Positions 1 to 47,653 of a DNA stretch of 47,653 nucleotides are shown here, piece after piece. This stretch comes from an uncultured Chlorobiaceae bacterium (GTDB taxonomy: Bacteria; Bacteroidota; Chlorobiia; Chlorobiales; Chlorobiaceae). The stretch is from NCBI GenBank assembly GCA_903824295.1, contig CAIJWE010000006.1:1-47653 (forward strand), given 5' to 3'. The notes beneath the pieces were generated by a model that ran no database searches, was not told where the DNA came from, and saw nothing but the letters and a program-made list of their open reading frames with translations. A program made the position numbers and the translations under genes. Every line of letters starts with the position of its first letter. The stretch's first letter is position 1.

Positions 1-110
1 GAGGGTACCCTGTAACACCTTTTCTCCGTCATAAATGCCTATAATGAGGTGTTATTACGCTTTTGATCAAGGATGGCCTAAGATTTTTAAATATTTTCGA
101 TCTTCAAAAA

Positions 111-3100
111 TCAATATAACGTATTATTATATAATATCATAACGACTTTTCGTTCAAACACTATGTAGCCATCATTGTGCCCCACCAGCCCGCCGACGTC
201 ATCATCTCCTGTTACATTGCCCTTAGAGTGACTGTTGCTGATGGTGCCATAATCGTTGTGCCCTACCAGACCGCCGACGTCATCACCTGACCTACCATCT
301 ACTTCGCCTTCAGCATAGCTGCTGGTGATGCTGCCGTATTTGTTTTGCCCCACCAGACCGCCGACATAGTCACTTCCTGTCACCTTGCCCTTGGCGTAGC
401 AGTTCAAAATGGAAAAAGTGTCTCCGTCGGATCTATTGTATCCCACCAAGCCACCGACATGGTCTCCCCCATCTACGCCGCCTGTAGCGTAACTGTTGGT
501 GATGTTGCCTTCGTCATTGTACCCCACGAGACCGCCGATGGAGCCGACCGTCCCTTTTACGATGCCCGTAGCATGACTGCTGGTGATATTGCCGCCGTCA
601 TTGTGCCCCACGAGACCGCCGACAGAGCCACTTCCAGTGACGCTACCCTCGGCATAACTGTTATCCTCGATTGAGCCGCTTGCACCGTTGTACCCAACCA
701 GACCACCGACAGAGTCATTCCCTTCTACGCTGCCTGTGGTCGCATAGCTGTTGCAGATGGTGCCGTTGTCATTGTACCCCACCAGACCCCCGACGTTGTT
801 TCCTTTTCCTGTAACGCTGCCCGTAGCATGGCTGTTAGTGATTGAACTGGTGCTGCCATTGTGCCCTGCAAGGCCGCCGATATATGAACCACCTGTCACC
901 GTGACTGTCGAGTGGCTGTTGGTGACCGTGCCGTAATTATCTCCCACCAGACCGCCAGCATCTTTTGCGCTACTGCTCCCTGTCACACTGCCCGTTGTAG
1001 AGGAGTTGAGGATGGTGCCTCCAGCAAGAGTGTCGTTTACATTATTGAGACCCACCAGACCACCGACGCAATAGTCACCGGTGACCGCGAGATCGGTGAC
1101 CGTGAGGTTTTTGATAGTACTGCCTGCCCCCAGAGAACCAATCATGCCGAGAGTATCGTTCATCGGCTGATTGACCAATAAGTTGGTGAATGCAAATCCA
1201 GCTCCATCTAATTCAGCGGCATTGAAGAGAGGTATCCAGAACCCTGTGTTTGTTTCGCCGATTTTTAAGTCGATATTGGCCGTTAACCTGAACTTGTTTG
1301 CATTTGTATCATTGACGAAACCGAGGATGTTCTGTATGTTTCCTTTGGTTACAAAATCAGTGGTACTGATGCTGGTGATCTGGTAATAGCCATCTGAATC
1401 TGCTGTGAAATATTTCGCAACATCGAGGGTCTTGGCAGTCTTGCCATTAGCAGCGCTCAGCCAGTCAGTAAAGAGCGTACTATTAATCCCGTAAGGGGTA
1501 ACTGCGGCAGTAACCGTACCATTATTTCCATTACCAACATTTATTGTGGTAACCCCCATGTCATAGAAGCTGTTGGTGATGAATGCGTAATTTCTTCCCA
1601 GCAGATCACCGACATTTCCCACCAGACCGCCGACATCGTCTCCAGTTCCTGTAACGTTGCTCGTCGCGTACGAGTCGGTGATGGTGCCGCCGAAATTGTA
1701 CCCCACCAGACCGCCGACATAGTCACTCCCCTTTACATTGCCCGTAGCATAGCTGTTGGTAATGCGGCCACCGTTATTGTACCCCACCAGACCGCCAATG
1801 CTTTCTCCGTCATCATCATTTTCGCATGTAGCATCTACGGTGCCTGTAGCGTGTGAGTCGCTGATGTTGCCACCGTCATTGTACCCCACCAAACCACCGG
1901 CATAGTCTCCAATATCACCACTCATAGTTATGGCACCCGTTTCAGCATAACTTTTGGTGATGGTGCCATTATTGTACCCAACCAGACCGCCGACATGGCC
2001 ACTATCATATCCACTTACGCTTACACTTCCTTTTGCATAGCTGCTGGTGATGGTCCCATTGCCATTGCGCCCCACCAGACCGCCGATGTTGTCACCATAA
2101 TCACCAGTTGATGTCACGCTGCCCGTAGCGTAACTGTTGGTGATGGTGCCACCGTTATTGTACCCCACCAGAGCGCCGACGTTGTCTTCGCCCACTACAA
2201 TTGCATTAACAAGTCCGATATTGCGGATTGTTCCTGAGTTATATCCAAATAAACCGATGTTATTATCGTATTCTTTTGAGATATTCAGCTTCGTTATAGT
2301 GTGGCCAAGGCCATCGAAAGTACCCTGGAAGCTAATCGGGTTGAACGGACTATTATTGTTATCAAGGTTGCTGCCGAGGGCGTTGTAACCGGCTGAATTA
2401 AGGACTTGCAAACCCTGTATATCGTTGATGATGGTGTAGCTATGACCGTTGATGGTCAACGAGCTTTCGTCCGAAAAATCGACCCGACCCTTGAAGGTGC
2501 CATCAGCATTAAACCCGACCTTCACCGTTCCACCGGGAACAGCCAAATCTGCACCGTTGGCTGTGGCAGTATTCATTTCTAATGATGCTGATCCGGAAGC
2601 AGTCATCACGGCATTGATGTTGATGTCGCGGGCGGCTGTAAGGGTTAGGCAGTTCAAACTCCATGATACAGCATCATTGACATTGATATCGCCAAATCCT
2701 CCTGGTGTTCCCGCGCTCGACTCAATCGTGAGATCTCCAGTTGCCAGAGACTGCTGCACCGTACTGACTGTCATATTGGGACTTGTGCCTCCGATAGTAA
2801 AATCCGTCGGATCAATCAGCCATGTCCCGCTTTTTTCCTGCGTCGCCAGTGTGGTGACCACCGTTCCGTCGCTGATGTTGACGCGACCGCCGGAGGTTTC
2901 GATGAAGCCGCCATTGCCGCCGTCGGGGGCGCTGGCATCGAGTCTACCGCTGACGAGCCCCTGACCATTCTCCATGTCGGAGAGCAGCAGAATGCGTCCC
3001 GCCTTGTTCTGGAGGGTATGGGCCTCAATAACGCCGCTGTTGGTTGCCGTGGCTATTCTTAAAGCGTCGGCTGCTCTCGCGGTCATTACTACCACGCCGC

Positions 3101-3875
3101 CATCAGCCTTGATGAGTCCCCTGTTTTCGACCAGGGCATCAACGGCACCCTGATCAACCGTATAATTGATGAGGCCGTCACCCGTGAAATCAAGCGTAAC
3201 CAGATTGCCGGCCGCAAGAAGTGAACTGCCGCGGTTGGCGGTAATGCTCCCTTCGTTGGTCACTTTTGGGGCCATGAGGGCAACCACGCCACCGTCCAGC
3301 GCCTTGATGGCTCCCTGGTTGAGGATTGCGCCAGCACTGTTGTTGCCGCTTAAGGTGTACTTGCCTGCAAAAAAGTCGCTGTCGGCCATGTTGAGCGATG
3401 AGGCCACCAGACCGCCAACATTGACCGTGGCGTTTTTGCCAAAAATGATACCGGAGGAGTTGAGCAGAAAAACCTGACCGTTTGAGGTGAGTGACCCCAA
3501 AATCTGGCTCGGGTTTCGGTCGGCAATGCGGTTCAGGGCTACGGCGGCAATTCCCGGCTGGTTAAAGCGGACTGCGGCATTTTCGCCAATGTTGAAGGTC
3601 GCCCAGTTGGCTATCAGTTGCTGGGTTGTCTGGTTAATCGTCATCTGTGTGCCGCTGGAGGTGATAGTGCCACTGCCTGCGGCGATCTGCCCTCCTGTGG
3701 GCAGTGTACTTGAGTCAATGCCATAAGCCACTCCTCCCGAGGAGAAGAGTGCGGTCAGAACGGCAATACTGAGGAGCGGAGAGGAGGGGACTTTACCGTT
3801 TCCCTTTACTTTTTCGGAGACGACAATCCACTTCTCCTTTGTTTTTGACCATATAAGGTTAAATATCTTGTTCAT
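111..3875 (-). CDS. TpsA exoprotein: filamentous haemagglutinin-type protein with GLUG repeats
   Basis: This is a 1254-residue secreted protein of a two-partner secretion system. Residues 1-28 (start MNKIFNLIWS, then WIVVSEKVKGNGK) match the extended signal peptide region typical of large autotransporters and TpsA proteins, followed by a hydrophobic signal core. Residues about 55-185 form the TPS/haemagg_act domain, with NRIADRNPSQILGSL and NGQVFLLNSSGIIFG. From about residue 560 the protein consists of two runs of GLUG motifs (GGLVGYNNGG-like), roughly 7 then 11 copies, separated by a spacer of about 170 residues. The transporter gene lies immediately upstream and the two are probably co-transcribed. 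The substrate or adhesion target is unknown. The protein stops inside the last GLUG unit with an AT-rich, unrelated tail, so the C-terminus may be truncated. Confidence 0.9.
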   Translation of the reverse strand: MNKIFNLIWSKTKEKWIVVSEKVKGNGKVPSSPLLSIAVLTALFSSGGVAYGIDSSTLPTGGQIAAGSGTITSSGTQMTINQTTQQLIANWATFNIGENAAVRFNQPGIAAVALNRIADRNPSQILGSLTSNGQVFLLNSSGIIFGKNATVNVGGLVASSLNMADSDFFAGKYTLSGNNSAGAILNQGAIKALDGGVVALMAPKVTNEGSITANRGSSLLAAGNLVTLDFTGDGLINYTVDQGAVDALVENRGLIKADGGVVVMTARAADALRIATATNSGVIEAHTLQNKAGRILLLSDMENGQGLVSGRLDASAPDGGNGGFIETSGGRVNISDGTVVTTLATQEKSGTWLIDPTDFTIGGTSPNMTVSTVQQSLATGDLTIESSAGTPGGFGDINVNDAVSWSLNCLTLTAARDININAVMTASGSASLEMNTATANGADLAVPGGTVKVGFNADGTFKGRVDFSDESSLTINGHSYTIINDIQGLQVLNSAGYNALGSNLDNNNSPFNPISFQGTFDGLGHTITKLNISKEYDNNIGLFGYNSGTIRNIGLVNAIVVGEDNVGALVGYNNGGTITNSYATGSVTSTGDYGDNIGGLVGRNGNGTITSSYAKGSVSVSGYDSGHVGGLVGYNNGTITKSYAETGAITMSGDIGDYAGGLVGYNDGGNISDSHATGTVDATCENDDDGESIGGLVGYNNGGRITNSYATGNVKGSDYVGGLVGYNFGGTITDSYATSNVTGTGDDVGGLVGNVGDLLGRNYAFITNSFYDMGVTTINVGNGNNGTVTAAVTPYGINSTLFTDWLSAANGKTAKTLDVAKYFTADSDGYYQITSISTTDFVTKGNIQNILGFVNDTNANKFRLTANIDLKIGETNTGFWIPLFNAAELDGAGFAFTNLLVNQPMNDTLGMIGSLGAGSTIKNLTVTDLAVTGDYCVGGLVGLNNVNDTLAGGTILNSSTTGSVTGSSSAKDAGGLVGDNYGTVTNSHSTVTVTGGSYIGGLAGHNGSTSSITNSHATGSVTGKGNNVGGLVGYNDNGTICNSYATTGSVEGNDSVGGLVGYNGASGSIEDNSYAEGSVTGSGSVGGLVGHNDGGNITSSHATGIVKGTVGSIGGLVGYNDEGNITNSYATGGVDGGDHVGGLVGYNRSDGDTFSILNCYAKGKVTGSDYVGGLVGQNKYGSITSSYAEGEVDGRSGDDVGGLVGHNDYGTISNSHSKGNVTGDDDVGGLVGHNDGYIVFERKVVMILYNNTLY
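150..2210 (-). repeat. GLUG repeat-coding tract of tpsA
   Basis: About 18 degenerate copies of a unit encoding G-G-L-V-G-x-N-x-G-x-I-x-N-S-Y-A-x-G-x-V, spaced roughly 63-90 bp apart. They fall in two blocks, about 1590-2210 and 150-1060, with non-repeat coding sequence between them. The repeats are protein-level GLUG motifs (known from IgA peptidases and adhesins). Their DNA similarity could allow copy-number change by slippage or recombination. Confidence 0.85.
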
Positions 3876-3926
3876 TGCGCAACTGTTGAGTTCGTTGTGA
3901 AAAAAGTTCAGTTCAGCAAGCGGGCA

Positions 3927-5663
3927 TCAGAAAGAGTAGATGCTCTGCAGCCAGAAACGATTCTTGTCGTTCAATCCGTCTGAGTTTTTGTTGGCACTGT
4001 CCCGTCCGGCGTTATCGCCGATAACATGCGCCCAGGTTGCGCGCAGGGAGAACCTCCCGGAGTACGTATAGTTGAGACCAGCACCGGCGCCAAGCAGCCA
4101 GTAGTCGTTGCGGTTTGTGGCGGTTGAGAGATCACCAGTGTAACGCTCGTTATTGACGGTGATGTGACCGGCATCGTAAAAGCTGATGAGCTGAAGGGTT
4201 CCCAGTTTTGCCTCAAGGGGAAGGGCGTAACGGAGTTCAGCGCTTACAAGCAGCCCCTGGTCGCCGGAAGCTTCGCCAATGGGGTAGGCACGCAGGCCGT
4301 TGGGACCGCCAAGTGAAAACTTTTCACTCGAATCGAGGTTGCCAGTGGCTAATTGAGCACTGCCGGAGAGGTTGAGGTTAACCTTCTGTGAGAGGCGTTG
4401 CAGACGGGCAAGGCCGAAGTTGAAGCGGGTGTAGCCACCTTCGGTACCATTGGTTACAGCATCTGCAGCCGTGATAGCACTCGATTCGTGCATTGATCCT
4501 GTGGTGATGCTTGCACTGTAACTGATATATCCGCCGCCGTAGAGTTGGTCGTAGCGGTCGCCGTTAACGGTAAAGGTGGCGTTGTTGATCGTTTTGTCGT
4601 GTATGTTCACATCAGCTTGGCTGTCGATGAGTCCGCGGTAGCCGTACGAGGCGCTGGTGGTAACGTTGGCATTGCGGGAGCGGAGTACCGGGTAACTGAG
4701 GCCGGCATCAATGCTGTTGCTGTCGCCCTTGTAGTGTAGAGTGGCGAGGTCGCCACCGAGCTCGTAGCGCATGCCGGTGTAGGCGAGGTTTGCGCGGAGG
4801 CCGTTGAAGGCAATCGGGAAGCTGTAGCCGACGCGTCCCTGTGCCAGACCTGAGGCCTCGGTCAACAGGAGGGTCAACTGGTCACCGTGATGCAGGGGAT
4901 CATTGACGGAAACCATGGCACTGGCTCGCCATGTGCCGACGTAGCGGTTCCCCTGATTGTCGCCATAGAGCATTCCTGAAAAGAGCTTTCCTTCGGTAAC
5001 GGCAACATCAACTCCGCTGGTGCCTGGCTCCGTACCGGCCACAAGGGAGGCTTTGGCCGATATACCGGGCAGATCGTTTATCAGCAGCACCGCGCGCTCC
5101 AACTCATTCTCTTTAATCGGTTTGCCAGCGTGCAGGGGCGACTGGGCAATACGGTGCAAAAAAATGGGGCTGATTCGAGCGCTTTTGTTGCGCTTGATGG
5201 TAAGATTGCCGTCACTTTTTGTCTGTGAAATGGCAATTTTGATGATACCAGAGGTGATATCCTGCTGCGGCAGGTAGGCTCTTGCCTGCAAATACCACTT
5301 TGTTTTGATGAGTGCAGTAACCTTGTCGGTCAGGACATTGAGCTCCCCGAAGGTGAGGCTTTTGCCAATGAATCCGGCAACAGCTCCCTGAAGCTCAGCT
5401 TCGGTTGCCAGCCCTTCATAACCGCTGAAGGTGAAAGCCGTCACCGCAACCTGAACGGTGCTCCCTGCCTGTGAAACCGGTTCTTTTGCGCTTTCAGGAA
5501 TGGGTAACTGCCGTTGCAACTGTTTTTGCGACTGCTGCTGGTCGCGCATGATGCTGCCCGTATCAGGTGTTGCGGCTGAAAGCTGCGCAGCGGGATGCGA
5601 GAACGAGAGAATGAGCAGAAGTCTCGTCAGGGACATTGCTTTGGATGTAATGGAGTTTCGCAC
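3927..5663 (-). CDS. TpsB outer-membrane transporter (ShlB/FhaC family)
   Basis: This 578-residue protein is the outer-membrane pore that exports the adjacent TpsA. It has an N-terminal signal peptide (hydrophobic LTRLLLILSF region, residues 13-22), a Gln-rich linker, then a POTRA-type domain (about residues 70-150, FTFSGYEGLATEAELQGAV) and a second region (about 155-225). The ShlB-type 16-strand barrel follows. The conserved barrel loop motif is seen as GGPNGLRAYPIGEASGDQG near residue 455 (the VRGY/F-like L6 signature, here LRAYP). The chain ends in Phe (QSIYSF), as expected for a BamA-inserted barrel. Length and order match two-partner transporters. The gene lies 51 bp upstream of tpsA on the same strand, and family knowledge makes it the cognate exporter. 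Confidence 0.93.
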   Translation of the reverse strand: MRNSITSKAMSLTRLLLILSFSHPAAQLSAATPDTGSIMRDQQQSQKQLQRQLPIPESAKEPVSQAGSTVQVAVTAFTFSGYEGLATEAELQGAVAGFIGKSLTFGELNVLTDKVTALIKTKWYLQARAYLPQQDITSGIIKIAISQTKSDGNLTIKRNKSARISPIFLHRIAQSPLHAGKPIKENELERAVLLINDLPGISAKASLVAGTEPGTSGVDVAVTEGKLFSGMLYGDNQGNRYVGTWRASAMVSVNDPLHHGDQLTLLLTEASGLAQGRVGYSFPIAFNGLRANLAYTGMRYELGGDLATLHYKGDSNSIDAGLSYPVLRSRNANVTTSASYGYRGLIDSQADVNIHDKTINNATFTVNGDRYDQLYGGGYISYSASITTGSMHESSAITAADAVTNGTEGGYTRFNFGLARLQRLSQKVNLNLSGSAQLATGNLDSSEKFSLGGPNGLRAYPIGEASGDQGLLVSAELRYALPLEAKLGTLQLISFYDAGHITVNNERYTGDLSTATNRNDYWLLGAGAGLNYTYSGRFSLRATWAHVIGDNAGRDSANKNSDGLNDKNRFWLQSIYSF

Positions 5664-5850
5664 AGGAAAAGGAGTTTATCAACGTTGGAGAAATCGACAA
5701 GCTTTTCGTGGCCTTTCAGTTCCAGGCTTGAATACACTTGAAATCACGCTGGCATACCCCGTATCACACTCTTTACAGGAACGCTACTTTGGTGGTACAA
5801 CGCAATTTTAATATTGCTGCAATTTACTTGGGGGATGGGTGATAAAACGA

Positions 5851-5890
5851 GTCGTAAAATGTCGTAAAACATCACAATATATCACATTAT
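5851..5890. promoter_or_regulatory. Tandem decamer direct repeats upstream of tpsB, candidate OmpR-type binding sites
   Basis: Four consecutive 10-mers are visible: GTCGTAAAAT (5851-5860), GTCGTAAAAC (5861-5870), ATCACAATAT (5871-5880) and ATCACATTAT (5881-5890). They form two pairs of near-identical direct repeats at exact helical-turn spacing. They lie in the 291-bp gap between the regulator gene and tpsB, about 190 bp upstream of the tpsB start. OmpR/PhoB-family regulators bind direct half-sites spaced by about one helical turn, and one is encoded next door. The assignment to that regulator is an inference. Confidence 0.45.
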
Positions 5891-5954
5891 GATAATCTTG
5901 CGACGTATAAACAGTGTAATGCTTTTTCGGGTGGAGAGATGGAAATCTTGCAGC

Positions 5955-6725
5955 TCAGACGTGGATAAGGTCAGCGGATAAACAGTACCCAATGCCATGT
6001 GATGTTTTGACGGGAAATTCATAGCCGGCCGCTTCGATCTTTTTGCGCAGACGGTGAACCATCGATTCAAGTGCGTGGCTTGCCTGTTCTGTTGAGGGAT
6101 AGTCGAGGATTTTCATGATATCCCGGCGGGCTATAATGGTGTTGCTTCGGAAACTGAGAGAGTCAATAAACTCAAACTCTTTAGAGGTCAGTGTAAAGGT
6201 CTCTCCCTTGGGAGTGGTCAGAGTCCATCCGTTGCGTTCAAGTTTCCACGGCGCCAAATCCTGAGCTTGCAGATGCTCGTTTCTCTCTGGAAACTGATCA
6301 AAAATGGGCGGAGCTGCTTCAAAACGCGCAAAAAGATTGGCAATGGTAGCCGAGAGTTCGCGGCAATCGACCGGCTTGACCAGATAGAAATCAGCCCCGT
6401 ATTTCAACCCTTCAAGTTTGTCATCAAGTGTTGAGCGTGCCGTCAGTATGATTATCCACATATCGGTATTCTTTCGTAAATATTCGGCAAGCACCAGACC
6501 GCTCTGGTCAGGCAGCCCTATGTCGAGTATGGCCAGCATGTATGCTTGCCGGGAGAGATGATAATAAAACTCTCGGGCAGAGGCAGCGGCTGTCACCTCA
6601 TAACCGGCGAGCGTCAGGTACTTCACCATGTTTTCGAGCAGATCATGGTCATCTTCGACGATGATTATTCGTTTTGTGGTTTTTCTGGTGGAGAGTGTTG
6701 CTGGTGGAGAGTGTTGCTGTGTCAT
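5955..6725 (-). CDS. OmpR-family response regulator
   Basis: A 256-residue regulator with an N-terminal receiver domain (about residues 18-135) and a C-terminal winged-helix DNA-binding domain (about 155-250). The receiver keeps the acidic pocket (EDD at 24-26), the phospho-acceptor Asp68 (AILDIGLPD), the switch Thr in ILTAR and Lys117 (LVKPVD). The DNA-binding half has LTSKEFEFIDSL and the terminal GIGYCL hairpin, although the recognition-helix region is more divergent than in PhoB. It starts 4 bp after the sensor kinase stop, so it is its co-transcribed partner. Its position upstream of tpsBA and the direct repeats at 5851-5890 suggest it may control that secretion pair. This is not PhoB, whose own gene lies further along. 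Confidence 0.9.
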   Translation of the reverse strand: MTQQHSPPATLSTRKTTKRIIIVEDDHDLLENMVKYLTLAGYEVTAAASAREFYYHLSRQAYMLAILDIGLPDQSGLVLAEYLRKNTDMWIIILTARSTLDDKLEGLKYGADFYLVKPVDCRELSATIANLFARFEAAPPIFDQFPERNEHLQAQDLAPWKLERNGWTLTTPKGETFTLTSKEFEFIDSLSFRSNTIIARRDIMKILDYPSTEQASHALESMVHRLRKKIEAAGYEFPVKTSHGIGYCLSADLIHV

Positions 6726-6729
6726 GGTT

Positions 6730-8703
6730 TTATTTCTTTAGAGAATCTGCAAGGGGAAGACGAACCGTTACCATGACGTATTCGCCGCTTTTTTCAAAAG
6801 CGACAGCGCCATTATGCCGTTTGATGATTTCCCGTACAAGCCATAGACCGAGACCGGATCCATTGGTATTATTGCTGTTGCTGCCGCGCTGGTATTTATT
6901 GAACAGGAGTTCTGTCTTATTAGTCAAGACGCTACTGCTCTCATTTTGTATCCTGATAACTGCCTCATTTCCCTCTCCGTAGCAATCAATGTCAATCGGT
7001 GAATCTGGAGGAGAGTATTTCTGTGCGTTATCGAGCAGGTTAAACAAAGTAGTTGCAAGATAGTGTTTTTCAGCATTGATTGCATGCTCAGTGAGCGATA
7101 TGGCAAAGCGAAAGGTACGTTTTGGCCATAGCGCACGAACCTCCTCGACCTCTGAAGCCATGAATGGCGCTAAAAGAGTACGCACGGCGCCCTCCCTTTC
7201 CTCGGAATCAGAGAGTCGGCTTTTTGCAAGCGAAACATCCATCACCTCCACCAGACGATGAATGGCTAGTTTCATTTTATCAAGCTCACTACTGTTTTCG
7301 GGGTATTGGTCGCTCATTTGAAGATTCATAATATCAAGGGAGCTTCGGATAATGGCGAGTGGAGTTCGATATTCGTGAGATACCATCGTCAAAAATCGCT
7401 GCTGTCGTTCCGTTGCCGCCCGTTCCGTTGCAAGTTCCACACTCTTAAGCTCAGACTCCCTGAGTGCAGCCATTGCCCGTTTTTCAGATTTCCGAAGATT
7501 CTCTGCGAGAGCGACGGTCATAAGTACAATATTGAGAAGAGAGGCATATTTGATATTGTTGATGTTCCACCATTCAAGGGGAACCAGGCCGAGGAGTTGC
7601 AAAAAATGAATAAAATAACCAAGATTGCTGATGCCGAATGCCATAAAGAAAAGCATGCCTCCAGGTTTATTGTTTTTTACGGCTTTATAACTGAGCCAAG
7701 TGATCATAAAAAACAGAAAAAGCATTGACACAGAGGTGACAGGGGCTATCTCAATATAAAACCCAAGTGGATCAGCAAGTATGGTGAGAGCGCCAATAAC
7801 CACCATGAACTTCAGGTATCGGCGGGTAAAGGGTGTAAGCTCTGAGGCAAAAAGGCTGATTAAAAACAGTGAAACGAGAAGTATTGCTCCACCTTTTCCA
7901 ATATCAGCAAGATAGTCGGAGATGAGATGGGCAAAGTCAGGCAGGATCAGACTGAGAATGCCGCTTATGGAGAAATAATTGATGGAGACTGCCAGAGCGT
8001 AGAGGGCGAAGTAGAGAAAAAGTTTGTCATTAATGCGCAGGAAATAGATAAAGTTCAGCAGTGAAAAGAGGATGATAATGGCCAGATAGCCTCCTTGAAT
8101 CAGAATGTCTGTATTTATTTCCCGGTACATATCCGTCGGGGTATGAACCGATGCGTTAAAATTCAGGGAACTGATAGCCTGAATTCGGACGTAAATGGTG
8201 ACCGGCGTTTTGAGGGGCAGTGACAAGGGAGCAAGAAAGTCGGTGCCCGGCAGAGGACGATCAGCAACGGGAATGTGGTCACCGAGTTTTATCTGGCGAT
8301 AGGAAGAGGCTTTGGATGGGTCGCGGTCTGACTGAACAAAAACGGTGACATGATCGAGATAGGGCGGGTAAAGCCGTAACCATGCCTCTGCGGGAAATCG
8401 GGAGGTGCGAGCGATGCTAAAACGGAGCCAGACAGCCTTGTGGCTGTAGCCATCATTGAGTTTGTCTTTGAGGCGTCTGAAGCCGATTGCATTTTTTGGG
8501 TCAAGAATGTCGGCAAGCGTCAGTTTTCCAGTCAGGTCGTCGTAGTGGTCAAAGTGTCCGGCAAGTTCAAGAGAGGGTTCACGATCCAGAATGACTACGG
8601 CCTGGGCTGCATGAGCCCTGGAACTGAAAAGCATAACCATAGCGAGCAGCAGCACAAGTGCTGCAACGGGCGTGAACAATTTTCTGGATATTGTTGAATA
8701 CAT
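6730..8703 (-). CDS. 7TMR-DISM sensor histidine kinase
   Basis: A 657-residue membrane kinase. Residues 1-33 form a signal peptide ending near SRAHA. Residues about 35-185 are the periplasmic 7TMR-DISM extracellular domain (KAVWLRFSI, WLRLYPPYLDHV), a carbohydrate-like ligand fold. Residues about 200-395 contain seven membrane helices (7TMR-DISM_7TM). A short coiled linker leads to HisKA with the phosphorylated His in MVSHEYRTPLAIIRSSL, then HATPase_c with the N box (LFNLLDNAQKYSPP) and G box (GSGLGLWLVREII). The ligand is unknown; such receptors are often linked to carbohydrate or surface sensing. It is followed at once by its response regulator and then by the two-partner secretion genes, so it may sense a surface or envelope cue that controls adhesin export. 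Confidence 0.92.
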   Translation of the reverse strand: MYSTISRKLFTPVAALVLLLAMVMLFSSRAHAAQAVVILDREPSLELAGHFDHYDDLTGKLTLADILDPKNAIGFRRLKDKLNDGYSHKAVWLRFSIARTSRFPAEAWLRLYPPYLDHVTVFVQSDRDPSKASSYRQIKLGDHIPVADRPLPGTDFLAPLSLPLKTPVTIYVRIQAISSLNFNASVHTPTDMYREINTDILIQGGYLAIIILFSLLNFIYFLRINDKLFLYFALYALAVSINYFSISGILSLILPDFAHLISDYLADIGKGGAILLVSLFLISLFASELTPFTRRYLKFMVVIGALTILADPLGFYIEIAPVTSVSMLFLFFMITWLSYKAVKNNKPGGMLFFMAFGISNLGYFIHFLQLLGLVPLEWWNINNIKYASLLNIVLMTVALAENLRKSEKRAMAALRESELKSVELATERAATERQQRFLTMVSHEYRTPLAIIRSSLDIMNLQMSDQYPENSSELDKMKLAIHRLVEVMDVSLAKSRLSDSEEREGAVRTLLAPFMASEVEEVRALWPKRTFRFAISLTEHAINAEKHYLATTLFNLLDNAQKYSPPDSPIDIDCYGEGNEAVIRIQNESSSVLTNKTELLFNKYQRGSNSNNTNGSGLGLWLVREIIKRHNGAVAFEKSGEYVMVTVRLPLADSLKK

Positions 8704-8817
8704 GAGCGTTGCAAAATTCAGGCTTCACACTCTCTTTTGAACGCGAAAAGGGCTTTTTTTGAAAAGTGGAGGTACACCCATAATCTATCAAAAAACGTCA
8801 AATAAAATTATTGCAGC

Positions 8818-10599
8818 TCATTTCCCCGTCGCTATCCTCAAAACCACACTGAAAACCGAGCCGTGGTTGATGCGCGAGCGTACCTTGACGTCGCCTTTAT
8901 GGGCCAGAATGATGTGCTTGACAATGGCAAGCCCAAGGCCGGTTCCTCCTCGCTCGCGTGAACGGGCCTTGTCGACACGGTAGAATCGCTCAAAGATGCG
9001 GTCAAGATCTGATTTTGATATGCCGATACCGTTATCTTCCACCTCCAGCCGTAGAGTATCTCCACTTCTGAACGCTGAAATCCTGACTTTCCCGTGGCGC
9101 TCCTCAACGTATTTGATGGCGTTGTCGAGAAGGTTGCGGATAACAATGTCGAGATAGCAGGGATCGGCATGAACAGGGGGAAGTTCTTCGGGAATATTGA
9201 TTTCAAGCTTGACCTGCTTTTTTTCAACAGCGTGTTTCAGCATTTCAACCGATTTTTGTACCATACTTTTGAGGTCAACCGGACTGAATTGATATTTAAT
9301 GTAGCCTGACTCAATTCTCGACAGGTCGAGCACGTCATTGACGAGAGCGGTCAGTTGCTGGCTGGCCTGAAGGATAATCTGCAGGAAGTGTGTGGCATGT
9401 TCAGGCTCAAGCATGGCTCCGTCGAGCAGGGTCTCGGCGTATCCGGTGATGACGGTGAGCGGCGTGCGCAGTTCATGTGAAACGCTGGAGACAAAATCCC
9501 TCCGTATTGCTTCAAGGTTGCGAAGTTTGGTAATGTCGTTCAAAACAAAAACGGTTCCTTCGAACTGCTCCTCTTTGGTGAGTGGCATGGAGCTGATTTG
9601 CATGATGCGCTCTCCCTTTTTGGTTATGAGTGCCATCTCCTCTTTGCGCAGGGCGATGCGCGTGCAGTGTACTTTCGCAAACAGCTCCTGCAGCTTGCTG
9701 TCGGAGAGATGGTGGAGCGGGCGCGACTTGAACATGGTCCCGTCGATGCGGAACATTCTTGATGCTGCCGGGTTGACCAGAATGATGTCGCCAGCCGCAT
9801 CGGTGACGATGATAGCCTCACGAATAGCTGAAAAAACCGTTTGGAGCCACTCTTCGCTGCGCTGCAATTGCCTGATTTCATCCGTCATGACGTTCAGTGT
9901 GCGGGCAAAGAGACCTGTTTCATCCTTGCTGACGACAGGGATGGTGCCTGAATAGTCTCCATGAATCCTTTTTTTTGCGCTTTTGGCAAGTACCCTGAAC
10001 GGACGGGTCAGAAAAAAAGCTGCCAGAAAACCGGCGATCAGGGAGAAGAAGAATGCCAGAAAAATGCACTGCGTGATCTCTCTCTGAATTCCGCTGTTGA
10101 ACACTCCGATGTCGTAGAGTGGTTTGCCGAATCGAAGGACGGCGAAGGGTTTCGGCAAACCGACCGGGATGGCCATATAGAGCATGCGCTCTTTGACCGT
10201 TTGACTGTACCGGGTTCTTTCGCCGTACCCCTTTGCAATGGCCTCCTGTACTTCAGGCCTGTTCCAGTGGTTCTCTATTGCATATAGCTTACCGGGGGGG
10301 ATCGAGGAGTCGGCGATGACCTCTCCATGAAGATCAATCAGTGTAACCCGGATGTCGAGCGCACGTGCGATACGCTCGACCCATGCGTTGCTTTGCTCGT
10401 TTGGCTGCCATTCCCGCGCCTCCTCTTCGAACATCTGTTTGTTGAACAGAAGATCGCGGTGAAGCTCCTTTTTAGTGGCCGAGACCAGTATCTCCGTCAA
10501 TCGAGCCTCAATCGAAAAATAGCTGATGACTGTGGAAAAAAAAATAATGATCCCGATGACAAGACCAAGCTTGACGGAGAGTTTAGGCGGCATGGTCAT
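8818..10599 (-). CDS. phoR: Phosphate-regulon sensor histidine kinase PhoR
   Basis: The sensor kinase for phosphate limitation, partner of the upstream PhoB. From the ATG at 10599 it has about 593 residues: a first membrane helix (LGLVIGIIIFFSTVISYF), a periplasmic sensor segment, a second helix (CIFLAFFFSLIAGFLAAFFL), a HAMP linker, a PAS domain (EEWLQTVFSAIREAIIVTD), HisKA (FVSSVSHELRTPLTVITGYAETLLDGA, strongly PhoR-like) and HATPase_c (NLLDNAIKY, GTGLGLAIVKHI). The reading frame is open to 10629, but ATG codons at 10599 and 10593 behind a GAGGA-containing stretch are better starts. It overlaps the end of phoB, implying translational coupling. In the family, PhoR senses through the Pst transporter and PhoU; a phoU gene lies at 22055, but no pst genes are in this window. 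Confidence 0.9.
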   Translation of the reverse strand: MTMPPKLSVKLGLVIGIIIFFSTVISYFSIEARLTEILVSATKKELHRDLLFNKQMFEEEAREWQPNEQSNAWVERIARALDIRVTLIDLHGEVIADSSIPPGKLYAIENHWNRPEVQEAIAKGYGERTRYSQTVKERMLYMAIPVGLPKPFAVLRFGKPLYDIGVFNSGIQREITQCIFLAFFFSLIAGFLAAFFLTRPFRVLAKSAKKRIHGDYSGTIPVVSKDETGLFARTLNVMTDEIRQLQRSEEWLQTVFSAIREAIIVTDAAGDIILVNPAASRMFRIDGTMFKSRPLHHLSDSKLQELFAKVHCTRIALRKEEMALITKKGERIMQISSMPLTKEEQFEGTVFVLNDITKLRNLEAIRRDFVSSVSHELRTPLTVITGYAETLLDGAMLEPEHATHFLQIILQASQQLTALVNDVLDLSRIESGYIKYQFSPVDLKSMVQKSVEMLKHAVEKKQVKLEINIPEELPPVHADPCYLDIVIRNLLDNAIKYVEERHGKVRISAFRSGDTLRLEVEDNGIGISKSDLDRIFERFYRVDKARSRERGGTGLGLAIVKHIILAHKGDVKVRSRINHGSVFSVVLRIATGK

Positions 10600-11293
10600 C
10601 ACTCTCTTTTTCCTCAAATTTGTAACCAAGTCCGCGAACGGTTGTGATCATGCGACCAGTTTCTCCAAGTTTTTCGCGGATTCTGGTAATGTGTGTGTCG
10701 ATGGTTCTGGTGTTGATGCTTTTATCGATATCCCAGACATCGCTGAGCAGCCTCTCGCGTGACTGAGCCTCACCCTTCCTTTTGAGGAGAGCGACGAGAA
10801 GCTTGAACTCCATCAGGGTCACCACAAGCTCTTTGCCTTCAAGCGTCACAAGGTGGCGAGTCAGATCGACTTCAAGAGCGCCTGCCTTGAGCAGTTCCTC
10901 CGTTTTTCCGCTTTGCCGGTGATCGCGCTTGAGTATTGCCCGTATGCGCAGTGTCAGCTCACGGGGGCTGAAGGGTTTGACCACATAGTCATCAATGCCG
11001 AGCTCAAATCCCAAAATCCGGTCTATCTCCTCTCCTTTGGCCGTCACCATGATGATGGGGATATCTTTGTAACGCTGATGCTGCCTTATTTTTCGGCAGA
11101 GTTCAAAGCCGTCCATTCCTGGCAGCATCACATCAAGCAGCACAAGGTCAACGCTTTTTTTTGAGAGCTGCTCAAATCCATCTTCGCCGGTGCCGGAAAG
11201 ATGACATCTATAGCCTGCCCGATTGAGATTATATTCGAGCAGCTTTGCAAGGTTCTGGTCATCTTCGACAACAAGAATCTGTGGATTCGGCAT
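10583..11293 (-). CDS. phoB: Phosphate-regulon response regulator PhoB
   Basis: An OmpR-family transcription factor of about 236 residues from the ATG at 11293. The receiver domain has acidic residues VVEDD (8-12), phospho-Asp54 (LVLLDVMLPGMDGF) and Lys106 (VVKPFSP). The winged helix has the PhoB-like LTLMEFKLL-type segment, RERLLSDVW and RTIDTHITRIREKLG, and ends GLGYKF. A TTG at 11302 extends the frame by three residues. The start lies about 10 bp after the arsA stop and the end overlaps phoR, giving an arsA-phoB-phoR string. It probably activates phosphate-acquisition genes, for which the two alkaline phosphatases here are natural candidates. I did not find a convincing double Pho box upstream of them. 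Confidence 0.92.
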   Translation of the reverse strand: MPNPQILVVEDDQNLAKLLEYNLNRAGYRCHLSGTGEDGFEQLSKKSVDLVLLDVMLPGMDGFELCRKIRQHQRYKDIPIIMVTAKGEEIDRILGFELGIDDYVVKPFSPRELTLRIRAILKRDHRQSGKTEELLKAGALEVDLTRHLVTLEGKELVVTLMEFKLLVALLKRKGEAQSRERLLSDVWDIDKSINTRTIDTHITRIREKLGETGRMITTVRGLGYKFEEKESDDHAA

Positions 11294-11305
11294 GGTATTC
11301 AATTT

Positions 11306-13078
11306 TTATATTGTTTGCTCTCTCTCCTCGGCATGGATGAGTTTCAGAAGCCGACTCGCTCCTGTTGGTTCTTCATGCAGCAACCGTACGACGGCGTAGC
11401 GGGCGGCATGAAGATTGGCCACAGCCTCAATCTCCTTCAGTTCGTTTTGTGCTCGCTGCTTGAGAAGTGGGGAGTGTGGTTTGGCAGCGGCTATGCTGTT
11501 ATTGATGACCCAACCCCATGGTTCAATGCCGGCTCGTCGCAACTCCGCTTGCAGATTGGCAGTTTCGAGCACAGGAGTGGTTTCGGCCAGCGTTACAAGG
11601 ACGATGCTGGTCTTTTCCGGATCTTGCATCCGTGTCATCGGCGTGATATGGTGCTGCTCGGTTGTTCCACTTTGACGGGTGAATTCCCGGTGATAGGCTC
11701 CGGTTGCATCAAGCAGCAGCAGAGTATGACCGGTAGGAGCCGTATCCATGATAACAAATTTGTGGTCGGCCTCACTGATGATGCGTGAAAAAGCCTGGAA
11801 TACGGCAATTTCTTCGGTGCAGGGTGAGCGCAAGTCCTCTTCGAGCAGGGCAATCCCTTCCTGATCAAGCGTCATTCCTTTGGTACTCATCACCTGTTGC
11901 TGGTAGCGTTCGGTTTCGGCGCGGGGATCAATCCGGCTGACGGTGAGGAGCTCCATGGAGCCGTTCAATGTTTCGGTAAGGTGAGCCGCTGGATCGGAGG
12001 TGGTAAGGTGTACCGGCAGGCCACGACTGGCAAGCTCAAGAGCTACTGCGGCAGCAAGGGTTGTTTTGCCAACTCCACCTTTACCCATGAACATGACAAG
12101 GCCCTTGCCTTTGAGGGCGATTTCGTCAACCAGTGTCAGGAGGCCGGGAGCGTCGGGCGTGATGGCTTCTTCACTGAAAAACGAGAGCTGCTCATTGACG
12201 GAGAGTAACTGATGCAGGGCTTCAAGGCCGACCAGATTGAAGGGCTTGAGTGCGACATGATCGGTCGGCAATGCCCTGAGGCTTTGCGGCATGGCCGATA
12301 ATGCGGCTTGCTCTCGCGAAAAGAGTGCAGCAGCAAGTGCATCCTCTGCCGCTTCGCGTTCGGGAAGTATGCCGTTGATGATGAGATAGTGTTGTGCTAT
12401 GCCAATTGCGGCGAGCTCTTCACAGGTTCGGGCGACCTCGCGCAAAGTGGATTGCTGAGCCCTCGATACCAGAATCAGGCGCGTACGCAAGGGGTCGGCC
12501 AAGGCTTCGAGGGCCTCCCTGTACTGGGAGCGCTGCTTTTCAAGACCGGCCAGCGGGCCGAGGCATGAGACGTCACCTTTGCCCTCTTCAAGAAAACCGC
12601 TCCATGAGCCGGGCAGTTGCAGCAGTCGGATGGTGTGCCCGGTTGGTGCCGTGTCGAAGATGATGTGGTCGAAGTCTGCGGTCAGGGCTGAGTCGGTCAA
12701 GAGTGCGGTGAACTCGTCGAAGGCGGCAATCTCCGTCGTGCAGGCGCCGGAAAGCTGTTCCTCAATGCTCTTGACAATGCTCTCCGGCAAGAGCGCGCGT
12801 ACCGGTTGGACGATGCGGTCGCGGTAGTGCTGTGCTGCTGCCTGCGGGTCAATTTCGAGTGCAAAGAGGCCCGTAACGGCATCGACAGGAGTAATGTTAC
12901 TGCCGATAGTAATACCGAAAACCTGGCCGACATTCGAGGCCGGGTCTGTGCTCACCAGCAAGATCTGTCGCCCGGCTTCAGCGAGTTGCATGGCCGTTGC
13001 GCAGGCGATTGAGGTTTTACCAACGCCCCCTTTTCCAGTGAAGAAAAGGAAGCGTGGTGGCTCTTTGAGAAATTTCAT
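11306..13078 (-). CDS. arsA: Arsenite-transporting ATPase ArsA (two nucleotide-binding domains)
   Basis: The soluble ATPase that drives arsenite/antimonite extrusion through an ArsB-type channel. Two homologous halves each carry a P-loop (FFTGKGGVGKTS at residues about 12-23; MFMGKGGVGKTT at about 331-340) and a DTAPTGHT switch motif. Counted from the ATG at 13078, the metal-site cysteines fall at C113 (SGACTTEI), C172 (DVSCLGPL) and C420 (RSPCTEEI). These match the C113/C172/C422 triad of the E. coli R773 protein and support both the function and this start. The frame is open to a TTG at 13108 that would overlap arsD. It follows arsD by 17 bp and abuts phoB. No arsB, acr3 or arsR is in the window, so the membrane partner must be elsewhere. 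Confidence 0.93.
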   Translation of the reverse strand: MKFLKEPPRFLFFTGKGGVGKTSIACATAMQLAEAGRQILLVSTDPASNVGQVFGITIGSNITPVDAVTGLFALEIDPQAAAQHYRDRIVQPVRALLPESIVKSIEEQLSGACTTEIAAFDEFTALLTDSALTADFDHIIFDTAPTGHTIRLLQLPGSWSGFLEEGKGDVSCLGPLAGLEKQRSQYREALEALADPLRTRLILVSRAQQSTLREVARTCEELAAIGIAQHYLIINGILPEREAAEDALAAALFSREQAALSAMPQSLRALPTDHVALKPFNLVGLEALHQLLSVNEQLSFFSEEAITPDAPGLLTLVDEIALKGKGLVMFMGKGGVGKTTLAAAVALELASRGLPVHLTTSDPAAHLTETLNGSMELLTVSRIDPRAETERYQQQVMSTKGMTLDQEGIALLEEDLRSPCTEEIAVFQAFSRIISEADHKFVIMDTAPTGHTLLLLDATGAYHREFTRQSGTTEQHHITPMTRMQDPEKTSIVLVTLAETTPVLETANLQAELRRAGIEPWGWVINNSIAAAKPHSPLLKQRAQNELKEIEAVANLHAARYAVVRLLHEEPTGASRLLKLIHAEEREQTI

Positions 13079-13095
13079 TGGAGTGGTTTCATGAA

Positions 13096-13470
13096 TTATC
13101 CGCAGCAATTGCTATCGGAGCAGCAGCTTTTGCCCGGTTTCGACTCTGCGGCTGGCAGCGTTATGGAGGCCCAACCGGCAAGTTCAGCCCGGCTTGGGTA
13201 ACGGCCACTCAAGAGTACTTCGCCATCGACAAGAATCAGCGGCAGGGCTTCTGCCCCCAGGCTGTCGAGAAAGGATTTGACGGTCTGGTTTTCTGCGAAA
13301 GCCAGCGGTTGCCGGGCCAGATTGAAGCGCTCTATCTGAGCCCCATTTTGCAGAGCCCAATCAACGTCAGCCGAAAAACTGACCAAAGCCTGATCAACAT
13401 CGATTCCGCATACGCCACTGCTGCAGCACAATGCGGGATCAAATACCTGAATTACAGCCGATATAGGCAT
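13096..13470 (-). CDS. arsD: ArsD arsenite metallochaperone
   Basis: A 124-residue protein that hands arsenite to ArsA and can act as a weak repressor. The thioredoxin-like start VFDPALCCSSGVCG carries the essential cysteines (C15, C16, C21, equivalent to C12/C13/C18 of the plasmid R773 protein). GIDVDQALVSFSADVDW is nearly identical to the family. The C-terminus has two vicinal cysteine pairs (SCCSDSNCCG), present in full-length ArsD forms. It is the first gene of the arsD-arsA-phoB-phoR string. No strong ribosome-binding site precedes the ATG. Absence of an adjacent arsR leaves ArsD or PhoB as possible regulators; that is inference. Confidence 0.93.
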   Translation of the reverse strand: MPISAVIQVFDPALCCSSGVCGIDVDQALVSFSADVDWALQNGAQIERFNLARQPLAFAENQTVKSFLDSLGAEALPLILVDGEVLLSGRYPSRAELAGWASITLPAAESKPGKSCCSDSNCCG

Positions 13471-13637
13471 TTGTGGTATTGTTAAAATTGATTGAATAAA
13501 AAATTATTGCACGCGGTGCCAATATCATCCGTTTCAAATGTTCCTGAATGTACAGTAAAAATGGAAACGTTGTTTGTCACAATTTTGCAACATTATTCTG
13601 ATTCTGGAGAACCCGGGCAGAGTGGATGAGGGTTAGA

Positions 13638-15083
13638 CTATTTTACCGGTGGCTTCAGTCGGGCGAGCTGCATGATTTTTTTTGCGATATCGGTATTGTC
13701 GTAATAGCCCATGAATGCCTCAGCCCCACGCCCTATGGCAAAAACCTGAACGGGCAGTGCCGTATGGGCGTTGCTGCTCCAGCCAATTGCGGCTCGGTTG
13801 TTCAACAGGGTGGTTATGGCCGGGCTGAAGGTATCATTGCTCTTTATTCCGGGAGCCTCGCTGTTCATGGTCGCCTGGTAAGCTCGCTGCAGCGCGTTGC
13901 GATCTCCGGCATCAACAGTCCCACGTCCGAAATAGACCTTGGCACTATCGAGCGCCATCGGGAAGGTGACGGTGCCGCGTTTTTTCCATCTGTTTACCTT
14001 TTCAGCAAACCGTTGCTGCGAAATTTTTTGATGGCGCAGAAGGTCAAAGCGGGTTTCATAACCATTTGCTGCGTTGCCAAGTGAAAGTCCGCCGCACTCG
14101 TGATCGGCGGTAACGACGATAAGTGTCTCTCTTGGGTGACGGTGGTAAAAGGCAAGGGCCTCCTCTATGGCTTTGTCGAATGATTCAACGTCGTGCGCTG
14201 CCGCAGCAGCATCGTTTGCGTGGCAGGCCCAGTCGATCTTTCCCCCTTCAACCATCATGAAAAAGCCTTTTGGATTGTTGAGAAGGCGGATTCCCTCGCG
14301 GGTAAATTCTGCAAGTGATGTTTCGCTCTCATGGCGATCCATGGCAAAGCTCAGCGCCCCCTTGCTGTCATAATCGCTGTAAGCCCAGCATCGCGTTCCC
14401 GGCTTTATGGCCGCCAGTTCTTTGCTGTTGCGGGCAAGCAGATAGTGGGCCGATTGCATGAGATTGATAATATCTCCCTTGAAAACTTTGGTTTTTGCCT
14501 GGTTTTCAGGAAAATTTCCATGGCTGTATCCTCCACCAAAGTAGTCGAAACCGCTTGAGGCCATCTGCGTGGCAATGTCGTACAGGTTGGCACGAGAGGG
14601 GTTGTGGGCATAAAAACAGGCGGGGGTTGCATCATCAATTCCAACACTTGAAACAATCCCGGTTCTCATCCCTTTTGCCTTTGCCATTTCAGCAATGGTT
14701 TTGAGTGTGTCGAGGTGGTTCCCTGCCATCGAAATAGTACCGATAGTGGTTTTATAGCCGGTAGCAAGTGCCGTGCTTGCGGCTCCTGAGTCGGTGATAA
14801 GATGGTCTGCCGCATGGGTGGTTGCCATACCGAGCACAGGAAATGAGGTCATGGCGAGGGTGCGGCCGTTCTCAAGCAGGGTGCTGGATAGTTTCACCTG
14901 CGCCGGCCCCATGCCATCTCCTATAAAAAGAAACAGGTAGCGAGGAAGAGAGGTGCGTACCTTTGCAGCGGCCTGCAGAGCCGGGTTTGCGGGGCAAAAA
15001 GCTGAAGCCGATACCATGATGGTCAGCAGCAGTGCCATGTTCATCGACCTGAAGAAAGACTCTTTTTGACGATATACCCTCAT
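13638..15083 (-). CDS. phoA: Alkaline phosphatase (PhoA type)
   Basis: A 481-residue secreted phosphomonoesterase that releases phosphate from organic esters. The N-terminus has a signal peptide (NMALLLTIMVSASAF, residues about 15-29). Catalytic and metal motifs appear in the normal order: LFIGDGMG (metal Asp), ITDSGAASTALATGYKT (nucleophile Ser in DSG), DDATPACFYAH, FFMMVEGGKIDWACHAND (Glu, Asp and His ligands), VVTADHECGG (Asp-His) and SNAHTALPV (His). Length and order are typical. A GGAGAA sequence lies just upstream of the ATG. The gene sits alone upstream of arsD on the same strand, and PhoB control is likely from family knowledge. It is a useful reference for the permuted homologue at 32761-34218. 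Confidence 0.93.
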   Translation of the reverse strand: MRVYRQKESFFRSMNMALLLTIMVSASAFCPANPALQAAAKVRTSLPRYLFLFIGDGMGPAQVKLSSTLLENGRTLAMTSFPVLGMATTHAADHLITDSGAASTALATGYKTTIGTISMAGNHLDTLKTIAEMAKAKGMRTGIVSSVGIDDATPACFYAHNPSRANLYDIATQMASSGFDYFGGGYSHGNFPENQAKTKVFKGDIINLMQSAHYLLARNSKELAAIKPGTRCWAYSDYDSKGALSFAMDRHESETSLAEFTREGIRLLNNPKGFFMMVEGGKIDWACHANDAAAAAHDVESFDKAIEEALAFYHRHPRETLIVVTADHECGGLSLGNAANGYETRFDLLRHQKISQQRFAEKVNRWKKRGTVTFPMALDSAKVYFGRGTVDAGDRNALQRAYQATMNSEAPGIKSNDTFSPAITTLLNNRAAIGWSSNAHTALPVQVFAIGRGAEAFMGYYDNTDIAKKIMQLARLKPPVK

Positions 15084-15247
15084 GAATTTCTCCAGTGACA
15101 GGTGGTTGAACGGTCAATAATATTGCGTTTCTCTATGGCTTAATATCTGTGTTTTCATGGAGAGGGCAATGTTACAGCCGTGTAAAAAATGAATGGAATT
15201 GCTGAATCGCAGACGGTGAAGGAAAATTGAGAGGGGTTTTCCCGCAT

Positions 15248-15988
15248 TTATTCACAGTGCGAGCGAAGTTCCTCCCAGAGGTTGCGGTAGGCTTTTGAGG
15301 CAGGCGCGTTGGGCAGTACGGCATTGAGCGGTGCGCGGTAGATGCCCATTTTTTCAACCTCGGAATTGTACGGAATAGTCTGGCTGAGAAACTCCGGGCC
15401 AGCACCAAACTCAAGGATGGTGTCGCGGTGTAATTTTTTCTGTTTCTCCACCATACTGAAGAATGGACGGATTTTTGAGCCGTCGAGTTTATTGGCTTTG
15501 AAAAAATCCTGTAACTGGATGTAGGTGCGAATCGAGAGCGTTGTGGGAATCAAAGGTACCAGAATCAGGTCGGAGGCAGCAAACACACTTTCAGAAAGAA
15601 GTGTCAGGTTTGGCGGGCAGTCAAAAAAGAGATAGCGGTACTCCTCGCTGAGCTCTTCAAGGTTTCTTTTAAGCTTTTTGTGCGGCTTTTTCTCCTCAGA
15701 GAGCTCGATATCAAGATTTCGGTAGGAAAAGTCTGAAGGGAGCAGGTCAAGGTTCTCAAAATCGGTTGCCTTGATGTTGCGGTAGATTTTTTTGTTGCCC
15801 TTCAAAAATTGGTCGCTGTTATATTTTTTAGAGGCGGTAATTCTGAAATAGTAGGAGCTTGCTCCCTGCGGATCAAGATCGCAGATCAGTGTCGGTTGAG
15901 CTGTCAGGGAGGAGAGGTAGGAGAGGTTGACCGCCGCAGCCGTTTTGCCAACCCCGCCCTTGATGCTGTAGAGTGCTATGGTTTTCAT
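15248..15988 (-). CDS. ParA/MinD-type ATPase coupled to a CHAD protein
   Basis: A 246-residue deviant-Walker ATPase. The KGGVGKT motif lies at residues 10-16 with the signature Lys10, Walker A' is [12 protein letters not shown], and Walker B is [12 protein letters not shown]. The C-terminal region ([17 protein letters not shown]) is typical of Soj/ParA proteins. There is no ParB gene, no visible parS site and no plasmid signature, so it is an orphan. The start ATG overlaps the stop of the CHAD gene (ATGA, 15985-15988), implying coupled translation. ParA-family ATPases position chromosomes and plasmids but also cargos such as carboxysomes. Here the neighbour suggests polyphosphate granules as cargo, which is inference only. 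Confidence 0.88.
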
Positions 15989-17556
15989 CTCAGTTTACTG
16001 GTCAGCAGATCGTGAAAGAGTTGAGCGGTTTTTTCATGGTCAAACGCCTCAAAGGTTTTGTGGAATCGACCCCTCGCCTCTTCCTGTTTGTGAAAAAGGG
16101 TAGCCATAAGTCCACCCATTGATGCGGCAAGCAGGATCTCATCTTTGCCGGGGGGCAGTGCTGCCAGACGTTCACGAAGAAAGTGCAGTTGAACCGAAAA
16201 ATCGACAAAGTCTCCGAGGTTGTCCTGGAGCTCCTTCAATTGGCGTACCGCGGGAGTGACCGATTTATGAGGGAAAATCGAGGAGAAGAATTCAAGCAGA
16301 TAGCGCAGTTTTTTACAGTCAATCCGCAGTGCATGGATTTCGCTGTCGGTTGTTTCTTTGCTGACCTGACGGCCGTGGCGGATAACTTTTTTCCATGCCT
16401 TTTTAATACTCTCTACAGCCACATTTTCGGTTGAGAGGGAGGCGTTTGGACAGTACGTTGCATCAGGCACTGATTGCCGGTATACAAAGCTCTCCCATTG
16501 GTCAAGAAAGGATTGGCAGAGGTCAGAAGCAAGATAGCGGCAGAACTGCCTGTGCAGTTTCTTGCGGGATGCGGCAATGTCGGTGAAAAAGAGCTTGAGC
16601 GATGGCTGGAGACTGGGGGGCAGAGAATGGAAATAGCTTGCCTGGCGCAGAAGAGAGACATCCCTGTCGCGCAATTCGTTGGTTCGTTTACCAAGCTCCC
16701 TGAAGAGATTGAGAAAATATGCGCTCTCTTCGGGCTCAAAAACGCCCTTGAGCTGCTTCAGAATGGAGCGGGTGCGGCGTATGGCAACACGGTAGTCGTG
16801 CAGAAATTCGGAATCAAGGTTTTTCTTGATTCCCTCTTCATTGGCGCGTATGACGGAGAGGGTAAATTGAAGCAACAGACGGGCACTGTGATAAACTGGT
16901 GCATCAGCATCAAGATCGAGGCTTATTTTTGCAGAGTAGTCGTGCACGCTGACGCTAGCCTCATTCATGATCAGCAGAAAAAGCTCACTGAAATCAAGAG
17001 CTTTCGCAATTTCGTTGTTGTTTGTCAATGAGGTTACCATCAGCTCCATCTCATCGTCATATCCCCTGAGCGGCGAGAGTGAAAAGATACTCTGGAAAGG
17101 TTCCGGCTTTTCGCTGTCGGCAAGGTAGAACGATTCGGAGGTCAGAAAGGCAACACTTTTCTCGTTATCATCAAGAACGCGGTATGTGGTAATAACGGTA
17201 TCAATAGAGCTGAGCCTGATGAATGCCCTGATATCCGTTAGAGTTGAGAGCGCCGCTTTCAGGATGCCGGACGGAAGTGCGTCGGCAAAAAAAGAGGAGG
17301 GAGTTGCGGGGAAGGGGAGAGAGGCTGTTTCCTGGCCGCTTTTGAGATCGACAAGAAAAAGGGTTCTCCTTTTTTTTACAATTGCAACCCCTTTTTCAAA
17401 AGCCTGCCACTCGAAGGTGTCGTAGAACTCCCGCCGCTCTTTGCTTGATGTATGAGCTTTGAGCTGCCATCCGGAGGGAAGTATGTTTCCCGGCAGCAAT
17501 TCAGTGGAGTCGGCTTGATTCAACCTGAAGTATACCGTTTTCGGAGTGGTGTGCAT
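15985..17556 (-). CDS. CYTH-like/CHAD domain protein
   Basis: A 523-residue protein. The C-terminal part (about residues 225-515) is a CHAD domain with both histidine/arginine signatures, [18 protein letters not shown] (about 258) and [18 protein letters not shown] (about 408). These conserved basic helices bind polyphosphate in characterised CHAD proteins. The N-terminal 200 residues look like a degenerate CYTH/triphosphate tunnel domain: [21 protein letters not shown] and [12 protein letters not shown] resemble its strands, but the classic ExExK is not evident. CHAD proteins localise to polyphosphate granules in other bacteria. The polyphosphate kinase lies about 1.6 kb away on the opposite strand, and the coupled downstream gene is a ParA ATPase. 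Confidence 0.9.
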
Positions 17557-17655
17557 CCGCAGCTTACGTTAAAATGGAATGAACTGACAGGATAATAATC
17601 CCTCACACTATCAAGATAAAAGAGTTCACGTCAAAGTAAAGTAATATTCAATGTC

Positions 17656-17687
17656 AAAAAGGCCACTCTTTCGGGAATGGCCTTTTT
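17656..17687 (-). terminator. Rho-independent terminator after the minus-strand LRR-like gene
   Basis: A stem of AAAAAGGCCA (17656-17665) and TGGCCTTTTT (17678-17687) with a 12-nt loop. It lies just past the stop of the LRR-like gene at 17694. Read on the minus strand it ends in a T run; the symmetric A/T flanks would let it act in either direction. Confidence 0.8.
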
Positions 17688-17693
17688 ACTCTC

Positions 17694-18905
17694 TCATTCA
17701 TACGACTTCATGGTATCGGCGATGGTTATCTCGCTGTAAAGGGTGTTGTTCGATCGAATATAGTTTCCTTTTATCGAGCATGTTGCCCGAGCCTCGTCTT
17801 CATCAAATATCCCAGCATTTCCCCCGCAAATAAAATCTCCGCCAACTTTTTTGAGCGTTCCATCAAGAGTTGTCAGTTGGTTCGCAGAACAATCGAAATT
17901 TCCTTTGACTTTTTTAGGTACCCCATCAAGAGTTGTCAACTGGTTGCCGGAACAATTAAAAGAGCCCTTGACCTTTTTTGGTGCACCTTTGAGCGTTGTC
18001 AACCGGTTTGCCGAACAGGAGAAATTTCCGCTTACTTTATGGGGTGCACCCTGGAGCGTTGTCAACTGATTGTTGGAACAATCAAAATGACGAACCTCGT
18101 GAGGCGTTCCTGCAAGTGAGGTGAGCAGGTTTCCTGAGCAATTAAAATCCCCTCCAACCTCTTTGGGAGCACCCTTGAGTGATTCCAGCCTATGGTTTGA
18201 ACAGTCGAAGTTTCCGTAAACAACAACCGGCCCGCCTTTCAGAGAGGTCAGTTGGTTCCCGGTGCAAAAAAAGTCACCAATAATAAAATTTGGGCAGCCT
18301 GCCAGTGAGTTCAGTTGATTGCCGGAACAGTCGAAATCGCCGTGAACCTCATCAGGACTCCCTTCGAGTGAGGTCAACTGATTGTGGGAACAGTCAAAAT
18401 CACCAACTTCACGGGGAGCGGCCTCAAGTGAGGTAAGCAGGTTATCCGAACAGGAAAAATCTCCGCCAACTTTATGAGGAGCACCATTGAGTGAAGTCAG
18501 CAGGTTATCTGAACAGGAAAAATCGCCACCAACTTTTTTCAGATTACCCTGAAGTGTTGTCAACCGGTTGGAGGAACAATCAAAATTCCCGGTCACCTTT
18601 TTTAGAGCACCTTCGAGTGAGAGTAATTGATTGTGAGAACAGTCGAAATCGCCGTGAACCTCATCAGGGCAGGCTTCAAGCGAAGTCAACAGGTTATTTG
18701 AACAGGAAAAATCCCCGGTAACGGTGTGAGGGCCCCCATCGAGTGTTGTCAACTGATTTCCTGAACAGTTGAAATTACCTGCCACGATTCCCGGGCATCC
18801 CTCAAGAGAGGTGAGCCCCAGGTTTGAGCAATCGATGTCGCCTTTTCCATCAAGAAGAGGGCCTAAAACATCGGCGAAAAGTCGTATTGTTGCTTTTGTA
18901 CTCAT
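17694..18905 (-). CDS. Cysteine-containing LRR-like repeat protein, paralogue 1
   Basis: About 403 residues from the ATG at 18905, preceded at good spacing by GGAGAT; the frame is open to 19004 but without a ribosome site there. After a short leader (MSTKATIRLFADVLG) come about 17 units of a 21-residue repeat, consensus G-D-F-x-C-S-x-N-x-L-T-x-L-x-G-x-P-x-x-V-x. This is an LRR-like solenoid pattern with a Cys at the same place in each unit. No signal peptide or membrane helix is seen, so it is probably cytoplasmic. A C-terminal cap (FICGGN...ATCSIKGNYI) is shared with the paralogue at 22782. Function is unknown; proteins with such repeats are found in bacteria and phages. It is divergent from ppk and downstream of nothing obvious. 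Confidence 0.85.
   Translation of the reverse strand: MSTKATIRLFADVLGPLLDGKGDIDCSNLGLTSLEGCPGIVAGNFNCSGNQLTTLDGGPHTVTGDFSCSNNLLTSLEACPDEVHGDFDCSHNQLLSLEGALKKVTGNFDCSSNRLTTLQGNLKKVGGDFSCSDNLLTSLNGAPHKVGGDFSCSDNLLTSLEAAPREVGDFDCSHNQLTSLEGSPDEVHGDFDCSGNQLNSLAGCPNFIIGDFFCTGNQLTSLKGGPVVVYGNFDCSNHRLESLKGAPKEVGGDFNCSGNLLTSLAGTPHEVRHFDCSNNQLTTLQGAPHKVSGNFSCSANRLTTLKGAPKKVKGSFNCSGNQLTTLDGVPKKVKGNFDCSANQLTTLDGTLKKVGGDFICGGNAGIFDEDEARATCSIKGNYIRSNNTLYSEITIADTMKSYE
17830..18870 (-). repeat. 63-bp tandem repeats encoding Cys-LRR-like units
   Basis: About 17 degenerate 63-bp units, each coding one 21-residue G-D-F-x-C-S-x-N-x-L repeat. Adjacent units are near-identical in places, for example the two GDFSCSDNLLTSL copies at about 18430-18530. 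This suggests expansion by duplication. One or two units are one residue short, lacking a residue between V and F/H. Confidence 0.85.
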
Positions 18906-19191
18906 CGTTCTATCTCCAAAAATAAATGATCGACATGAAAAATCCGGATCAGCAGATCTCCGTTTTGAACGATCTTCTGCTAACAAGGGATAAAGATTGC
19001 CCAATATACTTTTCCAAAAAGGAGCTCTAACTTTTCAGCGACCTCCCCGGCAATTGTTTTCGTATTCGTAACACAAACCCATTGGTTCGTGACGCCAAAG
19101 CCTCTACATTATTGTCATTCAATGTTCATTGTTCCCCATTTTTATGGCATTGTTTTTATGCAGCAAGAAAAAACCAGGATCAAATTTTTTT

Positions 19192-21312
19192 ATGCCTCTC
19201 ACGCAGATATGGAATGAGGATGATGGCAAGGTAGTTGCGCTTCCGGATTTTTTTGATACCTCATTATACCTTAACAGGGAGTTGAGCTGGATTGCGTTCA
19301 ATCAGCGCGTGCTTGAAGAGGCGCTTGCCGGTGAAGCGCACCCGCTTTTGGAACGAGTGAAATTCATCTCGATTTTCAGTTCAAACCTTGATGAATATTT
19401 CATGATCCGGGTTGCCGGTATTGAGGATCAGTATGAGGCAGGTATTTTGGAGCGAACGATTGATGGCCATACCCCTTTTGAGCAGCTCGAAAAAATCCGG
19501 ACGATGGTCTTGCAGCAGCTCAGCCAGAGAAACAAGTGCTTTTATCAAGACCTGGTGCCGGCACTTCAGCAGGAGGGTATTGAGTTTCTTCGGTTTTCAG
19601 AATTATCGGTTACGAAGCAAAAAGCATTGAGCCACTATTTTCGCAAGGAGATTTATCCCGTCTTGACCCCTTTGGCCTTCGATACGGGCCATCCCTTTCC
19701 CTTTATGTCGAACCTTTCGTTGAATCTCGCCATAGAAGTTGACGACGATGAAAGCACGACGCTGAAGTTTGCCCGTGTCAAAGTCCCAAGTGTTCTTCCA
19801 CGGCTTCTTCGGCTTAATGAAATCAGGGGCTTTGATGATGATGGGATTATTCGATTTATCTGGCTTGAGGATCTTATTGAAAACAATCTTGAACAGTTGT
19901 TTCCAAAAATGAGGGTTACCAAGGCCTATCTTTTCAGATTGATTCGCGACGCAGATGTTGAAATTGAGGAGGATGAAGCGGGAGATTTGCTGAAAACCAT
20001 CGAAAAGGGAATCCGCTCACGCCGTTACGGAAAGGTTGTTCGCCTTGACATTACTCCGGCAATGCCGGTGCAGGTGAGAAAGCTTTTGATGAAAAATCTT
20101 GGAGTTGCCGCAAGAAACGTCTATGAAATAGATGGTGCTCTCGGACTTGGCTCTCTCATGGAGCTTCTGAAAATTGAACGCCCGGATTTGAAGGATGAGC
20201 CCTTTGTGCCAAAGAACCCTATCGAGGAGCAGTTCAGTAACGATATCTTCAGCGCCATAAAAGCCAAAGATCAGTTACTCTACCATCCTTATGACTCCTT
20301 TCAGCCAGTCGTTGATTTTATCAATCAGGCAGCTCTTGATCCTGACGTGCTCTCGATAAAGCAGACACTCTACCGGGTTGGCAGTAACTCGCCGATTGTC
20401 AAGGCGTTGATGAAGGCTGCTGAAGCGGGTAAGCAGGTGGCTGTTCTCGTGGAACTCAAAGCGAGGTTTGACGAAGGAAACAACATTATCTGGGCGCGGG
20501 CACTTGAAGATGTCGGAGCACATGTCGCCTACGGTCTTCCTGGGCTGAAAACCCATGCCAAGCTTACCCTGATTGTACGACGTGAGCAAAATAAGCTTAA
20601 GCGCTACCTCCATCTTGGTACTGGTAACTATAACCCGGCAACCGGGAAAATCTATACCGATTACAGTCTCTTTACCATCAACGAGCAACTTGCCAACGAT
20701 GTGGCAGAGCTCTTTAACGCCTTGACGGGATATTCAAAACATACCGGATACAGAAAGCTGCTTGTCTCGCCGATCAATACCCGAAAAAGGATTATTGAGA
20801 TGATTGAACGGGAGGTCGAGTGGAGCCGGAATGAGAATAAAGGAAAGATAATCATGAAAATGAATGCCCTGGTGGATGCAAAAACCATTCGGGCACTTTA
20901 CAAGGCCTCGTGCGAAGGGGTAAAGATCGACCTTATCATTCGGGGAATCTGCTGCCTCAAGCCCGGTATAAAGGGGGTTAGTGAAAATATCAGGGTTATC
21001 AGTGTTATCGGACGTTTTCTTGAGCACAGCCGGGCCTATTACTTCCATAACGGAGGAAAGGAGGAGCTCTATCTCGGAAGTGCTGATATCATGCCACGAA
21101 ACCTTGACGATCGGGTTGAAACCCTTTTTCCGGTGTTTGATAAAGCGCTCATTCGTGTTGTCAAAGCGGATCTTGATCTGATTATGAGCGATAATGTCAA
21201 AGTATGGGAGATGCATCCCGACGCAACATACACGAAAATCAGCAATGATGGCCCGCAAGTGAACAGTCAGGCACTTTTTTTAACCCGTTCAGCCCAGAAA
21301 AAAATGTCATAA
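19192..21312 (+). CDS. ppk: Polyphosphate kinase Ppk1
   Basis: Makes polyphosphate from ATP, reversibly. From the ATG at 19192 it has about 706 residues, the usual Ppk1 length. [19 protein letters not shown] starts the N domain. [19 protein letters not shown] and [22 protein letters not shown] lead to the two PLD-like catalytic motifs: [10 protein letters not shown] with [22 protein letters not shown], and [14 protein letters not shown], which hold the phospho-accepting and second histidines. [17 protein letters not shown] is strongly conserved. In-frame TTG (19129) and ATG (19144) codons lie upstream without ribosome sites; an AGGA precedes 19192 at a rather long distance. It is followed by arginine decarboxylase and phoU on the same strand. 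Confidence 0.95.
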
Positions 21313-21370
21313 CGCAATGAGATGATTTATCAATCGAACTCATTGTAGTGTAACGATATAGTTTTATCGA

Positions 21371-21446
21371 GGAGGTCTTATTGAAAATAAATTTGGGAGA
21401 TTGTTTTTTTTTTTATAGAATTAGATTCATTGAATTCAGTAAATAA
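21371..21446 (+). promoter_or_regulatory. Possible 21-codon leader ORF upstream of pdaD
   Basis: A near-perfect Shine-Dalgarno (GGAGGT, 21371-21376) is followed 4 nt later by TTG (21381) and an open frame of 21 codons ending at TAA (21444-21446), 24 nt before the pdaD start. The frame contains a run of 11 T (three Phe codons) at about 21404-21414. It may be a leader peptide or a chance match; no conservation can be judged here. Confidence 0.3.
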
Positions 21447-21470
21447 CTGATTTACAAAGGAGATACGGCA

Positions 21471-22016
21471 TTGTCATTCGTTCCAGCAAAAATATTCTTT
21501 ACGAAAGGAGTGGGGCGCCACAAGGAGTATCTTTCGTCATTCGAGCTTGCCATGAGAGATGCTAAAATCGAGAAATGCAATCTGGTTACGGTGTCAAGTA
21601 TTTTTCCTCCTCACTGCGAGCGTATCAGTGTCGAGGATGGCGTAAAACTGCTTTCTCCGGGGCAGATAACCTTTGCTGTCATGGCCCGCAATGCAACCAA
21701 TGAGTTTAATCGCCTTATTGCCGCATCGGTTGGTGTTGCCATTCCGGCAGACGATACGCAGTATGGCTATCTGTCAGAACACCATCCTTATGGTGAGTCG
21801 GCCGAGCAGTCAGGGGAGTATGCCGAAGACCTGGCGGCTACGATGCTCGCAACCACCCTCGGTATTGAGTTTGATCCGAACAAGGATTGGGATGAACGAG
21901 AAGGGATTTACAAAATGAGTCACAAAATCATCAATTCATACAACATCACTGCGACCGCAGAGGGTGAAAATGGTCTGTGGACAACGGTTATCTCCTGCGC
22001 AGTACTTCTTCCGTAG
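21471..22016 (+). CDS. pdaD: Pyruvoyl-dependent arginine decarboxylase
   Basis: Converts arginine to agmatine and CO2, a route to putrescine. The 181-residue proenzyme is expected to self-cleave at VSSIFPP (Ser42/Ser43), making the pyruvoyl group. Other family segments are [40 protein letters not shown] and [13 protein letters not shown]. The start is TTG at 21471, supported by AAAGGAG 8 bp upstream. It lies between ppk and phoU on the same strand. No agmatine-processing enzyme (agmatinase or agmatine deiminase) is in the window. The decarboxylase and homospermidine synthase at 36.8-39.4 kb could use putrescine derived through this enzyme. Confidence 0.93.
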
Positions 22017-22054
22017 TTTTTTTTGTAAAGTACCACTAACCCTTATAAAATATT

Positions 22055-22711
22055 ATGTCAGAACGGCCCGTTCATGCGCAAATAACAGAACTTTCTGAAG
22101 TTCTTGTTCAACTTTCCAATAAAGTGGTGGAGAATTTTTTGCTTTCACTGCATGCGGTTGTACAGCATGATGAACATGGTACTGTGCAGAGAAAGTTTGC
22201 TGATTATGAGATTGATATGGAAGAGGCTGATCTCGAAAAACGATGCCTCTCTTTTCTCGCCCTTCAGCATCCGGTTGCAAGTGACCTGCGCACCATAATG
22301 GCCATTATCATGATCGATGATGAGCTGGAGCGTATTGGCGACCTCTCTCTTCATAGTCTTGATCTTATGCTTGAAATCACTCCCGGGATCATCGAATCCT
22401 TTGAGTTCGAAAAAATGGGTGTGCTTGCTGCCGAAATGGTTAAAAAGTCGATTGCAGCCTTTGCTGTAAAAGAGCAAGTTCTTGCTGATCAGGTCTCTGA
22501 TCTTGACAAAGAAATTGAGGTAATGCATCGTTCAGTCGTTAACAAGGCAACAGCTTTGATAAAAATGCAGGATGCTGATGTGAGTCAGCTTATGGCGATC
22601 TTGAGTATCTCCCGCTATATTGAGCATATTGCCGACCATGCTGTAAAGATTGCACAGGAGGTCATTTATCTCGTGACAGGTGAAATCATGCACAAAGATG
22701 CATCACATTAA
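22055..22711 (+). CDS. phoU: PhoU phosphate-signalling regulator
   Basis: A 218-residue all-helical protein with two PhoU repeats. The metal-binding E/DxxxD motifs appear in each half: IDMEEADLEKRCLSFLALQHPVASDLRTI and DDELERIGDLSLHSLD in the first, DKEIEVMHRSV with ILSISRYIEHIADHAVKIAQEVIYLVTG in the second. PhoU represses PhoR when phosphate is ample and limits Pst uptake. In bacteria it is normally the last gene of a pst operon, whereas here it follows ppk and pdaD and no pst genes are in view. It starts 38 bp after pdaD without a clear ribosome site. Confidence 0.93.
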   Translation: MSERPVHAQITELSEVLVQLSNKVVENFLLSLHAVVQHDEHGTVQRKFADYEIDMEEADLEKRCLSFLALQHPVASDLRTIMAIIMIDDELERIGDLSLHSLDLMLEITPGIIESFEFEKMGVLAAEMVKKSIAAFAVKEQVLADQVSDLDKEIEVMHRSVVNKATALIKMQDADVSQLMAILSISRYIEHIADHAVKIAQEVIYLVTGEIMHKDASH

Positions 22712-22781
22712 CGCGTACAAAATCACAGAAAAATAATTTGTTATTAAAAATGTCGATAACCTGATTTTTAACGGAGATACT

Positions 22782-23834
22782 ATGAGTAAAAAAGTGACGT
22801 TCGTCGATGTCATGGGGGAGCTTGATGGAAAAAGTGACATTGATTGTTCCAATAAGGGATTAACCTCGCTTGAAGGGTGTCCGGAGAGGGTGAAGGGAGA
22901 TTTCAACTGCTCAGGCAACAAGCTCACCACACTTGAGGGCTGCCCAAAAAAAATTAAAGGAGATTTTAACTGCTCAGGGAACGAGTTGACCTCACTCGAA
23001 GGTGCTCCTGAGGAGGTTAAAGGTGACTTTGATTGTTCCGGCAATCAACTGCCCTCTCTTTTGGGTTGTCCAGCATTCATTATGGGAGATTTTTCTTGTG
23101 CAGGAAATCAGTTGACCGTGTTCAAAGGCGAGGTTCTTACAAATACGGACACCCTTCTCGCGGGCGGCCTGGAGATAGTAGAAGGAGATTTCAACTGTTC
23201 AGGTAACAAGCTCACCTCACTTGAGGGGGCTCCTTTGATAGTGGGCGGTGATTATAACTGTTCAGATAATCAGCTTACAACACTCCAGGGTGCGCCAATA
23301 AAGGTGCAGGGTGATTTTGATTGTTCCCGCAACCAACTTGCTTCACTGGCAGGCAGCCCAGATGTTGTCAGGGGAGATTTTTCTTGCAGTGGAAACCAGT
23401 TAACCTCGCTTAAAGGAGTCTCTCGTGAAGTGCGCGGATCCTTCGATTGTTCAGCAAATCAGTTGACTTCTCTCAAAGGTGCTCCTGAAGAAGTCGGGGT
23501 ATTTGATTGTTCCGGCAATCAACTGTCATCCCTTAAAGGTGCTCCTCAAAAAGTTGACGGGCTTAATTGTTCAAATAATCAATTGATTTCACTCAAGTGG
23601 GCCCCTGAAAAGGTCAAGGGCAATGTTGACTGTGCATGGAACCAGCTCGCAACACTTGAGGATGCTCCCAAAAAGGTCAAGGGTAATTTTGATTGTTCAG
23701 GAAACCAGTTGACAGCATTTGAGGGTTCTTTGAAGAAAGTTGGAGGAGACTGTATTTGCACAGAGAACTCCCAACCCTTTCATGAAGAACAAGTTAGGAT
23801 GGTTTGTAATATCAAAGGCAACTGTTTTGTATAA
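22782..23834 (+). CDS. Cysteine-containing LRR-like repeat protein, paralogue 2
   Basis: A 350-residue paralogue of the protein at 17694-18905. It has a short leader (MSKKVTFVDVMGELDG, like the other's DVLGPLLDG) and about 15 copies of the 21-residue unit (GDFNCSGNKLTSLEGAP). One unit carries a 14-residue insertion (GEVLTNTDTLLAGG). It ends in the same cap (CICTEN...VCNIKGN). The ATG has ACGGAGAT upstream. It has no signal peptide. It follows phoU on the same strand, so the two paralogues bracket ppk-pdaD-phoU on outward-facing strands. Function is unknown. Regular stacking of one Cys per turn could give a column of thiols. Confidence 0.85.
   Translation: MSKKVTFVDVMGELDGKSDIDCSNKGLTSLEGCPERVKGDFNCSGNKLTTLEGCPKKIKGDFNCSGNELTSLEGAPEEVKGDFDCSGNQLPSLLGCPAFIMGDFSCAGNQLTVFKGEVLTNTDTLLAGGLEIVEGDFNCSGNKLTSLEGAPLIVGGDYNCSDNQLTTLQGAPIKVQGDFDCSRNQLASLAGSPDVVRGDFSCSGNQLTSLKGVSREVRGSFDCSANQLTSLKGAPEEVGVFDCSGNQLSSLKGAPQKVDGLNCSNNQLISLKWAPEKVKGNVDCAWNQLATLEDAPKKVKGNFDCSGNQLTAFEGSLKKVGGDCICTENSQPFHEEQVRMVCNIKGNCFV
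22840..23770 (+). repeat. 63-bp tandem repeats encoding Cys-LRR-like units
   Basis: About 15 degenerate 63-bp units coding the same 21-residue repeat as the minus-strand array at 17830-18870. Two consecutive units near 23490-23580 are shortened by one residue, and one unit near 23120-23180 is expanded. Confidence 0.85.
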
Positions 23835-23866
23835 CCACCTCTTTTGCTTTACCTGTTTACCGTACC

Positions 23867-23892
23867 AGGCAACAGCCTCATGGTTGTTGCCT
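23867..23892. terminator. Hairpin between convergent genes
   Basis: AGGCAAC (23867-23873) pairs with GTTGCCT (23886-23892) around a 12-nt loop, followed by TATTTCTG. It lies between the stops of the plus-strand LRR-like gene and the minus-strand RodZ-like gene. The T tract is weak, so this is a possible bidirectional terminator. Confidence 0.5.
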
Positions 23893-24530
23893 TATTTCTG
23901 AGTACCTGAAACAGGAAGAGACGCAGGAGCAAAGGAAGACGGAGATGCGTTTGGCTGCGCAGTGGATGGTTCAGCCTGCACTGATGAGGTTGCAAGCGGC
24001 GTTAAACGCTGTTTTTTTCTGAAAGATGTACCTCCTGAAGTGACGGCTGCTCTTGCAGTTAAAACTGGCAGGCGAGGAGCTGAAACTTCGGTACGATGGT
24101 CGCTATAACTGGAGCAGACGCCTATAAGCACGCCGACAATCATGCCGACGGTTAACGGTAGTATGGACTTCATAAGCTCCGATTTGTGTATGTTTATCTC
24201 TTCCCATGGTTTTTTGTTGTTCTGTTCGGAACCTGTTTCGACGATCTCATCCTTGTTAAATGCTCCGTGAAATTGGAGATCTTTTTTGCATTGTTCAAGA
24301 ATATCGTTGCAGTCGAGTTCCATAGCCTTTATGTATTCCTTTGCAAACGCATAGACATAGGTTTTTGGCAGAAAACTGAAATTCCCATCCTCCAATTGTT
24401 CCAGATATTGCTTTTTAATATTGGTCAACTGACTCACATCATCTACAGAAAGTTTTTTTCCCAGTCGGCCCTTTTTAAGCTCTTTTGCTAAAAACTCGAG
24501 TGAGTCGTTATTCGATAAGGTATCTGTCAT
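23892..24530 (-). CDS. RodZ-like helix-turn-helix membrane protein
   Basis: A 212-residue protein with an N-terminal HTH_25/RodZ domain (about residues 9-80: LAKELKKGRLGKKLSVDDVSQLTNIKKQYLEQLEDGNFSFLPKTYVYAFAKEYIKAM). A charged linker leads to one membrane helix (about 121-141, ILPLTVGMIVGVLIGVCSSY), and the rest is a Pro/Ser/Ala-rich periplasmic tail. RodZ links MreB to the cell-wall machinery. This version lacks the folded periplasmic domain (DUF4115) of full-length RodZ, although many short homologues exist. It could be a cell-shape factor or a membrane-bound regulator. Its neighbours give no strong clue. Confidence 0.8.
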   Translation of the reverse strand: MTDTLSNNDSLEFLAKELKKGRLGKKLSVDDVSQLTNIKKQYLEQLEDGNFSFLPKTYVYAFAKEYIKAMELDCNDILEQCKKDLQFHGAFNKDEIVETGSEQNNKKPWEEINIHKSELMKSILPLTVGMIVGVLIGVCSSYSDHRTEVSAPRLPVLTARAAVTSGGTSFRKKQRLTPLATSSVQAEPSTAQPNASPSSFAPASLPVSGTQK

Positions 24531-24630
24531 AAAAAGATCGGAATCATGGTATTCAACGTTTTTGTGCCTTATTCTGTTAATAAGTCGTTTGTTTTGGAAT
24601 CTGGTATTGCGAGTTCAAATATATCAGTAG

Positions 24631-24948
24631 TCAACTGACAGTCATTATCGTATTCAGCCGGCTCCAGATTGTTTCCATGATTACATGTGATGCTGAATCG
24701 GCATCATTCATAAAAAAAAGACTTTCAAAATTACCATGCTTTGAAATGGCACATGCTTTTATCAAGGCATGATTGCCTTCGAGTAGTCCGAGTTCATTAT
24801 GAATGTATCTCCCAAGAAAAAAACCGAGTTTCTGCAACTTGCCATCTGGAACAGAGCGGACTTTTATTTTCTCTTTGTCGCTCATTATCGAAATAATACG
24901 TTCTGCAGCAGCATTGACCGTCTGAGGCCAGGGCGATCTGTTATGCAT
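24631..24948 (-). CDS. DUF6794-like protein
   Basis: A 105-residue protein. WPQTVNAAAERIISIMSDKEKIKVRSVPDGKLQKLGFFLGRYIHNELGLLEGN followed by DADSASHVIMETIWSRL matches the pattern I know for DUF6794. That family has a (W)PxTVxEAV start, a middle LGxxIRNEFGLWxGN block and a terminal DxAS-xVIxExxWxRL block. No function is established for the family. It appears soluble, with no signal or membrane segment. It stands alone, 100 bp downstream of the RodZ-like start on the same strand. Confidence 0.7.
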   Translation of the reverse strand: MHNRSPWPQTVNAAAERIISIMSDKEKIKVRSVPDGKLQKLGFFLGRYIHNELGLLEGNHALIKACAISKHGNFESLFFMNDADSASHVIMETIWSRLNTIMTVS

Positions 24949-25176
24949 AATCTGAAAATGGTTAAATCATTTATTATCAACATTATATCATGTATAATCC
25001 GTGACATGCCAGTAAATATTGTCAATAATATATGAAGAGGAAGAGCAAATCTGTTTTGTTCTCATGGTTGTTTTCAAATAATTAACAGAACTCCGGATAG
25101 CTCGTATTTTGACCTGTTTTGTCATAAAAAGTTGAATGTCTGCTTTTTATTCTGGGTTAAAGGATAGCTCTTGTTT

Positions 25177-25509
25177 TTATGAAGAGATATGGCAGGAAAA
25201 AGTTCCGGGAACCTGCTCCTTTTCGAGATGAAGGTGAAGAAGATTCAGCAGTTGGTCTATTTCATGGAGCAGATTGCGATGGTTGAAGGCGAGAGCAACA
25301 AGAAATAAGGGAAAAGAAATATGCTCTTTTCGCAGCTTTCTGAGAACATTGCCCATTGCCTGTGCCATTAAGGGAAACGTTCCGGCTTTACTGATGGGGA
25401 GATTATTACCGATTTTTTCCACATCAGAACGATCGTAATCGCAAATGAAATAAAAATCTTCCTCACCTCTCCATTCTATGATGATTTTATAGGGCTTAAC
25501 GTCTTTCAT
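25177..25509 (-). CDS. Hypothetical protein (110 residues)
   Basis: I do not recognise this family. It is a predicted soluble protein with a strand-rich first half (YKIIIEWRGEEDFYFICDYDRSDVEKIG) and a helical, Leu- and His-rich second half (RNLLHEIDQLLNLLHLHLEKEQV). There is no signal peptide. No clear ribosome site precedes the ATG. It stands alone between the DUF6794 gene (228 bp away) and a 397-bp AT-rich gap. Reading-frame length and codon use look plausible for a real gene. Confidence 0.55.
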   Translation of the reverse strand: MKDVKPYKIIIEWRGEEDFYFICDYDRSDVEKIGNNLPISKAGTFPLMAQAMGNVLRKLRKEHISFPLFLVALAFNHRNLLHEIDQLLNLLHLHLEKEQVPGTFSCHISS

Positions 25510-25906
25510 TGTTGGCTTTTTTAGTCTTTTTAAGAAAAGTTACCTTCTGTTCCTACTTATATAAACGTTACCCGAATTTTAATCCAGCATGTATATGTTA
25601 CAGAAGTGCAAAACATTATTATCCCTGTTTTTTTGACATAGATTTTACAGTTTTGTAACAAAAAAGATGCATGAAACGGGGATAATAAAAACTTGCCAAC
25701 AAGATGAATTTACATTTTCTTAATAAAAAAGAAATTAATTTATGTGGTGAAATAGGACAATGTTGTTAATGATTGGACAGGCAAGGGAAATAATGGACTG
25801 ACAATTGAAATAATTAATCAGATACTGATTCTAAAACTATCATGAAGTATAAGTCAAAGTTTGGATTGCGTACCTTGTTGCTTTGTTTTGGTGTTGATGC
25901 GATGCC
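25510..25906. other. 397-bp AT-rich intergenic region with a long inverted repeat
   Basis: No credible ORF is seen. The region separates divergent genes and so should hold both promoters. It contains an imperfect inverted repeat: the arm at 25615-25630 (ATTATTATCCC-TG-TTT) against 25673-25688, about 14 of 16 positions complementary, around a 42-nt centre that itself holds the smaller dyad TTTTAC...GTAACAAAA. Confidence 0.5.
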
Positions 25907-26980
25907 ATGAGTCCCCAGACTAAAAAACATCCTCATCTTGATCGCTTGCTCAAAAAAGCGAAGCCTGTTACTCTTGATCATTCGTCGAAGGTCCTTGTCC
26001 TCAGCGACCTGCACATGGGTAATGGCGGACGGCTTGATGAGTTTCGGCAAAATTCCGAACTGGTTAAGACCATGCTCGAAAGATATTATTTGCCTGAACA
26101 ATATAGTCTTGTGCTTAATGGAGATATTGAAGAACTCTTCAAGTTCTCTCTTGAAAGTATTGCTCACCAGTGGAGTGACTTTTATGATCTTTTTTTAAAA
26201 TTTGGACAAAATGGTTTTTTCTGGAAAACATACGGGAATCATGATGCAGCGCTTCTTGATGAGAGGGAGTATCGGCTTGCTTCATCGCTTGTCGAATCAG
26301 TCAAATTTCATTATGGAGATGAAACACTCCTGCTCTTTCATGGTCATCAGGCCGCGCTGTTTTTGTGGCAAACCTGCTCCATGTTAAGCCGTTCGGTTAT
26401 ATTTTTTCTTCGCTATTTCGCCAAGCCTCTCGGAATAAGAAACTTTTCAGTTGCCTATAACAGTCGGCAACGATTTGCTATTGAGCAATCAATTTATGAG
26501 TTCTCAAACCAGGCGAAGATTGTTTCCATAATAGGTCATACCCATCGCCCCCTGTTTGAATCACTTTCAAAAGCTGATTTTCTGAATTACAGGATTGAGG
26601 AACTTTGCAGGGTGTATTCGACCGCTGATGTCGAAAAACGGGCATCCATCAAGCTGAGCATCGTTGAGCTGAAACGTGAGCTTGACGGATGTTACAAAAA
26701 GGGGAAGGTGACCGGGCTTCGGAGCGGCATTTATAATAATCTCACCATCCCCAGCGTTTTCAACTCCGGATGCACGATTGGAAAGCGTGGTATCACCGCC
26801 CTTGAAATCGAGGGGAGCACTATCAGGCTTGTTTACTGGTACAATGGCAAGCAGAATCGCAAGTTCATCAGTGAAAGAGACAATAGGCCAATGCAGCTTG
26901 AGTCGAGCGGTTTCTCAAGGATTGTTCTGAACGAGGATTCTCTCGACTATGTTTTTTCCCGTCTTCATCTTCTGGCTTGA
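25907..26980 (+). CDS. Metallophosphoesterase (calcineurin-like)
   Basis: A 357-residue cytoplasmic two-metal phosphoesterase. The full motif series is present: VLSDLHMG (DxH), LVLNGDIEELF (GDxxE), WKTYGNHDA (GNHD), LLLFHGHQ (H) and IIGHTHRP (GHTH). About 60 residues after the GHTH motif carry a mainly helical insert (YRIEELCRVYSTADVEKRASIKLSIVELKREL), which may fix substrate choice. The substrate is not evident: such enzymes act on nucleotides, nucleic acids, phosphoproteins or UDP-diacylglucosamine, and this one lacks the short LpxH layout. It stands alone and converges with the SLC13-type transporter gene. Confidence 0.88.
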   Translation: MSPQTKKHPHLDRLLKKAKPVTLDHSSKVLVLSDLHMGNGGRLDEFRQNSELVKTMLERYYLPEQYSLVLNGDIEELFKFSLESIAHQWSDFYDLFLKFGQNGFFWKTYGNHDAALLDEREYRLASSLVESVKFHYGDETLLLFHGHQAALFLWQTCSMLSRSVIFFLRYFAKPLGIRNFSVAYNSRQRFAIEQSIYEFSNQAKIVSIIGHTHRPLFESLSKADFLNYRIEELCRVYSTADVEKRASIKLSIVELKRELDGCYKKGKVTGLRSGIYNNLTIPSVFNSGCTIGKRGITALEIEGSTIRLVYWYNGKQNRKFISERDNRPMQLESSGFSRIVLNEDSLDYVFSRLHLLA

Positions 26981-27050
26981 AGTGCCACTGGAACATGTTC
27001 TGAAACGTTAACGATTTTTGGCGAAACGTATCGCACGAAGCCGATGCATA

Positions 27051-28511
27051 TCATGACATGAGCAATGACATGAGCGAAAAGAGAAGGGCAGTCAAGAGCG
27101 CGGCAATGAGGTTCATGAAAAAACCGGGTATGAGAATCATTTTGAGTGAAACATGTTCAATGCCTCCAAACGCAAGTGTGTTGGCGGCAGTTGCAACTGG
27201 TGTCATGAACGCGCTCGAAGCGGCGATGGTTATGGTCAGCAGCACGAGTATCGGTGAAAGGGAAGTTTGCTGCGCAAAAGCATTTGCCAATGGCGTAAAC
27301 ATGAGTATCAAGGCGGTATTGCTCAAGAGTTCAGAAGAAAAAATGATGATAATGATCAGTGATAGTAACTGTAGAAAATGATTGCCAAGCGGTTTCATTG
27401 CGTTAAATATGGTTGATTTTGCCAACGTCAGCAGATAGCCGTCAACCTCCGGAGTTGCCGGATTATCCCATGCTTTGAGGAGGGGAAACAGAATCATCCC
27501 CACTGCAACGAGCAGGAATATCCCGAAACACGGCAGATCTTTCATGATAAGATTGATTGAAAGAAACGAGTCAGCATTGGGTTTGTCGAGATTTGGTATT
27601 GGTTTGCGAAAAAAATAGTACCAGATGTGGTCAAATAATTGCTGAAGAAATCTCTCTATTGCATGGTAAATCCTGCTGAGAGGGATGTTCATGCGCGACT
27701 CCACTTCTCTACAGAGTCGGCTGATAAATATCAGGGGAAATGCCGAAAGATGAAGCAAAAGAAAAAGGGTATTCATAAAAAGTGCTTCAAGGCTCAAGCA
27801 CCTTTTCGGGATGATTAGAGCAACAACAAGAAATATGATTCCGTAGAGCAGAAAGCAAAGGTCAATACTATTCAGGCCGAAAAGAATCGGTGCTGGTTTG
27901 AAAAAAAATTGCAGGGCGGTCAATGTGCTGATCAGCAAAATGTTGCTTATGAGGAAAAACAGCGGTTTATGAGGCAGAATAGTCGGGGTGCCGCTACTTC
28001 TGGAAAAAATTGATGGAATACTGAATGGTTTTGCCGCAAAAAGAATAATGGTTCGTCCAAAAAAAAGAAGGATTAACGTTGCCGGCACCCCTGCTGCAAG
28101 CCAGGAAAAAAAAGTTATGAGGTGCCGACCCTCAACTGTAAAGAGTTCGGCCAAGGCAATGGCTAAAAGGTTTTGCGGACTTCCGGTAAGCGATGCCATT
28201 CCGCCACAGTTGGAGCCAAAGGTGAGTGCAAGATAGAGCAATGACGCGGCAATTCTTTTCTCATCTCTCAGCTCAACAAGTGAAAGCAGGCGATTGATGA
28301 CGGGAATCATGGAAATCACCACAATGGTATGGGAGATAAAGATAGAGAGTGTATAGGAGATCAAAAGAATTGCTGTTAATAAGGCGCTCAGGTTCTTGCC
28401 TGTGTGACGGAGCAGAAGTTCGATCAGCCTCTGATGCACACGGGCAGCAACCAGCATTTCCGAAAGCAGAAATCCGGTCAGTATAATAACGCTGTTTTGA
28501 AGGAGATTCAT
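27051..28511 (-). CDS. SLC13/DASS-type membrane transporter
   Basis: About 486 residues from the ATG at 28511, supported by GAGGG 6 bp upstream; a TTG start at 28529 is open but less likely. There are around ten to twelve hydrophobic helices. FGSNCGGMASLTGSPQN corresponds to the conserved helix-hairpin motif of the divalent anion:Na+ symporter group, and ITIAASSAFMTPVATAANTLAFGG matches the second SNT-like repeat (usually SxAFMLPVxTPxN). The substrate could be sulfate, a dicarboxylate or phosphate; the sequence does not decide. The central loop (LCREVESRMNIPLSRIYHAIERFLQQLFDH) is an unusual cytosolic insertion. It is divergent from the acyltransferase gene. Confidence 0.82.
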   Translation of the reverse strand: MNLLQNSVIILTGFLLSEMLVAARVHQRLIELLLRHTGKNLSALLTAILLISYTLSIFISHTIVVISMIPVINRLLSLVELRDEKRIAASLLYLALTFGSNCGGMASLTGSPQNLLAIALAELFTVEGRHLITFFSWLAAGVPATLILLFFGRTIILFAAKPFSIPSIFSRSSGTPTILPHKPLFFLISNILLISTLTALQFFFKPAPILFGLNSIDLCFLLYGIIFLVVALIIPKRCLSLEALFMNTLFLLLHLSAFPLIFISRLCREVESRMNIPLSRIYHAIERFLQQLFDHIWYYFFRKPIPNLDKPNADSFLSINLIMKDLPCFGIFLLVAVGMILFPLLKAWDNPATPEVDGYLLTLAKSTIFNAMKPLGNHFLQLLSLIIIIIFSSELLSNTALILMFTPLANAFAQQTSLSPILVLLTITIAASSAFMTPVATAANTLAFGGIEHVSLKMILIPGFFMNLIAALLTALLFSLMSLLMS

Positions 28512-28708
28512 CGTTGACCCTCTTTTCAATTCATCATGGTACCGAAAGCATCATCATACTACAGCTTGCTTCTCCCGGCACAAAGAGTGAAAGCAAAGTT
28601 CACAGAAATGTTGCATGGCCGTAACTTTTCCCCAACACTATTTTGTTTTTTTACAGTTGTGCAGTTTAAGGTTCTCCTGGGTCATGTATCGGGTACTGAA
28701 AGAGTCTT

Positions 28709-29500
28709 GTGAAAAATATTTATAAACGTTTTTTCAAGCCGCTTCCATTTTTATCTCGAAGCAGGGCTCTCCTGCTGAGGATTTTCATGCTTCCAAATTT
28801 TCTGTTAACCAGGGCGTATGGTCTGGAAAATCTTTCTGGAGTCGAGAGCGCGAGCATTTATGTTTTCAACCACAATAATTCTCTTGAAGCCTTGATGGTA
28901 CCGGCGCTGCTTATGTATCATCTCGGCGGCCGCAGTATCAGCTTTGTCATTGACTGGATGTACGGCAAAGTGCCCATTCTTGGCTCTTTGATGAATATGA
29001 TTGATCCCGTCTATGTCTATCACAAACGTTCCACTCTTTCCTGGATAGAGGCAATAAGGCCGCTGGCACCTTCCACTGGTACCATAGAACGTTGCGCAGA
29101 GAAGCTCCGGGCAGGTTGCAGTATCGGGATTTTTCCAGAGGGAAAGCGCAACAGGGATCCGGAAACCCTGGTCAGGGGGAGATCGGGCGTAGGTCATATC
29201 GCCTTGCAGAGCGGAGCGCCTGTTATTGCGGTTGGAATTGATTTCATCAGCAGAATAAACAGGGGAAAAATTCCGATTCTCGGCAGAACAATTGTCAGGA
29301 TCGGTCAGCCGATTATGTTCCTGCAGCAGTCGGAGAGATACCGTGCAATGATGCCTTCAGTTTCGGGGTACAGCAGGCAGCACTCTGAACGAAACCGAAT
29401 GGCCGCCGAGGTCACCCACGAGATCATGCTTTGTCTTGCAGAACTTTCCGGCAAACGATACCGTGAGCCCTCTCCGCGGAACAGATACAGCTTTTCATAA
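28709..29500 (+). CDS. PlsC-type lysophospholipid/O-acyltransferase with an HX4E motif
   Basis: A 263-residue acyltransferase beginning with GTG. It has the four PlsC blocks: FNHNNSLEAL (H55-X4-E60 in place of the usual H-X4-D), the YGKVPILGSLMNMIDPVYVYHKR block, IFPEGKRNRD (142-150) and GAPVIAVGIDF. The first 35 residues are hydrophobic and basic, consistent with membrane association. The D-to-E change in the catalytic dyad is noteworthy but conservative. It sits 23 bp before a FeeM-like N-acyltransferase gene. Such pairs (O-acyl plus N-acyl transferase) build acylated amino acids or aminolipids, as OlsA/OlsB do for ornithine lipid. That role is inference. Confidence 0.85.
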   Translation: MKNIYKRFFKPLPFLSRSRALLLRIFMLPNFLLTRAYGLENLSGVESASIYVFNHNNSLEALMVPALLMYHLGGRSISFVIDWMYGKVPILGSLMNMIDPVYVYHKRSTLSWIEAIRPLAPSTGTIERCAEKLRAGCSIGIFPEGKRNRDPETLVRGRSGVGHIALQSGAPVIAVGIDFISRINRGKIPILGRTIVRIGQPIMFLQQSERYRAMMPSVSGYSRQHSERNRMAAEVTHEIMLCLAELSGKRYREPSPRNRYSFS

Positions 29501-29523
29501 GATAACCAAACCAAGGAGCCTTT

Positions 29524-30186
29524 ATGTCCAGTGTAACCGTTCTCAGGATTGAAAGTGCTGGCGATCGTGCTGGCGCACTCGAAGTTATCAGGCAGGTTTT
29601 TTATGAAGAAAAAAACTGGATCAATACGGTTCAGAACCAGATTCCTGATGAGCTTGCGGGAAACGCCGGTTTTTCATGGTTTCTGGCAAAAGTAAACGGT
29701 CGACCTGCAGGTGTGCTCCGCCTGCTTTATGACCCCTCTTTTGACCTTCCCGAAGAGTACGATGTGAAGTTCATGCCGGGCATTACGGTTGAAAAACTGA
29801 AAAGCGCCGGTAGATATGTAGAAATCGGAAGGTTCATGATTCTTGAAGAGTTCCGCAGAAAACCGAGGGTAGCCCTCCGTCTCATGCGTGCAGCAACTGA
29901 AGAGGTTATAGAGCGTGATTACACCCATTTTATTACCGATGTGTTTGAAGGTGAGGCGCATTCACCCCTGAACTTTCATACCAGGGTGCTCGGCTTTGAA
30001 ATCGTTGGACAGCATCTGTTTGGTGAGTTGCATTGCAGTTCGACGCGCATTATCCTGATGCTCGATATTCTCAAGCTTTACAGTCGTATCAAAGACAGCA
30101 GAAGCAGAATCTACAACGAATTGACCGGTGGTCTCAGAGGGATTTTGGAACGCAAGGCAGCACTGGGACAGATGACAAGGGGATAG
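29524..30186 (+). CDS. FeeM-like GNAT N-acyltransferase
   Basis: A 220-residue protein of the GNAT/autoinducer-synthase fold. VIRQVFYEEKNWI is the start, then WFLAKVNGRPAGVLRLLYDPSFDLPEEY (strand pair with the GxxxGxLR pattern), YVEIGRFMILEEFRRKPRVALRLMRAATEEVIERDYTHFITDVFEG (acceptor and core) and RVLGFEIVGQHLFGELHCSSTRIILMLDI. This resembles N-acyl amino acid synthase FeeM, which joins an acyl-ACP to an amino acid. An ATG with AAGGAG upstream (29514-29519) sets the start. It follows the PlsC gene closely and precedes the small FAD-lobe protein. The acyl donor and amine acceptor are unknown. Confidence 0.78.
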   Translation: MSSVTVLRIESAGDRAGALEVIRQVFYEEKNWINTVQNQIPDELAGNAGFSWFLAKVNGRPAGVLRLLYDPSFDLPEEYDVKFMPGITVEKLKSAGRYVEIGRFMILEEFRRKPRVALRLMRAATEEVIERDYTHFITDVFEGEAHSPLNFHTRVLGFEIVGQHLFGELHCSSTRIILMLDILKLYSRIKDSRSRIYNELTGGLRGILERKAALGQMTRG

Positions 30187-30256
30187 TAAATGTTGCCATA
30201 TTTCCGGCAACAAAATTGCGCGCATTTATGCGTCATTAAAATAAACGGAGTGCTTC

Positions 30257-30520
30257 ATGTTGCGACTTGATGAATTAAGGGCTGAAATAAAAGGTGAGTT
30301 TTTTTTGCAGGATGAACTGAAAAATCATGATGTCAAAAAAGTTGAGGCTGTGGCAGATATCATTATTAAGCCTGCCGGGAAAAAAGATCTGGTAAAACTT
30401 CTGCGGTTGCTGGAAAAATCCGGGCATCCCCATATCGTTATCAATTCCAAAGGGCGGGTGGTCTTTCCCGACAGACGGTTTCATGGGGCTGTTATTGTAA
30501 CCGATTTAAACAAAGAGTAG
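30257..30520 (+). CDS. 87-residue protein resembling one FAD-binding (PCMH-type) lobe
   Basis: VADIIIKPAGKKDLVKLLRLLEKSGHPHIVINSKGRVVFPDRRFHGAVIVTDLNK follows the first half of an FAD_binding_4 domain: a P-x-(S/G)xxDLVxLLRLxxxxGxPxxxxxxG block, then xGAVIxxxxLN. The Rossmann-like second half and the whole catalytic part are missing, and the stop follows at once. The flavin-binding GxGS loop is replaced by NSKGR, so flavin binding is doubtful. An ACGGAG site precedes the ATG. It lies 70 bp after the FeeM-like gene on the same strand. It is either a decayed oxidase remnant or a small protein that reuses the fold; good start and clean frame favour a real gene. Confidence 0.6.
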   Translation: MLRLDELRAEIKGEFFLQDELKNHDVKKVEAVADIIIKPAGKKDLVKLLRLLEKSGHPHIVINSKGRVVFPDRRFHGAVIVTDLNKE

Positions 30521-30702
30521 AGAATCCCCATCGGGAGCGTTTGGCATACCTCATATTTTTCCAGTAGATAGTGGGTGTAAAGAGAGTTTTCTTTTCTGTA
30601 ACCAAAACGTTTCAGTGCGTTAATAATGGTGATTGGTGAATGCAGTATCATTTTGCTGAAGTTTTTTTGATCATTCAATCAATTAAATCTGGGAGTCCAA
30701 AA

Positions 30703-33700
30703 ATGCCAAATGAAGGTATTTACAAACTGATAAATTCCAGTCTGGATGGGTTGGGCAATAGAGTGAGTTTGTACTTTGATGTTCCGCTTGATTCAATCAA
30801 TCTTCCGCAGACAGGGCAGTTCACCGTAACCAATGGAGGTATGGTTCAGTCTGTCAGCAGCCTCCAGGTGGTTAATAATCAGGTGATTCTGACGCTGGCA
30901 GCCACGCTGGATCTGCATCAGGCAGTCACAGTCTCATATGTAGATTCTACCGCAGGTAATGATGTTAACGCTGTTCAGGACAAAAATGGTAACGATATAG
31001 CATCGTTTCTCAATGTTGAGGTGAGCAACACACTTGGTCTGACTGCAAATGGAGCTGAATCCTTCGCCTTTGCCTCATCAATCTCCCTTGTGGGAGCTGA
31101 AATCTCGGCATTTGATGCTGCGAGTGGGCGACTTTTTGTCACCTCATTTACCGGTTTGCAGGTTATCAGTGTTGATGAGCACCTTCAGATGACGCTCCTT
31201 GGCACCATTGCAATTGGCACTAATGATCTGAACAGTGTTGCGGTTAAAAACGGTATAGTTTCTGTCGCTGTGGCCGCCGCAGACAAGACCCTGCCAGGAG
31301 CGGTCTATTTCCTCGATGCTGACGGGACGGTAGGCGATGCATCGATGATTATTGGCAGCGTCACCGTAGGGGCAAATCCCGACATGCTGACATGCAGTGC
31401 AGACGGCAAAACGATTCTTGTCGCCAACGAAGGTGAAATGGCCAGCATGACCAGTAACCCCGAAGGCTCGGTCAGCATTATCGACCTCAGTAATGGTGTC
31501 GCTGCCGCAACGGTCAACACTGCTTCATTTACAGCGTTCAACGATAAATTTGCAGAATTAAAGGCAGAAGGTGTTCGCCTGTTCGATGGAATTACTGTTG
31601 CCAATGACCTCGAACCGGAATACATCAGTATCTCTCCCGACGGGAAAACCGCGTTCGTAACCCTGCAGGAGAGTAACGCGATTGGCATTCTCGATATCGC
31701 TACAGCCACCTTTACCGATATTGTTCCTCTCGGGTTCAAAAGCTGGCTTGGCCTGCCGTTGGACGGCAGCGACAAGGGCACCTACACACCACGGACAGAC
31801 TTACCGGTATTGGGTCAGTACATGCCTGATGGAATCGGCTCTTTTACAGGTTCTGACGGCAACGCCTACTACATTATTGCCAACGAAGGAGATGATCGTA
31901 GTGATTTCATGTCACCTGATGCCGTGAAGCTTAAAGATATAGGCACTTACGTAGATTCAGTCAGCGGTCATAACTTTTCATTAGACCCTCAGTTGATTGC
32001 AAAGTATGGTAATCTGCTGAGCACCACCGCAATAGGCAACTTGAGAATCTCTCTTGCACCCGGCAACAACGGTGACATTAATGGCGACGGAGTTATCGAA
32101 CAAATTCAGGCTTATGGTGCGCGATCATTCAGCATTCTTAATGCCGAAGGTACTATCGTTTTCGACAGTGGGTCGCAGATTGAGCAGTTTGCGGCCTCAA
32201 CCGGCGCCTTTAATTCGGCTGATCCCGCGACCTCCGGTATTTTTGTTGACACGCGTTCCGACAATAAAGGCCCCGAGCCAGAAGGCATTGCAATCGGGCA
32301 GATCGGGGGAAAAACTCTTGCATTCGTTGGTTTGGAGCGTGGAGCAGGCGCTATCATGGTTTATGATGTAACTGATCCCCGGCATGTCAGTTTTGTTCAA
32401 TCACTGAGTCATCCTGATGATTCAACAGCTCTCACAGGTGATGGGTTGGAGTCCGGGGCCGGCCCCGAAGGGCTGACCTTTGTTTCCGCTGATGCATCTC
32501 CCAGTGGCCAGAATCTACTCTTTGTTTCCAACGAGTATTCAAAAAATGTCAGCCTGTTCACGATAACAAATCTGAACGATGCCCCGACGGTAGAGAGCAT
32601 GATTGCTGATGTATCGACATCTGAAGATGCAGCGTTCAGCCTGATGGTGCCCGTTGGCACGTTCAATGATGTTGATGCTGGTGACAGCCTGACCTACAGT
32701 GCAACACTGGCTGATGGCACTCCACTGCCCTCGTGGCTGAAATTCGACAGTGAACTTCAGGGTACACTGAAATACTCAACAACCGCGACAGATACCTACT
32801 TCGCACAATCAGGGAAGTGGCCATCGACAGACTCAGCATCGGCCATTACGGCTATGGTTACCGGTGAAAAAACGGATGCTGGTAATATTGCATGGCAAAG
32901 CGGTGACCCGGTAAATGGAGAGATTAAGACGATTGCCGAAACATTGCGCGACGATCTTGGCTTTGCCATTGGTGTGGCCAGCACGGTGCCTTTTTCCCAT
33001 GCAACACCCGCAGGAGTTGTAAGCCACAATGTCAACCGCAACAACTATCAGGATATTGCGCACGAAATTCTGTTCGACACACAGCCTGATGTCGTTATTG
33101 GCGGCGGACTGGACGGTTTGTTTGCAAAGGCAGTCACCAACGCAGCGAAGGCTGACACTGATCTTGACAACAATGGCTTCAATGACGACTACGATGCGTT
33201 CAAAGCCGGAACCGATGGAACCGATTACGTTTTTGTCGAACGTGCCAGCGGCACCGATGGCGGTACGGCCCTTGCTGATGCGGCCGCTCAGGTTAACCTG
33301 GCAAATGGGGATAAACTGTTCGGCCTGTTCGGCACATCAAGTGGCAACTTTGAATATTATGAAGTGGCCGATACACCCGGCACGGCCACGCTTACTCGCA
33401 GCACCACCGATGGCACTCCGGGTGTTGATGAAGATCCGACCATGACTGAAATGACATCGGCAGCGCTTTCAGTGCTTAATCAGGATCAGGATGGCTTTTT
33501 TGCGATGTTCGAGCAGGGCGACATCGACTGGACTAACCACGCCAACGATTATGAAAACATGGTGGGAGGTGTTGTTGATCTGGAGAATGCGGTCACAGCA
33601 GCAGAAAATTTGGTCACCTCCGGAACTGAAGGCATGAATTGGTCAAATACCCTGATGATTGTCACCAGCGACCACTCGAACAGCTACCTGCGCCTTCAGG

Positions 33701-35586
33701 ATGAGCTCGGCAAGGGCAATCTGCCAGTGCAGACCGTGGTGGCAGGCAAGCAAACCTATGCCGATGGAGAGGTAACATACGGCACAACCGGCCACACGAA
33801 TGAACTGGTCGCGCTGCAGGCACGGGGAGTTGGCGCAGAACTGTTCAACGAGTATGCTGGCGAGTTGTATCCCGGAACCAATATCGTGGATAATACCAAG
33901 ATCTACGAGGTCATGATGAGTGCGGCAAAAGATCTTGGTGTAGAGCATATCGTCCTGTTCATCGGTGATGGTATGAATATCGAACATGAAATCGCCGGCA
34001 GCCAGTACCTTTACGGAAAAGATTTTGGCCTTACCTGGCAGGACTGGGGTCAGTTGGAAGATGGATGGAGTGGCTATGCAAGCACCTGGGATGTTACATC
34101 ATATAATACTTATGCAGTGGCTGCGGGTGCAGCGAGCTACAACGCCAGCACCTTCGACCCTCTGATCGGTTACGATCCGTCGAAGGGTGGTGAAACTCCG
34201 CTGCCAATCGGTGTGCTGTTCAGTGGAACACCAACAAACGATGAGGTTGGTTCACTCGACATCAAGGTCACGGCCACCGACGAAAGCGGCGCTTCAGCCA
34301 GTGATCTCTTTACCCTTACGGTGGAGAATCAGGCTCCGGAAATGTTGTCGAGTACACCGAATGATGTTGCTGATAATGTGGTGGTGATGTCTGACATCGT
34401 ATTGACTTTCAGTGACGTCATCGAACGTGGAGAGGGTACGGTTACCATTCATGAAGGTTCCGCTCAAGGCACTATCGTTGAAAGTTTCGACATGGCGACA
34501 AGCGAAAACCTTACTATATCGGGTACTGTGCTTCGTGTCGATCCGTCTGCCCAGCTCGAATACGGGACCAATTACGTTCTTACTGTGGACGAAGGCGCTG
34601 TGACTGACACGTGGGGTGCTGGAAATGACGTTTCATCGCTGGATTTCGCAACCAGGGAGTCACATGTTGAGCCTGATGTTCATGACATGGCTGGCAGTAT
34701 TACGTTCTGGAAAAGTGGAGAAGCTTTGGATAATGTGATTGCAACGGTTACCCCTGTTGGTCAGCAGTTGGTTGAATTCCGCAATTTTCAGGTCGGTGTA
34801 GATGGTACCAGAACCGTTGAAATCTGGAAGACCGTGACGGACAAGTCAGTAGAAAGTATTGACCTTGAACTTGTGTTACAGGATGGTTCTCAAGCAAGCT
34901 GGACAGATGCCGAAGGAACACCTGCTGGTTGGAATTCACTGGCGAATACAGAAGCCTCTTCCGGCCATTTCTTAATTTCCGGTTATGGGTTGGAGAAAAG
35001 CGGTGGAGCACTGTCGACTCAGTCGGTAAAACTTGGGCTTCTGACATTGAGTGGCGGGGTCGATCAGGATTCGTTCAAAATTGCCTTGGCCTCGGGCGAA
35101 GTTGGCGACACTGAACTTGCTCCTTTTATCATTACCTCTTCAGGTGTTGATGGTCTTTTTGAATGCCGTGACCTGAATGACGGAAGTTATGCATTGGAAT
35201 TTGGCAAGTCAATTGAGTCGATCGGTAACGCTGTGCAGGCCAGCGATGCTCTTGCAGCGCTCAAACTGGCGGTTGGCATGAATCCGAATGAAGATGGCAG
35301 TGCGGTGATGGCATTCCAGTATCTTGCGGCAGATGTTAATGAGGATGGCAGGGTCAGGGCTTCAGACGCGCTTAATATCCTGAAAATGGCGGTTGGCATC
35401 GACACTGCCCCCGATCAGGAATGGATGTTCATGCAGGCAAGCGTTGCCAACGAGTCCATGAGCCGGACTTCGGTGCAATGGTCTGATTATCTGTCGGACT
35501 TCACGATAGCCCAGGATACCGAGCTCGATTTGATTGGAGTTATCAAGGGCGATGTGAACGGCAGTTGGGTGGCAGAGGCTGTCTGA
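30703..35586 (+). CDS. Multidomain exoprotein: choice-of-anchor I, circularly permuted alkaline phosphatase, Ig-like and dockerin-like modules
   Basis: 1627 residues from the ATG at 30703 (GGGAG 7 bp upstream; an earlier in-frame ATG at 30640 has no site). Order: SwmB-like repeat (1-105), choice-of-anchor I/beta-propeller-like domain (about 120-620), first half of an Ig/cadherin-like (He_PIG) domain (623-686), alkaline phosphatase segment (687-1172), second half of the Ig-like domain (SGTPTNDEVGSLDIKVTATD), Big_5-like domain (about 1215-1320), then a C-terminal region with dockerin-like repeats (DVNEDGRVRASDALNILKMAVG). There is no signal peptide, so export may be type I; no exporter is in the window. 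The phosphatase part starts at the nucleophile (TDSAS, Ser711) and ends with the normally N-terminal LFIGDGM block (Asp1089). All expected ligands are present. It may release phosphate outside the cell. Confidence 0.85.
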   Translation: MPNEGIYKLINSSLDGLGNRVSLYFDVPLDSINLPQTGQFTVTNGGMVQSVSSLQVVNNQVILTLAATLDLHQAVTVSYVDSTAGNDVNAVQDKNGNDIASFLNVEVSNTLGLTANGAESFAFASSISLVGAEISAFDAASGRLFVTSFTGLQVISVDEHLQMTLLGTIAIGTNDLNSVAVKNGIVSVAVAAADKTLPGAVYFLDADGTVGDASMIIGSVTVGANPDMLTCSADGKTILVANEGEMASMTSNPEGSVSIIDLSNGVAAATVNTASFTAFNDKFAELKAEGVRLFDGITVANDLEPEYISISPDGKTAFVTLQESNAIGILDIATATFTDIVPLGFKSWLGLPLDGSDKGTYTPRTDLPVLGQYMPDGIGSFTGSDGNAYYIIANEGDDRSDFMSPDAVKLKDIGTYVDSVSGHNFSLDPQLIAKYGNLLSTTAIGNLRISLAPGNNGDINGDGVIEQIQAYGARSFSILNAEGTIVFDSGSQIEQFAASTGAFNSADPATSGIFVDTRSDNKGPEPEGIAIGQIGGKTLAFVGLERGAGAIMVYDVTDPRHVSFVQSLSHPDDSTALTGDGLESGAGPEGLTFVSADASPSGQNLLFVSNEYSKNVSLFTITNLNDAPTVESMIADVSTSEDAAFSLMVPVGTFNDVDAGDSLTYSATLADGTPLPSWLKFDSELQGTLKYSTTATDTYFAQSGKWPSTDSASAITAMVTGEKTDAGNIAWQSGDPVNGEIKTIAETLRDDLGFAIGVASTVPFSHATPAGVVSHNVNRNNYQDIAHEILFDTQPDVVIGGGLDGLFAKAVTNAAKADTDLDNNGFNDDYDAFKAGTDGTDYVFVERASGTDGGTALADAAAQVNLANGDKLFGLFGTSSGNFEYYEVADTPGTATLTRSTTDGTPGVDEDPTMTEMTSAALSVLNQDQDGFFAMFEQGDIDWTNHANDYENMVGGVVDLENAVTAAENLVTSGTEGMNWSNTLMIVTSDHSNSYLRLQDELGKGNLPVQTVVAGKQTYADGEVTYGTTGHTNELVALQARGVGAELFNEYAGELYPGTNIVDNTKIYEVMMSAAKDLGVEHIVLFIGDGMNIEHEIAGSQYLYGKDFGLTWQDWGQLEDGWSGYASTWDVTSYNTYAVAAGAASYNASTFDPLIGYDPSKGGETPLPIGVLFSGTPTNDEVGSLDIKVTATDESGASASDLFTLTVENQAPEMLSSTPNDVADNVVVMSDIVLTFSDVIERGEGTVTIHEGSAQGTIVESFDMATSENLTISGTVLRVDPSAQLEYGTNYVLTVDEGAVTDTWGAGNDVSSLDFATRESHVEPDVHDMAGSITFWKSGEALDNVIATVTPVGQQLVEFRNFQVGVDGTRTVEIWKTVTDKSVESIDLELVLQDGSQASWTDAEGTPAGWNSLANTEASSGHFLISGYGLEKSGGALSTQSVKLGLLTLSGGVDQDSFKIALASGEVGDTELAPFIITSSGVDGLFECRDLNDGSYALEFGKSIESIGNAVQASDALAALKLAVGMNPNEDGSAVMAFQYLAADVNEDGRVRASDALNILKMAVGIDTAPDQEWMFMQASVANESMSRTSVQWSDYLSDFTIAQDTELDLIGVIKGDVNGSWVAEAV

Positions 35587-35593
35587 TCAGAGC

Positions 35594-35639
35594 AGAGTAC
35601 CCGGTTCTGGTTTTAAGACCGTATCGGGTACTCTTTTTC
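35594..35639 (+). terminator. Rho-independent terminator after the exoprotein gene
   Basis: AGAGTACCCG (35594-35603) pairs perfectly with CGGGTACTCT (35625-35634), with a 21-nt loop holding GGTTTTAAGACC, followed by TTTTC. It lies 7 bp after the stop codon. Confidence 0.88.
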
Positions 35640-35722
35640 GTTGGCATAATTGGCTGAATATTCCTGATAGAGAAGATATTTGAGGCAGAGTTGGTTCATT
35701 GTGTTGAGAGAACTGGTTAACT

Positions 35723-36325
35723 TCATGCCAAAGAATCAGTTTCTCCAGAACGAGGCTCCGAAGAGGGCTGAAATTGCACCGGAGCTTCAGCGATTTTCCG
35801 GAAAAGCTTGATGAGGAAGAGATGCCGCGGCCAGTTCAGCAAAAATGTTGCAAGCGCCTCCCACACCGAAACCCATGCCACAATGGTAAGCCCTTCGGCA
35901 AAAACGGTGTTGAGAAATGACGGTGTGCCGTCAACAATAAAGATGTGATTGACCCACAACGAGAGACCAAGAATGATAATACCAATAACGAGAAGCGTTG
36001 CTGCAGTTCTCAGCATCTTGTTCATCGCTCCAAGTTCGAGTTCCCTCTGGTAGATAAAAAATTTATGGACACTGGTGCGTACCCGCAGCATGAACTCTTC
36101 GGAAGGATAACACTCAAACATGAAACGGATCACAAAATCAACCCGGCCAATTTCACGCACACACTCTGTGAGATAAGAGGCAAGGTCTTCATCAAGATCC
36201 TTTTTGTGATATGGGGCTGTTTTGTCAAAATCCTCATAAAGATCCTCGACACGCTTTGCGGCCACATCAACGATAACAAGACCATCAGCGGTATGCTCGT
36301 AGCGATCAACGATTCTTTTTGGCAC
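35723..36325 (-). CDS. Hypothetical membrane protein (200 residues)
   Basis: I do not recognise a named family. The N-terminal 95 residues are charged and probably cytosolic (YEHTADGLVIVDVAAKRVEDLYEDF, DKKDLDED-like region). Two membrane helices follow (about residues 107-124, TAATLLVIGIIILGLSLW; and about 142-165, AEGLTIVAWVSVWEALATFLLNW), then a basic tail. EALATFLLNWPRHLFLIKLFRKI is a recurring pattern in small bacterial membrane proteins of unknown role. It converges with the exoprotein gene and stands alone, with a 194-bp gap upstream. Confidence 0.72.
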   Translation of the reverse strand: MPKRIVDRYEHTADGLVIVDVAAKRVEDLYEDFDKTAPYHKKDLDEDLASYLTECVREIGRVDFVIRFMFECYPSEEFMLRVRTSVHKFFIYQRELELGAMNKMLRTAATLLVIGIIILGLSLWVNHIFIVDGTPSFLNTVFAEGLTIVAWVSVWEALATFLLNWPRHLFLIKLFRKIAEAPVQFQPSSEPRSGETDSLA

Positions 36326-36519
36326 TGGTTACGGATTGTTTTGATAAAATGTTGGTAAGTTTTTTAAAAAAAAGTAATTAAAGATTTTTTTTCTCGAAAA
36401 AACAGGCTGCTTTTATTTTGTAATGTTCTCGACAATTTAAACAAAGACACGGGAGTTTTTATTACGAAAACGTGAATTAAACAGAGGTAACGGTCTTCGA
36501 TAAAAAGATCTAAATTGTT

Positions 36520-36768
36520 TTAATTTAATGGTATAATTGGTTTGTGCGGCGCATTTGAAAACCATGCGGACATTTTCTTGAGATGGAATTTTGCTTTAAG
36601 TTTCTGATAAAGTATCTTGTCGCACTTTTGGTCGTCCTTTTCGATATCATTATAATTATCGAAAAGACAAAAATTGTTTTTTGACAATTCTTGTATTCTG
36701 TGGAATTTAGCACACTCATATACACGTGTAATGCTATTTTCGTCAAGGTAATTAATTTTCTTACACAT
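36520..36768 (-). CDS. Small hypothetical protein (82 residues)
   Basis: The start at 36768 is supported by AGGAG 8 bp upstream; the frame runs further (to 36819) but without a site. It encodes a Lys- and Asn-rich, AT-rich soluble protein (MCKKINYLDENSITRVYECAKFH, then DQKCDKILYQKLKAKFHLKK). No family is recognised. Base composition is more AT-rich than the neighbours, which could mean recent transfer. It is divergent from homospermidine synthase, 68 bp away. The good ribosome site is the main argument that it is real. Confidence 0.5.
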   Translation of the reverse strand: MCKKINYLDENSITRVYECAKFHRIQELSKNNFCLFDNYNDIEKDDQKCDKILYQKLKAKFHLKKMSAWFSNAPHKPIIPLN

Positions 36769-36836
36769 ACTGTCGCTCCTATAAAAAATAAGAATTATCT
36801 CTATTCGAAGCTTATCCAAAAATAAAATGAAAAGCC

Positions 36837-38294
36837 GTGGTTGATTTCAACAAAAAAATACTCATTATTGGATTTGGATCAGTATCTCAATGTACTGTGC
36901 CTCTTCTTTTTAAACATATCAACGTCGATTATACTCATGTCACGATTATGGACTTTGAGGATATTCGTGAAAAAGTATCACCGTGGACAGCATTGGGAGT
37001 TACCTACATTAATCATCAAATAACACCGTATAATATAGCGCAAACCCTTTCGACTTATGTTGCCGAGGGTGATTTGATCATAGATTTAGCGTGGAATATA
37101 GATTGTTGTGAAATTCTTCAATGGTGTCATGATCACGGTGTCCTCTATATGAACACCTCGGTAGAAGTGTGGGATCCTTATTCAGGGGTTGAGACTCGGC
37201 ATCCTGCCGAAAGAACACTTTACTGGCGGCACATGAACATCCGCCGCATGACTGCAAAGTGGAAAGATAGAGGTGTCACTGCGGTGCTGGAGCATGGCGC
37301 CAATCCCGGATTGATATCGCATTTTACCAAACAAGGGTTACTTGATATTGCTGGCGCAGTCATTGCCCGGAACAAGGTCGGCCCTGCCCAGGCCGAAATT
37401 ATTAAAGAGCTGGCTGAAAAAAGAATCTTTAATGAGCTGGCTATGGAGCTGGGCGTCAAAGTGATTCATTGCTCTGAAAGGGACACGCAAATCTCTGACG
37501 TTCCAAAACAGGTTGACGAGTTTGTCAATACCTGGAGTGTCGAGGGATTCCGCGAAGAGGGTATGACAACGGCTGAAATGGGGTGGGGAACACATGAAAA
37601 AGAGCTTCCGCAATTTGCCTATACCCATACTGATGGGCCAAAAAACCAGATTTGTCTTGCCAAAATGGGGATGAATACCTGGGTGTGCTCATGGGTGCCT
37701 GATTACGATATACGTGGCATGGTCGTTCGCCATGGCGAGGCTTTTACGATTTCAGACTACCTTACGGTCTTTAAAGAGGGGCAAGCCATCAACCGTCCTA
37801 CGGTTCATTACGCCTATTGTCCGAGTGATGCCGCTATTACCTCTCTGCATGAGCTGCGTGGGTATGATTACCGGCTTCAGTCCAATTTCAGGATTATGAA
37901 TGATGAGATCATCAAGGGTTCTGATATTCTTGGTGCATTACTGATGGGTCATGCCTTTAATTCCTGGTGGACCGGTTCCGACTTGAGCATAGAGCAATCA
38001 AGGGCACTGGTACCTCATCAGAATGCTACCACCATGCAGGTGGCAATATCTGTGGTCGCAGCCTGTATGTGGATGATCGAAAATCCTGACAGAGGTGTTG
38101 TTGTTCCAGATAACATCGATCATGAATATATCCTTGGAATTGCAAAACCCTGGCTTGGCAACTTCATATCAAAAGCGTCCGATTGGACACCTTTAAAATA
38201 CAATCCCAATTTTTTTGCAGGGTTTAATGCACCTGATATTGATGAAACGGATCCCTGGCAGTTCAAGAACTTCCTTATTACCGATAATGATTAA
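36837..38294 (+). CDS. hss: Homospermidine synthase
   Basis: A 485-residue NAD-dependent enzyme that makes sym-homospermidine from two putrescines. An N-terminal Rossmann motif is present (ILIIGFGSVSQCTVPLLF, residues 8-25). Conserved family blocks follow: DLIIDLAWNIDCCEILQWCHDHGVLYMNTSVEVWDPY, VLEHGANPGLISHF, FAYTHTDGPKNQICLAKMG and GALLMGHAFNSWWTGSDL. The start is GTG at 36837 with no strong ribosome site. The gene is followed 15 bp later by a basic amino acid decarboxylase. Together these give ornithine to putrescine to homospermidine, which I infer is a main polyamine here. The fold is related to saccharopine dehydrogenase, with which it is often confused. Confidence 0.9.
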   Translation: MVDFNKKILIIGFGSVSQCTVPLLFKHINVDYTHVTIMDFEDIREKVSPWTALGVTYINHQITPYNIAQTLSTYVAEGDLIIDLAWNIDCCEILQWCHDHGVLYMNTSVEVWDPYSGVETRHPAERTLYWRHMNIRRMTAKWKDRGVTAVLEHGANPGLISHFTKQGLLDIAGAVIARNKVGPAQAEIIKELAEKRIFNELAMELGVKVIHCSERDTQISDVPKQVDEFVNTWSVEGFREEGMTTAEMGWGTHEKELPQFAYTHTDGPKNQICLAKMGMNTWVCSWVPDYDIRGMVVRHGEAFTISDYLTVFKEGQAINRPTVHYAYCPSDAAITSLHELRGYDYRLQSNFRIMNDEIIKGSDILGALLMGHAFNSWWTGSDLSIEQSRALVPHQNATTMQVAISVVAACMWMIENPDRGVVVPDNIDHEYILGIAKPWLGNFISKASDWTPLKYNPNFFAGFNAPDIDETDPWQFKNFLITDND

Positions 38295-38309
38295 AACAGG
38301 ATATACCTG

Positions 38310-39449
38310 ATGACAGCTCAACATTTGAAACAATTGGCTTTAGAGCATGGAACACCGTTGTTTGTGGTCGATCACGAAGTATTGCGTGCCAATTACCGTG
38401 AGTTTAAGCAGCATCTTCCAAGGGTACAGGCCTATTTTGCTGTTAAAGCGAACTCAGCCTCTGAAATCGTTAAAACTTTCTATGATGCTGGTGCCAGCTT
38501 TGATGTTGCATCAATGCCCGAGTTTCTTAACGTCTATGAAAATATTAAAAACCTGACTCCCGAAGAGCAACAGGATTTTATCTGGGACAAGATCATCTAT
38601 GCAAATCCGATCAAGCCAATACCTACCCTGAAGGAGCTCGACCGTTACAACCCGCTGGTCACCTTTGATAATGAAGATGAAATAGCGAAAATTGCAACCT
38701 ATGCCCCGAACACGGGTCTTGTTTTACGTCTGAAAGTCCCCAATACGGGAGCGATGGTAGAGCTCTCTTCCAAATTCGGCGCAGATCCAGGAGAAGCTGT
38801 TGATCTTATAGAAAAGGCGTTCAAGAGAGGGTTGGTGGTCGAGGGTTTAAGCTTCCATGTCGGCAGCCAGTGCACCAATTTTCAAAATTATGTTCAGGCC
38901 CTTAATCTGGCATCCAATATTTTCAAGGAGTCGTGGGAGAGAGGGTATAAGCAGGTAAAAATTCTTGATATTGGAGGCGGATTTCCCGCACCCTATGACA
39001 ACAGTGTAAAACCTTTTGCTGAGCTTGCCATAATGCTCAATTCCGAATTTGACCGGCTCTTTCCGCCCGACATCGAAATCATAGCCGAACCCGGAAGATT
39101 TTTAGTGGCCACGGCCGCTTGGGTCGTGATGGAGATTATTGGCACAGCCTATCGTGACGGTAAACGGTGCTATTACGTCAATGACGGGGTCTATCATACC
39201 TTTTCAGGGATCATCTTTGATCACTGCGAGTACCCTATAAAATCCTTCAAAGAGGGAAATGAGAAGATGTGTGCGGTCTATGGCCCCACCTGTGACGCTC
39301 TCGATACGATCACCATGGCCAATCTCTTACCCGTCGACCTTGAGATAGGGGATTTGCTCTACAGTGAAAATATTGGCGCCTACAGTCACGCATCATCGAC
39401 CTTCTTCAATGGGTTTCCGCCTGCAAAGGTTTTGCATATCAATAGATAG
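38310..39449 (+). CDS. Ornithine decarboxylase-type PLP enzyme (fold III)
   Basis: A 379-residue alanine-racemase-fold decarboxylase. The PLP lysine is K46 (AYFAVKANS). Other marks are ASFDVASMPEF, LRLKVPNTGAMVELSSKFG, GLSFHVGSQC, ILDIGGGFPAPY (phosphate-binding Gly loop), EPGRFLVATAA and the catalytic cysteine block YGPTCDALDTI with YSENIGAYSHASSTFFNGF. The CDxxD pattern points to ornithine decarboxylase (possibly also lysine) rather than diaminopimelate or carboxynorspermidine decarboxylase. It follows homospermidine synthase by 15 bp and is closed by a strong terminator, forming a two-gene polyamine operon. Substrate choice between ornithine and lysine cannot be settled by eye. Confidence 0.9.
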   Translation: MTAQHLKQLALEHGTPLFVVDHEVLRANYREFKQHLPRVQAYFAVKANSASEIVKTFYDAGASFDVASMPEFLNVYENIKNLTPEEQQDFIWDKIIYANPIKPIPTLKELDRYNPLVTFDNEDEIAKIATYAPNTGLVLRLKVPNTGAMVELSSKFGADPGEAVDLIEKAFKRGLVVEGLSFHVGSQCTNFQNYVQALNLASNIFKESWERGYKQVKILDIGGGFPAPYDNSVKPFAELAIMLNSEFDRLFPPDIEIIAEPGRFLVATAAWVVMEIIGTAYRDGKRCYYVNDGVYHTFSGIIFDHCEYPIKSFKEGNEKMCAVYGPTCDALDTITMANLLPVDLEIGDLLYSENIGAYSHASSTFFNGFPPAKVLHINR

Positions 39450-39459
39450 TTTCAGGAAT

Positions 39460-39512
39460 GGATTGCAAATGGCTCGTAATCAGATTTCTGAGCCGTTTGC
39501 AATCCCGTTTTT
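39460..39512 (+). terminator. Strong Rho-independent terminator after the polyamine operon
   Basis: GGATTGCAAATGGCTC (39460-39475) pairs with GAGCCGTTTGCAATCC (39490-39505), with one G-T pair and a 14-nt loop, followed by CGTTTTT. It starts 11 bp after the decarboxylase stop. Confidence 0.92.
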
Positions 39513-39708
39513 ATGAGTGGTGAATACCCGTGCCGTTCGTTGCCGTGTTCTGTGTTTGTGTGGTCTTTGTCGTTAGACTGTAATATTTTTGTTTAAATGC
39601 GATAATTCTGCTATCATCATTGTTGATGACAGTTCAGGGAAAGTGGCCATATTACACGTTTTTTAGCGTTATTTGCCAATAACACGAACACTAATAGGTT
39701 AACATACG

Positions 39709-40068
39709 ATGGCAAAAGCAAAGGATGTCCGAATCAGGCAGGTAACGCTTGCCAGGAAGGGTTCAAAAAGCGACTTGCTTGTTTTGCGAGTTGTTCCGGA
39801 TCCCGCCACGAAGGCAATTCGTACCTTGAAGGTTACAAAGGGTAACTGGCCCGGTTCACGGATGCCTTTAATTCGCGTCAAGAGGGACAAAAAAGGTGAG
39901 TGGCCCGGTTCACGAATGGTTTTAGATCCAACCACGATTGCGGTTCCCTCCATAAAGGTCACAAAAGGTGACTGGGCCGGTTCACGAAAGCTTTCAGTCC
40001 CTGCCACAACAGCCATTCGAGCCATAAAGGTCACAAAAGGCAACTGGCCTGGTCCACGAATTCTTTAA
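39709..40068 (+). CDS. Small basic repeat protein with four KGxWxGxR motifs
   Basis: A 119-residue, strongly basic protein of unknown family. After a 27-residue lead (MAKAKDVRIRQVTLARKGSK) the rest consists of four units of about 24 residues (one is 18), each ending K-G-[NDE]-W-[PA]-G-[SP]-R: KGNWPGSR, KGEWPGSR, KGDWAGSR, KGNWPGPR. The last unit ends the protein (RIL). Unit bodies are like PxTTAIRAIKVT. There is no Cys, signal peptide or membrane segment. The ATG has only a weak AGG upstream. A small membrane protein gene follows after 12 bp. The opposite strand is also open for 114 codons, but the plus-strand layout with the next gene favours this reading. It could be a structural repeat, a nucleic-acid or polyanion binder, or a multi-core peptide precursor. 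Confidence 0.6.
   Translation: MAKAKDVRIRQVTLARKGSKSDLLVLRVVPDPATKAIRTLKVTKGNWPGSRMPLIRVKRDKKGEWPGSRMVLDPTTIAVPSIKVTKGDWAGSRKLSVPATTAIRAIKVTKGNWPGPRIL
39789..40062 (+). repeat. Four tandem units of about 72 bp in the KGxWxGxR protein
   Basis: The shared DNA core is AAGGTCACAAAAGG-(T/C)(G/A)A-CTGG-CC-GGTTCACG, found near 39829, 39889, 39957 and 40029. The second unit is shorter by 18 bp. Core sequences are better conserved than the spacers. Confidence 0.75.
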
Positions 40069-40080
40069 TTTTATTAAAAG

Positions 40081-40500
40081 ATGGCAATTACCGTTGAAAC
40101 AGTCATCGATGACCTGAATTTTGCGACCACTCAAATCAGTGAGCAAACCAGAACCATCTCAATTGGAGTTCTTGCAATTGCCTGGCTCTTCCTTTCGGGC
40201 GGGAAAGATGCACCAGCCGTCAAAGTTGCTCCCGATGTTTTTGTGCTGCTTTCGGCGGGAGCGCTTGCGATAGCCTCTTTACTGGCCGACTATTTTCAGT
40301 ACCTGTGCGCCTTCGTCTTAAGCAAGCAGGTTCTCAATGCTTTTGAGGAAGTAAACTTGCTCTGCGTGGAAGAAAAGCCCCAGTACAACTATGACTCACC
40401 GTTTTTCATAGCCCGCCAGCTCTTCTTTTGGCTCAAGCAGGCGGCATGTTTGCTTGCAACCGCCATACTCATCTATGCTATTGTCAACGCGCTGCTTTGA
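40081..40500 (+). CDS. Small membrane protein (139 residues) next to the repeat protein
   Basis: No family is recognised. Three hydrophobic helices are visible: about residues 26-39 (ISIGVLAIAWLFLS), 53-80 (VFVLLSAGALAIASLLADYFQYLCAFVL) and 118-138 (AACLLATAILIYAIVNALL). The N-terminus (AITVETVIDDLNFATTQISEQTR) is amphipathic and probably cytosolic. The loop between helices 2 and 3 (QVLNAFEEVNLLCVEEKPQYNYDS) is acidic. It is 12 bp downstream of the basic repeat protein, so the two are probably co-expressed. An acidic membrane partner beside a basic soluble protein could mean binding, but this is speculation. No terminator is obvious in the following 245 bp. Confidence 0.68.
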   Translation: MAITVETVIDDLNFATTQISEQTRTISIGVLAIAWLFLSGGKDAPAVKVAPDVFVLLSAGALAIASLLADYFQYLCAFVLSKQVLNAFEEVNLLCVEEKPQYNYDSPFFIARQLFFWLKQAACLLATAILIYAIVNALL

Positions 40501-40745
40501 GTATATCCTGTGGTTTCAGTAGGCTCATTTTAGCACTCGCTTAATAGTCCAACCTTGCATCTCAAAGTTGGCCATATTTTACAACCAGCATCAAGTCCCT
40601 CTCATTTGTGGATTATTTTTTTTCATTGGACAGTTTTTAGCGTCATCACCCACCGATTATTCCGCATAAAACTCCTTTTGATTATTACCTGTAACAGTCT
40701 TTATCTCTTTTATTTGATGTGAATAAATGATAAATATGGGGCGGC

Positions 40746-43718
40746 GTGCAACTTCGACCTTCAATGAAACCCCAAGCTCATGCTCTCCACCGTAAACCTG
40801 ACGGCAGCCTGCTGCAACCAATGAGCATCACGGCTCATCATGGCAAGTATTTTGCGTACGACCTGACCCGTCGGGCGGCGAATGGAATGGATCGGTTGTC
40901 GATGGCGCTGTTTGATGCTGCTGTTGATCTGAATCCGCATCAGATTGAGGCTGCACTTTTTGCCTTGCACTCTCCCCTTTCGAGGGGTGTGATTCTGGCT
41001 GATGAGGTTGGTCTTGGCAAGACGATTGAGGCGGGCATTGTACTTTGCCAGTTTTGGGCGGAACGCAAGCGGCGATTGCTGGTGATTTGCCCAGCTTCGT
41101 TGCGCAAGCAGTGGGCGCTTGAGTTACAGGAGAAGTTCAACTTGCCGACACTGGTGCTTGATGCCAAGGCCTGGCGTGAGGCGAAACGGAATGGTCGCGA
41201 CCCTTTGCATGACAAGAGTGTGCTCATCATCTCCATGAATTATGCCCATGTTTTGCGGGAGGAGTTGAAGAGCATCGCCTGGGATCTTGTGGTGATTGAT
41301 GAAGCCCACAAGCTGCGTAATGCCTACCGGCCAAGCAACAAGGTTGGTCAGGGTATACGCTGGGCTACCGAGGATTGCCGCAAGCTTCTATTGACCGCAA
41401 CACCACTCCAAAACTCTCTGCTTGAACTCTACGGGCTTTCAACCCTCATTGACGAGCAATTGTTCGGTGATGCGGACTCTTTTCGTTCCCAATACGCCAG
41501 TGCAGGGAGCGATCTCGAAGCCCTGCGCCTGCGTCTGTCGGGATTCTGCAAACGTACCTTGCGAAATCAGGTAACAGAATATATCCGTTATACCGAGCGC
41601 CATCCAATTACCCGTCCGTTCTCTCCAAGCGACAATGAACATGCGCTTTACGAAGCGGTATCCGGGTTTCTCCAGCGCACAGAGAGTTATGCGCTTCCCA
41701 AGCGGCAGCGCCACCTGACCGCACTTATTCTGCGCAAACTGCTTGCCTCATCGTCGCAGGCCATTGCGGCGACACTCGACACGTTGAGGATCCGGCTTGA
41801 AGCACTTCGTGACGAGAAGTCTCTGAACGACAGGGAGTTCACCGAGTCACTTCTTGAGGCGGAGGAGATGGAGAGTGAGCTGCTTGATGAGATTTTGGCG
41901 GAGCCTGCGGCAGACGAAACCGATCAAGAGCCACTTGCTCCTGACCGGAAGAAGCTGCGTGAAGAGATTGAAATTTTGGAACGACTTGCCACCTGGGCTC
42001 GCAGTATCGGTACTGATACGAAAACCAAAAGCCTGCTGACGGCTCTCGATATTGGTTTCGAGCAGATGCAATCAACCGGAGCCTTGCGCAAGGCTTTGAT
42101 TTTCACTGAATCGCGACGCACACAAGAGTATCTCAAGAGCTTTCTGGACTCTCATGGCTACAGCGGCAAGGTGGTGCTTTTCAACGGCACCAATGGTGGA
42201 GCGGAAGCCACTGAAATTTATCGGCAATGGGTTGACAAGAACCGTGAAAGCGGTCGCGCATCGGGTTCGCGTGCTGTGGATGTGCGGACGGCGCTGATTG
42301 AACAGTTCCGGGATGAGGGCTCCATCATGATTGCCACTGAAGCTGCTTCAGAAGGGATCAACCTCCAGTTCTGCTCTCTCGTTATCAACTACGACCTGCC
42401 CTGGAATCCGCAGCGTATTGAACAGCGGATCGGTCGCTGCCATCGCTACGGCCAGCAGCACGATGTTGTGGTTATCAACTTCCTGAACGAGCGCAACGAG
42501 GCTGACCGGCGTGTGCTGGAACTACTTGGCGAAAAGTTCAACCTTTTCAGCGGAGTATTCGGCGCTTCCGATGAAGTGCTTGGCACCATTGAATCAGGGG
42601 TTGACTTTGAACAGCGCATTCTCGCCATCTATCAGGAGTGCCGCACTCCGGAAGAGATTGATGCAGCATTTCATACCCTGCAAGCTGAAATGGATGAGCA
42701 AATCCGCAGCCGCATGGCCGACACCCGCCGGGCGCTCTTTGAAAACTTCGATGAAGATGTGCATCAGCGCCTTCGGATGCAGCTCAATGACGCAAAGGCC
42801 CAGCTCGACCGTTTCAGCCAGCGCTTCTGGTCACTGACCCGTTTCATGCTTGATGGCGATGCCCGTTTTAACGATGATGCGTTAAGCTTTGACCTCCAGC
42901 GAACCCCGAGCCCCGATATTCTCACCGGACGTTACCATCTCATTTCAAAATCGACACCGGGAGCAATGCAGGATGGCGGTAATGGTGCCGGTGAAGAACA
43001 GAACCGATTCCTCTACCGCCTCTCCCATCCGCTTGGTGAGCATGTTCTGGAGAAGGCAAAGGCACTTCCAACTCTTCCGGCAGAGATTCTCTTTGACCTT
43101 TCACAACATGCAGCCCGCATTCATGCCGTAGAAGCGCTCCGGGGAAAAAAAGGATTTCTCACCCTTACCCGTCTGGTTGTTGAATCTTACCAGCGTGAAG
43201 AGTACCTTCTCTTTTCAGGATTTGATGAAAGCGGTGTTTCGTTCGATCAGGAGACGATGGAGAAGCTCTTCATCTGTCCGGGAAGTGTCGCTGGCACCAT
43301 CGACATCCCGGCAGCAGTTGAACAACGTCTTGTGGCCGAATCGGAGCAGCACGCAAGAGCTACCGTAAGCCGTTCACTCGAAGAGAACAGCGTCCACTTC
43401 AACCTGGCCCGTGAAAAGCTGGAAAAGTGGGCTGACGACATGGTGTTTTCAGCCGAAAAAACGCTTGCCGATACCAAAGAGCAGATCAAGGCACAGCGGC
43501 GTCAGGCAAGGCAGGCCGTCACCCTTGATGAACAGCACGCAATTCAGCAGCAGATACAAAAACTTGAAAAGCAGCAACGTCGGCACCGACAGGAGATTTT
43601 TAAGGTTGAAGATGAGATTATGGAAAAACGTGACACCCTGATTGCTTCGTTGGAAAGGCGGCTTGCACAAAACAGTACCACCGAAGAGCTGTTTACCATT
43701 CGCTGGGCTGTACAATAA
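40746..43718 (+). CDS. SNF2/RapA-like helicase of a restriction or defence locus
   Basis: A 990-residue superfamily 2 DNA translocase. Motif I is ADEVGLGKTIEAG (86-97), motif II VVIDEAHKLRN (183-192), motif III LLTATPLQN (215-223). The C-terminal helicase half has ALIFTESRRTQEYLKSFL and the ATEAASEGINLQFCSLVINYDLPWNPQRIEQRIGRCHRYGQ block. The GLGKTIEAG form and the RIGRCHRYGQ end are RapA/HepA-like. A long coiled coil lies near the C-terminus (TLDEQHAIQQQIQKLEKQQRRHRQEIFKVEDEI). No nuclease motif is visible in this chain. The start is GTG at 40746; an ATG at 40764 is an alternative. The methyltransferase gene starts 21 bp downstream, so the two act together. Confidence 0.88.
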   Translation: MQLRPSMKPQAHALHRKPDGSLLQPMSITAHHGKYFAYDLTRRAANGMDRLSMALFDAAVDLNPHQIEAALFALHSPLSRGVILADEVGLGKTIEAGIVLCQFWAERKRRLLVICPASLRKQWALELQEKFNLPTLVLDAKAWREAKRNGRDPLHDKSVLIISMNYAHVLREELKSIAWDLVVIDEAHKLRNAYRPSNKVGQGIRWATEDCRKLLLTATPLQNSLLELYGLSTLIDEQLFGDADSFRSQYASAGSDLEALRLRLSGFCKRTLRNQVTEYIRYTERHPITRPFSPSDNEHALYEAVSGFLQRTESYALPKRQRHLTALILRKLLASSSQAIAATLDTLRIRLEALRDEKSLNDREFTESLLEAEEMESELLDEILAEPAADETDQEPLAPDRKKLREEIEILERLATWARSIGTDTKTKSLLTALDIGFEQMQSTGALRKALIFTESRRTQEYLKSFLDSHGYSGKVVLFNGTNGGAEATEIYRQWVDKNRESGRASGSRAVDVRTALIEQFRDEGSIMIATEAASEGINLQFCSLVINYDLPWNPQRIEQRIGRCHRYGQQHDVVVINFLNERNEADRRVLELLGEKFNLFSGVFGASDEVLGTIESGVDFEQRILAIYQECRTPEEIDAAFHTLQAEMDEQIRSRMADTRRALFENFDEDVHQRLRMQLNDAKAQLDRFSQRFWSLTRFMLDGDARFNDDALSFDLQRTPSPDILTGRYHLISKSTPGAMQDGGNGAGEEQNRFLYRLSHPLGEHVLEKAKALPTLPAEILFDLSQHAARIHAVEALRGKKGFLTLTRLVVESYQREEYLLFSGFDESGVSFDQETMEKLFICPGSVAGTIDIPAAVEQRLVAESEQHARATVSRSLEENSVHFNLAREKLEKWADDMVFSAEKTLADTKEQIKAQRRQARQAVTLDEQHAIQQQIQKLEKQQRRHRQEIFKVEDEIMEKRDTLIASLERRLAQNSTTEELFTIRWAVQ

Positions 43719-43739
43719 TTTACTGACAGAGAAAAGTGT

Positions 43740-46700
43740 ATGAACCAGAACTATGAGAAGCTGAAAGCGTTATTGACAGAACTCTTTCAGCTCGACCAGC
43801 CCGATCTTGACTTTGGTCTTTATCGCATCATGCACGCCAAAAGCGCCGAGGTTTCACAGTTTCTTGACAAGGATCTCTTCCCTCAGGTGAAAGCAGCTTT
43901 CAGCCTGTACAAGAGCTCAGATAAAGCTGAAATCGAAAAGGAACTCAATAAGGTTATTGCAGGCGTTGAGGCGGCAGGAATGTATCCCGAGCAGTCACCG
44001 AAGGTGCAGGCATTGCGTGAGCAACTCCAAAATGAGGCAGTGGACACGGGCACGCTTGAGAGTGAAGTGTACGATCACCTTTTCAGCTTTTTTCGTCGTT
44101 ACTATTCCGAAGGGGATTTTCTGGCCAAACGGGTCTACAAGCCGGGTGTCTACGCCATTCCCTACGAAGGCGAAGAGGTGATGCTTCACTGGGCCAACAA
44201 GGATCAGTACTACATCAAAACCAGTGAGTATCTGCGTGACTACGCTTTCCGTCTGCATCCGAATAGTGAGCAAAACACCATGCGGGTGCATTTCCGGCTG
44301 GCCGATGCTGCCGAAGGAGAGCACGGGAATGTAAAAGTGACAGAGGGCAAAGATCGTCGATTCAGACTTGCTGAAGAAAACAGATTATCCCTTGAAGATG
44401 GAGAGCTCATCATCCGCTTTACCTATCAGCCCGACCCTGCCAAACAGAAGGAGCTGAACAGTGCAACAGAAGAGACGATTCTGACTTCCGGCGATACTGA
44501 ATTGGCAGAGTGGATCACGGAGCTTCGGAAACTGAACGTGAGGTCTGATGGCTCCTCCTCCGGTACTCGCCTGCGACTGCATCTTGACCGCTACACCGCC
44601 AGGAACACCTTTGATTACTTTATCCACAAGGATCTTGGCACTTTTCTGCGACGCGAGCTTGATTTCTTCATTAAAAACGAGATCATGCACCTTGACGATG
44701 TGGAAAACGAAACGGTTTCCCGTGTTGAACAGTACCTTTCAAAAATCAAGGTCATCCGTAAAATCGGAGGCAAGATCATCGATTTTCTTGCCCAACTGGA
44801 GGAGTTCCAGAAAAAGCTCTGGCTGAAGAAAAAGTTTGTGGTCGAGACGAACTACTGCATCACGCTTGACCGCATACCCGAAGAGTTTTATCCGGAGATT
44901 GCTACCAGCCAGAAGCAGTGGAAGCAGTGGCGAACGCTTGGGATGCTTGAAACCCCCAACGAAGAAAAACCGGAGCTGTTCAGTCAGGCCGAAGTTGGCA
45001 GCGTTGAGTACCTGAAGGCGCATCCCTATTTGATGGCGGACAGTGCACTTTTTGATGAGGTTTTTAAACAGGGACTACTCTCAGCGATTGATAATCTGGA
45101 TGAAAGCCTTGATGGCCTGTTGATTCATGGGGATAATTTTCATGGATTGAATCTGTTACAGGCGAGGTATAAGGAGCAGGTTAAGTGCATTTACATAGAC
45201 CCGCCGTACAACACGGGGGGGGATGGTTTCTGTTACAAGGATAGTTACCAACACGCATCGTGGCTGACCATGATCTTGGAAAGATTAGACGCATCATATC
45301 CCTTACTGACAGAAAACAGTGTGATGTTTTCAAGCATTGATGCTCTTGAGAGGAATCATCTTGAGAGTGTGATGGATAGTGTTTTTGGTCGAAAAAACCG
45401 TGTAGAGGAGATTATCTGGGTTCAAAATACAACCAAGAATCAATCACCCACCTATTCCACCAATCATGAGTATGTGGAAGTCTACTCTAAAAATATTGAC
45501 CTTGTAAAATCCGATTTTTCAATGTTTCGCGAGTCAAAGCCGGGTTTTATTGAGATAATGGAACTCATCGAAAAGATAAACCCGCTCTATCCTTCAATAA
45601 CAAAAGTGGAGTCAGAACTCAGGAACCTCTTTCGGGCTCATAAAACTGAAATGGCTGATGATGGGAACGAACCCATGGACGAATGGAAAGGGATATACAA
45701 TTACAATCGAGCAGAGTATCGTGATGGATCCGGCAGATATGTTGATGCATCAGATGCAAAAAAGCTGAACGCAAAGATTTGGATATGGAGGGAAGATAAT
45801 CCGTCAATGCCCCAGATAAAGGAAGATTCCCAGAAAGCAGAGTTTCGGGATCCTAATAATTCGGCTTATAGATTTTATACTCCAACACATCCAAAGATAG
45901 GAAAACCTTGTCCAGCCCCTAAAACAGGATGGCGTTGGCCATATAATCCACTTGGCAAACAAAAGAGTTGTTTCTCAGAGCTTGTTGCTGATCATAGGAT
46001 AGCGTGGGGCGATGATGAGAACAAAATTCCTCAGACAAAAAGATTTCTTCACGAGGTTGAGACCAACGTTTCAAAGTCTGTCGTTAACGATTATACCGAT
46101 GGCGAAAAGGAGTTGACCAATCTTTTTGGCAAATCGCGTACCTTTGGAGGTCCAAAACCAACCACATTGATCGAGCGATTCTGCCAACAGGCATCCGTAT
46201 CGAAAGATTTTGTATGCGATTTCTTTGCTGGTTCCGGCACCACCGCTCACGCCGTTATCTCTCTGAATCGACAGGATCAGGGTAAACGCAAATACATTCT
46301 TATAGAACAGGGTGAACACTTCGACACTGTCCTGAAACCCCGCATCCAGAAAGTTGTCTACTCCGCAGAATGGAAAGAGGGCAAAGCTAAAGCTCCTCAG
46401 ACGGGTATTTCACACGCATTCAAGGTTCTGAAGCTCGAATCCTACGAAGATGCCCTCAACAACCTCGAAACCAGCCGTACCAGACAGCAGAAACTTGCTC
46501 TCGATTCGCCAGAAGCCCAAGGTGCTGATGGCTTCAGGGAGCAATACCTCCTGCACTACATGCTTGACGTGGAGACACGCAGCAGTCAGTCACTGCTTAA
46601 CATTCAGGCGTTCACTGACCCAACGGCCTACCGGCTCAAGGTCAAGCGTCCCGGTTCAGATGAAAGCGGTGAAGTGAACATTGATCTTCTTGAGACCTTT

Positions 46701-47102
46701 AACTGGCTGATCGGCCTTACGGTTCAGCACATTACCGCTCCGCAAAGCTTCATTGCCGCTTTTGAGCGTGACAGCGAAAAGCGGTTACGCCTGAATGGTC
46801 GTCTCAGGCAGGAAGAGGGTGCTCCGTATTGGTTCCGAACCGTCACCGGCAGAACACCCGATGGCCGAAAAGCGCTCATCATCTGGCGCAAACTTACCAG
46901 TGAACCGGAGCAGGATAATCTTGTGCTGGACGAGTGGTTCAGAAAACATGCCTACTCCACGAGGGATTCAGACTTTGATCTCATATACGTCAATGGCGAC
47001 AATAACCTGCCCAATGTTCGGCGTGATGATGAAACATGGAAAGTGCGTCTGATTGAAGAGGATTTTCACCGGCTTATGTTTGAAAACAGGGAGGGGGTGT
47101 AA
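43740..47102 (+). CDS. Mod-like beta-class DNA methyltransferase
   Basis: A 1120-residue N6-adenine/N4-cytosine methylase. Motif IV is [17 protein letters not shown] (DPPY from residue 487) and motif I is [16 protein letters not shown] (from residue 827). Motif IV before I defines the beta class, as in type III Mod proteins. The 480-residue N-terminal extension ([47 protein letters not shown]) is typical of large Mod-like methylases paired with helicases. Residues about 500-820 between the motifs should hold the target-recognition region, and its DNA (45240-46130) is visibly more AT-rich than its surroundings. It follows the helicase by 21 bp and is followed by a DUF1016 gene. It probably marks host DNA for a restriction or phage-exclusion system. 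Confidence 0.9.
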
Positions 47103-47104
47103 GC

Positions 47105-47653
47105 ATGGCAACTCCTGCGTTATTTTCATTGTCGTTCGAGCAACTGGTTTCGGCTATCGGGCAGGTTCATGCTGAACTGGCGGCACAAGCTTCCCGTGCG
47201 GTTAACACGAGCCTGACTCTTCGCAACTGGCTTATCGGTTGTTATATCTCCGAGTACGAGTTGCGGGGAGCCGATCGCGCCCGGTATGGTGACAAAATTA
47301 TTGAGTTGTTATCTGAACGGTTGATGCAAGCGGGTGTCAGCCGGTCAGAAGCACGGGAACTGAGGCGATACCGTAAATTTTATTTGACCTACCCGTCAAT
47401 TCGGGAGTCGCTGTCTCCCGAATTGATAAACAAGCTTTTGCCATTCGCGCCCGCAGTCAACTTTCGGGAGTCACTGTCTCCCGAATCGGGGGTTGCGCCC
47501 GATGAACTGTTGAGCAGGATTTCGTTCAGTCATATTGCTGAACTGCTGCGATGTGAAGATGCGACCAAACGCAGCTTTTATGAGGTAGAGTCTATTCATG
47601 GAAGCTGGACGGTGCGTGAGCTGAAACGGCAGATTCACAGTCTCTATTATGAA
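47105..47653 (+). CDS. DUF1016/YhcG-type nuclease, N-terminal part (cut by window end)
   Basis: This partial gene shows 183 codons, still open at the last base. The ATG lies 2 bp after the methylase stop behind GGGAGGGGGTG. FSFEQLVSAIGQVHAELAAQASRAVNTSLTLRNWLIGCYISEYELRGADRARYG and ISFSHIAELLRCEDATKRSFYEVESIHGSWTVRELKRQIHSLYYE match the N-terminal DUF1016 domain (helical, DNA-binding-like). The PDDEXK nuclease domain expected downstream lies outside the window. Residues about 98-130 contain a duplicated FRESLSPE peptide encoded by palindromes. Such proteins are commonly found in restriction-modification loci. Its role with the helicase and methylase is inferred from the gene order. Confidence 0.85.
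   Translation, partial: MATPALFSLSFEQLVSAIGQVHAELAAQASRAVNTSLTLRNWLIGCYISEYELRGADRARYGDKIIELLSERLMQAGVSRSEARELRRYRKFYLTYPSIRESLSPELINKLLPFAPAVNFRESLSPESGVAPDELLSRISFSHIAELLRCEDATKRSFYEVESIHGSWTVRELKRQIHSLYYE
47398..47485. repeat. Pair of palindromic repeats inside the DUF1016 gene
   Basis: AATTCGGGAG (47398-47407) and CTCCCGAATT (47415-47424) form a perfect 10-bp stem with loop TCGCTGT. A second copy at 47463-47485 has TTCGGGAG, loop TCACTGT and CTCCCGAA. Both are in frame and each encodes RESLSPE. They are 65 bp apart. Confidence 0.8.

Follow-up and report, generated by a model that had tools for sequence, protein, structure and literature searches.

Which cellular task is served by a ParA-family ATPase that is encoded next to a CHAD protein instead of next to ParB? 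This question is raised by a gene pair in a 47,653-nucleotide stretch of DNA from an uncultured Chlorobiaceae bacterium (contig CAIJWE010000006.1 of assembly GCA_903824295.1; hereafter the window), a kinship that the closest matches of the DNA bear out. The initial annotation had read the pair as a possible system for spacing polyphosphate (polyP) granules over the nucleoid, with the CHAD protein as an adaptor between the granule and the ATPase.

The CHAD-parA locus

The stop codon of the CHAD gene and the start codon of parA overlap in an ATGA, just as the initial annotation had described (Table 1). Its statement that ppk lies about 1.6 kb away agrees with the position of ppk1, which starts 1.57 kb from the CHAD start. 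The absence of a ParB gene was borne out as well: neither a ParB gene nor parS is present beside the pair, the CHAD gene being located in ParB's place, and the only ParB_N gene of the genome lies on another contig (C72), where it adjoins the chromosomal soj, away from the CHAD-parA pair. A search of the source genome revealed a single CHAD gene. The rest of the pair's neighborhood in the window is phosphate-related (PhoR-like, PhoB-like, alkaline phosphatase, PhoU). Because a hairpin followed by a T-run is found between the CHAD gene and the LRR-like gene (read by eye from the sequence; an automated pattern scan did not flag it), the arrangement suggests that CHAD and parA may form a transcription unit of their own, apart from the LRR-like gene and ppk1. 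Relatives of this LRR-like gene occur in the order PhoU-LRR-CHAD-PPK1 in other Chlorobiaceae (L078, L079, L081). Possibly, both LRR-like proteins of the window are part of the polyP system. Note also that the source genome has a second ppk1-like gene, which is cut by contig ends (contigs C6, C13, C120).

Table 1. Positions of the features discussed. Coordinates without a prefix refer to the window, all others to the loci named.
Feature	Position	Strand	Remarks
PhoR-like histidine kinase and PhoB-like response regulator	8818-11302	-	below equivalog cutoffs
Alkaline phosphatase	13638-15083	-	PF00245, 227 bits; next gene downstream of ParA
ParA-family ATPase	15248-15988	-	ORF of 246 aa, ATG start; AAA_31 (Pfam), 111 bits
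ATGA stop/start overlap	15985-15988	-	translational coupling signature, read from the sequence
CHAD protein	15985-17556	-	523 aa, ATG start; PF05235, 187 bits, residues 229-461
CHAD domain, family model match	16174-16872	-	contains the invariant polyP-contact residues
Hairpin with T-runs on both sides	17659-17688 (about)	.	possible bidirectional terminator
LRR-like repeat protein	17694-19004	-	between CHAD and ppk1
ppk1, polyphosphate kinase 1	19129-21312	+	TIGR03705, 867 bits
PhoU, phosphate signalling	22055-22711	+	TIGR02135, 148 bits, above cutoff
Second LRR-like repeat protein	22782-23834	+	near ppk1 and PhoU
Fused CYTH-NUDIX gene, Neomarinimicrobiota	L156:6741-7625		
Adjacent CYTH and NUDIX genes, Paracoccus	L291:5268-6153		
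117-aa ORF, spirochaete	L281:8681-9034		directly upstream of parA
321-aa ORF, spirochaete	L282:9402-10367		directly upstream of parA
Short CHAD-model ORFs, Bacteroidota	L084:6006-6491, L085:3616-4089, L087:8102-8599, L088:6798-7262		near chromosomal soj

The two proteins

The ATPase possesses a deviant Walker A motif (KGGVGKT) with the signature lysine (Lys10) and has no N-terminal HTH. Residues K10, G11, G12, V13, G14 and K15 are invariant among 23 relatives, and so are D37, D39 and D123; the signature and catalytic lysines and the switch aspartates are thus kept. Its AF2 model (pLDDT 89) can be superimposed on Soj/ParA with Z 31 over 244 residues, on McdA (6non) with Z 27.8 and on BcsQ with Z 25. 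By these residues and the modelled fold, the protein looks like a competent ParA-type ATPase. When compared with the Arg positions in the C-terminal half of the genome's own Soj, position 183 is kept basic in the family, whereas positions 207 and 210 are not. The initial annotation had named placement in a chromosome-partition clade as an argument against its reading; in our tree, ParA is split from 12 Soj-type sequences with a support of 90/81, a separation that should not be over-read, as the ParA/Soj tree has long branches. The family profile gives more than 200 bits for members, versus at most 153 bits for Soj-type proteins. The ParA-family protein of C. tepidum with known structure (PDB 3ea0) was considered as the same protein and ruled out (19% identity). 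Plasmid records matching ParA are numerous (1587, all with less than 60% identity), and an origin from plasmid partition was rejected: the best full-length matches (Paracoccus, Alphaproteobacteria, 45%) carry a CHAD-ParA-CYTH-NUDIX set and no ParB.

The CHAD protein consists of a degenerate TTM fold (about residues 1-205) followed by the CHAD domain (about 207-520). Residues 207-520 align with the CHAD protein of Chlorobium tepidum (CtCHAD; Q8KE09; PDB 3e0s, 6qv7, 6qva) with an E value of about 1e-105 and about 52% identity over the CHAD domain, and the AF2 model (pLDDT 90) has Z 37 to CtCHAD. The structure of CtCHAD was solved with polyP, and H253, R256, R260, R296 and K441 matter there (PMC6537752). 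All five of these polyP contacts are kept in the protein studied here (same numbering) and are invariant in 25 relatives. Other CHAD proteins sit on polyP granules (Tumlirsch and Jendrossek 2017, cited in PMC6537752). The CtCHAD work, in the part considered here, covers the CHAD domain only and discusses neither a TTM-like N-terminal domain nor a ParA partner.

The N-terminal half of the model resembles several TTM enzymes with Z of about 13 over about 175 residues, and the whole protein matches YgiF of E. coli (5a60) with Z 18.9. YgiF has the same domain order, TTM then CHAD, and is an active triphosphatase. In the first TTM strand of the protein studied here the ExExK motif was not found; VYFRL stands at residues 8-12, in columns without an acidic consensus. 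As this strand lacks ExExK, triphosphatase activity of the N-terminal domain is unlikely. ParA/MinD partners usually contact the ATPase via a basic N-terminus (PMC12204374). A basic tail was looked for at both ends of the CHAD proteins and was not found: over their N-terminal 20 residues, 27 CHAD proteins have a net charge of -0.33 and 1.93 K+R, versus 0.24 and 2.83 in the background. Therefore, a direct action of CHAD as the adaptor is something that we infer.

Conservation of the pair and of its polyphosphate-related neighbors

Within Chlorobiaceae, 30 of the 31 genomes possess an ortholog of ParA (71 to 93% identity in the loci listed) and likewise a CHAD gene, both being absent from the same single genome (G063). 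Joint loss of ppk1 in this genome was ruled out, as ppk1 is retained. CHAD is located directly upstream of parA in 27 of the 30 genomes having ParA; in the other three, both genes are still present, with CHAD on a different contig. The CHAD genes found off the parA locus (in these three genomes, and the second copy in G010) are part of a complete or partial PhoU-LRR-CHAD-PPK1 arrangement, i.e., a CHAD that has left parA adjoins ppk1. Since the gene neighborhoods around the pair differ (several variants in Chlorobiaceae), conservation concerns the pair itself and no larger block of genes.

Whether the pair is conserved beyond this strain, a point on which the initial annotation had made its reading depend, can be answered clearly: with the family defined by the ParA profile and loci fetched twice dropped, 109 of the 132 distinct loci, spread over six phyla, have a CHAD gene immediately upstream on the same strand. 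Before repeated loci were dropped, this arrangement was counted in Chlorobiaceae (55/63 loci), Gammaproteobacteria (25/30, and in addition one stand-alone CHAD that Pfam confirmed), Chloroflexota (7/8), Spirochaetota (2/8), Neomarinimicrobiota (1/1) and one distant Bacteroidota genome, as well as at all 15 loci from the phylum of a Gemmatimonadetes-labelled MAG, a phylum that is taken from the record title (lone MAG records may be misbinned). The stand-alone CHAD, a single pair, has a different architecture. CHAD was found beside none of 22 Soj-type control loci. The 4-nt overlap is exact in 52 of 112 counted CHAD-ParA pairs, across phyla. A genome scan revealed relatives of ParA in records labelled Gemmatimonadetes, Chloroflexi, Neomarinimicrobiota and Spirochaetales, and further ones under the labels Methylococcaceae, Salinisphaera and Flavobacteriales. 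The family is patchily distributed: members occur in 44 of 274 gammaproteobacterial genomes, in 8 of the 251 genomes of the Chloroflexota sample, and in 15/64 and 1/149 genomes of two further samples. The trees of the two proteins are largely congruent: the CHAD tree contains 17 of the 20 strong splits seen for ParA, and outside Chlorobiaceae their distances correlate (0.75), as expected if both genes are inherited together. This conserved adjacency shows a functional linkage of the two proteins, whatever its kind.

That ParA is an orphan chromosome- or plasmid-partition protein standing beside CHAD by chance is highly improbable and largely refuted by this survey: annotation pipelines do label the protein ParA, and weak similarities to plasmid ParA proteins exist, but it belongs to a clade apart from Soj (with the support given above), Soj-ParB of the same genome sits elsewhere, and the CHAD-ParA pair is kept across phyla.

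Where larger flanks were covered, genes similar to ppk1, ppx, sixA, CYTH, NUDIX, pst and phoU turn up repeatedly around the pair (the SixA, PPX and PstS labels come from single-sequence searches, and the Pfam check covered and confirmed representative SixA-like, PPX and CYTH/NUDIX proteins). The order is ppk1-CHAD-parA-CYTH/NUDIX in the Neomarinimicrobiota record and CHAD-parA-CYTH in a spirochaete, and in several Gammaproteobacteria the pair is flanked by ppk1, ppx and sixA. Among the CHAD-linked members, the neighbors that recur are polyP genes, and no conserved gene for another cargo is shared across phyla. As a single fused gene encodes CYTH and NUDIX in the Neomarinimicrobiota operon, and Paracoccus has two adjacent genes for them, their occurrence suggests that CYTH-NUDIX is a third functional part of the CHAD-ParA module.

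Possible functions of the pair

A polyphosphate-linked function of this ParA is very likely, and a dedicated machine for placing polyP granules is plausible. The reading that we favor with moderate confidence is that the pair would be a positioning module of the ParA/MinD type with the polyP granule as its cargo. The CHAD domain would bind polyP and mark the granules, as its C. tepidum ortholog binds polyP in vitro and as other CHAD proteins do; for the protein of the window, conservation points to this. ATP-bound ParA would dimerise and bind the nucleoid non-specifically, in line with its family and fold. The CHAD protein would recruit ParA and promote its release via a folded surface, probably the degenerate TTM domain, which is the obvious candidate for the ParA contact. 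The granules would track ParA gradients and be spaced and shared at division, not fusing. Three observations sit badly with the simplest form of this module: the missing basic tail of CHAD, the Soj Arg positions that are no longer basic in the family, and the family members found in genomes devoid of CHAD. A broader version, which we consider about equally likely to be right or wrong, is that of a widespread and hitherto unrecognised ATP-driven CHAD-ParA system, often with CYTH, NUDIX, SixA or PPK1, that in many phyla would both space polyP granules along the nucleoid and partition them, and in which ParA would be contacted by a folded domain rather than by a basic tail.

The positioning module proposed here would resemble several known systems in part. 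Similar to McdA/McdB, which positions carboxysomes, a ParA-type ATPase (of similar fold) is encoded next to a cargo-linked protein, and the cargo is a body in the cytoplasm that serves storage or metabolism, which here would be polyP. In contrast to McdA of S. elongatus with its SGGQGKT (PMC9178275), ParA has the signature lysine in Walker A, and its partner is built of two folded domains and, unlike the McdAB-type partner, lacks a basic tail at the N-terminus. Because this tail was not found, we do not claim membership in the ParA cargo systems; the CHAD-ParA system would resemble such a system in its working. With Soj/ParA of the chromosomal ParABS system, ParA shares the fold and the deviant Walker A motif; it differs in its separate clade and in having CHAD in the place of ParB. 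In Pseudomonas aeruginosa, the task proposed here for CHAD-ParA, the spacing of polyP granules on the nucleoid, is carried out by AlgP (PMC9239181), a histone H1-like tether and no ATPase. According to a 2025 review, AlgP is the one polyP spacing protein known, no positioning proteins are known for Caulobacter, and the ATP dependence and energy use of polyP positioning are an open question.

The adjacency of ppk, parA and CHAD is already known: a folD-ppk-parA-CHAD cluster with the same gene neighbors is conserved in the genus Acidithiobacillus and was described in 2019 and 2024 (PMC6416229, PMC10892726). Those studies interpreted the cluster in terms of cAMP or copper biology and kept the partition label for parA; a positioning role was not proposed. 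In the open-licence literature we found no earlier publication on a ParA positioning polyP granules, and the main text of a 2023 survey of ParA/MinD cargos makes no mention of polyphosphate or CHAD. If the positioning reading is true, CHAD-ParA would be a candidate ATP-driven machine for placing and sharing polyP granules, and polyP would be an added cargo for the ParA/MinD family. For knock-outs in hosts that can be cultured, such as Chlorobaculum, Acidithiobacillus and Paracoccus, this reading makes a clear prediction.

The main rival to positioning, which we consider rather unlikely, is that ParA is an ATP-driven switch on polyP metabolism, which loads CHAD onto the polymer, releases it or assembles it there, and with it PPK1, PPX or CYTH enzymes, much as BcsQ does for cellulose synthase. 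The neighbors of the pair, mostly polyP enzymes and the CYTH-NUDIX pair, are consistent with such a switch, as are the lack of an adaptor-like basic tail on CHAD, the partial loss of the nucleoid-binding Arg positions of Soj, and the scores of BcsQ-family models on ParA, which are nearly as high as those of partition models. However, the signature lysine that is invariant here is lost in BcsQ (RGGVGTT, PMC9178275), and in fold the protein is nearer to Soj, ParA and McdA (Z 31 to 28) than to BcsQ.

It is less probable still that ParA positions a cargo other than a granule, e.g., another protein, and that CHAD serves as a polyP-dependent regulator or anchor. Members without CHAD and with other neighbors (a spirochaete ORF overlapping parA, a phbB-containing plasmid) fit this explanation, whereas the CHAD-linked members share no other cargo gene across phyla and it is the polyP genes that recur.

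Family members without CHAD

Some genomes that encode a ParA of this family have no CHAD gene at all (Salinisphaera, Flavobacteriales, some Bacteroidota), and CHAD is therefore not the sole partner of this ParA family. In spirochaetes, one CHAD-less parA is directly preceded by a 117-aa ORF that adjoins or overlaps it (L281) and another by a 321-aa ORF (L282). Pfam gave no match for either ORF, and both are candidate alternative adaptors. In several Bacteroidota, the CHAD model also matches short ORFs of 155-166 aa that are located close to the chromosomal soj, a CHAD-ParA neighborhood distinct from the pair discussed above; for those of L084 and L087, the Pfam match covers the C-terminal half of the CHAD model only. 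Finally, plasmid pMAQU02 of Marinobacter nauticus (L293) carries a CHAD-less family ParA a few kb from phbB (PHB synthesis), possibly with another type of granule as its cargo.

Follow-up and report, generated by a model that had tools for sequence, protein, structure and literature searches.

The window analysed here, a stretch of 47,653 nucleotides from an uncultured Chlorobiaceae bacterium, very probably encodes a natural circularly permuted alkaline phosphatase of the PhoA family that takes the place of the beta-hairpin turn in an Ig-like He_PIG domain. The host protein, which belongs to a Chlorobium-like green sulfur bacterium, is large and probably exported, with a likely role in phosphate scavenging. 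An earlier note on this DNA had proposed that a permuted enzyme lies within an Ig-like domain, and all of the motifs that it named are found in the reading frame, in the order that it gave (Table 1). Its residue numbering lags 21 behind that of the full frame and matches a start at the second methionine, M22. Residues are numbered below in the full frame, in which the nucleophile is S732 and the aspartate of the IGDGM block is D1110.

Table 1. Features of the permuted phosphatase protein and of phosphate-related genes in the window
Feature	Position	Strand	Basis or remark
Multi-domain phosphatase protein, ORF	30640-35586	+	1648 aa; probable start M22 at nt 30703
SWM_repeat-like domain, residues 39-104	30754-30951	+	Pfam PF13753, E 2e-7
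Choice-of-anchor I domain, residues 152-642	31093-32565	+	PF22494, E 1.5e-74; NF038117, 446 bits, cut-off 300
He_PIG Ig-like host domain, first half, residues 648-707, ends WLKFDSELQ	32581-32760	+	PF05345 positions 1-73
Alkaline phosphatase C-terminal part, placed first, residues 708-1099	32761-33936	+	PF00245 positions 42-313
Nucleophile Ser732 (E. coli S102)	32833-32835	+	Motif position, residue mapping
Alkaline phosphatase N-terminal part, placed last, residues 1100-1192, IGDGM block	33937-34215	+	34-48% identity to canonical N-terminal blocks; rotated alignment
Metal ligand Asp1110 (E. coli D51)	33967-33969	+	Motif position, residue mapping
He_PIG host domain, second half, residues 1193-1230, begins LFSGTP	34216-34329	+	PF05345 positions 60-95 at 34216-34323
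Big_5 Ig-like domain, residues 1230-1338	34327-34653	+	PF13205, E 8.5e-13
Weak dockerin-like motif, residues 1562-1580	35323-35379	+	PF00404, 14.4 bits, below cut-off 22.9
Canonical PhoA-type alkaline phosphatase, ordinary order, separate gene	13638-15083	-	PF00245, 225 bits, positions 4-421
CHAD-domain protein	15985-17556		
Polyphosphate kinase (PPK1)	19129-21312		
PhoU	22055-22711		
Calcineurin-like phosphoesterase	25907-26980		

The phosphatase blocks run from the nucleophile through the metal ligands and the C-terminal helix to the IGDGM block. The motifs PSWLKFDSELQ, GTLKYST, TDSASA, HATPAG and EQGDIDW begin at 32728, 32761, 32827, 32998 and 33511, respectively, followed by VTSDHS (33661), GTTGHTNE (33781), KIYEVMMSAAKD (33898), VEHIVLFIGDGM (33940), GYASTWDV (34072) and FSGTPTND (34219). 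About two residues separate the original C-terminal helix, IYEVMMSAAKD, from the original first strand, VEHIVLFIG. The new termini lie about 20 residues ahead of the nucleophile, in the loop between Asp51 and Ser102 of the E. coli numbering.

The segment was rotated in silico by cutting it at 1099/1100 and moving residues 1100-1192 ahead of 708-1099. Compared with non-permuted homologues (L041-L046 and both units of L040), as the earlier note had suggested, the rotated segment gives a single alignment of about 490 aa with 44-47% identity, whereas the native order gives two separate alignments with the same set. Every core block is present in a multiple alignment of the rotated segment with its canonical relatives. 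The moved N-terminal block of 93 aa scores 61-95 bits against these relatives, and chance similarity is ruled out because the best of 2,000 shuffles reached 28.5 bits. In the native order, the Pfam PF00245 match (115 bits, cut-off 24.4) covers profile positions 42-313 only, so that the permutation is hidden from Pfam alone; full-length coverage in the ordinary order is regained only by rotation. Judged by these alignments, the segment is a permuted relative of PF00245 (PhoA type) and no ordinary-order member of it. The permutation proposed earlier is borne out by the rotated alignment together with the ligand invariance, the recurrence in 24 genomes, the purifying selection and the structure model described below.

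From the motifs, we take D1110 to correspond to D51 of the E. coli enzyme, D731 to D101, S732 to S102, T789 to T155, R800 to R166, E958 to E322, D963 to D327, H967 to H331, D1011 to D369, H1012 to H370 and H1052 to H412. S732, T789, R800, E958, D963, H967, D1011, H1012 and H1052 are held by the C-terminal part. Across 38 units (27 permuted units of Chlorobiaceae, 3 of an array and 8 canonical ones), the ten catalytic and metal residues never vary, and the nucleophile Ser, Arg166 and the metal ligands (two zinc sites, one magnesium site) are present in 38 of 38. This invariance supports a complete set of active-site residues. Presumably, the serine, the arginine and most ligands come from the C-terminal part, while the N-terminal part would dock onto it and supply Asp51. 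The permuted protein would then hydrolyse phosphomonoesters by the usual two-zinc, one-magnesium mechanism. The window enzyme shares all catalytic and metal residues with PhoA-type PF00245 members (E. coli PhoA, the Vibrio and TAB5 enzymes) and, by model and Foldseek, their fold; it differs from them in that its chain is rotated at the Asp51-Ser102 loop and is embedded in another domain with no free ends. Positions 153 and 328 (E. coli numbering) are His and Trp in all units, the same pair as in structure 1y7a of the E. coli D153H/K328W mutant.

Alternatively, the two pieces might be truncated, non-functional remnants, a start-less domain and an orphan start block that are kept as structural filler. 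One partial domain is all that Pfam reports, and relatives with tandem phosphatases exist, both of which fit such a reading. However, the two pieces complement each other, no unit deviates at Asp51 or at any other ligand, and the numbers of C-parts and N-parts are equal in multi-unit proteins. Furthermore, dN/dS (NG86) is about 0.05-0.12 for both the C- and the N-part in pairs with estimable dS, indicating that both parts are under strong purifying selection. We therefore regard non-functional remnants as very improbable; the idea of a family with two truncated phosphatase domains, raised in the earlier note as a possible objection, fails when tested.

To return to the permuted enzyme, its structure was predicted by AlphaFold2 with residues 635-1238 as input and 36 alignment rows, mostly of close relatives. 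The prediction, proposed earlier as a check, yields a confident single fold for the permuted segment, with a mean pLDDT of 83.8 and a pTM of 0.83. In the moved N-part the ten-residue means of pLDDT are mostly 81-97; the loop between the Ig domain and the enzyme is less confident, with blocks at pLDDT 57-76. Ig strands flank the enzyme at model residues 67-74 and 556-562. The control, canonical relative L045 (16 rows), gives a pLDDT of 75.4 and a pTM of 0.84, and its initial strand-helix-helix-strand-helix order reappears at the end of the permuted enzyme model. Foldseek finds alkaline phosphatases for both models, as the best PDB matches over about 440 columns for the permuted one (E 7e-16) and over about 520 for the control (E 1e-19), with TM-scores, normalised to the small TAB5 enzyme, of up to 0.69 and 0.77, respectively. 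The Foldseek alignment is sequential, and a shorter alignment of the permuted model would be expected if the moved part cannot be matched in sequence order. The results agree with a correctly folded enzyme in which an alignment of this kind does not see the moved part. According to the models, the permuted segment has an alkaline phosphatase fold, a confident single fold as good as that of the control. The objection in the earlier note that the IGDGM part might be unable to complete the active site is thus countered, though indirectly.

Even with a permuted chain, the N-part could be swapped, so that the active site is completed between neighbouring chains or units and not inside a single one. 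Dimers are common among alkaline phosphatases, which favours this arrangement, and the tandem modules of Ig domain and nested phosphatase, written Ig{AP} below, as well as the array of L039, would permit it. On the other hand, the majority of relatives contain just one unit, the model of a single chain gives one confident fold, and the near linker-less junction favours closure inside the unit. A swap seems improbable to us, and we prefer an active site closed within each unit.

The flanks of the phosphatase were compared with the He_PIG profile PF05345, of which positions 1-73 precede the enzyme and 60-95 come after it. In a relative from a single-contig genome (L072, G041), a protein of about 2039 aa consists of an Ig{AP} module, an uninterrupted Ig domain (LPGWLSFNAGTRTFSGTPDNDEVGS) and a second Ig{AP} module. 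The joined halves from the window align almost gap-free with this uninterrupted sister domain, so that the enzyme, 485 residues long, takes the place of the hairpin turn, and its new ends connect to the two strands of that hairpin. On this alignment, the flanks are complementary halves of one He_PIG (cadherin-like Ig) domain, which they rebuild when joined, and the sister domain is the corresponding empty site. The split profile and the uninterrupted domain agree with the nesting put forward in the earlier note. The whole Ig{AP} unit is duplicated in L072, L074 and L075, with 93-99.8% DNA identity between the copies. A 3779-aa frame of L075 (G053) carries two Ig{permuted alkaline phosphatase} modules, and a very long polypeptide of L032 (1-8778) combines phytase-like and 5'-nucleotidase domains with two such modules.

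Tandem gene copies that were collapsed or mis-joined, in the assembly or by rearrangement, could merely give the appearance of a permuted order. The window genome is a 2.85 Mb draft of 131 contigs (its close named relatives are MAGs of Chlorobiaceae, among them a Chlorobium record), and the corresponding region of G010 splits over two contigs, as is typical of repeats. A junction profile was searched against 98 Chlorobiales genomes, as a search for homologues in the same order had been suggested. The junction is essentially wholly spanned in 24 of them, all within two genera of one family, and is partially matched at a contig edge in 2 more. Two of the genomes with the full junction are single contigs of 2,797,276 and 2,289,249 bases. 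The recurrence of the identical junction across two genera (24 genomes, two of them single contigs) and the low dN/dS across the region argue against an artefact, whose probability we consider negligible; misassembly, which the earlier note had named as a possible refutation, is thereby rejected. In a phylum-wide sample of 296 genomes, the full junction is confined to that one Chlorobiales family. A junction-region fragment with two in-frame stops (G080:C48:6902-7063) is likely a remnant of a further copy.

Several related forms bear on the origin of the permuted enzyme. Single canonical enzymes are found in Aminicenantes, Saccharicenans, Bryobacteraceae and Desulfobacteraceae, and four Deferribacterota genomes have a canonical tandem of two enzymes in about 1,000 aa, with one copy interrupted. 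In one Deferribacterota genome (G1314), the open frames suggested a fresh permutation; this candidate was rejected, as it is a tandem copy broken by a stop codon and a frameshift. This tandem canonical gene (L107, G1314:C1:426500-432500) has one in-frame stop and one frameshift, for which decay or sequencing error is possible. A Chloroflexota MAG carries an array of three units in the permuted phase (L039, 5803-12081), which starts with a C-part right behind a hydrophobic, signal-like N-terminal stretch and ends with an N-part; BACON and choice-of-anchor I domains come next. A search of 298 genomes from the class and 400 from the phylum of this MAG found no similar array. Among the matches listed from phage and plasmid records, the permuted form is absent; these matches are single pieces covering at most about 78% of the query.

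A tandem of the form N1-C1-N2-C2 that lost N1 and C2 would leave C1-N2, i.e. the observed order. It is plausible that the permutation arose by this route, from a tandem duplicate after loss of the first N-part and the last C-part, considering that extant tandem and array forms are known. Since both new ends are adjacent, the permuted enzyme could then have entered the Ig hairpin and later been copied as an Ig{AP} module. The Deferribacterota tandems and the L039 array belong to other phyla and are possible intermediates, not direct ancestors. An origin without a tandem duplicate, in which a cut gene was inserted directly or shuffled, would be in line with the lack of a canonical tandem ancestor within the 98 Chlorobiales genomes. 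We consider it unlikely, however, because canonical tandems and permuted-phase arrays exist in the same subfamily and the L039 array has the identical cut loop.

The same cut loop and the common choice-of-anchor I partner suggest that Chlorobiaceae and L039 share one permutation event by transfer. In a tree of the rotated sequences, the Chlorobiaceae and L039 units group together on one side of a branch (SH-aLRT 99), opposite the canonical ones; its root is arbitrary, and two separate events may have occurred. We lean towards a broader picture in which all possible steps survive, namely the single canonical enzyme, the canonical tandem, the permuted-phase array, the Ig-nested permutant and the duplicated Ig{AP}, and in which it would be the permutation that allowed the enzyme to move as an Ig cassette among exported proteins with several phosphatases. 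With candidate intermediates in living species, the tandem-duplication route is directly testable by comparison and assay.

We found neither a natural permuted alkaline phosphatase nor this protein in the open-licence literature. The main text of a 2026 domain-insertion survey (PMC13114784) mentions neither phosphatases nor Ig-like domains. For E. coli alkaline phosphatase, an engineered circular permutant has been described (Kojima, Ayabe and Ueda 2005, J Biosci Bioeng 100:197); according to the title, as cited in PMC2395249 and PMC8513176, it keeps high specific activity. That permutant is lab-made, unlike the window enzyme, and the title gives no hint of domain nesting. The choice-of-anchor I domain, well above cut-off in the window protein, is common to proteins of NF038117 and PF22494; among the matches listed, these members match over that domain only, whereas the window protein fuses it to a nested permuted phosphatase. 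When natural permutation and nesting coincide in a metalloenzyme that builds its active site from both chain ends, the protein rearrangement is a demanding one, and domain annotation overlooks such enzymes, of which Pfam reports one partial domain.

The role of the protein is most likely the scavenging of organic phosphate outside the cytoplasm, as the phosphate genes in the window and the phytase-like/5'-nucleotidase fusion of L032 suggest. Ecologically, this suggests that green sulfur bacteria have a large and probably exported phosphatase, near polyphosphate and phosphate genes. The window also encodes response regulator/kinase pairs, and the phosphate-related neighbourhood at 8818-28529 further includes a response regulator, a histidine kinase and a CitMHS transporter. 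Neither a Pho-box-like site nor a sigma-70-like promoter was found upstream, and no Sec-type signal peptide is evident by eye at the start of the 1648-aa protein. Some relatives (L074, L076 and L081) have RTX-like glycine/aspartate repeats near the C-terminus, from which we infer export by a type I system.

A conserved glycine-rich hydrophobic C-terminal tail, e.g. GTVLAGVGALGVLAWLIF, is seen in L038, L072, L076, L081, L005 and L006; it has no PEP-CTERM Arg cluster and is possibly an unrecognised sorting signal. At the far end of the window, the region 40746-47653 contains an SNF2 helicase (best match DrmD) and a large type III-like methyltransferase, as well as a PDC-S02 protein that the window end truncates after its start, and is probably a defence system. 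At 111-5663, a two-partner secretion exoprotein with a TPS domain and ten GLUG motifs adjoins its ShlB-type transporter.
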